Below are positions 1 to 35,170 of a stretch of DNA of 35,170 nucleotides, one piece after another; the first letter of the stretch is position 1; every line of letters begins with the position of its first letter. Origin of the DNA: a bacterium (GTDB lineage: Bacteria; 4484-113; JAGGVC01). The translations under genes and the position numbers were made by a program. Location of the stretch: assembly GCA_039961635.1 (NCBI GenBank), contig JABRWB010000060.1, positions 1 to 35,170 of the forward strand, written 5' to 3'. The notes under the pieces were generated by a model, which saw nothing but the letters and a program-made list of their open reading frames with translations, was not told the DNA's origin and searched no databases.

Positions 1-79
1 TGCCGCAGCCAGCGAGGACAGCCACGAGAAGCAATGTCACCACCGCTCCCCATAACAACCATCGCATGCCACTTACCAT
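1..79 (-). CDS. Lipoprotein, N-terminal fragment (cut by window start)
   Basis: Only the first 26 codons are inside the window. They encode a short positive N-terminus, a hydrophobic stretch and a lipobox LAGC with the cysteine at residue 25. This is a type II signal peptide, so the product should be a lipid-anchored envelope protein. The ATG at 79 is chosen because a Shine-Dalgarno AAGGAG lies 9 nt before it (minus strand 94-89). An in-frame ATG at 67 is the alternative. Nothing of the mature protein is visible, so the function is unknown. The gene is divergent from selA. Confidence 0.7.
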   Translation of the reverse strand, partial: MVSGMRWLLWGAVVTLLLVAVLAGCG

Positions 80-135
80 CACCAATCACTCCTTGTAAAA
101 ATAAAATGATTTAATGACCATGCTTTGCCGGCCCA

Positions 136-161
136 AACAGAAGGCGCGCAAAGCTTCTGTT
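136..161. repeat. Inverted repeat, 8-bp arms
   Basis: AACAGAAG (136-143) and CTTCTGTT (154-161) are perfect reverse complements around a 10-nt loop. No T-run follows on either strand, so it is not a convincing terminator. Confidence 0.5.
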
Positions 162-234
162 GCGACGGAGCGCCAAGCAATAACGATAATCAGCGCCCGA
201 TCGTCCCAAGCAAACCCGCCACCACCAAACCTCG

Positions 235-260
235 GTAGGCAGGTATAATATCCTACCTAC
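235..260. repeat. Inverted repeat enclosing a TATAAT box
   Basis: GTAGGCAGG (235-243) pairs with CCTACCTAC (252-260) with one mismatch. The 8-nt loop TATAATAT contains a perfect -10 hexamer (244-249). Dyads laid over a promoter are typical of repressor operators, but no regulator gene is adjacent in the window. Confidence 0.5.
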
Positions 261-289
261 TTACTAGGAATTATATCGAGAAATTTAAA

Positions 290-318
290 AGGTTATTTCC
301 GACCGGATTTAATAACCT
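290..318. repeat. Inverted repeat, 8-bp arms with inner stem
   Basis: AGGTTATT (290-297) and AATAACCT (311-318) are perfect reverse complements. Inside them TCCG (298-301) faces CGGA (304-307), which could extend the hairpin. It lies about 70 bp upstream of the selA -10 box. Confidence 0.5.
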
Positions 319-381
319 ATATGCTTACGCCGGACACCGCCAAACAAACAACCGGGTTTGCAAATGCTTATCCTGATATCC

Positions 382-390
382 TGATATAAT
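382..390 (+). promoter_or_regulatory. Extended -10 promoter of selA
   Basis: TGaTATAAT is a perfect extended -10 element. Only 6 nt separate it from the GTG at 397, so transcription should begin at or next to the start codon, giving a leaderless mRNA. No good -35 is seen at 16-18 bp, as expected for an extended -10 promoter. Confidence 0.65.
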
Positions 391-396
391 GAGCGC

Positions 397-1869
397 GTGC
401 CAAATCCAGGCCCAGAAGACGATATTCAATATGGAAGCCGCTGCGAAGAACCCGAAAGCGTTTCTTCCGGCTTTTCAGGACTGGGCAGCGTGGACAGCTG
501 GCTTGGAGATCCACGGGTTTTGGCTTATCTTGAATGCGCGGATGGAGGCGTAGGAATAACCCTGCATCAGGCCAAGGAAGCGGTCAGAAAAGGCCTGGAA
601 GACGCCAGGAACGGCTCGAATCCCTCAGATTCCGACCTTCGGGATTACGCAACTTCGAAAATCGGCGCGCGGCTTGAAGAATACCGAAATTTGCAGTTAG
701 CGCGCGTAATCAACGCAACGGGAATAATTCTCCATACTAACCTCGGCAGGGCGCCGGTACACGCGGAACTTGCCCGGCTGGCGACCGATATCGCATCAGG
801 GTACGTGAATCTCGAATACGATCTAGCCTCCGGCGCAAGAAGCGGGAGACATGCGGGTTTGAACTCGATGCTTCGATCGCTATCCGGCGCCGAAGATGCA
901 TTGGTAGTAAATAACTGCGCTGCCGCACTGTATTTAATCCTCTCGGCGCTTGCAACAACCGGATCCGACAGAAAAGCCGCGTCAGGCTTGGAAGTGATCG
1001 TGAGCCGCGGAGAACTCGTGCAGATAGGAGGCGGATTCAGAATTCCTTCCATCCTTGCTGCAAGCGGCGCAGTATTGCGCGAAGTGGGAACCACAAACAT
1101 AACCACTCAACAGGATTATGCCGAGGCGGTTAACGAGCAAACCGCGATGATTTTGAAGGTTCATCCCTCAAATTTCAAGCAGTATGGATTTACGGAAAGC
1201 GTTCCCGCGGCCTCCCTCGTCCCGCTCGCCGCGCGAGCGGGAATTCCGCTGATCGAGGATCTTGGAAGCGCTTCGCTTGCTTCCGAGCGCGATATCGCGC
1301 GGGCGGGAATACTCTCCCCGCGCCCCGCGATTAGGGCCGGCGTGGATCTTGTGTGTTTTTCAGGGGACAAAGCACTCGGAGGGCCCCAAGCCGGAATAAT
1401 TTTGGGCAAAAGCCGCTTCATCGGAAAATTGCGCCGCCACCCCGTTATGCGGACGATGCGAGTGGATAAATGGACCGCCGCGCTGCTTTCAGCCGTTCTT
1501 TGGGCTTGCGGAAACAACAGGCTGGACCTGCTTCCCGTGTACGAGATGGCCACGCGTGACCCAAAAACGGACTTGTCCCGCGCAAAAAGAATTGCAAAAA
1601 AACTAAACGCAATGGGACTGAGGTGCGATGTGGTGGAACATCCGGCCTCGCTGGGAGGAGGAACTTCGCCCGGGGAATCAATCCCGTCCTACGCCATCTC
1701 CCCTTGCGCAAAAGATGTTTCAGCGCTTGAGCTGGCGTCACGGCTGCGAGCGGGGAAGCCGCCGGTGGTCGGAGTAATCAAAGAAGGCAAGTTACTCCTG
1801 AATATGAGAACAGTTTTTTTGGAGGACGACAACAAACTTTTTTCAGCCATTGCAGCTCTATTGGCTTGA
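397..1869 (+). CDS. selA: L-seryl-tRNA(Sec) selenium transferase SelA
   Basis: SelA is a PLP enzyme that converts seryl-tRNA(Sec) to selenocysteinyl-tRNA(Sec) with selenophosphate, in the cytoplasm. The 490-residue product matches the family along its length: INATGIILHTNLGRAP (residues 105-120), the GARSGRH region (146-152), and the PLP lysine context FSGDKALGGPQAG with Lys325. It is slightly longer than usual because the first ~27 residues, before the conserved SVDSWLGDPRV stretch, are an extra polar extension. The GTG start is fixed by the extended -10 box just upstream; an ATG at 389 is out of frame. No selB, selD or tRNA-Sec is visible nearby. A hairpin terminator follows at 1881-1906. 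Family assignment is firm; use of selenocysteine by the organism is inferred. Confidence 0.93.
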   Translation: MPNPGPEDDIQYGSRCEEPESVSSGFSGLGSVDSWLGDPRVLAYLECADGGVGITLHQAKEAVRKGLEDARNGSNPSDSDLRDYATSKIGARLEEYRNLQLARVINATGIILHTNLGRAPVHAELARLATDIASGYVNLEYDLASGARSGRHAGLNSMLRSLSGAEDALVVNNCAAALYLILSALATTGSDRKAASGLEVIVSRGELVQIGGGFRIPSILAASGAVLREVGTTNITTQQDYAEAVNEQTAMILKVHPSNFKQYGFTESVPAASLVPLAARAGIPLIEDLGSASLASERDIARAGILSPRPAIRAGVDLVCFSGDKALGGPQAGIILGKSRFIGKLRRHPVMRTMRVDKWTAALLSAVLWACGNNRLDLLPVYEMATRDPKTDLSRAKRIAKKLNAMGLRCDVVEHPASLGGGTSPGESIPSYAISPCAKDVSALELASRLRAGKPPVVGVIKEGKLLLNMRTVFLEDDNKLFSAIAALLA

Positions 1870-1873
1870 AAGC

Positions 1874-1906
1874 AAAAAAAAAACGCCGGCCATAAGGCCG
1901 GCGTTT
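1874..1906. terminator. Bidirectional Rho-independent terminator between selA and pilQ
   Basis: An 11-bp perfect stem (1881-1891 with 1896-1906) closes an ATAA loop. An A-run at 1874-1883 makes a long U-tract for minus-strand RNA, so it is a strong terminator for the pil operon. On the plus strand the stem is followed by a weaker T-rich stretch, so it probably also stops selA. Confidence 0.9.
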
Positions 1907-1929
1907 GCCGATTTTCAAAGCGAGCCCGA

Positions 1930-3942
1930 TTACTCCTCGATCACCGGCCTGACAATTACGATTATTTCGGTTTTTTCGCGGGTCCAAGTCTTGGTTTGGA
2001 ACAATTCACCGAACAGCGGAATCTTGGAAAGCAGCGGAACCCGCTTGAAGCTTTCCCTTTCGTTTTCGGAGATCATTCCGCCAAGTATAAACGTGTCACC
2101 GCTCTTGATCCGTACTGTGGTGGTTGCCTGGCGAGTAAGCGTGTCGGGGGCAACCGCGCCTTCCCCGATATCGATGAATCCTAGCAGGGTTGAAACCTGC
2201 GGATTCACCTCCATGGTTACTTCGCCGTCACGGTCAACGCGCGGCTTGAAGTTGAGCGTTATACCCACCGTCTTGAACTCGACGGTTGCGGGCGTGAAAG
2301 TCGAGCCTTGGCTCTGCGCCGGAGAAGAAATGTAGGGCACTTCCCGGCCCGCAAAGTAAATTGCCTGATTTCCGTCTATCGCCGCCATGTTCGGTTTCGC
2401 CAGCACCCTTCCGTCCCCGTCTTCGACAAGGTGATTTAGAGCTACCTGGAAAGAAATCGGATCGCGGACAATTGTTTGGAGCTTGAAGCTTTCAACCTGG
2501 CCCGCCACAAGCGAATCGGGAGGAACCGCTTCGCCGAACGTTGTAGTTATCTGGTTGGCTTCGCCCAGCAACTCCAAACCGAGCTTTCGCGAGCCGCTTT
2601 CTGTAATTTCGAGTATTTCGGTTTCGAGACGGACCTGCTTGGGCTTTTTGTCCAAGTCGGCGATCACCTGCGCAATACGCACCATCCGTTCCTCGGTTTC
2701 AGTAACGACGAGCATATTGCGCCTGGCCGTCGAAATGAGGGATTGTATGGGCTTGATGTTCTTGCTGAGCGCGATCCCCTCGACCTCGGTGCCTGTGGAA
2801 AGCGCCGTCGCGCCGTTCACCTTGAGGTACTCGATTTCGCCGTTGTAAACCTGGATTTGCTTTTCCCTGGCAAGCCCCATCTCGGTGAGCAGCAGCGCGA
2901 CGTTCGCGCCGTCCGCGTAGTCCAGCCAGAAGGTTTTGGTGATCAACCTTCCGAAGCTCTCTTCGAGCGTGTCCTTCGCGCCGATCACGATCGTGTTGTG
3001 CTCGACGACGTACGAGAGTCCGTTGCTTTTCGTTATCAAATCCAGTGCTTCGAACAGCGTGATGTTCCGCAGGGAAAGAGCGCTTATGCTCTTGCCGCTT
3101 ACAGCATCGCTGATTATCACGTTGTAATCCGTGGACGAAACAAGCAGCGCGATAACCTGGGCGAGCGGCATTTGGTCCACTTCAAGTTTGATGCGCTGCG
3201 AACCGTTGCCGCCGCCGCGGAACCCGTCCATATTGCCCTGCGAGCCGCCGGAGCCGAAAAGTTCCTCGTAAATGTTGCCGCTGGACTGGCTGTCAAGCAT
3301 TAACGGCGCGGATGGCAGCCCCGCGTCCACGACGAAAGAAGGAACGGACGGCGATAATTCCGCTTCGGAGGGCGACATCACGGCAGCCGGCAACGGCTCT
3401 TCCGCGGGCGAATCATCCGCGGGCGCCATGTCGGATGCGGGAACTTCCGTCAAGGGGTTTCCGCTGGAAAAGTCGCGCTCCTTGATTTTTTCGGATGGGG
3501 AAATCTCGGCAATCGATTCCGGAGTGGCAACACCGGTCGTTCCGTCCGTGTAAATCACGGCCTGCACCTCATCGAAACCGCTGTTCACGATGAAATCAAG
3601 CGGATTTGCGGACGGCCCGAGTCCGAAACGGACAACCGCACCTTTCTCGCTGTCCGCGAGACTGATGCTGTCAAGCCATTTTCTGTCGTTCGCACTGAGG
3701 GCGGATTGCTCGAATTCAAGGTCGGTGTAGTCCGCGCCTTTTAGCGTGACGGTCATAACTCTGGCTTCATCGTCGTATTTCAGAACCGGAATGACGCTGC
3801 CATCCACCGCTATGTGAACGATCAGCTTGTTGCCAAGTCTCTCGATTGATATGTCCGAAAGTTGTGCTGACTTCGCCGTCCAAGGCGCAACAGCCAACGC
3901 CATCAGAACTCCGAGAAAAATCGTTTTCAAACAGGTAAGCAT
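1930..3942 (-). CDS. pilQ: Type IV pilus secretin PilQ
   Basis: PilQ forms the outer-membrane ring through which the type IV pilus passes. The 670 residues show a signal peptide (about 1-26, ending TAKSA) and an AMIN-like domain (about 27-125) for peptidoglycan or envelope binding. A long Ser/Pro/Glu-rich linker follows (about 140-245), then a secretin/STN short domain (about 250-325) and an N1-type domain. The secretin core fills the C-terminus, with the motifs VLAKPNMAAIDG, VPYISS and RQATTTVRIKSGDTFILGG. The ATG at 3942 has an AAAGGAG Shine-Dalgarno 6 nt before it. It is the last gene of pilM-N-O-P-Q, 14 nt after pilP, and ends at the hairpin terminator. No pilB, pilT or pilC is in the window. 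Confidence 0.93.
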   Translation of the reverse strand: MLTCLKTIFLGVLMALAVAPWTAKSAQLSDISIERLGNKLIVHIAVDGSVIPVLKYDDEARVMTVTLKGADYTDLEFEQSALSANDRKWLDSISLADSEKGAVVRFGLGPSANPLDFIVNSGFDEVQAVIYTDGTTGVATPESIAEISPSEKIKERDFSSGNPLTEVPASDMAPADDSPAEEPLPAAVMSPSEAELSPSVPSFVVDAGLPSAPLMLDSQSSGNIYEELFGSGGSQGNMDGFRGGGNGSQRIKLEVDQMPLAQVIALLVSSTDYNVIISDAVSGKSISALSLRNITLFEALDLITKSNGLSYVVEHNTIVIGAKDTLEESFGRLITKTFWLDYADGANVALLLTEMGLAREKQIQVYNGEIEYLKVNGATALSTGTEVEGIALSKNIKPIQSLISTARRNMLVVTETEERMVRIAQVIADLDKKPKQVRLETEILEITESGSRKLGLELLGEANQITTTFGEAVPPDSLVAGQVESFKLQTIVRDPISFQVALNHLVEDGDGRVLAKPNMAAIDGNQAIYFAGREVPYISSPAQSQGSTFTPATVEFKTVGITLNFKPRVDRDGEVTMEVNPQVSTLLGFIDIGEGAVAPDTLTRQATTTVRIKSGDTFILGGMISENERESFKRVPLLSKIPLFGELFQTKTWTREKTEIIVIVRPVIEE

Positions 3943-3956
3943 TTCGGGCTCCTTTG

Positions 3957-4955
3957 TTACGCGGAAATACCGCGTTCACCTTCGCCTTCCGAAGTAATGG
4001 CCGGTGTTCTATTGATGATCAGGTCTAAAGCAAAAACCTTGCCTGTGCGCGTGTCGAGAACGTCAACGCCATCCTCCGAGATCGAATTGACTTTGTACCT
4101 TCCTTCCATCACTTGATTGGCCCTAACACGGACAACCTTGCGGTTGCCCTCCGGGCCAATTTCAAGAAGCGCGCTCGCACCGCCCTTTTCACTGATTGCG
4201 ATTCCTTTAAGTACGACCGGGCCGTCCATTATCCAAAGCGTGTTTTCATCAGGCGGCCCTTTAGGCACATCCGGAACGTTTTCCTCGCCTTTTCCGCCAA
4301 ACGAGGGCGGAGTGCCCCAGGTGGGCGGCCAGCCCGGAGACGAATCGCCGCCCGGCAAGGTTATGCCGCTCCAAGGGGAAGTGAATATTCCACCGCCGGG
4401 CGTTGACGACTCGCCGGGCGAAGCCGAAGAAGCGGGCGAGCTTTCCTGCTCCTTCAAAAGCGGAGTGAATGGATTTTTGAATTGAAGGGGTACGGGCGGG
4501 ACTTCCACGCTGGTGAAATACGCTCCGCCGGCAAATCCCTTGTCCGTTTCCTTGGCGAGTGTCGATTCGGAAAAAGTCCTCGTATTGATGGTCGCATCCG
4601 CCAGATCGCCGATCCGTTTGGACTTGGCTGAAAAGTACTCTGCGGGATCGATCTCCGCGAACGGCGGAAGCACCACCGGCTTGAAAGGATTGTATGAAAT
4701 CTGGCTCTGACGAGCTGTGGTTTTGCCTGCGGCGGGCTCGGCGCCGGAATTTGCGGCCGATGCGCCGCCCGCAGAATCGGCATTCGCTACCCCGTTGGTT
4801 TCGACGGTCTTGGGTTTGCCGCCCTTGCCCTTATCAGCGGACTTGCCGCCTTGCATAGGCATCCAAACCTTCCAATAAAAGACGCCGATCATCACTAAAA
4901 GCAGAAATACGGCAAGTATGGTCTTGCCGGCTTCGCCGCCTTTTTTCTGCTCCAT
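3957..4955 (-). CDS. pilP: PilP-like inner-membrane pilus assembly protein
   Basis: This 332-residue protein has one N-terminal membrane helix (about 12-34, ILAVFLLLVMIGVFYW). A long Gly/Pro/Ser-rich linker follows, then a small C-terminal beta domain (LWIMDGPVVLKGIAIS ... VDVLDTRTGKVFAL). That layout resembles PilP and GspC homology domains, which link the PilN/PilO platform to the secretin. True PilP is usually a lipoprotein of about 170-180 residues; here the anchor is a transmembrane helix and the linker is much longer, so the name rests on fold pattern and position. The ATG at 4955 follows a strong GGAGGTGAT site and overlaps the pilO stop as TAATG. An in-frame upstream start at 4991 lacks such support. 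Confidence 0.7.
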   Translation of the reverse strand: MEQKKGGEAGKTILAVFLLLVMIGVFYWKVWMPMQGGKSADKGKGGKPKTVETNGVANADSAGGASAANSGAEPAAGKTTARQSQISYNPFKPVVLPPFAEIDPAEYFSAKSKRIGDLADATINTRTFSESTLAKETDKGFAGGAYFTSVEVPPVPLQFKNPFTPLLKEQESSPASSASPGESSTPGGGIFTSPWSGITLPGGDSSPGWPPTWGTPPSFGGKGEENVPDVPKGPPDENTLWIMDGPVVLKGIAISEKGGASALLEIGPEGNRKVVRVRANQVMEGRYKVNSISEDGVDVLDTRTGKVFALDLIINRTPAITSEGEGERGISA

Positions 4956-5980
4956 TAGATCACCTCCCGACGCGAATCGGCCAAAAGCCAATACTCCGCG
5001 GGAAATTCACAGCCCCGACGAACCTGCTCATTGCGGGAATAGGCGGTTTCAGTTACCTTGCCGCCCTTTCCGGACGATGCGCTTCCACCAGATGTTTCGC
5101 CGGAATCAATTTTACCCTCGCCGGATGAATCCTTGCCATCATCGGCCGGCTTTTTTTCGGTTTCGCCTTCGGCTGGTTTGGCCGAATCGCCGCCGCTATC
5201 ACCGGCCGCAGGCTCGGATTGTTCTTCCGAAGAAGATTCGCCCGCTCCGGCAGTGGTTTCCTTTTCAGGCTCCTTCTCCAAATACTCCTCTCCCAGACCT
5301 TCCCTTTCAACCATTTGCTCAAAGGCTGTGCCGGAGGGCGGCGCGGGCGCGAGTTCGCCGGCGTAATAGTAAAACCGGCCTTCAAGTACAATCGCGAGGC
5401 CCGTTACATCCCCAATAAGTGGCATATCCTCCGGAATGGAAACCTTATATACTTCGTAAAATCTGTTGGATCGCTTGATATCGTCCAGGAAATCAAGGAT
5501 ATTCGGGAAAGGCCCGGTCACCCGCATTTTCGCGTCCAGCATACGAACCGCCCGCAAAAGCGTTTCATCAAGCTTTTTTTCCTCGGCGGTCTTTTTTTCC
5601 TTTGATTTTTTCGCAAGCGGAATGGGCGCGGGCTCCGCCAGCGTCAGTGCCTCCACGTGGAGCCCGTGAAGCTTGGCGAGATAATGCATGAACTCGACGA
5701 TTTTTGTTTCTTGGTCTTCGGCGGGCACCAAGGATTCGACCGTTTCTTTTTCCTTCTTAAGTACGTCGGCGTACTTCCTGAATGTGGCAAGCTCGGTTGC
5801 CTTCCTGTTCGCTTCACGTCGTTCGAGTTCGAGATCCTTCAGGCTGGATTCGAGCTTGGATATTTTTCCGCGCGAAGGTACAAGATAGACCCCGATAAAG
5901 AGGCCCACCAGGAGCACAACGATAAGAATGGTGAAGAAAAACTTCCCCTTAGTGCTTTTTAAATCAAAGATGTCTGCCAT
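4955..5980 (-). CDS. pilO: Type IV pilus inner-membrane protein PilO, acidic C-terminal extension
   Basis: PilO pairs with PilN in the periplasmic alignment complex of the type IV pilus. The 341-residue protein has a short cytoplasmic N-terminus, one membrane helix (about 14-33) and a coiled coil (about 36-85). A ferredoxin-like PilO domain follows to about residue 215, including the typical VTGPFPNILDFLDDIKRSNR region. Residues about 225-310 are a low-complexity Glu/Ser/Gly/Lys-rich tail not found in ordinary PilO. The gene is 26 nt after pilN and shares bases with the pilP start. Confidence 0.85.
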   Translation of the reverse strand: MADIFDLKSTKGKFFFTILIVVLLVGLFIGVYLVPSRGKISKLESSLKDLELERREANRKATELATFRKYADVLKKEKETVESLVPAEDQETKIVEFMHYLAKLHGLHVEALTLAEPAPIPLAKKSKEKKTAEEKKLDETLLRAVRMLDAKMRVTGPFPNILDFLDDIKRSNRFYEVYKVSIPEDMPLIGDVTGLAIVLEGRFYYYAGELAPAPPSGTAFEQMVEREGLGEEYLEKEPEKETTAGAGESSSEEQSEPAAGDSGGDSAKPAEGETEKKPADDGKDSSGEGKIDSGETSGGSASSGKGGKVTETAYSRNEQVRRGCEFPAEYWLLADSRREVI

Positions 5981-6006
5981 GGCCCTTTCCCGAAGGGAGC
6001 CGACTT

Positions 6007-6693
6007 TTAAGTGGCTCCGGGTTTGGCGGCGGCATCGTTTCCTGCGGGTTTATTGGCGGAGCCGCCCTTGGCGGGCTCGCTTTCTTCCTTTTGCGGCTCG
6101 GGCGGAATATAGTCGCGCCTGGATTCCACCTGTACCGAAATTTGAAAATCCTGTACCGGCAAATCGTTGATGAACGAAAGCTGGGAACTGGAGTATTTCA
6201 CATCCCGGAACATCGGCGTAGCCTCAATGTTTGCCATGAAGTGCGAAACCGGCAAAATCGATTCCGAGTTGGTTCTTCCCAAAATCGTTATCTTTCCGGC
6301 GTTCTTTTTTTCTTTATCGGTTTCAGACCTAAGCTCGTAAAGCCAGACGTCATCCGGCACCAGTGGAGAAATACCCCGAATAAACTCCGGCCAGTCAACG
6401 AATCCGTTCTGAAGGTAATTGAACATGGCCTTCTTTTTTTCGACCTTGGCGATCTCGCCCGAAATACGGTCGTATTCCTTCACGGACGGCGCAAGTGACG
6501 CAATCTCCTGCTTGGTGACGTCAATTTTAACCGTCAGGCTGTGGATTTGCGACTGCGTCAAAAGCAGCGTAACAATTACGAACAGAACCGCCAGCCCTAC
6601 AACCAGCCCGAAGAAGATTGGAAAAATCGTAACCGTCGGCGCCGGCCTGAACTCTGGCGGAAGCAGGTTGAGCCTGATATTTCTAATGCTCAT
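6007..6693 (-). CDS. pilN: Type IV pilus assembly protein PilN
   Basis: PilN binds cytoplasmic PilM through its N-terminal peptide and pairs with PilO in the periplasm. The 228-residue protein starts with the conserved INLLP-like motif (IRLNLLPPEFR, residues 6-16), which docks on PilM. One membrane helix (about 22-46), a coiled coil (about 50-85) and the ferredoxin-like domain follow, and the last ~30 residues are Pro/Lys/Ala-rich. Its ATG overlaps the pilM stop as ATGA, so translation is probably coupled. Confidence 0.9.
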   Translation of the reverse strand: MSIRNIRLNLLPPEFRPAPTVTIFPIFFGLVVGLAVLFVIVTLLLTQSQIHSLTVKIDVTKQEIASLAPSVKEYDRISGEIAKVEKKKAMFNYLQNGFVDWPEFIRGISPLVPDDVWLYELRSETDKEKKNAGKITILGRTNSESILPVSHFMANIEATPMFRDVKYSSSQLSFINDLPVQDFQISVQVESRRDYIPPEPQKEESEPAKGGSANKPAGNDAAAKPGAT

Positions 6694-7778
6694 TCACCGA
6701 GCCCCTCCAAGGCGAGACCAAAGGCGGCGCAATAATCTGATGGAGATTGGCAAACCTCATTCGGCTGGACGTTCGTCAGTACAGGATGATCGTATCCGAA
6801 AGGATTCGCTTTTAAAACAGGCATTCTGAGCTTGTCTGACAGCAGCTCGCTCAAATTCTTGGGCCAAATACCGAATCCGGCCAAGATAATTTTGCCGATA
6901 TGAATGTCGCTCCGCTGCTCCTGCGATTTGCAAAAATGAACGGTGCGCTCTATGTCTTCGGCGACTTCGCCGATAATCTGGGAAACGTAAATCTCGTTGT
7001 CCGGCGCGACCTCCAGCGACTCGATTTCCGCCGGATCCAGCTCCTGCCCCTCTTCCATTCGCATCGCTTCCTGGAAGACTTGCTGGATATGGGAGCCGCC
7101 GATCTTGATGTTGCGAATGAACTTGAGGTTTCCGTCTTCCAGAATTATCACGTCGCTTGAATATTGCCCCATAAAAACCACTATATTGCCGCCATCGTAA
7201 AGCAGGTCGCTCTTGTACTCCAGGGACTTTATAGTGGAGAATGGAGCAAGATTCAGACCGTGAACTTCCAGCCTGGCGTTCATCAGCGTTTCGAGATACG
7301 GATTGATCGTGTTTCTCGGAATCGCCACTATCAGAACTTCCAGCTTTGGCTTTCCATCTTCCTGATATTCCCTAAGAATCGAGTAATCTATGAGTTTTTC
7401 ACCGGATTCGTCCGTGGCGAACTGCTCGACCTCGTACTGGATGCTGTTGCGCAGGTCGTCTTCGGGCATTTCGGGAAACGGGAGAATCCGGATGACGGCA
7501 TGCCGCGACGGCGTGCATGCAACAACTGATCGCGTTTTTATTTCGGAGCTTTCGAGGAAATTGGATATCTCCCTTGCGACCGCGAAGCTGTCAAAGCTTT
7601 CCGGATCGCCGGTCTCCTGCTTCGGGTAGTACACGGTTCCGATCATCGTAAGGCCGATGCCGCCCTTGTCGCGCGCGAGACCGACCAGTCGTGCGGACTG
7701 GGTACCGAAATCGACGCCAATCACTTCCTTTAAATGCGGAAGCCGCGCCTTCCCCTTCTTCTTCGCTGAAAGTGCCAT
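6690..7778 (-). CDS. pilM: Type IV pilus assembly ATPase-fold protein PilM
   Basis: PilM is a cytoplasmic actin/FtsA-like protein that binds nucleotide and recruits PilN. The 362-residue product shows the phosphate-1 motif VIGVDFGTQSARLVGL near residue 20, a second phosphate-binding region (NIVVFMGQYSSDVIIL), and the adenosine motif ILAGFGIWPKNL near the end. The reading frame stays open to 7835, but the ATG at 7778 is chosen because a near-consensus promoter (7820-7792) ends 13 nt before it; starts further upstream would lie inside or ahead of that promoter. It is the first gene of the pilMNOPQ operon. Confidence 0.92.
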   Translation of the reverse strand: MALSAKKKGKARLPHLKEVIGVDFGTQSARLVGLARDKGGIGLTMIGTVYYPKQETGDPESFDSFAVAREISNFLESSEIKTRSVVACTPSRHAVIRILPFPEMPEDDLRNSIQYEVEQFATDESGEKLIDYSILREYQEDGKPKLEVLIVAIPRNTINPYLETLMNARLEVHGLNLAPFSTIKSLEYKSDLLYDGGNIVVFMGQYSSDVIILEDGNLKFIRNIKIGGSHIQQVFQEAMRMEEGQELDPAEIESLEVAPDNEIYVSQIIGEVAEDIERTVHFCKSQEQRSDIHIGKIILAGFGIWPKNLSELLSDKLRMPVLKANPFGYDHPVLTNVQPNEVCQSPSDYCAAFGLALEGLGE

Positions 7779-7791
7779 TTGAGGCACGGCT

Positions 7792-7820
7792 ATTCTAGGC
7801 GCGTCGAAGGAGTTTGTCAA
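7792..7820 (-). promoter_or_regulatory. Promoter of the pilMNOPQ operon
   Basis: The minus strand carries TTGACA (7820-7815), a 17-bp spacer and TAGAAT (7797-7792), a near-perfect sigma-70 type promoter. The predicted start site is about 6 nt upstream of the pilM ATG, leaving almost no 5' leader and no room for a Shine-Dalgarno site. Confidence 0.85.
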
Positions 7821-7891
7821 GCTTTTCCACAACAATTCACATCACACAAATATTTAGATACGCTATTTCACATTACAGTGAAGGTTGAAAT

Positions 7892-7922
7892 TTGAGCTTT
7901 GTAGGATTTGTTCTTTTATAAT
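7892..7922 (+). promoter_or_regulatory. Orphan plus-strand promoter
   Basis: TTGAGC (7892-7897), a 19-bp spacer and a perfect TATAAT (7917-7922). No plus-strand gene follows. The next plus-strand signal is the terminator-like hairpin at 8013-8032. Confidence 0.45.
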
Positions 7923-7928
7923 CTGGGC

Positions 7929-8032
7929 AAAACAAAAGATAGGCATTCCGAAATTCTTGTTTAAATATAGCCGTTAATTCAATCTGATTTTTGCCTCAAT
8001 CCTGTTTCTCGATCGCGTCTTCGCGGATTTTT
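7929..8032 (+). ncRNA. Candidate small RNA, about 100 nt
   Basis: This stretch lies between an orphan promoter (TATAAT 7917-7922) and a hairpin with a T-run (8013-8032) in the A+T-rich gap between pilM and the glycosyltransferase gene. No open frame with a ribosome site is seen. GGCAAAA (7926-7932), at the predicted 5' end, is complementary to TTTTGCC (7989-7995), so the 5' end could fold back. It matches no RNA family I recognise. The call is an inference from promoter, terminator and pairing only. Confidence 0.3.
8013..8032 (+). terminator. Terminator-like hairpin with T-run
   Basis: TCGCG (8013-8017) pairs with CGCGG (8022-8026), including one G-U pair, around a TCTT loop. TTTTT (8028-8032) follows after one base. 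The stem is short but the form is that of a Rho-independent terminator on the plus strand. Confidence 0.4.
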
Positions 8033-8058
8033 GGCGTTCGAAACCGGCAAATTTGACC

Positions 8059-8076
8059 GACGGATCTTCATCCGTC
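8059..8076 (-). terminator. Hairpin over the glycosyltransferase stop codon
   Basis: GACGGAT (8059-8065) and ATCCGTC (8070-8076) form a perfect 7-bp stem around a 4-nt loop. The hairpin spans the stop codon of the minus-strand gene. The following minus-strand sequence has only a short T stretch, so termination would be weak. Confidence 0.35.
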
Positions 8077-9372
8077 CAGTGATGCTGCGAACTCGTCAAT
8101 GAACAGCTCGCCGATCCTTTTGAAATCGAATTGCCTTCTGAAGCCTGCCTGTATATCCCGCTGTCTGTTTTCGTAGCCGCGTCTTTCGCCTTCTCCCATG
8201 CCCAGAATGCCGATCATTTTGGCCGCCAGTTCCCTATAGTCGCCCGGCGTCGCGTACTCGAATGGCGGCGGTGGAGTACCCGTCCAGTGCTGTGAAAGTA
8301 TCGGCGTATCGAACGACAGCGCGCTGATGAGTGAACTTCTTTTTGTTGTGAATCCATCGCGGAACGTGTAAACCTGCAGCGCGCATTTTTCGGCGATAAA
8401 CTTCAAAGCTGCAGCACTGTGCGAACCCGCGAACAGAACCTGCCTGCCGAGCCCCAATTTTTCGACGTGCCATTCGAAAATTCGCTGATGCCGACCCGAT
8501 CCGGTTGAGGTTGCAATCACCAGCTTAACTTCGGGAATTTCCCTTTTCACCAAGTCCAGCGCCGCAAGAAGAACGTATGGATCCTTCGAGGGAACAATCC
8601 GTCCGTATGTAAACATCGCAAAACGGTTGCGCTGGGGCCATTCCAAAACTTCCAGGAGCGCTTCCCTTTCGCGCGCTTGGGCAGGCAGCACCTGTTTCAT
8701 TTCCGCCGTTTCCGATTCGAGCAATGCGGCGAGCTTCGCTTTATTCCCGGCAGCCGATTCGACCGCCGCCTTCAACCGCGAATAACTTTCGCCGTCGATC
8801 TCCTCCGAAAAAACATCTCCCGCCGGAATTATTCTTGGATATTTGCCCGTTGCTCCTGCAATCGCCTCGGCCTCTTCGCGGCACGGCGAAATCAAAACGC
8901 TCGCGGCGCGAGCTAGCCTCCTCACCGCCGCCTTGCGCGCCGGATGGGCATCGCGGTATTCGTGCAAGACCGCGAAAACGGGAGGCTTCCTGCCGATTCG
9001 AGCCGACAAACTACGGATTATCCCGTCAAAAAACGGAATGCCAAGCGACCAGCCGTACCCTTTGCTGGGATACTGCACGAGCACCACGTCCGGATTGGAT
9101 TTCGCTCCCAGCTCAGCGAGCTTGGAGCGCAATCCAAACCCGAATCCGCGGCCGCCTGCTACGAAAAGGCCGTCGCCTAAATCCGCGAAATCGGCACATT
9201 CCGAGTCCGCCGAAAGTGAATGGCGCCGCGCGACCTCGGCGGAATCAGTCGCGGTGATTGTGAACACTTCGTTTTTGCCGATGCGCGCGATGGCCCGGGC
9301 GAGATGAAAGGAATAGTCTCCGACCCCGCATTTGCCGTCGCCGAAACTACCTGTGAACTGAAGAATACGCAC
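8068..9372 (-). CDS. Glycosyltransferase, GT4-like (GT-B fold)
   Basis: The 434-residue protein has the two Rossmann halves of a GT-B glycosyltransferase. The N-terminal half begins RILQFTGSFGDGKCGVGDYS, with the glycine-rich acceptor loop of GT4 enzymes. The C-terminal half has FTYGRIVPSKDPYVLLAAL and VLFAGSHSAAALKFIAEKCAL, followed by DGFTTKRSSLISALSFDTPI, where family members bind the nucleotide sugar. The usual E-x7-E pair is not evident. No membrane segment is seen. The GTG at 9372 is preferred to the longer frame (to 9396) because a TATAAT box ends 6 nt before it. Sugar and acceptor cannot be told; surface polysaccharide or glycoprotein synthesis is likely. Confidence 0.8.
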   Translation of the reverse strand: MRILQFTGSFGDGKCGVGDYSFHLARAIARIGKNEVFTITATDSAEVARRHSLSADSECADFADLGDGLFVAGGRGFGFGLRSKLAELGAKSNPDVVLVQYPSKGYGWSLGIPFFDGIIRSLSARIGRKPPVFAVLHEYRDAHPARKAAVRRLARAASVLISPCREEAEAIAGATGKYPRIIPAGDVFSEEIDGESYSRLKAAVESAAGNKAKLAALLESETAEMKQVLPAQAREREALLEVLEWPQRNRFAMFTYGRIVPSKDPYVLLAALDLVKREIPEVKLVIATSTGSGRHQRIFEWHVEKLGLGRQVLFAGSHSAAALKFIAEKCALQVYTFRDGFTTKRSSLISALSFDTPILSQHWTGTPPPPFEYATPGDYRELAAKMIGILGMGEGERRGYENRQRDIQAGFRRQFDFKRIGELFIDEFAASLDG

Positions 9373-9378
9373 GGCGAG

Positions 9379-9410
9379 ATTATAAACGCGGCACACACCC
9401 CGATTGTTAA
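9379..9410 (-). promoter_or_regulatory. Promoter of the glycosyltransferase gene
   Basis: Minus-strand TATAAT (9384-9379) ends 6 nt before the GTG at 9372, predicting a leaderless mRNA. A possible -35 TTAACA (9410-9405) is 20 bp away, longer than ideal, and overlaps the -35 of the divergent gene. Confidence 0.6.
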
Positions 9411-9432
9411 CGATGCTGCGTTAGGTTACAAT
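9404..9432 (+). promoter_or_regulatory. Promoter of the zinc-ribbon membrane protein pair
   Basis: TTGTTA (9404-9409), a 17-bp spacer and TACAAT (9427-9432). The predicted start site is about 4 nt before the ATG at 9444. Its -35 box overlaps that of the divergent glycosyltransferase promoter, so the two may compete for polymerase. Confidence 0.65.
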
Positions 9433-9443
9433 ATTTGCGCCTT

Positions 9444-10931
9444 ATGGAATCCCGGCAAAATTCGCGCGAACGGCCCCTAGCGACGAAATGTCCCAGCTGC
9501 GGTTATCCGAACCGGACAGATAGCCGGTACTGCCGCCGCTGCGGCGCGGATATGAGCATGCCGGGCAAGCCCCGCGCAAGGCACAGAAAGCCGTCCGCAA
9601 CGGTCTTTCCGGCAACGATGCGCCTGGGCGGGATTGCGGGTATCGCGGCGTTGGCTCTAATAGGAAGTTTCGTGCTCGTCGCTCTTCTTTACACTCCCAT
9701 AATTCCAAGCGCATACATTTATCTTCCACTTGTTCCGATTGTTGTATTGGCGGTTTCGGCGTTATATCTTGCCTGGGTGCCGCCGGTACTTGACGCTTTG
9801 GGGCCGCTGGGGCATTTGCTTCTTCAACGAAACATCCATATGGGCTGGGCTCAAGCTGCCATGGCCGCGCTTGGCTGGGCCACAATGCCGTTTTGGGCGC
9901 GGTCCGCAGCCGCCGAAACCGAAAGTATCGGCGCCGTGCTTTCGGTGCTTATGCCAATCACAATTTGGCTAACGTTGGCCGCGGCTTATGGATTCGTTGT
10001 GAGGTACGTATTTGACGATCCCGGCTTTCCCGGATTTGTGGAGGATCCGATGCAATACCGCCGGGGCGTCAGCAGGGTTGCGTTCCTCGGCGTCGCGGGC
10101 GCGGTGATTGCAATTTTGGCTACGCTCATGGGGCATGCCGAAAAAACCGGCGCATCCGATTTGGCACGGGCGGCTATGTGGCCGGCGGTCGTCCTTTTCG
10201 CCGTCGCGGTACTCGCGTCCTTTTTTCACATTCCGGCGATTCTTGCAATTCTTGCGCGAGCCGCCCTGGAACGCACGCTCGGCAGCGAGGGAGTATTCTT
10301 TTTGGGCGAGCCGCTGAAGCGCGGCCAGTTTATTATCCAAAACGCGTACGCGCATGTCCCCGCGGACAAACGGGAAACGAAAGCGTCGGAAGACCGCGGG
10401 GCGTTTCGCAACCGGATAAGGGAAAAGCTGTCAGGAATAGAAAAAATCGAGGTGTCCCTCGCCAAAATTCCCGTGCCGGGCAAGCTTAACATACGTACCG
10501 GCGAGAAGGAAGTTCACAAATACATTCAAGTTACCTATCCGGTGCACACGGGCGTATTGAAGGCGTTCGTATCGTTCCGCCTGTTCGGGGAACATCTGGT
10601 GATCGGCAATTCTTTGTACTTTCTGGGCGAGCCCAGCCCGCGCGCGATGCAGGCCAACGCAACCGCGATCCTGTTGCTGAATTTGTCGCACGCCTTTTCG
10701 TCCCGCTCCGGGAACTTGCGCAGGAATACCGGCTCGGACGACTCCTCGCTCCCAATCGAGCCGGCACTCAAAATCGCGTCCGAGATGGACAGGCTGGCGC
10801 GCGCGCCGCGCGACGAGATTGTGGACGAGGCCGCCGGCGTCATTTGGCTGGGGCTTACCGAACTTATCGCCGAAGCGGGAAAACAAGCGGCGAACCGTTT
10901 ATACGCGACAGAGGGGGTGGATCATCAGTGA
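9444..10931 (+). CDS. Zinc-ribbon multi-pass membrane protein, function unknown
   Basis: The 495-residue protein opens with a zinc ribbon made of two CxxC knuckles (CPSCGYPNRTDSRYCRRCG, about residues 16-34). About five or six hydrophobic segments follow between residues 50 and 290. The C-terminal ~200-residue soluble domain is probably cytoplasmic (KLSGIEKIEVSLAKIPVPG ... LKAFVSFRLFGEHLVIGNSLYF). I recognise no enzyme motif. The ATG at 9444 is chosen over a TTG at 9435 because the -10 box ends at 9432. The next gene overlaps its stop by 4 nt (GTGA) and has the same type of zinc ribbon, so the two products probably act together at the membrane. Confidence 0.75.
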   Translation: MESRQNSRERPLATKCPSCGYPNRTDSRYCRRCGADMSMPGKPRARHRKPSATVFPATMRLGGIAGIAALALIGSFVLVALLYTPIIPSAYIYLPLVPIVVLAVSALYLAWVPPVLDALGPLGHLLLQRNIHMGWAQAAMAALGWATMPFWARSAAAETESIGAVLSVLMPITIWLTLAAAYGFVVRYVFDDPGFPGFVEDPMQYRRGVSRVAFLGVAGAVIAILATLMGHAEKTGASDLARAAMWPAVVLFAVAVLASFFHIPAILAILARAALERTLGSEGVFFLGEPLKRGQFIIQNAYAHVPADKRETKASEDRGAFRNRIREKLSGIEKIEVSLAKIPVPGKLNIRTGEKEVHKYIQVTYPVHTGVLKAFVSFRLFGEHLVIGNSLYFLGEPSPRAMQANATAILLLNLSHAFSSRSGNLRRNTGSDDSSLPIEPALKIASEMDRLARAPRDEIVDEAAGVIWLGLTELIAEAGKQAANRLYATEGVDHQ

Positions 10932-12199
10932 GGTGCGGCTCCTGCGGACACGACAACTTAAGCGACGCGAGGTTCTGCGATGGCTGCGGCGCTCCCTTGG
11001 TGGCAGGGGTGCAACCGCCCGGAACTTATCCATGGGTTTTCGTTGTCTCCGTCGCCATCGCCGCGGGGCTTTTCGCGCTTTTCTTTCTCGCATTGAACAG
11101 AAGGGCGGAAAATGTCGAAGAAGAAACCCCGCGTAAAGGCATCACCGGCACGCCTGCACCGATAAAGCCCAGGCCGGCAATGATCTCGTCAGATGAATAT
11201 CTCGCCCAAATCGAAGGATTTGCCCCGCTCACGGTCAAGCTACATCCAATCGGCCCGGAACACTCTTCCGAAATTGGAAATCTGACTTTCCAGTGGGAAT
11301 TCGAGGAGGGCAAACTCCAAACAAAAACCGGCTCGGGCGGCCGCGCGACTTACACATACGCAAGACCGGGGATTTTTCATCCAAAACTGCGGGTTTCGGA
11401 CGCCGCCGGCGAAATCGCGCGCCAAGTGTGGGAGGTATGCGTCCTTCCGCAGGACAAGGCGCAGGTTATTGACAATTGGCAGGGCGCGCAACGCGATTCC
11501 GCTTCCAACCTCGATAGGGCAAAGGTGTATTTTTCAATCGGAGCGGATATGCAGGGCATTTACTACTCATTGCGGTCGTTCCTGGCGGATAAAAACAACC
11601 TTGAAGCGATATCCGCGCTTTCGGACAAACTCGGGGAAATGTCGGCTTTCGCCGAGTACGAGCATTTTTTCCTGGCCCAAGGCGCCGCGCTGGAAGGCCC
11701 CGAAAGCGGTTTCGCTCAAACGCTGGATGAAAAGATCAGCGGTTGGACTTCTGCGAGGGACAATGCGAAGGCCGAATTGAACAGAGCGGAATACAGGTCC
11801 TCCACTGCGGTGTCGGCGCTTCTTAAGGCGCTCTCGGCTTTGCACGATTACGAGGGCGCGCTTACCGCGCTGGCTGACAGCGGTTTGATGGACCAAAGCG
11901 CGCGTGATGCCGCATGGTATTCGCTGAACATAGGCAAGCCGAAAGATGCCCTTGTATATGCGGACAAACAGCTGAAAGCAACCCCCAACGACCTTTATGC
12001 ACTGGAAAACAAGATGCTGGCCGAAGCAATCAGCGGCGATTTGGATGTTGCAAGGATGACCTTCGGGAGTTATTCCCTTTTGAATCCTCCCCGGGGACAC
12101 GTCATTCAAACCGCGCTGGACATGGCCGTTTTTTCGGCGAAAGGGCTTGACTCCGATTTCACCTGGGAAATCCTGGACGGACTTAGGACGTTCATTTGA
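10928..12199 (+). CDS. Zinc-ribbon/PKD-like/TPR-like membrane protein, function unknown
   Basis: The 423-residue protein has an N-terminal zinc ribbon (CGSCGHDNLSDARFCDGCG, residues 3-21) and one membrane helix (about 35-56, WVFVVSVAIAAGLFALFFLAL). A PKD-like beta domain follows (about 90-175; FQWEFEEGK and ATYTYARPGIFHPKLRVSD are typical strands). The C-terminal half is alpha-helical with TPR-like repeats. The ribbon should lie in the cytoplasm and the PKD and helical parts outside. The GTG at 10928 overlaps the upstream stop and has a GAGGGGGTGG ribosome site. No known function is recognised. Confidence 0.75.
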   Translation: MRCGSCGHDNLSDARFCDGCGAPLVAGVQPPGTYPWVFVVSVAIAAGLFALFFLALNRRAENVEEETPRKGITGTPAPIKPRPAMISSDEYLAQIEGFAPLTVKLHPIGPEHSSEIGNLTFQWEFEEGKLQTKTGSGGRATYTYARPGIFHPKLRVSDAAGEIARQVWEVCVLPQDKAQVIDNWQGAQRDSASNLDRAKVYFSIGADMQGIYYSLRSFLADKNNLEAISALSDKLGEMSAFAEYEHFFLAQGAALEGPESGFAQTLDEKISGWTSARDNAKAELNRAEYRSSTAVSALLKALSALHDYEGALTALADSGLMDQSARDAAWYSLNIGKPKDALVYADKQLKATPNDLYALENKMLAEAISGDLDVARMTFGSYSLLNPPRGHVIQTALDMAVFSAKGLDSDFTWEILDGLRTFI

Positions 12200-12214
12200 A
12201 CGAACGGAATTTTC

Positions 12215-13501
12215 CTAGGCCCGGTCACCGCCGCCGCGTTCCACCGTTTCGGCGAGTTCCTCCAGCCATTCCTTATGCTCCGCCTCTTTAATGCCGGTGT
12301 GCCCTATGATGATGCTTATAAACAGCAATCCCGCAGCAAAGTAATAAGGCCAGTGATGGCTGCCTCGCGCCGGTGCAAGCTCGAAAAGCACCCCGCCTGC
12401 AATGGGGCCGAGAATCCTGCCCATAGCTTCCATCGAATCGTAAAGACCCAACGCCCCGCCCTGCCCGACGGTGGTTCCTTTGCTTATCGCGGCGGTCAGG
12501 CTCGGAAACAAAAGCCCCTGCGATGCGCCGACGAACGCCGAAAAAACGCCGAACCAGAATGGATTGGGCGAGAAAGTAAGAAGCAGGTAAGACAGGGCAA
12601 GCAGCGGCACGCCGAGCTTTATCACGAAAGGCTCGCCGAACCTGTTGATCATTTTGCCCGTTACAACGCCCTGTACGAACGCTCCGGCGAATCCGAACAG
12701 AGCGAATACATATCCGACGTGGCGGGCGTCGAGTCCGAATTCCTCGAATGCGAACAAGGTGTATGTGGAGGTGAGGCAGGCGAAGCTGACGCTCACGAGA
12801 AGCGCGAAGATGAAATAGTGTCTTAAATGGCTGCCGAATGCGGCGGCGACGCGTTCAAGCGGCCCGAGGCGCGCCGGCGATTCGGATATCTTGCTTTTGT
12901 CCTCCTTCAAAAATGCCAACGCCAAAAAGAGGTTTAAAAGCCCGAGCACAGCTGCGACCAAAAACGGAAACCGCAGATGCGAAACGAAGATATTCCCCAA
13001 GGGAAATACCATCGTATAGCCAGATAGAAATCCTCCCAGCGCCGGGCCGAAGACGATGCCCAGCCCCATGCTTCCCCCTATCATCCCAATCGCGGGGCCG
13101 CGCTGCTTCGAGTTCGTAAGGTCAGCCGCGTATGCGAACACCGCGGGAAGCGCGGCCGAAGTCAAAAAGCCCCCTATCACGCGCGCGATATAAAGGTGCC
13201 AGATGTTCTGTGAAAGCGCGATCAGAATGAACGTGAGCATGATCCCGGCGATGCCGATCATGATCGCCGGTTTGCGTCCGTGCTTGTCGCTCCAAATCCC
13301 CCAGAACGGCGCGCAGAAAAAATGCACGATGCTGTAAAGGGAGAAGATGAAACCGAGATCGCGCGCCGTCCCGTGAAGCTCCTGCGTGATGAAAAGCGGA
13401 AGGATTGGAAAAAGGATGGAGAAACCCACCATCACCATGAACATGGTGAAGGCGAGTATTGACAACCTGATCAGCACGTCTTTTGAAAATCTTTCGGACA
13501 C
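12215..13501 (-). CDS. MFS transporter (DHA1-like)
   Basis: The 428-residue protein is hydrophobic throughout, with about 12 membrane helices in two halves. The loop 2-3 signature GIWSDKHGRKP (motif A) is intact, and GPALGGFLSGY matches the motif C region of drug:proton antiporters. The substrate cannot be deduced; efflux of drugs or metabolites is most likely. The frame stays open to 13717, but the GTG at 13501 has a GAGGAA ribosome site 6 nt before it and sits just before the first helix. Starts further upstream (ATG 13582) add an Arg/Gly/Ala-rich stretch unlike MFS proteins. It is divergent from the DUF2344-type gene. Confidence 0.85.
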   Translation of the reverse strand: MSERFSKDVLIRLSILAFTMFMVMVGFSILFPILPLFITQELHGTARDLGFIFSLYSIVHFFCAPFWGIWSDKHGRKPAIMIGIAGIMLTFILIALSQNIWHLYIARVIGGFLTSAALPAVFAYAADLTNSKQRGPAIGMIGGSMGLGIVFGPALGGFLSGYTMVFPLGNIFVSHLRFPFLVAAVLGLLNLFLALAFLKEDKSKISESPARLGPLERVAAAFGSHLRHYFIFALLVSVSFACLTSTYTLFAFEEFGLDARHVGYVFALFGFAGAFVQGVVTGKMINRFGEPFVIKLGVPLLALSYLLLTFSPNPFWFGVFSAFVGASQGLLFPSLTAAISKGTTVGQGGALGLYDSMEAMGRILGPIAGGVLFELAPARGSHHWPYYFAAGLLFISIIIGHTGIKEAEHKEWLEELAETVERGGGDRA

Positions 13502-13514
13502 GCGGTTTCCTCGC

Positions 13515-13528
13515 CACGCCGCGGCGTG
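13515..13528. promoter_or_regulatory. Perfect 14-bp palindrome before the MFS gene
   Basis: CACGCCGCGGCGTG reads the same on both strands. It lies 14 nt upstream of the MFS start and is flanked by an A7 run. It could be an operator for the transporter gene, but a GC-rich palindrome can also arise by chance. Confidence 0.3.
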
Positions 13529-13581
13529 AAAAAAATGCCTCGGGGCTCCGGCGCGTCCGGCCCTGGGCTCCTTGGGCGGCA

Positions 13582-13587
13582 TATAAT
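13582..13587 (+). promoter_or_regulatory. -10 box of the DUF2344-type gene
   Basis: A perfect TATAAT ends 10 nt before the ATG at 13598, so the leader would be about 3 nt. No good -35 is seen. On the minus strand the overlapping TATTAT (13588-13583) could be the -10 box of the divergent MFS gene. Confidence 0.55.
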
Positions 13588-13597
13588 AGCACCGGCA

Positions 13598-14455
13598 ATG
13601 ATCGCCCGCCTTGTCTATTCCGCAATCGGTCCGTACAGATGGGCGTCGCACCTCAACGTCGCCGCGGAAATCGAAAGGTGGATCCGCCGCGCCGGATTGG
13701 CTTTGGAGTATTCGCAAGGTTTCAACCCGCGTCCAAAGATTTCCTTCGGGCCGGCCAAACCGGTTGGAATGTCTGGTTACCGGGAAATTGCCGATATTTC
13801 GCTTGTTTCAACAGACCCAACGCCGGATGTCAAATTCGATCAGGAATTTCCGGGCGCGAAAAACGGGAGTTTCGATCCTCAATCGCTCCGGTTCCTGTTT
13901 TCGGGGGAAATTGCGGAGGAAAACGGGGTAATGGAACGCGCGCGCGATTGGATGGAGGCGGGCGCGCCGAATTGGTGGATGGAAACCGTCCAAAATATCG
14001 AACCGAGGAATTTGGAGAAGGACGCGGTTTCGCTTGGAGGGATTTGGACAAGAATGGCGGAAAGGCGCGCGCCCCATATCACCCCGATTGGCTTGCGTCT
14101 GCTTGAAAACGGCGAAGGCACCTTATCGAAAATCGTCAGCTCCTCGCTGGTTTTCGCGAAATTCGAATTCGAAAACCAACATTCGCGCGCGCTGGCAGCG
14201 GAATTTTTATGCGGTCGGTCCTGGATCGTCGAAGCCGGAGCGTCGCGTGCTTTCAAAGATGTCCGGCCGTACGCTGAATCGCTGCATGTTTCCGAATCGC
14301 AGGAAGCACTTTCCGTTTTCCTTCGGGCCAAATCGTCCGCGTCCGAGTCGCTGCCTTTCGTGAGAGTAGCGGACAAGGTAGCCGAACTTGGCGGCATCAC
14401 AGCGGAATGCGCGCGCGTTCTGTTTCTGGATGCAAAAGGAGCTCCGGTCGGTTAG
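13598..14455 (+). CDS. DUF2344/TIGR03936-type protein (radical SAM-linked family)
   Basis: The N-terminal ~70 residues match the family that accompanies or is fused to a TIGR03960-type radical SAM protein: RLVYSAIGPYRWASHLNV, IRRAGLALEYSQGFNPRPKI and SFGPAKPVGMSGYREIADI. The family's exact reaction is not established to my knowledge. The frame is open upstream to 13526, but the ATG at 13598 is chosen because the family begins with this Met-hydrophobic-Arg strand and a TATAAT box sits 10 nt before it. The 285-residue length suits a stand-alone member. No radical SAM gene lies next to it. Its stop overlaps that of the convergent gene (TTAG, 14452-14455). Confidence 0.75.
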   Translation: MIARLVYSAIGPYRWASHLNVAAEIERWIRRAGLALEYSQGFNPRPKISFGPAKPVGMSGYREIADISLVSTDPTPDVKFDQEFPGAKNGSFDPQSLRFLFSGEIAEENGVMERARDWMEAGAPNWWMETVQNIEPRNLEKDAVSLGGIWTRMAERRAPHITPIGLRLLENGEGTLSKIVSSSLVFAKFEFENQHSRALAAEFLCGRSWIVEAGASRAFKDVRPYAESLHVSESQEALSVFLRAKSSASESLPFVRVADKVAELGGITAECARVLFLDAKGAPVG

Positions 14456-15513
14456 CCTTCCGCTCCGCCCGCGGCGGAAGCCGATGCACCAAGGTCGTAT
14501 ACCTGCAGATTGTCGGCGATTACGTCAATCACTTCTTCGGTTTCCTCCGGCAAGCCTGCAGGAATCAAAAACTCGAAAAACACCGACCTGTCAGGGCGCG
14601 AGTGAATGTATGTCTTGCTTTTGATTTGCACGCCGTTTTGGATGTGCGCCATCTCCAGCCGCTCAACTGCGCCGTAAGGAGCCAATAGCGACGCACGCGC
14701 CACCCGAGTCCCGCCACGCGCCCGCGCTATCAACCGTTCAATTTCGTCCATCATCAAAGAGGACGTCGCGGCAGAGCCGGGAAGAACCTGTATATTCAGC
14801 ACCGCGTGCCTTCCTTCGATTTCGCCCGGCAATTCGACAAGCACCGACCATGGCTCTTTCGATTCGTCAAAACCCCAGACCGAATCCCTCGGGACAGCAA
14901 CTCCAATTCCGTGCCCTGGATGGATGAACGCGATCGCGGGGATTTCCCGTCCGCCGGCGCGTATTGGAAACGTCGCTCCTATAAACCCGCCGTAAGCGTC
15001 AATCGTTCCCTCGGAAGGACGCGGCGGCACTGCAAATCCGCGCCTATCGAAATACTCGAAGCTGCCCGCAACCCTTTCAAATAGCGGGCGCACGCCTTCC
15101 CAAGAGCCGGGGGGACCCAGGCACTGAAGAATGAAGCATTGTCCCTCGATTGCGTAAAAGTAAATCGCTCCTTCAGCGGTCAGCGCGGATTGCCGGTAAA
15201 GCACGCGTATGAAATGCGGCTTGGATTCGAGTTCGAGCGCATGGCCGTAATCGAGCACGTCAACGTCTTCGTCCCGCTCGTATGCAGCCAGGTGGTCATT
15301 GAATATCCCTTCCTGCGGTTTTTCATTCGCTGGATAAACGGTGAGCACAAAGCTGACAAGCGCGCCGAAATCGGCCGGCGACGACCAGATTCTATTTTGA
15401 AGCGCTCCGGGCGTTTTATCCGGATCGTCGCGCACGACCCAGCCGGCCGGCATTTTGATTTTGTACCGGCAGTCGGGGCAAAGGACATCTTCCAACACAA
15501 CTTTTTCCAGCAA
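14452..15513 (-). CDS. Hypothetical protein with N-terminal CxxC
   Basis: I do not recognise a family. The 353-residue protein begins with one CPDC knuckle (about residues 12-15), half of a zinc ribbon. Mixed alpha/beta sequence follows, rich in aromatic residues, with no signal peptide or membrane helix. Two similar-sized parts (about 25-185 and 190-345) hint at a repeated fold. The start is uncertain. TTG at 15513 is chosen because AGGAG lies 6 nt before it; no ATG or GTG in this frame lies between the end of the upstream gene and the CPDC motif in a better context. It lies 67 nt after the Lon-N-domain gene. A weak -10 (GATAAT, 15552-15547) may give it its own promoter. Confidence 0.6.
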   Translation of the reverse strand: MLEKVVLEDVLCPDCRYKIKMPAGWVVRDDPDKTPGALQNRIWSSPADFGALVSFVLTVYPANEKPQEGIFNDHLAAYERDEDVDVLDYGHALELESKPHFIRVLYRQSALTAEGAIYFYAIEGQCFILQCLGPPGSWEGVRPLFERVAGSFEYFDRRGFAVPPRPSEGTIDAYGGFIGATFPIRAGGREIPAIAFIHPGHGIGVAVPRDSVWGFDESKEPWSVLVELPGEIEGRHAVLNIQVLPGSAATSSLMMDEIERLIARARGGTRVARASLLAPYGAVERLEMAHIQNGVQIKSKTYIHSRPDRSVFFEFLIPAGLPEETEEVIDVIADNLQVYDLGASASAAGGAEG

Positions 15514-15580
15514 TCGGCTCTCCTGGAATGTTTTGGGGACATCTAGATTATCGGATTGCGCCGGCAGGGCTTGAAATAAC

Positions 15581-16288
15581 TCAGTTGAGCATAAGCTTGT
15601 CCCTGGAAGGCGCGAGATGGCCCAGCTTTTCAAGCAAGCGCGTGTAAACCACAATGTCTTGCAGCACCGGCACGACGCGCCTGTACCTTTCCACGACCGA
15701 ATCCAGTTCCAGCCAACGCTGCTTGGTGTCCAATGACGCCGTCGCGACCGAGCAGAAAGCGTTGATCAAACTGTGGTACTGAAACAGCAGCGCGCCTCCG
15801 GAATGCGGGATGTGGTATTCGCCTATGTCGAACACGCCGCTTTTGGAAATCATCTCGACCAGCCGCGAGAGCTGCGCGTGGATTACCGGGTCTTCCGGGG
15901 AAGGCAGCGCTTCCGGGTAAAGATTCACCTTCGAGGTCAAGTAATCTCCCAGCACAGGGCTCTCGAACATGAAAAAGCGTTCAACTCCGGCCAAAATAAC
16001 GTTGGAATCGCCGGTATCCACCGTTTCCAAAAATGCGATGCGGCCGATCGTTCCCACCTTGTGCACATTGACTTGGCCCGATTCGGTGCGCGACGAATAC
16101 ACAATGCCGATTAGCTTTTCACCCAGCAGCGAATCCCTTAGCATGAGCTTGTAGCGCGGCTCGAAAATCCGCAGGGGAAGCAGGGTCTTGGGGAAAAACA
16201 CGGTTCCGCCGAGCGGAAATATCGGAATGACGCCGGAGAAAGCCCCAGGCAACTCGAAATGTTTCGATTCGATATTCACGACGGTCAC
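15581..16288 (-). CDS. Lon N-terminal (substrate-binding) domain protein
   Basis: The product matches the LON substrate-binding domain without the AAA+ and protease parts: IPIFPLGGTVFFPKTLLPLRIFEPRY (about residues 22-47) is the family signature, and GTIGRI and LAGVERF follow. Stand-alone LON-domain proteins are common in bacteria; their role is unknown, perhaps binding unfolded or partner proteins. Length is about 235 residues, usual for the family. The start is not certain: GTG 16288 is used, GTG 16279 and TTG 16306 are possible, and the promoter at 16339-16311 excludes longer forms. It is divergent from the LptF/G gene. Confidence 0.82.
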   Translation of the reverse strand: MTVVNIESKHFELPGAFSGVIPIFPLGGTVFFPKTLLPLRIFEPRYKLMLRDSLLGEKLIGIVYSSRTESGQVNVHKVGTIGRIAFLETVDTGDSNVILAGVERFFMFESPVLGDYLTSKVNLYPEALPSPEDPVIHAQLSRLVEMISKSGVFDIGEYHIPHSGGALLFQYHSLINAFCSVATASLDTKQRWLELDSVVERYRRVVPVLQDIVVYTRLLEKLGHLAPSRDKLMLN

Positions 16289-16310
16289 CGACGGCCCGGC
16301 CGTCAAGCAA

Positions 16311-16339
16311 AGGTTACCAAACATTCGCGGCGGTTGCAA
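16311..16339 (-). promoter_or_regulatory. Promoter of the Lon-N-domain gene, sharing a -35 box
   Basis: Minus-strand TTGCAA (16339-16334), a 17-bp spacer and TAACCT (16316-16311) preceded by TGG (extended -10). The self-complementary TTGCAA is also the -35 of the divergent permease promoter. Confidence 0.5.
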
Positions 16340-16363
16340 CGTCGTTTGATTCGGCCTTAAAAT
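16334..16363 (+). promoter_or_regulatory. Promoter of the LptF/G gene, sharing a -35 box
   Basis: TTGCAA (16334-16339), an 18-bp spacer and TAAAAT (16358-16363). Predicted transcription starts near 16370, so the ATG at 16362 lies inside the -10 box and the ATG at 16383 is the likely start. Confidence 0.55.
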
Positions 16364-16382
16364 GCTGGTTCAAGACGCGGCG

Positions 16383-17717
16383 ATGAACAACGAACCAAAA
16401 AACGATCCTGGGCATATCGAACGGACGGAGGAACTCTCCGAAGCCACGCCGCGCGATGGCGAAGCCAGGCCCGGTTCAGGCTCGGCGGAATCCACGCAGC
16501 CGAGCGAAGAAGAAGCCAGGATCGAAGAAGCGATAATCCGCGGCGAGATGGCCGGAGTGGAGCGAAGGCGCAAGGCAGCCGCCCGCGTTCTGCCCGAAGC
16601 AAAGAGGAAAAAGTTCCCGGCGCACTTTGGAAAACTCGCCGACCTTTACGTTTTTTCCGAAGCGTTCACCTGGTGGTTTTTGGGATTCTCGCTGTTCCTG
16701 GCGTTCCTGATTGTCAATCAGATAGTCCTGGAAGGCGAAAACCTGCTTAACCCAAAAATACCGACCGCGGCCGTTCTTCGCCTGGTTTACTACAACATTC
16801 CCTGGCACATAACGATGGCGCTGCCCGTGGCGACGCTCGTCGGCGTGCTGCTTTCAATGGGGCGGATGGCGAAAGACAACGAGCTGACCGCGCTCTTCAC
16901 TAACGGGATTAGCCTTTATAGGATGATTTTCCCGATATTCACGCTCGCCGCGATAAACGCGGGAATAATGTACTACGTCAGCGACAGCCTTACCGCGCCC
17001 GCGTTCCGGGAGCAGGAGAAAATCAAGGAAATGTATCCCGCGTTGCGCGAAGAAGATGAAATTCAGAAAAAGGAGCCGACGATAGTCCGTTTGCCCGACG
17101 GAAGGTACTTCACCGCGCGCACTCTTGACAAGGCGACCGGACAGGCGCTGGACGTGATCATAGACGGGATGGGACTCGAAGAAGGGGAATACGCGGGGAT
17201 AATTTGGGTTGCAAACATCGGACGCATAGAAGGAAAGAACATCACGCTAAGCCAACCCAAAAAATACATCCTCGATCCGGAAGGCCAGCTTATGGCGATG
17301 GAACGCCCGCCCACCGCGCGACTGGACTTAGGTCTGGAGCTGCACAGGATAGTGTCCACAATACGCACTCCGGAGCAACTGACGAAAGTCGAACTCAAGA
17401 TGCAGCAGGAAATCAAGAAGGAACTCGGAACCAACACCGACCGCGACCAGACCGACTACTGGCTTAAGTTCAGCGCGCCGTTCGCGCCTATCGCGTTCGC
17501 ACTTGTGGCGATGCCTCTGTCGCTGCGCGCGCCGCGCGACGAGCGGTTTCTCGGAATCATCTTCGCGTTGCTTCTGATGATGTTCTATTACGTGCTTTAT
17601 TTCATATTCAAGACCGTCGGATACAACGGGGCGATAGCGCCGTGGCTTGCCGCGTGGATGCAGAACATCGTTTTCGCCGTGCTGGCGTTCGGAATCTTCG
17701 TTACGAGCAGAAAGTAA
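16383..17717 (+). CDS. LptF/LptG-family permease (YjgP/YjgQ)
   Basis: LptF and LptG are the membrane subunits of the ABC exporter that lifts lipopolysaccharide from the inner membrane. The 444-residue protein has the family layout: helices near residues 80-105, 120-145 and 165-190 (PWHITMALPVATLVGVLLSMGRMAKDNELTAL is diagnostic). A periplasmic beta-jellyroll follows (about 195-350), and three C-terminal helices include PFAPIAFALVAMPLSLR. The first ~70 residues are a charged Glu/Arg-rich extension not usual in LptF or LptG. No second subunit or lptB is adjacent, so LptF cannot be told from LptG. Start choice follows from the promoter. Confidence 0.85.
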   Translation: MNNEPKNDPGHIERTEELSEATPRDGEARPGSGSAESTQPSEEEARIEEAIIRGEMAGVERRRKAAARVLPEAKRKKFPAHFGKLADLYVFSEAFTWWFLGFSLFLAFLIVNQIVLEGENLLNPKIPTAAVLRLVYYNIPWHITMALPVATLVGVLLSMGRMAKDNELTALFTNGISLYRMIFPIFTLAAINAGIMYYVSDSLTAPAFREQEKIKEMYPALREEDEIQKKEPTIVRLPDGRYFTARTLDKATGQALDVIIDGMGLEEGEYAGIIWVANIGRIEGKNITLSQPKKYILDPEGQLMAMERPPTARLDLGLELHRIVSTIRTPEQLTKVELKMQQEIKKELGTNTDRDQTDYWLKFSAPFAPIAFALVAMPLSLRAPRDERFLGIIFALLLMMFYYVLYFIFKTVGYNGAIAPWLAAWMQNIVFAVLAFGIFVTSRK

Positions 17718-17733
17718 AGCGGCCTTGGAGACG

Positions 17734-19431
17734 CTATCCCGGCGGCTGGTAAATTTCCGCCCATCCGCACATGAAGTTGGCCAGCGCCGCGCCAACGTTT
17801 TGGTTTGCCCATGTGTTCGGATGCGAATCGCCGTCCGTCGGGCTTATTTCGTACTCCGAGCGGAGCATGTTCGCGGTCGGGCTTGGACCGTCAGGCTCCG
17901 CAAGCTGATCGAACACGTTGAAGCAGAGAAGGTTCGGATGCGCGGAGCCAAGATACTCGCCGGAGGACAGCCAGTTCGCGAAAGCGCGGGCGCGCGCGGC
18001 CTGCGCGGAATCCGTCGAAAGCCGGTGCAGCGGCGGGAATCCCATAACGATGAATAGCTTGTCCCTCCGCGTGTCGAAGAAATCCCGCATTTCCAGATAC
18101 CATGTCTTGTATTGCTCCAGCTGCGCTTCGCTTTCTATGCCCGCGGCTGGGAAGCAGCTTTTGAACGCGATGACTTCGTGATTGTCGAGAATCATGTTGC
18201 GGGAGAAAACCGCGTCCGCGTTCTGCGACGTCCAGAGGTAATGCAGTCCGTCGGGGTCCGTGTTGTCGCCCGGTATTTCGTAACTGATGTCCTGCCAGTC
18301 TCCGTTTTCGTCAAAGTATTCGCCGTTGTATCCGTGATCACAGAACGTATAGCTCGTTCCGTGTTCCGCGTTGTATTCGGCGATTCTGCCGCGCATATTT
18401 CCTTCAAAAACGAATCCCGATCCCGTCGAATGATGGAGGAAGAACAGCTTGGTAAGCTGTTCCCCGTGAAGCGGGACGACCTGTATCACGAACGGGAAGG
18501 TGTCGCTTCCCGCTGCGTTGGAAACAAACAAGCTCGCGTTGTAAGACCCGGTGAATCCGGTAATCGTAACGTGCGGCTCGGCCTCGGTGGACGTCGGGGG
18601 ATCGCAGGCGCCGCCGAAAGTCCAGCTGTACGCGAACGGCGCGGTTCCGGTGATTTCCGCGCTGAAAACCTGCGCGCTTGAAGCATCGACCGCCAGAGGA
18701 TCGATTGAGATAATTTCCGGGGGAATTACGGCACCGGTCACATTCACCGCAACGCTGGCCGGGCCTTCCGCGTTTTCCGCATCTCCCGGCCGCACCGCGA
18801 CGTAATCCTGCGCGCCGCCGGGAAGCACAACAGAAAATTGCGGCGGCACCGTTCCGGCTAGGTGGGACGAGAACGGCACCGTTGCGATTTCTGTAAACGG
18901 CCCGGACGCGGAGTCCGACGTCAGGATGTCGTAGTGATCCACGACGCCCAGGAAGTTGAGCGCGATTGGAGTGATATCGGACACTCCGACCTCGCCGCTT
19001 CCGTCGCCGTCAATCCAGGATTCGAGCGCGTCGTCGCCCGCGCCGTCGTTCGAATCGGCCTGGAAATTGAGCGCGATTGGCGTGATGTCCGCGACGCCGA
19101 CTTCCCCGTTCATATCGTAGTCCCCGCCGTTTCGGTAAGTCCACGAAAGCTCGTTCGCGCCGGGATTGTAGCTTAGATCGGTAACTGTGCCCGCCTGCTG
19201 GGTCGGCGGCGCGGACACGCGTCGCGCGCGCGGCCCGAGCGCGGCAAGCTCGTCCGCAAGCTTTTGCTTGAGCGATTGGAAAAGCGCGGGGTCGACGCCT
19301 GAAGGCGGCGCGCATCCAAGGAATTCCCGCGGAATATCCGAAGCTGTTGCCTTGGAACCCGCGTTCGAGGAACAGCCAAATGCAACGAGCACGGCGGCAG
19401 TAAGTGCGAGCCGCGAAATCAATGCGCTCAT
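17734..19431 (-). CDS. Lipoprotein with dockerin-like repeats, PKD-like domain and SGNH-like hydrolase domain
   Basis: The 565-residue product has a lipoprotein signal peptide (residues 1-20, lipobox VAFGC, Cys20). Two dockerin-type EF-hand loops sit at 104-123 (DYDMNGEVGVAD) and 141-160 (DGDGSGEVGVSD); both end in DITPIALNF. An Fn3- or beta-sandwich-like part (about 165-235) and a PKD-like domain (about 236-320, YSWTFGG) follow. The C-terminal ~240 residues resemble SGNH/GDSL hydrolases: HHSTG (333-337, candidate nucleophile Ser335), KSCFP (424-428) and DSHPN (535-539, candidate Asp/His). It is probably a surface esterase or carbohydrate-active enzyme. The ATG at 19431 follows a GGGGGTG ribosome site. 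Substrate unknown. Confidence 0.8.
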   Translation of the reverse strand: MSALISRLALTAAVLVAFGCSSNAGSKATASDIPREFLGCAPPSGVDPALFQSLKQKLADELAALGPRARRVSAPPTQQAGTVTDLSYNPGANELSWTYRNGGDYDMNGEVGVADITPIALNFQADSNDGAGDDALESWIDGDGSGEVGVSDITPIALNFLGVVDHYDILTSDSASGPFTEIATVPFSSHLAGTVPPQFSVVLPGGAQDYVAVRPGDAENAEGPASVAVNVTGAVIPPEIISIDPLAVDASSAQVFSAEITGTAPFAYSWTFGGACDPPTSTEAEPHVTITGFTGSYNASLFVSNAAGSDTFPFVIQVVPLHGEQLTKLFFLHHSTGSGFVFEGNMRGRIAEYNAEHGTSYTFCDHGYNGEYFDENGDWQDISYEIPGDNTDPDGLHYLWTSQNADAVFSRNMILDNHEVIAFKSCFPAAGIESEAQLEQYKTWYLEMRDFFDTRRDKLFIVMGFPPLHRLSTDSAQAARARAFANWLSSGEYLGSAHPNLLCFNVFDQLAEPDGPSPTANMLRSEYEISPTDGDSHPNTWANQNVGAALANFMCGWAEIYQPPG

Positions 19432-19472
19432 GCAATTCACCCCCTTGCGGCCGGGAAACCCGCCGCGGATTT

Positions 19473-19503
19473 AATATTAACACACCTGCGAAACGCCTGC
19501 CAA
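19473..19503 (-). promoter_or_regulatory. Possible promoter of the dockerin lipoprotein gene
   Basis: Minus-strand TTGGCA (19503-19498) with TTAATA (17-bp spacer) or TAATAT (19-bp spacer) inside the palindrome TTAATATTAA (19471-19480). The leader would be about 35 nt and hold a Shine-Dalgarno site. Confidence 0.35.
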
Positions 19504-19664
19504 TTCCAGTTTGATCTGCTTTAAATTCCTTGCTTTATTGCAAGATCTCCGGACGCGGAATCCCATTCATATTTATCCGATAATTCTTTCAACTCATCGT
19601 AACATTGGCGCGCACGATCTCTGGCGCGCAGCGCAGATCGCAAAAACGGCGGCGGTTAAGTTCA

Positions 19665-19790
19665 AGGATGCGGTCGTTCCGGATGATGCGCTGGATATCG
19701 CGGGAAAACGGGAAGGCCCGCACTTCCTTTCAAAAGCCGTTCACCATCGCCACGCTGTTATCTAAAGTGCGCGAAGCGCTGGAGAATTAA
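19665..19790 (+). pseudogene. Remnant of a response-regulator receiver domain (frameshifted)
   Basis: Reading 19667-19728 in one frame gives VVPDDALDIAGKREGPHFL. From 19731 the next frame gives QKPFTIATLLSKVREALEN and a stop. Joined by dropping one T in CTTTC (about 19727-19730), this is the usual C-terminal end of a receiver domain, as in hybrid histidine kinases (...DDA...G..FLQKPFT...L..KVRE.L). No phospho-acceptor Asp region is found upstream and no start codon context exists. It is therefore most likely a decayed 3' fragment stranded between two minus-strand genes. The rest of the 19432-19799 gap holds no recognisable gene. Confidence 0.6.
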
Positions 19791-19799
19791 ATTTCGCGT

Positions 19800-21203
19800 T
19801 TATTTTGCGTCTTTCGAATCGCCGCGAAGCGAATCGAGATTCGGCACAAATATCCCGTTGTGATAAATAAATGCCAGATCCGCGAATCCGTCGCCGTCGA
19901 AATCGCCGGATATCAGGTCGTCCATATATTCGTAATCCGCTCCCCTGCCGAAGTAGTTCTTTTTTAGAAGCTCGTTTCCGGCGAGATCGAGAACCACAAG
20001 CGAAACGCCGCCGGTGATCGCGCAAATCTCCGGCATTCCGTCGCCGGTGAGATCCGCGAGCTCGACCGTGTCATCGCCATGCGAAGCGGCGCTGCTTTTG
20101 TACGTTTTGCCGCCGCTTTTCGCGCCGTCCAGCGTTTGCCATTCGATTTGGTTGCCCTCGTACGCCGAGCCGCCGATGCTCCAGTTGCTGTAGCTGCCGG
20201 ATTTAATTATCGGCTCGTTCCGGGCGTACAGAATGCGCTCGGTTCCGCCGCAGGAATACTTGAAATAAGAAAGCGGAGGATAAAGGTCGAGTCCCCCCGA
20301 AACTGCAACGGCCGGTTCAAAAATTCCGTCAACCAGCGGGACGACGCTTTCCTTGCCCGATGATTGATCGTATTTTGCGAAAAGCAAGTCGTCCAAACCG
20401 TCTCCGTTCCAGTCCGCCTCGGGTCGCGCGTACAGCCCGAATCCGTTGCTTCCAACTGCATAAAGAAACGCACTCTCGTCGTCAGGAATCCGCGTCCCGT
20501 CTTTCGCGGAGAATGCGCGATACGGATTCTGCAAATCGCTGTCATCGCAGAAGACTATCGAATACCCTCCACTTTGTGTGGGCGAATCCACCAGCACGAA
20601 GCCGCGGATTTCGTCGTAATTGGAAGTCACTTCGAACAGCTTGGTTCCGGCAAGATTGTAGGCGATTATCTTTCCCCCCGAAGCGCCGGAAACTCCCGCG
20701 AACGCTTCCGGCGAGCCATCGCCGTTCACATCCGCAACTTCCAGAGACGTTATTGCGTAAGAGTTTTCGTCGCCATGCGTTAATCTCGCGATTTCGGCAA
20801 ACGCGGAATCGAAAACGAGTATTTTTTCTTCGCCCATAGCCGCTGTCGAATAGTCATATAAATTGCGCGCCCGCGCCGCCAGGCAGTCGCGCCCCGCGGA
20901 GTCCGTCCATTTCCGGAGAAGCTCCACTTCGGGGAAATGGATAACGCGCTTGAAATCGGACGACTTGTGCGCGGGAAGCGCTGTGAAGCCGGACATCATT
21001 CCCGAAGGGCTGAACGGATTGAAATTCGCGCTGCCGAACGACGGGCCGTACGATGAAATCATCGCGAGAGTGAGGATCACGATTACCGCGCTCGCAGCTA
21101 CGAGAATGCCCGCGGTCGCGAGCAGCCACGCCGGCACAACCTGCGCCCCCCCTCCCCTGCGGGGAAATCCGGAGTCGCCCTCTTGCATTGGGAATCCGCG
21201 CAT
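19800..21203 (-). CDS. Membrane-anchored FG-GAP/VCBS-type repeat protein
   Basis: The 467-residue protein has one N-terminal membrane helix (about 23-48). The rest, presumably outside the inner membrane, resembles a beta-propeller of FG-GAP/VCBS type. Four Asp-rich calcium loops are visible: ADVNGDGSPEAF, ADWNGDGLDDLLF, ADLTGDGMPEICA and GDFDGDGFADLAF. Such proteins usually bind partners or carbohydrates at the cell surface; no enzyme motif is seen. The frame is open upstream to 21344, but TACAAT at 21224-21219 places transcription about 9 nt before the ATG at 21203. It lies 71 nt after the aconitase X small-subunit gene. Confidence 0.78.
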   Translation of the reverse strand: MRGFPMQEGDSGFPRRGGGAQVVPAWLLATAGILVAASAVIVILTLAMISSYGPSFGSANFNPFSPSGMMSGFTALPAHKSSDFKRVIHFPEVELLRKWTDSAGRDCLAARARNLYDYSTAAMGEEKILVFDSAFAEIARLTHGDENSYAITSLEVADVNGDGSPEAFAGVSGASGGKIIAYNLAGTKLFEVTSNYDEIRGFVLVDSPTQSGGYSIVFCDDSDLQNPYRAFSAKDGTRIPDDESAFLYAVGSNGFGLYARPEADWNGDGLDDLLFAKYDQSSGKESVVPLVDGIFEPAVAVSGGLDLYPPLSYFKYSCGGTERILYARNEPIIKSGSYSNWSIGGSAYEGNQIEWQTLDGAKSGGKTYKSSAASHGDDTVELADLTGDGMPEICAITGGVSLVVLDLAGNELLKKNYFGRGADYEYMDDLISGDFDGDGFADLAFIYHNGIFVPNLDSLRGDSKDAK

Positions 21204-21218
21204 TTTCGAACGGCGATT

Positions 21219-21224
21219 ATTGTA
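21219..21224 (-). promoter_or_regulatory. -10 box of the FG-GAP-type gene
   Basis: Minus-strand TACAAT ends 15 nt before the ATG at 21203. The -35 region is poor (TTCCGC at 16 bp). Confidence 0.45.
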
Positions 21225-21274
21225 GCGCACGGGGCCGCGGGCGGAATCCGGCCGGTTGGCGCGCAAGCAAAGGG

Positions 21275-21682
21275 CTAGTCGTCCGAAATGCTCACAATGT
21301 CGCCCGTCGCAAGCTCGGCGGTCAAATCCCCGTCCGGCTCGCAAACGAACGGGATGCGCGCGAGAATCGCCCCTTCCGCGAGATTGTAATCCGCGGGCTT
21401 AATAGTAATCAGAGCGGCGGGGGCTTTACCCTTTTTCGCGAGCGCTTGAAGCACGACGCATCCGCCGGAGCTGCCTTTCGTCTCGGTGTAAATCAGCACT
21501 TTTCCGGCGATAGTTTGGCCGCGAGCGGGATTGCCCGCGGCGATTATCTCGCCCGTGTCCATGTCCACGTCTCCGAGAAAAGAAAAGCTGCCTGGACAAA
21601 CGACCGCGGGCGCGGATGCGCTGCCGCGCACGACGCGGCGGGCGGAATAGGATTTGCCGGAAGACTCGATTTTCACATTCAC
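21275..21682 (-). CDS. Aconitase X swivel (small) subunit
   Basis: The 135-residue protein corresponds to the aconitase swivel domain of aconitase X: VVRGSASAPAVVCPGSFSFLGDVD near the start, GEIIAAGNPARGQTIAGKVLIY in the middle, and a C-terminal ADYNLAEGAILARIPFV. It closes over the catalytic subunit to form the active site. The GTG at 21682 shares one base with the stop of the catalytic gene (TAGTG) and has GGAGGCG 6 nt before it. Translation is probably coupled for 1:1 subunits. Confidence 0.88.
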   Translation of the reverse strand: MNVKIESSGKSYSARRVVRGSASAPAVVCPGSFSFLGDVDMDTGEIIAAGNPARGQTIAGKVLIYTETKGSSGGCVVLQALAKKGKAPAALITIKPADYNLAEGAILARIPFVCEPDGDLTAELATGDIVSISDD

Positions 21683-23007
21683 TATTGACGCCTCCCCGCC
21701 ACCGCCGCCTCGATGCAGGCGTCGGTCGCCGCCAGCGCGGTTTTGCACCCGATCAAATCGCCGACGTAGCGCGCCATCTTTGCGCTGTCGGTCACCATCG
21801 CGGCGACGTTCGGCACAGGCAGGCCGTACTCGCGGCAGGTGGACTGGCGCATGTGGCTCTCGACCGGGCAGGTATCCGCGACGAGCACCGCGCCCGCGGC
21901 TTCAATCGCAGAGGCGTACCCTGAATATTCCGCCTGTTTGCGCGTCATCCGGTTGGTGCAAATCCAGAACCGCACGCCGTCCGCGACGCGCCTGCCGCGC
22001 AGCCGCTGTGCGACATGTTTTATTTGCGCAAGGTTGTAATGCGGGCAGCCGAGCGTGACGAAATCAATCGGCGCGCCGGAGAGAATTGTCGTCAACCTGT
22101 CGCGGACAACGTTAAGATCGCGCTCTGTAACTTCGATTGTTTCCGCGGGCGGTTTGCCCTGAAACGCTTCTTCTGTCGTCCGCGCTTCGGGCGTGACGCC
22201 GACCATGTGAAACAGCGTGACGCTGCCGCTGGTCGCAAGCGCCGCGCCGAAGCCGATTAGGAAATCCTGGCGAGCGGTGCGAACGCCCGTGATCACCGGC
22301 ACTTCGCTGCCCACGATGCTTCCGATGTGGAACCCTAGCGCGCACCACGCGTCGTATGTCGAAAGCTTTTCCGGCGGGATGTCCACGTGAAAGTGATGCG
22401 TCCCGCGGCGGTTCTCGGAAAGCAGATATCCCATCAGCGGATACTTGCCGGTCATCGCGGAGTAGCGCGTGAAAAGCCCGCCGCGGTTAGTGCGCGCGCC
22501 CAGAACGCTGTTGAAATAGATGATCGCGGACGATTCGACGCTCGCGATTACGCTTCCGAACGGCGGGACGAATCCCAAAAGCTGCGGCGTGCAGGTGTAG
22601 GTTTCGAGGATGCCAAGCGCGCGGTGCGCGGTCTCGACGCGCGCCTGCGAGCGCGCTAGCGCCGCGGGGCAGCCGGTGCAATCGGGGCGTTCGAGATCGC
22701 AGCAGAGCGTGGAAGTGGTCGTCGGAACGCGGACGCGCGCGCCCGCGTTTTCATCCCCAAAACGCGAAGCGCCCATCGCGCCGATTGCATCGACGCCATT
22801 CGCTCTGCATTTAGCCGCGTAATCGACCAGATCCTCTACGCTGCCCTCGTAGATCGCCATCTCTGCGGGATAGTGACAGTACGAAATATCGGCAAGCCGC
22901 GGCGCGTCGAACGCTTCGCCGAACTGGACGAGATAGTCCATCGCCTCCGCGAGGACGGGGCCGGAAGAGCCGGAGAGGAGAACGCGTTCGGTATCGGTGA
23001 GGTGCAT
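21682..23007 (-). CDS. Aconitase X catalytic (large) subunit
   Basis: The 441-residue protein is an AcnX-type dehydratase with an iron-sulfur cluster. Family marks include YFNSVLGARTNRGG (164-177), GCPHYNLAQI (320-329), DTCPV (378-382) and several other conserved cysteines. Known members dehydrate cis-3-hydroxy-L-proline (bacteria) or mevalonate 5-phosphate (archaea). No proline or isoprenoid gene is nearby, so the substrate is open. The ATG at 23007 is preferred to the longer frame (to 23043) because TATAAT (23020-23015) ends 7 nt before it. First gene of a two-gene operon with the swivel subunit. Confidence 0.88.
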   Translation of the reverse strand: MHLTDTERVLLSGSSGPVLAEAMDYLVQFGEAFDAPRLADISYCHYPAEMAIYEGSVEDLVDYAAKCRANGVDAIGAMGASRFGDENAGARVRVPTTTSTLCCDLERPDCTGCPAALARSQARVETAHRALGILETYTCTPQLLGFVPPFGSVIASVESSAIIYFNSVLGARTNRGGLFTRYSAMTGKYPLMGYLLSENRRGTHHFHVDIPPEKLSTYDAWCALGFHIGSIVGSEVPVITGVRTARQDFLIGFGAALATSGSVTLFHMVGVTPEARTTEEAFQGKPPAETIEVTERDLNVVRDRLTTILSGAPIDFVTLGCPHYNLAQIKHVAQRLRGRRVADGVRFWICTNRMTRKQAEYSGYASAIEAAGAVLVADTCPVESHMRQSTCREYGLPVPNVAAMVTDSAKMARYVGDLIGCKTALAATDACIEAAVAGRRQ

Positions 23008-23014
23008 CAATACC

Positions 23015-23020
23015 ATTATA
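23015..23020 (-). promoter_or_regulatory. -10 box of the aconitase X operon
   Basis: A perfect minus-strand TATAAT lies 7 nt from the ATG at 23007, predicting a leaderless mRNA. No clear -35 is seen. Confidence 0.6.
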
Positions 23021-23056
23021 ATTCCGGCATCCGCCGGGCGCACCCGTTTTCCAGCT

Positions 23057-23084
23057 TTGTGAAGCTCGGGTTGGAGGGTATAAT
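23057..23084 (+). promoter_or_regulatory. Promoter of the candidate HEPN toxin-antitoxin pair
   Basis: TTGTGA (23057-23062), a 16-bp spacer and TATAAT (23079-23084). The -10 box ends 9 nt before the ATG at 23094, so the leader is about 2 nt. It is back-to-back with the aconitase X promoter. Confidence 0.65.
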
Positions 23085-23093
23085 CTATTCACC

Positions 23094-23435
23094 ATGGCCA
23101 CTCGCCGGACAATCGAATCGGTACCTCTCGACCGGCTTTGCGAACTCCGCAATCCGGAGGAAATTGCGCGCTTGGTTCCGAATGGCTCCAGGTATCATGC
23201 GCTGCTGCTTGACGGCGTTAGGGCGGCATCGAGCGAGTTTCCAAACTCGAAACTGGCACTGGAAGTGGTTTCGGACCCCGACGAGCCGGGCGTAGAGGAA
23301 GTCTTTCTTCTTATTGGCACCCGCCTATCTCCACAAAAGGCGTCGGCCGCGCTGGATTCGTTTTTCAGAAACTTCTGGCTTCCCGTTTTTGCAGCATCCA
23401 AAGGCAAGCTCTGCGTTACGTTCGAGTTCGAATGA
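23094..23435 (+). CDS. Hypothetical protein, candidate antitoxin partner of a HEPN protein
   Basis: This 113-residue protein precedes a HEPN-type gene and overlaps it by 4 nt (ATGA), the usual layout of two-gene toxin-antitoxin operons. No nucleotidyltransferase (MNT) motif GSx10DxD is present, so it is not a classical MNT antitoxin. The middle (LALEVVSDPDEPGVEEVFLLIGTRL) predicts beta strands, with a C-terminal helix and strand. I recognise no named family. The antitoxin role is inferred only from position, size and coupling. Confidence 0.55.
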   Translation: MATRRTIESVPLDRLCELRNPEEIARLVPNGSRYHALLLDGVRAASSEFPNSKLALEVVSDPDEPGVEEVFLLIGTRLSPQKASAALDSFFRNFWLPVFAASKGKLCVTFEFE

Positions 23436-23812
23436 AATTCGATTGGAGTAATTACTATTCGCTTGCAGTCAAACTCAATTCAGAGGGCGTTAAAGGCGTA
23501 CCGATTGAGGCCGTGAATCGCACCTGCATCAGCCGGCCTTATTATTCCGCGTTTTGTCTTTCAAGAAATAAAATGTTGTTTGAACACGACATTCAGAATC
23601 CGCATGGCGCAAGCTCACACGATGCGGTTATCTCCCATTTTGGACGGAATGCCAACCCGAAATGGCAGGAAATCGCACACTGGCTGAAGCTGCGTAAGCG
23701 CGAAAGAATCAAGGCGGACTATCACGACGATTACAGCGAGGCCGGTAAGAAAGATGAGTTTTGTTTGGAAAAGTCAATCGAAATAGCTGCTCTCTTGAAA
23801 TCGATTTCTTAA
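23432..23812 (+). CDS. HEPN-domain protein, candidate RNase toxin
   Basis: The 126-residue protein has HEPN hallmarks: an ISRPYYSAF helix (33-41) and, near the end, LKLRKRERIKADYHDDY (86-101). The latter holds Arg92-x5-His98, which fits the R-x(4-6)-H motif of HEPN ribonucleases. The ADY pattern is common in this superfamily. Its ATG overlaps the stop of the partner gene. Its stop overlaps that of the convergent hydrolase gene (TTAA, 23809-23812). Toxicity is inferred; a non-toxic HEPN regulator is possible. Confidence 0.68.
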   Translation: MKFDWSNYYSLAVKLNSEGVKGVPIEAVNRTCISRPYYSAFCLSRNKMLFEHDIQNPHGASSHDAVISHFGRNANPKWQEIAHWLKLRKRERIKADYHDDYSEAGKKDEFCLEKSIEIAALLKSIS

Positions 23813-25524
23813 TCGGCCACGTCCGGTTTCACCACCTCCACCACCACCGCGCTCGGGTACTCGCTCGTGTGCCACACAACTTGATGCGCGACTTGCCAAT
23901 CCGTCGCGTCCGCCTGCGGCTCCTTCGTGTTCAGGTGGCGGCAGAACTTGGGCACCGCGCTGGACGACACTTCGAGCCTAATCGAATGCCCGCGCAAAAA
24001 CCTTATCCCAGTCGCCCACATGTCCACGACGACTTTGTACACCTTGCCCGGCTCCAGCCACTCGGGAGATTCGAGCGAGTTGCGGAATTCCGCCCGCTGT
24101 ATGCCATCGCAAAGCTGGATCGCGCGGCCGTTCGGCCACACGTCCACCAGCTTCGCGGTGAAGTCCGTCGCCGGAACGTCCGTCGAGATGTAAAGCTCCG
24201 CGAACACACGCCCGCAAATCACAACGTCTTCTTCGAGTGGCGCGGTCGTGTACACAAGCACGTCCGGCCTGCGCTCGATGGATTGCTGGTCGGTCGCCTC
24301 GCCGAGTTGAAGCGCGACGGGATCGGTCACGTACGGGACGGGATTCGCGGGATCGTAAGTGAATAAATCGCAATCCGCGGCGTCTACATCTCCTTGCCTC
24401 TGTGCCTCTGTGGTTAATTTGCCATCCCCGAACAGCGAATTCGCGTTCCCGCCGCTGGATAAATACAGCCGCTTCGTTTCCGCGCCGGTAGGCGGCCAGT
24501 CGTCGAATCCGTGCCAGCGGTTTTCTCCCATCAGGAAGATGCGGCACCGCGGTTCGCCGCCCAGTCCATGATCCTCACCCGCGAGATACTTTGCAAAGAA
24601 TTTCAACCGGATGGCATTCAGGTCTATAACCGCGCCCGCGCCGAAGTCCACCTCCCCCACTACGCTGGATACGTTCACCTTGTGCGGCCACGGCCCGATG
24701 ACGAGCATCTGCGCATCGCGCGCCTCCGCGGTCGCGGCTTCCCGGCGCATTTTCGGATAGTTGATGTACGTCGAAATCCCGTCGTCGTCGTACCAGCCGC
24801 ATATGTGCAGCGCGGGGATGTCTACGCGCCCCAGCTTGTCCATGTAGCAGACTTCCTTCCACCAGTCGTCCAGCGCCGGGTGATCGCACCAGTTCTGCCA
24901 GGTCGCGCTTTCCATCCCCGCCGCCTTGTCCAGCGTCCGAAGCGGCAGGTGCAGGAACAAATCCTTCCAGTTCGCGACTCCGGTGTTCTGATTCACTCGC
25001 CCATGCACCATCAAAGCCCAGACAACCATGTTCCAAAACAGCGCTCCGTTTTGGTAAGGCACGTTGATTACTGGATCGGGAAGCGGAACTATCGGGCATA
25101 TCGCTTTGAGCGCCGGATGCCTGTCGTACGCGACCACCCAAGTGCAGTAGCCCTCGTAGCTCCCACCGGTTACGCCTACGCTGCCGTTGCAGAAGTCCTG
25201 CGCGGCCAGCCACGCGATCGTGTCCATTCCGTCGTTGCGCTCGCTCCTGAAAGGCTCCCACTCGCCCTCGCTGTCGTATCGCCCGCGGCAGTCCTGGAAC
25301 GCGCACGCGAATCCGCGCCGCGCGAAATAAAGCAGCCGCTCCGCGCGCTGCGCGTCGCTGTTCCCATAAGGCGTGCGTGTGAGCAAAACCGGCCACGGCC
25401 CGGAGTGATTCGCGTTGCCTTTCGGGATGAACAGATCGGTCGAAAGCCGGATGCCGTCGCGCATCGGCACCATCGCATGGACGAGATGCTCGATTTCGTA
25501 TTCGGGAACAGAAGTTGTTATCAA
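23809..25524 (-). CDS. CocE/NonD-type alpha/beta hydrolase (X-Pro dipeptidyl-peptidase S15 family)
   Basis: The 571-residue protein begins with the family N-terminus (VPMRDGIRLSTDLFIPKG, LLTRTPYG) and has the nucleophile elbow GGSYEGY with Ser122. An acidic stretch GWYDDD and GPWPHK provide the likely Asp and His of the triad. The C-terminal third is the jelly-roll domain of the family (RGHSIRLEVSSS). Such enzymes cleave acyl esters, or beta-lactam or dipeptide substrates; specificity cannot be told. TTG 25524 is the start, with GAGAGG 6 nt before it. An in-frame insertion of a widespread repeat (24391-24420) encodes the linker LTTEAQRQ between catalytic and jelly-roll parts. No signal peptide, so cytoplasmic. 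Confidence 0.87.
   Translation of the reverse strand: MITTSVPEYEIEHLVHAMVPMRDGIRLSTDLFIPKGNANHSGPWPVLLTRTPYGNSDAQRAERLLYFARRGFACAFQDCRGRYDSEGEWEPFRSERNDGMDTIAWLAAQDFCNGSVGVTGGSYEGYCTWVVAYDRHPALKAICPIVPLPDPVINVPYQNGALFWNMVVWALMVHGRVNQNTGVANWKDLFLHLPLRTLDKAAGMESATWQNWCDHPALDDWWKEVCYMDKLGRVDIPALHICGWYDDDGISTYINYPKMRREAATAEARDAQMLVIGPWPHKVNVSSVVGEVDFGAGAVIDLNAIRLKFFAKYLAGEDHGLGGEPRCRIFLMGENRWHGFDDWPPTGAETKRLYLSSGGNANSLFGDGKLTTEAQRQGDVDAADCDLFTYDPANPVPYVTDPVALQLGEATDQQSIERRPDVLVYTTAPLEEDVVICGRVFAELYISTDVPATDFTAKLVDVWPNGRAIQLCDGIQRAEFRNSLESPEWLEPGKVYKVVVDMWATGIRFLRGHSIRLEVSSSAVPKFCRHLNTKEPQADATDWQVAHQVVWHTSEYPSAVVVEVVKPDVAD
24391..24420. repeat. Dispersed repeat of the CCTCTGTGCCTCTGTGGTTAA type inside a CDS
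   Basis: The plus strand reads GCCTCTGTGCCTCTGTGG then TTAATTT, itself an 8-nt tandem (CCTCTGTG twice). On the coding strand it gives LTTEAQRQ. From memory this DNA and its TTEAQR peptide recur in many environmental bacterial genomes as a dispersed repeat. It interrupts a segment where other CocE proteins have a variable linker. Confidence 0.6.
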
Positions 25525-25569
25525 AGCTTTGCCTCTCTTGCATGTCGGCCAAGGCCGATTAGCCGCGGA

Positions 25570-25598
25570 ATTCTATCCTTTGAGCAATGGCCGGTCAA
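25570..25598 (-). promoter_or_regulatory. Promoter of the CocE/NonD hydrolase gene
   Basis: Minus-strand TTGACC (25598-25593), a 17-bp spacer and TAGAAT (25575-25570). The leader would be about 39 nt, long enough for the GAGAGG ribosome site used by the TTG start. Confidence 0.75.
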
Positions 25599-25686
25599 TC
25601 AAATCCGAAAGGCTGTTTTCCATTTTCGGTTTCCGAACGGTTTTGCGGTCTCGCGCGCATAAGCGAGGCAAATCGTCCTGATTGTC

Positions 25687-25695
25687 TGCTATAAT
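25687..25695 (+). promoter_or_regulatory. Extended -10 promoter of the Hsp70 operon
   Basis: TGcTATAAT is a perfect extended -10 element. The predicted start site is about 28 nt before the ATG at 25730. No CIRCE-like repeat is seen next to it, so heat regulation by HrcA is not evident. Confidence 0.6.
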
Positions 25696-25729
25696 GAGCT
25701 GTTTATAGCCCTTCCGGGACGTGTGGTAG

Positions 25730-28700
25730 ATGCCGCAGCTGAAAAAAGGAGTTTTGGTCAAGAAGCTGGACGCTGTCCGCGCGGCCGCATCCAAGGGCAA
25801 GGACATAGAAAAGCTGGTGACCGACTCCCTCGTCGAATCCGGCAATGACTTGAGCGAGGAGGATCGCAAGGCTCTCAACGGCCTAAGATTCGAGCTTGCC
25901 AAGTTCTGGTGGGAGAACAACCGCAAAACTGAAGCTCTGGATACGTTGCTGGAGTTTTTCGACGGTTATGTCGAAGAAGACTGGACCGCCCAAGCCGCCG
26001 ATTGGATACGAAACGACCAAATCACGGACATCAAGTACCGTCCGATTCTCGAAAAGCGGCTGGAAATAGCTCCCGAAGACCGCCGGGCCAACCTATCGCT
26101 GGCGAAAATGGTTGCCGACCTTCCTTCGCCAACGGATGAAGACATTGACATTGTCGTCCGCGCGGTCAAAGAGCATCCTCTTTGGAAGGGCGGCTCAAGC
26201 ATACTTTCCATCCGTTACCTTGCCGAGGGCAGAACCGACGCCGAAGCGCTGGACGTTTATAAAAACGCATATCGCCACAACAAGGACAACGAAGAACTTG
26301 TCAGGATTCTTACTCAATCGCTTATAGAAAACCAGGACAAGAGCGAGTTCGCGCTCAAGTTTTACCGCGACCAGCTTGACGCGGGCCGCGACGTCCCGAA
26401 AGCCCTGGGGCTGCTGTGCGACGCCTATTTGGAAAAAGGCGAAATTTCTCCCACCACTTGGCCTTTCATCGCTGACGCGCTCGGACGGGGAATGCTATCT
26501 CCCGAAGGCGTCAAACACGTCAGCGATTTCATCCTGACCCAGGAAAAGTCTTACTTCAATAGGCGCGACCTGGCGGAGCAGGTTTACGAACGCGGCTACC
26601 GCGGCCAAGAGCTGCTGCAGTATCTTGCCGACGAGTATGCAAGCGAGCTCGATATTTCAGAGCGCACCATCCCGTTGTTTCAGGACGCGTTCAAGCAGCA
26701 CGCGCTCTCCAAGCGCAGCATACGCGCGCTGACCGAGCACTTTCTTGGAAGGGATGACAGGGGGGATTTTGCCTGCCGAGTGTATGAAACGTACCTTTCG
26801 ATGGTACCGGAGCTTCCCCAGCGAAAGCTGTACGAGCTTTTGGCGCAGCACTATATCCAGCTGGGCAGGGCTGACGAACAGGCGAAAAAAATATACGAGG
26901 AAGCGCTTACCACCGATCCGGACAATCCGGAAATCATCCGCATGCTCGCCATTACTTACCTCGCCTACCACACGGATACGCAAGCCGCCATAGATATTTA
27001 TCGCCGCGCGTTCAATATCGTTACCGACGATTTCACGCGTGAGAAAATCGCGTTGATTCTTGCCGAGCACAACGTAAAGATAAAGCGGTTCGACGAAACC
27101 ACGCTCGAATATCTGATGACGCTGAAGGGAGCTTATCCCGCGCATCTGGAGCAGCAGTTTTCTGAAGCGCTCGGATATTGCTTCATGAATCTGGACAGGC
27201 ACGACGAGGATGCGAAGCGGCATTATCAGCGCCTGTACAAATCATCGACGAATCCGCCGGCAAGGCTCATTCGGGTACTCGCCCAAATTGCAGTCGAAGA
27301 GCACCAAGAAGGGAAACCTTACTCGTCCGAAGAAATCAGGCTCTTCGAACAGGTTTTCGAACTCGAGCGCTTTTCGTGCGATCCCGAAGTGGGCTTCGCT
27401 CTGTTGACACACAGATTAAAGGAAAATATAGAAGACCCGAGACTTACTCAATACGCCGTGCGTTGTTTTGAAGCCGACCGCGCGAGGCTGGTCAAGCTTT
27501 TGGGTGAAAACGGCCGACCGAATCTACTCGTGGGCATAGGCGACTTTTACGCGGAAAAGTTCAATTACGAACAAGCCACCGTTGCCTACAAGGACGCGGC
27601 CGAGCAGACCAATCTGGATTCGGCCAAGTACCGCTTCGCCAAGATGCTGATTATCGGCGGAGACGCGAAAGGCGCGCTGTCCATTCTTAGCAAGCTCAGC
27701 ATCGGTGGAAAGAAGGACGAAGCGCAGAACCTGTATTGGCGCGGTGTATGCCACCTGACACTCGAAGATCACCGTTCGGCCGCGGAGTGTTTCAATCGAA
27801 TCGCCGAAGATGCGGAGATGGCGTCTCACATTCCCGGCTACCTGATCAAGTTGCGGCGCGGCCAGGCGCAGGAACTAAACTTCGAATGGCAAAATGCAAG
27901 GGCAAGCTACCGCGAAGTTTTGGACGATCCGGAGGCGCGAAACTTTCATCGCTGGGCGGAAATCGAAATCTCGATGCTTTATCTCAAAGAGAAACGATAC
28001 GAAGAAGCGCTGGCGCAGACCGAGGCATCGTACAACAAGAACCGCACGGGCCGGGCGGAAAGCAGGTATTATTCGACCGCTCTTTTTTATTGCGGGGCGA
28101 CAGCGCTGAAGGAAGGCGACATCAAAAAAGCCACGTCCCTGCTTTTCCAGAGTGTTCAAGTGGATATGGGCGACAGGCTGATCCGCGACGTGATTACCGA
28201 CCTGCTTTTGATTGAGGGCGAAAAGGCGTTTTTCGCGAGGGATTTCGAACGGGCTCGCAAACTTCTGGAAACGTCGCTGGCGATTCTGCCTCGCAGAATT
28301 GACACCCGCTCGCTTCTGGCTTTCGCTTGTCACGAGCTGCGCGATTATGACCAGGCAATACTGCATTATGTGAATGTTCCCTGGGACCAGGTGCCCGAAG
28401 AGCTGGAACAAAGTCAAGCATATGCCTATTTTTCAAGCAAAAGGCTTGAAAAGGCATGGCGCGTTTTCGCCGACCTGCTGCGGAAGGGGAAATTCAACAA
28501 GGCCGATTTGCCACTGCTTTTCGCCAGTTACCTGTCAGACCCCGTTTGGGAAGGAGCCAAGGTTTTTAAGGATATTGAATTCGATGACGATACCATCGAA
28601 TTCGCCCAGCTTTATGTCCACGACGGCCAGTACAAACGGGCGCTGGAGCTTCTCTCGAAGCTGGCCAAAACCGACGAGTACAAGAATGACTTGCGTATAT

Positions 28701-29689
28701 TTTGGTTCCAGGGGCTGGCGAATGCCAAGCTGGGCAATCGCGAAATGGCCGTCCACTTCTGGCGCGAAATATTGAAAAACGCCGACCGTCCGGATGTCGA
28801 CAAGAGCAAGCGGATGCAGGAGTACCTTGAAATCGGACTTGCGTTCCTGGAGTCCGGCTATGCAAAGGAAGCAATGCAAACCTGGGAAGCATTGGCCGGC
28901 ATCGATCCGCATTTCGAGCACTTGCCGAAGTTGTACGCGGAAACACTATCGTTGAACGCGTACCAGCTCGTGCGCAAGGCCGACCAGGTTAAAACGGCGA
29001 TTAGCGAATGGAAAAAGGCGCTTCAATATGACCCGAAGAACATGCGGCTCATCCAGAATCTCGCCATCGCGTACTGGCAGATGGACGATTTTGGCAACAG
29101 CACCAGGTTCTGGAACCGGATGATCGACTGGTGGAAAAAAGAACTGGAGCGCAAGCCCAGGCAGAATGCCGTTTACAGCGTTTACATAGCGGAAATCCAG
29201 CGCGTGCTGACCGATTTGATCACAACGAAAGGCAAGGCGGAGCACGACCTCGCCAAGGTACGCACCGAAGATGTGATTGACTACTACCAGAAAGCAAACA
29301 AGTTTTACTGGCTGCTCAATCTGGACAAGCGTGCAAGCATCCCGCAAATCGAACGCGCTTACTTCCGGCTTGTTAAAATTTTCAATCCGGAGCGTTTCGC
29401 GGATGATTTCATGCTGCTCGAAGAGGCCTACGCCAACCTGACGGATTCCGCGAAGAAGGAGAAAATCGATCTTTTCGCCTACAACCCGTTGTACTTGGAT
29501 GAGCTTAGAACGACGGTCTGGGGCGGCAAACACGTCAACGTGTTCGGCGCCTTGAAGATAAAGGTCAATCCGCCGCTGCCCAGATACACCTACCTCAAGC
29601 CGTCGGGACTGGACTGGAACGAGGTAATGGACAAAGTCACGGAGCGCCTAAAACTGAATCTCAAGCTGCCCGACTGGAATCTCGTGTGA
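25730..29689 (+). CDS. Giant TPR protein with a C-terminal degenerate J-like domain
   Basis: The 1319-residue soluble protein is mostly helical TPR repeats (for example LYELLAQHYIQLGRADEQAKKIYEE and MRLIQNLAIAYWQMDDFGNSTRFW). Residues about 1190-1249 read like a DnaJ J domain: KFYWLLNLDKRAS, QIERAYFRLVKIF, then FMLLEEAYANLTDSAKKEKIDLF. At the place of the essential HPD tripeptide it has NPE (1219-1221). A conserved-looking 70-residue tail follows. It is the first gene of a GrpE-DnaK operon and overlaps the GrpE gene. I infer that the TPRs bind a client or scaffold and that the J-like domain docks on the operon's Hsp70, perhaps without stimulating its ATPase. No signal peptide or membrane helix. 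Confidence 0.8.
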   Translation: MPQLKKGVLVKKLDAVRAAASKGKDIEKLVTDSLVESGNDLSEEDRKALNGLRFELAKFWWENNRKTEALDTLLEFFDGYVEEDWTAQAADWIRNDQITDIKYRPILEKRLEIAPEDRRANLSLAKMVADLPSPTDEDIDIVVRAVKEHPLWKGGSSILSIRYLAEGRTDAEALDVYKNAYRHNKDNEELVRILTQSLIENQDKSEFALKFYRDQLDAGRDVPKALGLLCDAYLEKGEISPTTWPFIADALGRGMLSPEGVKHVSDFILTQEKSYFNRRDLAEQVYERGYRGQELLQYLADEYASELDISERTIPLFQDAFKQHALSKRSIRALTEHFLGRDDRGDFACRVYETYLSMVPELPQRKLYELLAQHYIQLGRADEQAKKIYEEALTTDPDNPEIIRMLAITYLAYHTDTQAAIDIYRRAFNIVTDDFTREKIALILAEHNVKIKRFDETTLEYLMTLKGAYPAHLEQQFSEALGYCFMNLDRHDEDAKRHYQRLYKSSTNPPARLIRVLAQIAVEEHQEGKPYSSEEIRLFEQVFELERFSCDPEVGFALLTHRLKENIEDPRLTQYAVRCFEADRARLVKLLGENGRPNLLVGIGDFYAEKFNYEQATVAYKDAAEQTNLDSAKYRFAKMLIIGGDAKGALSILSKLSIGGKKDEAQNLYWRGVCHLTLEDHRSAAECFNRIAEDAEMASHIPGYLIKLRRGQAQELNFEWQNARASYREVLDDPEARNFHRWAEIEISMLYLKEKRYEEALAQTEASYNKNRTGRAESRYYSTALFYCGATALKEGDIKKATSLLFQSVQVDMGDRLIRDVITDLLLIEGEKAFFARDFERARKLLETSLAILPRRIDTRSLLAFACHELRDYDQAILHYVNVPWDQVPEELEQSQAYAYFSSKRLEKAWRVFADLLRKGKFNKADLPLLFASYLSDPVWEGAKVFKDIEFDDDTIEFAQLYVHDGQYKRALELLSKLAKTDEYKNDLRIFWFQGLANAKLGNREMAVHFWREILKNADRPDVDKSKRMQEYLEIGLAFLESGYAKEAMQTWEALAGIDPHFEHLPKLYAETLSLNAYQLVRKADQVKTAISEWKKALQYDPKNMRLIQNLAIAYWQMDDFGNSTRFWNRMIDWWKKELERKPRQNAVYSVYIAEIQRVLTDLITTKGKAEHDLAKVRTEDVIDYYQKANKFYWLLNLDKRASIPQIERAYFRLVKIFNPERFADDFMLLEEAYANLTDSAKKEKIDLFAYNPLYLDELRTTVWGGKHVNVFGALKIKVNPPLPRYTYLKPSGLDWNEVMDKVTERLKLNLKLPDWNLV

Positions 29690-30537
29690 TGAAACGAGCG
29701 GTCGATCGCGTTGACTTCACAAGGGAGCAATACTATACTGCCCCGATTGGCGGGACCGATTGGCAACGGCGGGAAGCCGGCGAGCCGCGCGAGTCGCTCT
29801 TCTCGATCAAGGCCGAGTTGGCCCGGCTATCACTGCACATTGAACGATTGGGCAAGGAAGAGGAGCGGCTCGCAGCCGAGGTCAGAAACGCGGCCGAAGG
29901 GTCGGTCGCTCTTCGAGCCGAAGTCGAAGCCAAATCGAACGAAATCCAATCGAGGCTGGACAGCCTTAGGGCGCTTTTTGCAACCAGGCTTGCTTCAATT
30001 CTTCCGGCCATAAAGGATGCCGCTTCGAACTTGGACGAATCCCTGAAATCCGAGCTGGCGGCGCTGGCAAGGCTTGTGGAGTCGCGGGCGCCTTCGGATG
30101 GCCAGGGGATGTCTCTTGCTCCCGACTTTGCCGGTCAGCTGAACCGTATCGAATCCTCGCTTGCTCTTAAAGACAGGATCGAAACGGAAGCAATCCAGAA
30201 GCGCGAAATTCTGGACATGATTGCGGTCGTAGACTCCTTTGACAGGCTGCTTTCGTTTTTGGAATCAAGCGGCGAATCGCCCTCCGAATCCTGGGCGGTG
30301 GGAGTTAAAAGCATCCACAAGCTGCTTCTGGAACTCCTGGCAAAGCGCGGGGTAAAACCGATAGAAGAGTTGGACAAGTTCGATCCGCATATACATCAAG
30401 CAATTGGCACCGTGGACAGTCCCGACTTGCCGGAGGGCGCCATCGCCAAAGTGCTTCTGCGGGGATTTCTTGTAAAGGGTAAAGTGTTAAGATGCGCCGA
30501 GGTGGTGGTGGTTCGCCGCAAAGGCGTCGGCAGTTAA
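29689..30537 (+). CDS. GrpE-like nucleotide exchange factor with long N-terminal coiled coil
   Basis: The C-terminal ~120 residues match GrpE: a helix with MIAVVDSFDRLLSFLES, KRGVKPIEELDKFDPHIHQAIG, then EGAIAKVLLRGFLVKGKVLRCAEVVV, the beta domain that opens the Hsp70 nucleotide cleft. The 282-residue protein is longer than ordinary GrpE (about 190-200). Its first ~160 residues are charged coiled coil after a Trp/Tyr-containing head. ATG 29689 is used (TGATG overlap with the upstream stop); GTG 29686 is the alternative. The gene serves the DnaK encoded 42 nt downstream. Confidence 0.85.
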   Translation: MKRAVDRVDFTREQYYTAPIGGTDWQRREAGEPRESLFSIKAELARLSLHIERLGKEEERLAAEVRNAAEGSVALRAEVEAKSNEIQSRLDSLRALFATRLASILPAIKDAASNLDESLKSELAALARLVESRAPSDGQGMSLAPDFAGQLNRIESSLALKDRIETEAIQKREILDMIAVVDSFDRLLSFLESSGESPSESWAVGVKSIHKLLLELLAKRGVKPIEELDKFDPHIHQAIGTVDSPDLPEGAIAKVLLRGFLVKGKVLRCAEVVVVRRKGVGS

Positions 30538-30579
30538 TACCCCCGGACCGCCGGGGAAACCGATTGTGGAGCAGGTGAC

Positions 30580-32322
30580 ATGGGGAACATCGTAGGCATT
30601 GATCTGGGCACGACAAACTCGCTGATCGCGACCATCTGGAACGGCGAGCCGACGCTGATACCGAACGAGCGCGGCAGTTACATCACGCCGTCCGTAGTCG
30701 GATTCACCGAAACCGGCGAACTGCTGGTTGGCGAGCCGGCCAAAAACCAGCTCGTCGCCAATCCGGAGCGTACGGTCGCTTCCATCAAGCGCTTGATGGG
30801 GAGCGAGCGCAGGATCACAATCGGCGACAAAGACTTTTCGCCCCAGGAAATCAGCGCGGTAATCCTGAAAAAGCTCAAGCTCGACGCTGAAACCTTTCTG
30901 GGCTCACAGGTGGAGGAAGCGGTTATAACGGTTCCCGCATACTTCACCGACGCGCAGCGTCAGGCGACCAAGGACGCCGGCGAAATAGCCGGCTTCAAAG
31001 TGGAACGCATCATAAACGAGCCTACGGCCGCCGCGCTGGCGTATGGTTTCGACAAAGTCGAGGCGAAAACGATTCTCGTCTACGACCTCGGAGGCGGCAC
31101 TCTCGATGTCTCCATAATCAAACTGTTCGAGGGCGCGTTCAAGGTGCTGGCCACGGCCGGCATCAACACGTTGGGCGGCGACGACTTCGATTACCGCATC
31201 GTAGAGTACCTGATCGAGCAATTCAAGCAAAAAGAAAAGGTGGATATCAACACGATTCCCGATCTCGCCCAACAGCGCTCGATCAAGCAGAGGTTGAAGG
31301 AAGCGGCGGAACTTGCGAAGATAGACCTCTCCAGTCTGCTTGAAACGAACATAAACCTTCCGTTCCTTTATACGGGCGGAGTGGAGCCGCTGCACCTGAA
31401 CGAAAATCTTACGCGGGCGAAGTTGGAAGAGCTTACGGCCGACCTTATAAACCGCACGACGCAGCCCATCGAAAGCTCGATGGCGGACGCAAAGCTGACG
31501 GTTGACGATATTGATGCCGTAATTCTTGTCGGCGGCCAAACCCGCATGCCGGCCATCCAGCGCCTGGTCAAGCAGGTTATGGGCAAAGATCCGCTGCGCG
31601 ACATCAATCCGGAGGAATGCGTCGCGACTGGCGCCGCGATCCAGGCGGGCATCAAACGCGGCCATCTGCAAGACCTTGTGGTGGTGGACGTGGCACCGTT
31701 CACCCTCGGCATCGAAGTCGAAGGCGGCCGCTTCAGCGAAATCATCCCGCGCAATACAAGCGTTCCGTGCAATCGCAAAAGAATTTACGTAACTACAGTG
31801 GACAACCAGACCGAAGCGCATATCCACGTGCTTCAGGGCGAAAGCCCCATGGCCGCGGAGAACACGAGCTTGGGCGAGTTCATCCTGACCGGCATCACCC
31901 CCGCGCCTAAAGGCGAATCGCTTGTCGAGGTAAATTTCGACTACGACGTCAACGGCATAGTCAAGGTAACCGCGCAGGACCGCCGCACCGGAACGGCGAA
32001 GAGCATTACCATCAAAAGTTCCAAGAGCCGCTTGACCGAGGAAGACGTTCGGATGGCCAAGCGCGACGTGAGCAAGTACACGGGCTCGATGTTGTCCCAG
32101 CGCGACAAGAGCAAGCTCTTCTTTGAAGGCGAAGGCGCACTCGACAAGGGAATCAAGATACTCAAGCGCGCGCAGGCCGGCGACATCCGGATGTCCGAAG
32201 GCTCGATGTCCAAACTTGAAACCGCATGCAAAGAGCTGAAGGAATCCCTGCTTTCCGGAGACGAAGGAAAGGTCGAATCCGCCCTTGAAATCGTTACCGG
32301 GTTCATCTCCGAATATTCGTAA
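30580..32322 (+). CDS. Hsp70 chaperone (DnaK-type, tail-less)
   Basis: The 580-residue protein has the full ATPase domain: GIDLGTTNS (6-14), RIINEPTAAALAYGFDK (143-159) and DLGGGTLDVSI (169-179). The interdomain linker (DLVVVDVAPFTLGIE) and the substrate-binding domain (RNTSVP, GEFILTGITPAPKG, VNFDYDVNGIVKVTAQD) follow. It lacks the Gram-negative-type insertion in the first lobe and the disordered C-terminal tail, so it is shorter than housekeeping DnaK (about 610-640). Arg143 matches the E. coli Arg167 J-domain contact, and the linker Asp is kept, so it should still accept J proteins. Third gene of the operon. A housekeeping dnaK may exist elsewhere, so the gene symbol is left open. Confidence 0.92.
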   Translation: MGNIVGIDLGTTNSLIATIWNGEPTLIPNERGSYITPSVVGFTETGELLVGEPAKNQLVANPERTVASIKRLMGSERRITIGDKDFSPQEISAVILKKLKLDAETFLGSQVEEAVITVPAYFTDAQRQATKDAGEIAGFKVERIINEPTAAALAYGFDKVEAKTILVYDLGGGTLDVSIIKLFEGAFKVLATAGINTLGGDDFDYRIVEYLIEQFKQKEKVDINTIPDLAQQRSIKQRLKEAAELAKIDLSSLLETNINLPFLYTGGVEPLHLNENLTRAKLEELTADLINRTTQPIESSMADAKLTVDDIDAVILVGGQTRMPAIQRLVKQVMGKDPLRDINPEECVATGAAIQAGIKRGHLQDLVVVDVAPFTLGIEVEGGRFSEIIPRNTSVPCNRKRIYVTTVDNQTEAHIHVLQGESPMAAENTSLGEFILTGITPAPKGESLVEVNFDYDVNGIVKVTAQDRRTGTAKSITIKSSKSRLTEEDVRMAKRDVSKYTGSMLSQRDKSKLFFEGEGALDKGIKILKRAQAGDIRMSEGSMSKLETACKELKESLLSGDEGKVESALEIVTGFISEYS

Positions 32323-32334
32323 CGGAGCCGGCTT

Positions 32335-33081
32335 ATGAACGGCGAAAACCTGGCCAGTTGTCCGGTATGCGGGGGCGAAATAGCGGCAGGCGCGTCCGTC
32401 TGCCCGGACTGCACCGCGGACATCAACTCCTTCCGAAAGCTCATCGAAGATGCGCGCCGCTATCTTGACGCGGCAAGGCTGGCGCTGGCGCGCGGCGACA
32501 AAAACGAAGTCGAAAGGCTGTGCACCGACGCGCTCAAGCTTTGGGACGGATGCGCCGGCGAAGCGAAGGCGCTTCTTGCAAAAACGGCAATAGTCTCCGG
32601 AGACTTCGAAGCCGCCCGAAAGCGGCTTTCGGAAATCCCCGAAGGCGCGGAAAGAGTACGCCTTGCGGAAGAACTTGAACGCGCGGAGCAAAAACTATTC
32701 GCCGCGGCGGAACGCTACAACGTCGCATTGACCTGCGCGCGAAAAGCTCAATACAGGGAGAGTATTTCCCAACTTGAAAAGGCAATTGAATTGGCGCCGG
32801 ATCTGAAACAGGCCTATCGCTTGCTTGCAAAAGCAAATATCGCCCTAGGCGATTTTGAAGCCGCGAGAGCCGCCGTTTCAAAAGGTCTTTTGAGATTTCC
32901 CGGGGATGCGGAACTTGCGCAACTGGAAACCGAATTTTCGGACGCCGGGAAGCCATTCAAGGGAGCAGTCGGATTTCCATTTGCCTCACCGGGATTCGTG
33001 GCCGCGATGCTTATGGCCCAGACCGCGCTTCTGGCAATCATTCTTGTTCTTCTGGCCGTAATCCTGTTTTCGTCCAAATGA
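32335..33081 (+). CDS. Zinc-ribbon/TPR tail-anchored protein of the Hsp70 operon
   Basis: The 248-residue protein has an N-terminal zinc ribbon (CPVCGGEIAAGASVCPDC, residues 9-26), then helical TPR-like repeats (about 35-205). A single C-terminal membrane helix (about 222-245) is followed by only SSK, a tail-anchored layout with the ribbon and TPRs in the cytoplasm. It lies 12 nt after the Hsp70 gene. I infer that it tethers the chaperone module to the inner membrane. No named family recognised. It shares the zinc-ribbon plus membrane-helix plan with the genes at 9444 and 10928. Confidence 0.75.
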   Translation: MNGENLASCPVCGGEIAAGASVCPDCTADINSFRKLIEDARRYLDAARLALARGDKNEVERLCTDALKLWDGCAGEAKALLAKTAIVSGDFEAARKRLSEIPEGAERVRLAEELERAEQKLFAAAERYNVALTCARKAQYRESISQLEKAIELAPDLKQAYRLLAKANIALGDFEAARAAVSKGLLRFPGDAELAQLETEFSDAGKPFKGAVGFPFASPGFVAAMLMAQTALLAIILVLLAVILFSSK

Positions 33082-33084
33082 CGA

Positions 33085-34230
33085 CTAAACGTAAAGGTTG
33101 ATCGGCGACAATATATAGGATTCCGTGCTTTTTGAAAGATCGATCATCTCGGGCGGATCTATTTGATTGAATTTTTGGTCGTACACAACCTTCACGATGG
33201 GGCGAGTCAAATGTTCGCCGGAAATCGCGAAAACGACGGCGAACCGTCCGTCGTTCAACTTCACCAGGCTTCCCACGGGATACAACCCGACTACGCGCAG
33301 GAATTGGTTGACGGTCTGACTTCCGAAAATGTCGAAACTTCGAATAATTATATTTGATATGGCTTGGTTCGGCGATAGCTTCTTGCGGTGCAACCGTTCG
33401 CTGGTGAGCGCAATGAAAGTATCGCAAATGGACAACATCAGCGAAAGCGGGTGAATTGCATCTCCTGTCAGCCGCTGGGGATAGCCGCTTCCGTCGAACC
33501 TTTCGTGGTGCTCCAGGACCATTTTGAGCACGTCCTGACTTACATCGGTATTGTCCTTGACCATCTGATAGGAGTATCGGGGGTGCTCCATTACCATGGA
33601 AAATTCGCGCTGCGTAAGCTGGCCGGGCTTGTTGAAAATCGAGACAGGAATGCGCATCATGCCGATGTTGTGGAGCAGCGCGCCCAGCGCGATATCCTTT
33701 TTTAAAAGCGACCATGCCGGGTCGTCCCTGTAAAGAATGGTCATCAGCGTCGCCACGTTTACCGCGTGAAAGAAAAGGAAATCGCTGTAATTGGCCAGAG
33801 AGTAAATATTGATAGCCCTGCCCGAAGTGGATACAACTTCCTTCAGCAGCATTTCGACTTCTTCGTGCAGTTTGTCGAGATTCTGGAAAATCCCCATGCG
33901 GCTGTCTTTGAAAATCTCCCTTAAAACCTCGACGGTTTTTTCCAGCAGTTCCTGGGGAAGCACGCTTTCAATTTCGGAACGCTCGTAAACTCTGTTGATG
34001 TTCTTGCGAACCTGAACAAGAAAGTGATGCTCGTCAAGAGAGACGTCTTCACGCTGCTCGAACTGGGTCGAGGCGGTGACCACGAATTCGATTCCGCGTT
34101 CCAGCAGTTTGTTTATTATGTAATCGTTCAGCTTGCTGCCGCGCCTGAGTAATAGTTGCAGGTCGGTCGACAAAATATCCTCGTCAAGCACAACCCCGGC
34201 TTTAAGATCTTTCAGAGGGATCTTACGCAT
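33085..34230 (-). CDS. HD-GYP domain protein, degenerate catalytic site
   Basis: HD-GYP proteins hydrolyse cyclic di-GMP using a metal centre. The 381-residue protein has an N-terminal PilZ-like or linker region (1-130), then the HD-GYP domain: FFHAVNVATL (His155), LLHNIGMMRIP (186-195), EHP (215-217), HHERFDGSGYP (241-251) and SICDTF. The central HD pair is HN (His187-Asn188) and the usual following Lys is Met, so a metal ligand is lost while the GYP motif is intact. Activity is therefore doubtful; it may be a c-di-GMP sensor or have altered metal use. ATG 34230 follows GGGGA. The gene ends 3 bp from the Hsp70 operon, convergently. Type IV pili, encoded in the same window, are a common c-di-GMP target. 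Confidence 0.87.
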   Translation of the reverse strand: MRKIPLKDLKAGVVLDEDILSTDLQLLLRRGSKLNDYIINKLLERGIEFVVTASTQFEQREDVSLDEHHFLVQVRKNINRVYERSEIESVLPQELLEKTVEVLREIFKDSRMGIFQNLDKLHEEVEMLLKEVVSTSGRAINIYSLANYSDFLFFHAVNVATLMTILYRDDPAWSLLKKDIALGALLHNIGMMRIPVSIFNKPGQLTQREFSMVMEHPRYSYQMVKDNTDVSQDVLKMVLEHHERFDGSGYPQRLTGDAIHPLSLMLSICDTFIALTSERLHRKKLSPNQAISNIIIRSFDIFGSQTVNQFLRVVGLYPVGSLVKLNDGRFAVVFAISGEHLTRPIVKVVYDQKFNQIDPPEMIDLSKSTESYILSPINLYV

Positions 34231-34296
34231 ATTTTTCCCCGTTCAGGCGGCGGAAAGGCAGACTAAGCGCCCGCGCAAGCACGCGGAACGTTTCAC

Positions 34297-34305
34297 ATTA
34301 TACCA
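34297..34305 (-). promoter_or_regulatory. Extended -10 promoter of the HD-GYP gene
   Basis: Minus-strand TGgTATAAT (34305-34297). The leader would be about 60 nt and holds the GGGGA ribosome site. No good -35 is needed or seen. Confidence 0.6.
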
Positions 34306-34360
34306 GATTTGCGGGGCAATTTCGGCGGAAATCCAAACCGAAATGCATCCGCAGTGGAAC

Positions 34361-34371
34361 TATACTACAAT
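34361..34371 (+). promoter_or_regulatory. -10 region of pdxS
   Basis: Overlapping TATACT (34361-34366) and TACAAT (34366-34371). The -35 is not clear. The leader of about 30 nt contains the strong GGAGG site (34395-34399) used by pdxS. Confidence 0.45.
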
Positions 34372-34405
34372 CTTGTTTGAGGGGCGCATGCCCCGGAGGT
34401 AAGTC

Positions 34406-35170
34406 ATGAAGGAAAACAACACAGCCGAAATTCTAAGCGCCACCTATAGGGTAAAGGTCGGCCACGCCGAGATGCTCAAAGGCGGCGTGATTATGGACGT
34501 AACCACACCGGAGCAGGCCGTGATAGCCGAAAAGGCGGGCGCGGTAAGCGTCATGGCGCTGGAAAGGGTGCCCGCGGACATCCGCAGGGACGGCGGCGTC
34601 GCCCGGATGGCGGATCCGCGCATCATTACCGCGATTATGGAAGCCGTGAGCATTCCGGTTATGGCAAAGTGCCGTATCGGCCATTTCGCCGAGGCGCAGA
34701 TTTTGGAAGCGCTGGGCGTGGATTTTATAGACGAAAGCGAGGTGTTAACGCCCGCCGACGAAGAAAATCACGTTTGGAAGCATGATTTCAAGGTACCGTT
34801 CGTCTGCGGATGCCGCAATCTGGGCGAGGCTCTAAGACGCATAGGCGAGGGCGCGGCCATGATCCGCACAAAAGGCGAAGCCGGAACCGGGGACATCGTG
34901 GAGGCGGTACGGCACATGCGGCTCGTCCGGGCCGAAATCAAACGACTTTCAACGCTCGACCGGGGCGAGCTGATGTCTGCGGCCAAACAGATGGGTGCGC
35001 CGTTCCATCTTGTAGAAGAGGTGGCCAATTCCGGACGGCTGCCGGTTCCGAATTTCGCCGCTGGCGGCGTCGCAACCCCGGCGGACGCTTCGCTTATGAT
35101 GCAGCTGGGCGCGGAAAGCGTTTTCGTCGGCAGCGGCATTTTCAAAAGCTCGAATCCGGAACTGATGGCG
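34406..35170 (+). CDS. pdxS: Pyridoxal 5'-phosphate synthase subunit PdxS (cut by window end)
   Basis: PdxS makes pyridoxal phosphate from ribose 5-phosphate, glyceraldehyde 3-phosphate and ammonia supplied by PdxT. The first 255 of about 293 residues are present. The (beta/alpha)8 barrel is nearly complete: [40 protein letters not shown] and [11 protein letters not shown] carry the catalytic Asp and two lysines, and the phosphate loops [11 protein letters not shown] and FVGSGIFKS are intact. The ATG at 34406 has GGAGG 6 nt before it. pdxT commonly follows, beyond the window. The product supplies the cofactor used by SelA, though the two genes are far apart here. Confidence 0.96.

Follow-up and report, generated by a model that had tools for sequence, protein, structure and literature searches.

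A J-like domain with Asn-Pro-Glu in place of HPD and a second Hsp70 with inverted docking charges: a putative dedicated chaperone pair in a bacterial class

A J-like domain that reads Asn-Pro-Glu in place of the HPD motif, and the second Hsp70 (DnaK2) encoded in the same gene run, would form a dedicated J:Hsp70 pair with a charge-inverted docking patch, probably triggering through the glutamate; from sequence comparison this reading is given a probability of roughly 0.55. The run lies in a stretch of 35,170 nucleotides (hereafter the window), contig JABRWB010000060.1 of assembly GCA_039961635.1, from a bacterium of the GTDB lineage Bacteria; 4484-113; JAGGVC01. It comprises the genes for a large TPR protein that carries the J-like domain near its C-terminus (TPR-J), a GrpE (GrpE2), DnaK2 and a small TPR protein (Table 1). 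The constancy of the motif, the constancy of the gene order, the charge pattern and the kept sockets on the Hsp70 are established directly. That the J-like domain docks on DnaK2 appears quite likely, and the chance that, once docked, it triggers ATP hydrolysis would be somewhat better than even.

The order TPR-J, GrpE2, DnaK2 and last TPR gene is identical in the window and in all nine further class genomes analysed (10/10), and the genes flanking the run on both sides point in the opposite direction. Two GrpE genes are present in nine of the ten class genomes, G008 showing one (G numbers denote genomes); the housekeeping DnaK1 exceeds 600 residues in nine of them and is a 382-residue piece in G008. 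No CIRCE element (HrcA box) was matched in the window at up to 3 mismatches, and a promoter scan of 25400-25800 returned a single site, on the minus strand, and none for the TPR-J operon. In G001 (L102:9558-11643), GroES- and GroEL-like frames, recognised by eye, lie upstream of TPR-J in the opposite direction. The window also holds, by eye and all on the minus strand, a PilQ-P-O-N-M-like type IV pilus assembly run (1930-7835), a lipoprotein-like gene whose repeated DITPIALNF motif resembles a dockerin or EF-hand repeat (17734-19440), and two overlapping frames that resemble an aconitase X-type enzyme split into a small and a large part (21275-23043).

Table 1. Features of the TPR-J gene run in the window; residue positions refer to E. 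coli DnaJ and DnaK.
Feature	Position	Strand	Basis
TPR-J protein, 1319 aa: TPR solenoid, C-terminal J-like domain, conserved C-terminal tail	25730..29689	+	ORF; Pfam TPR_19 3.2e-22, DnaJ; orthologues in 9 other class genomes
J-like domain	29303..29470	+	PF00226 match, 32.5 bits (genome search); 31.0 bits, C-terminal piece alone
Glu at DnaJ R22 position (basic in canonical J domains)	29351..29353	+	E in 10/10 class J-likes; K/R in 20/20 canonical J domains aligned
Asn-Pro-Glu at HPD position (DnaJ 33-35)	29384..29392	+	sequence; NPE 8 / DPE 2 of 10
Glu at DnaJ K51 position	29420..29422	+	E in 16/16 pairs whose DnaK2 has K/R at 217
GrpE2, nucleotide exchange factor	29689..30537	+	Pfam GrpE 1e-25 (ORF taken from 29686); ATG overlaps TPR-J stop (TGATG)
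DnaK2, second Hsp70, 580 aa	30580..32322	+	Pfam HSP70 4.8e-187; apart from same-genome DnaK1 in both trees
DnaK2 Arg at DnaK R167 position (partner of HPD Asp), kept	31006..31008	+	R in 24/24 xPE-partner Hsp70s
DnaK2 Lys at DnaK E206 position (J-docking acid)	31120..31122	+	K/R in 10/10 class DnaK2; E in 9/9 DnaK1
DnaK2 Lys at DnaK E217 position (J-docking acid)	31141..31143	+	K in 10/10 class DnaK2; E in 9/9 DnaK1
Small TPR protein, last gene of run	32335..33081	+	Pfam TPR_19 9.3e-13; weak zinc-ribbon matches under cut-offs; hydrophobic C-terminal stretch by eye; same place in 9 other class genomes

A large part of the TPR-J frame matches TPR profiles, and the J-domain match is C-terminal (Pfam). 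Against PF00226 (cut-off 27.8 bits), the whole protein scores 27.7 bits, just below the cut-off, and the C-terminal piece alone passes it; the genome search with the same profile gave an E-value of 2.8e-7. A profile built from 11 J-likes retrieves DnaJ among PDB sequences at 9.6e-10. The structure models are weak, and the assignment of the J fold hence rests on these profiles. An AlphaFold model of the J-like domain with its tail, made from a two-row alignment, reached a pLDDT of 39.9 and was discarded, and that of the J core alone reached 62.7. A predicted fold unlike a J domain, which the initial annotation had named as a refutation, was not obtained: the four best Foldseek matches of this modest J-core model are to J domains, and ERdj5, a protein that contains one, ranks fifth, though none of them is significant (best E 1.1).

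The substitution of HPD by NPE, which the initial annotation had reported, is confirmed by the sequence of the motif region (...IERAYFRLVKIFNPERFADDFMLLEEAYANLTD..., plus strand), in which NPE forms residues 1219-1221 and the loop reads FNPERFADDF. Its description of the change as a loss of both His and Asp holds for the histidine; the aspartate is replaced by glutamate in every orthologue, which is a conservative change and not a simple loss. A type IV (HPD-altered) JDP combines a recognisable J domain and a non-conservatively changed HPD, and in this respect the change of His to Asn or Asp is non-conservative, that of Asp to Glu conservative. Orthologues of TPR-J occur in all nine other class genomes at 35-67% identity, one of them ending at a contig end; a search over 60 genomes found 17 with any match, those in the seven non-class genomes being short pieces. 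When the ten C-terminal parts were aligned, the comparison of homologues that had been proposed, HPD stood at this place in none of them, and the Pro, the Glu and the Arg that follows were invariant; the residue after NPER is Phe in the window and His in the nine orthologues. The class shows no variation at six J-like residues (E22, F26, R27, K30, P34 and E35). The ten class genomes contain 35 J domains above the Pfam cut-off, ten being those of TPR-J and the other 25 all reading HPD. The same motif class in all ten genomes, with xPE motifs in further lineages, bears out the view that this is a real conserved J-like family and neither a one-off mutation nor decay.

Barriot et al. are said to have surveyed the J proteins of prokaryotes in 2020. 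Here, a search of 385 genomes with the 11-J-like profile, in some of which the best 14 candidates were scored, gave matches of 67 bits or more in at least 19 genomes, the next match being at 52 bits. The J-likes of all 19 genomes read xPE (x = N, D, S, T or P). Below this gap HPD and xPE domains are mixed, the latter in G112 (three), G209 and G231, and a broader profile adds xPE J-likes in G385, G090 and G152. The three frames of G112 (L152, L153, L156) measure 445, 560 and 1082 aa and read PPEK, SPEK and SPES, and G152 (L225) has a 453-aa frame with another xPE J-like domain, NPEYYPEEF. For gene linkage outside the class, the nine non-class genomes above the bit gap and G209 were taken together. 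The J-like, GrpE and DnaK genes are adjacent in this order in seven of these ten (G021, G308, G169, G145, G274, G137, G209); GrpE alone adjoins the J-like in G254, and both are absent beside it within the stretch read in G118 and G381, the second DnaK lying elsewhere. In G021, G308, G169, G274 and G137, whose frames measure 427-441 aa, the J-like domain precedes the TPRs, and some J-like frames outside the class have no TPR (122 and 119 aa). In G145 a TPR protein and a 122-aa J-like are separate neighbouring genes before GrpE and DnaK (L147:944-5842), a split form of the fusion seen in the window. The loop between the motif and helix III offers a second mark of the family, as it counts 5 residues in 21/21 xPE rows and in DjlB/DjlC and 10-12 in 20/20 canonical rows of a joint alignment, which omits 5 of the 25 HPD domains, one of them (L050) looking shorter by eye, about 7. 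The class J-like is itself an xPE, short-loop domain, with P-E in the motif and 5 residues before helix III.

In E. coli, the residues R22, K26, R27, K48 and K51 of DnaJ make contacts with E206, D211, E217 and D477 of DnaK, and in the motif H33 contacts the L391 backbone, P34 contacts P419, and D35 contacts R167 and Q378, according to the passages cited (PMC8215388). The class J-likes keep R27 and replace R22 by Glu, K26 by Phe, K48 by Met and K51 by Glu; with a hydrophobic residue at 26 and Met at 48, part of the canonical docking is gone. DnaK2 is basic at 206 and 217, where DnaK1 of the same class is acidic (Table 1). The D211 loop is absent in all of the 26 other Hsp70s aligned with it, DnaK1 included, and D211 is hence uninformative. 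None of the 24 J-like/DnaK2 pairs sets like charges against each other at 22/206 or 51/217; 17 of the pairs are gene-adjacent and 7 are assumed (G118, G254, G381, G385, G231, G090, and G112 with one of its three J-likes), and the 51/217 pairing is our own, not being named as a contact in the cited literature passages. If the 14 J-likes of the E22 sub-branch that have a DnaK1 in the alignment are set against the HPD-partner DnaK of their own genome, like charges meet in 12 at 22/206 and in all 14 at 51/217.

The interface lead was checked in six genomes outside its discovery set, the prediction for G118 having been set beforehand. Where the J-like has E22, the second DnaK carries at 206/217 K/K (G118), R/R (G231) and K/R (G090); it carries K/K in the two genomes with Q22 (G381, G385) and Q/K in the one with K22 (G254). 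Eight J-K22 genomes from other lineages have Glu at 206. At 47 positions an acid is found in at least 85% of 28 HPD-partner Hsp70s, and three of these, 31, 206 and 217, carry a base in at least 85% of the 16 DnaK2s of the sub-branch (hypergeometric P 0.0028, which ignores descent). Within the class alone, 4 of 55 conserved acids turn basic in DnaK2 (31, 206, 217, 534; P 0.0040, again ignoring descent), and conversely 4 of 39 conserved bases turn acidic (44, 159, 585, 597). Charge reversals in both directions thus occur on DnaK2 outside the J site as well. Eleven columns separate 24 xPE-partner from 32 HPD-partner Hsp70s, and four of them (217, 391, 392, 480) belong to an interface set of 12 among 195 conserved columns (P 0.0022, ignoring descent), the set having been assembled from passages of PMC5519331, PMC8215388 and PMC7289447 after part of the data had been seen. 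L391, among the separating columns, is the residue whose backbone takes the His33 hydrogen bond. The loss of D481 was considered as a further mark of xPE partners (19/24 and HscC) and rejected, as N481 occurs in 27/32 HPD-partner Hsp70s.

The xPE-partner Hsp70s are likely monophyletic, to judge from the trees. They form one side of a midpoint-rooted FastTree tree (support 0.983); in an IQ-TREE analysis with HscC and HscA, both on long branches, the separation of HPD-partner from xPE-partner Hsp70s reaches a bootstrap of only 67. The basic state at 206 and 217 is confined to one DnaK2 clade, so that the main charge swap may be a single event, and variants within the clade are few, namely G254 (K22/Q206) and G381 and G385 (Q22). 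Against the NCBIfam models for DnaK, DnaK2 scores 697.6 with NF001413, over the cut-off of 648, and 679.3 with TIGR02350, under the cut-off of 822.55. Residues 76-101 are deleted in DnaK2 as in the HscC type, and both DnaK1 displayed lack them too, hence the deletion is non-specific for that type. The DnaK2 of G021, G308, G169, G274 and G137 (L111, L144, L145, L148, L149) are the only ones with D393H in the linker, together with N170D and D477 replaced by Lys or Arg, the other 52 aligned Hsp70s keeping N170 and D393 (E393 in one); it is as if the R167 network had been rewired in these five. Besides DnaK1, another divergent DnaK and DnaK2, the genomes G021, G169 and G308 (L184, L185, L186) contain extra Hsp70s whose frames measure 1159-1207 aa and have a long C-terminal extension.

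The sockets for the rest of the motif are unchanged, as R167, Q378 and P419 are kept in 24/24 xPE-partner Hsp70s and likewise in the class DnaK2 and DnaK1 aligned. In the mechanism that we propose, the TPR solenoid would hold a client or scaffold, and the J-like domain would dock at the usual J site of DnaK2 with the electrostatics reversed, E22 and E51 facing K/R206 and K217, an arrangement that may keep off the housekeeping HPD DnaJs with their K/R22. Pro34 would meet the kept P419, and Glu35 would act as Asp35 does on R167 and Q378, both kept, and in this way trigger ATP hydrolysis in the absence of His33. According to molecular dynamics, the HPD aspartate draws R167 off its linker and SBD contacts, the role of the histidine being left open (PMC7289447, in the passages cited); the joint retention of Glu35 and R167 (24/24) is compatible with an Asp-like act on R167. 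The first motif residue over the 24 pairs is N, D, S, T, P or G, so that no single residue takes over the histidine bond, a point that counts against the mechanism. GrpE2 would then reset DnaK2; the four class DnaK2s displayed have the GrpE signature loop, and GrpE2 hence probably works as an exchange factor.

The nearest characterised relatives by motif, loop and profile score are DjlB and DjlC of E. coli, which look like His-bearing members of the xPE, short-loop group. Like the class J-like, they have Glu for Asp, a 5-residue loop before helix III and a hydrophobic residue in place of K26, and they score 33.0 and 22.8 bits with a profile of 15 xPE J-likes against 18.1 and 9.6 bits with one of 20 canonical J domains. 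Their partner HscC is stimulated by DjlC, which reads HPE, and not by DnaJ (PMC8215388). Hence 'PE' for 'PD' is known to work, and the new element is the absence of the histidine. In the tree HscC, which has a very long branch, joins the xPE-partner Hsp70 of G112 (bootstrap 98), and those of G209 and G145 come next (95). The two systems nevertheless differ in that DjlB/DjlC keep the His and R22 and HscC keeps E206 and E217, and in architecture, DjlB/DjlC having an N-terminal J domain without TPR solenoid whereas about 1,180 residues of TPR solenoid precede the J-like domain in the class TPR-J. HscC, moreover, has no GrpE signature and would not be expected to work with GrpE, as stated in the passages cited (PMC8215388), in contrast to DnaK2 with its signature loop and its own GrpE gene; the sequences compared here likewise show the loop to be absent from HscC. 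DjlB/DjlC are tail-anchored (PMC8215388); a hint of work near the membrane comes from the TPR part and, by this analogy, from the hydrophobic end of the last gene product.

The strongest competing explanation, in line with the initial annotation and less likely than the preferred reading, takes the J-like domain for a silent tether or brake: bound to DnaK2, or to an HPD J protein, it would hold DnaK2 on the TPR scaffold without triggering it, and the cell's HPD DnaJ would fire the ATPase, or a basal rate would suffice. It draws on the statement that changes of the H and D of HPD abolish stimulation in every system tested (PMC8215388, passages cited) and on the precedent of Pam16, whose motif is DKE or DKS and whose complex partner, Pam18, has HPD (PMC13254874). 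All ten class genomes encode one or more HPD J proteins, and in G002, G005 and G007 an HPD DnaJ lies directly upstream of TPR-J, preceded by an HrcA-like gene (by eye). However, no DnaJ adjoins TPR-J in the six other readable class loci (G000, G001, G003, G004, G006, G009; upstream of G008 the sequence is cut), and the adjacent DnaJs carry K22, like-charged with K/R206 of DnaK2; K/R22 is found throughout the 20 canonical J domains aligned. A Pam16-like pairing with an HPD protein would find a neighbouring candidate in three of the nine readable loci. Further, P34 and the acid at 35 are invariant, and a mere tether would not obviously need them. Pam16/Tim16 does share an altered HPD and membership of a dedicated Hsp70 machine, the mitochondrial import motor, but it lacks the motif proline and pairs with Pam18, whereas here the Pro and the acid are invariant and the surface of the Hsp70 partner has co-varied. 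The likeness to Pam16/Tim16 drawn by the initial annotation is not supported; the operon has its own GrpE and an Hsp70 whose J-docking surface changed in step with the J-like domain. As to the trigger, HPE is described as the only tolerated change of HPD, and a designed J-domain analogue without HPD stimulated Hsc70, both according to passages of PMC13254874.

A still less probable possibility is that the interaction has been lost on both sides, DnaK2 having become J-independent and the J-like domain being kept for another task such as capping the TPR solenoid, with the opposite charges coincidental. Much of the canonical docking chemistry is indeed missing, R22, K26 and K48 being gone, and the charge reversals away from the J site fit such a view. 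Relaxed sites would drift, however, yet the six class-invariant J-like residues and the reversed charges of DnaK2 are constant; the link of J-like, GrpE and DnaK holds outside the class, including for the J-likes without TPR, and the R167, Q378 and P419 sockets remain in all 24 partners. A sequencing error, one-off mutation or pseudogene was rejected as having next to no probability, given an open frame of 1319 codons and the same motif class in 10/10 genomes and in other lineages; in its favour stood the Phe after NPER, peculiar to the window among the ten sequences.

The preferred reading, a dedicated pair with an inverted patch, can be placed beside other specialised systems. With canonical DnaJ-DnaK-GrpE it has in common the J-domain match, GrpE and Hsp70 in one run and the kept R167, Q378 and P419; it differs in the absence of HPD, the inverted docking charges and the position of the J-like domain at the C-terminal end of a TPR protein, with separate HPD J proteins and DnaK1 also present. 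Hsc20-Ssq1 of yeast mitochondria is likewise a specialised J:Hsp70 pair whose interface differs from that of DnaJ-DnaK and co-evolves, but there basic helix II residues of Hsc20 face acids of Ssq1, and Hsc20 has HPD (PMC7289447, in the passages cited). In Myxococcus xanthus, GrpS (with SglK) is likewise an additional GrpE alongside numerous Hsp70s; the cited passages mention no J-like TPR neighbour gene (PMC10313047). Within the HscC/DjlC-like specialised pairs, the new features would be a J domain without HPD that comes with a GrpE and an Hsp70 of its own, and the inverted docking patch. In the literature searched (open-licence papers), no demonstration of activity was found for a natural J domain that lacks the histidine, and among the literature matches listed, likewise open-licence papers, there was no description of an xPE J-like/GrpE/DnaK operon or of an inverted J:Hsp70 patch.

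As a broader and more tentative view, which we hold at slightly under even odds, there may be an ancient, cross-lineage Hsp70 branch whose J domains trigger without the HPD histidine by Pro-Glu alone, and one sub-branch of it may have gained pair specificity by inverting the docking-patch charges on both proteins. An altered motif that is kept over whole lineages, together with its own Hsp70 and GrpE and a co-changing Hsp70 surface, is a natural test of whether the trigger is indispensable. The domains are small and can be produced in the laboratory, hence both the need for the trigger and the pairing are open to experiment. If the J-like domain is active, the histidine of HPD would not be needed, and the class would offer a ready-made orthogonal chaperone pair.
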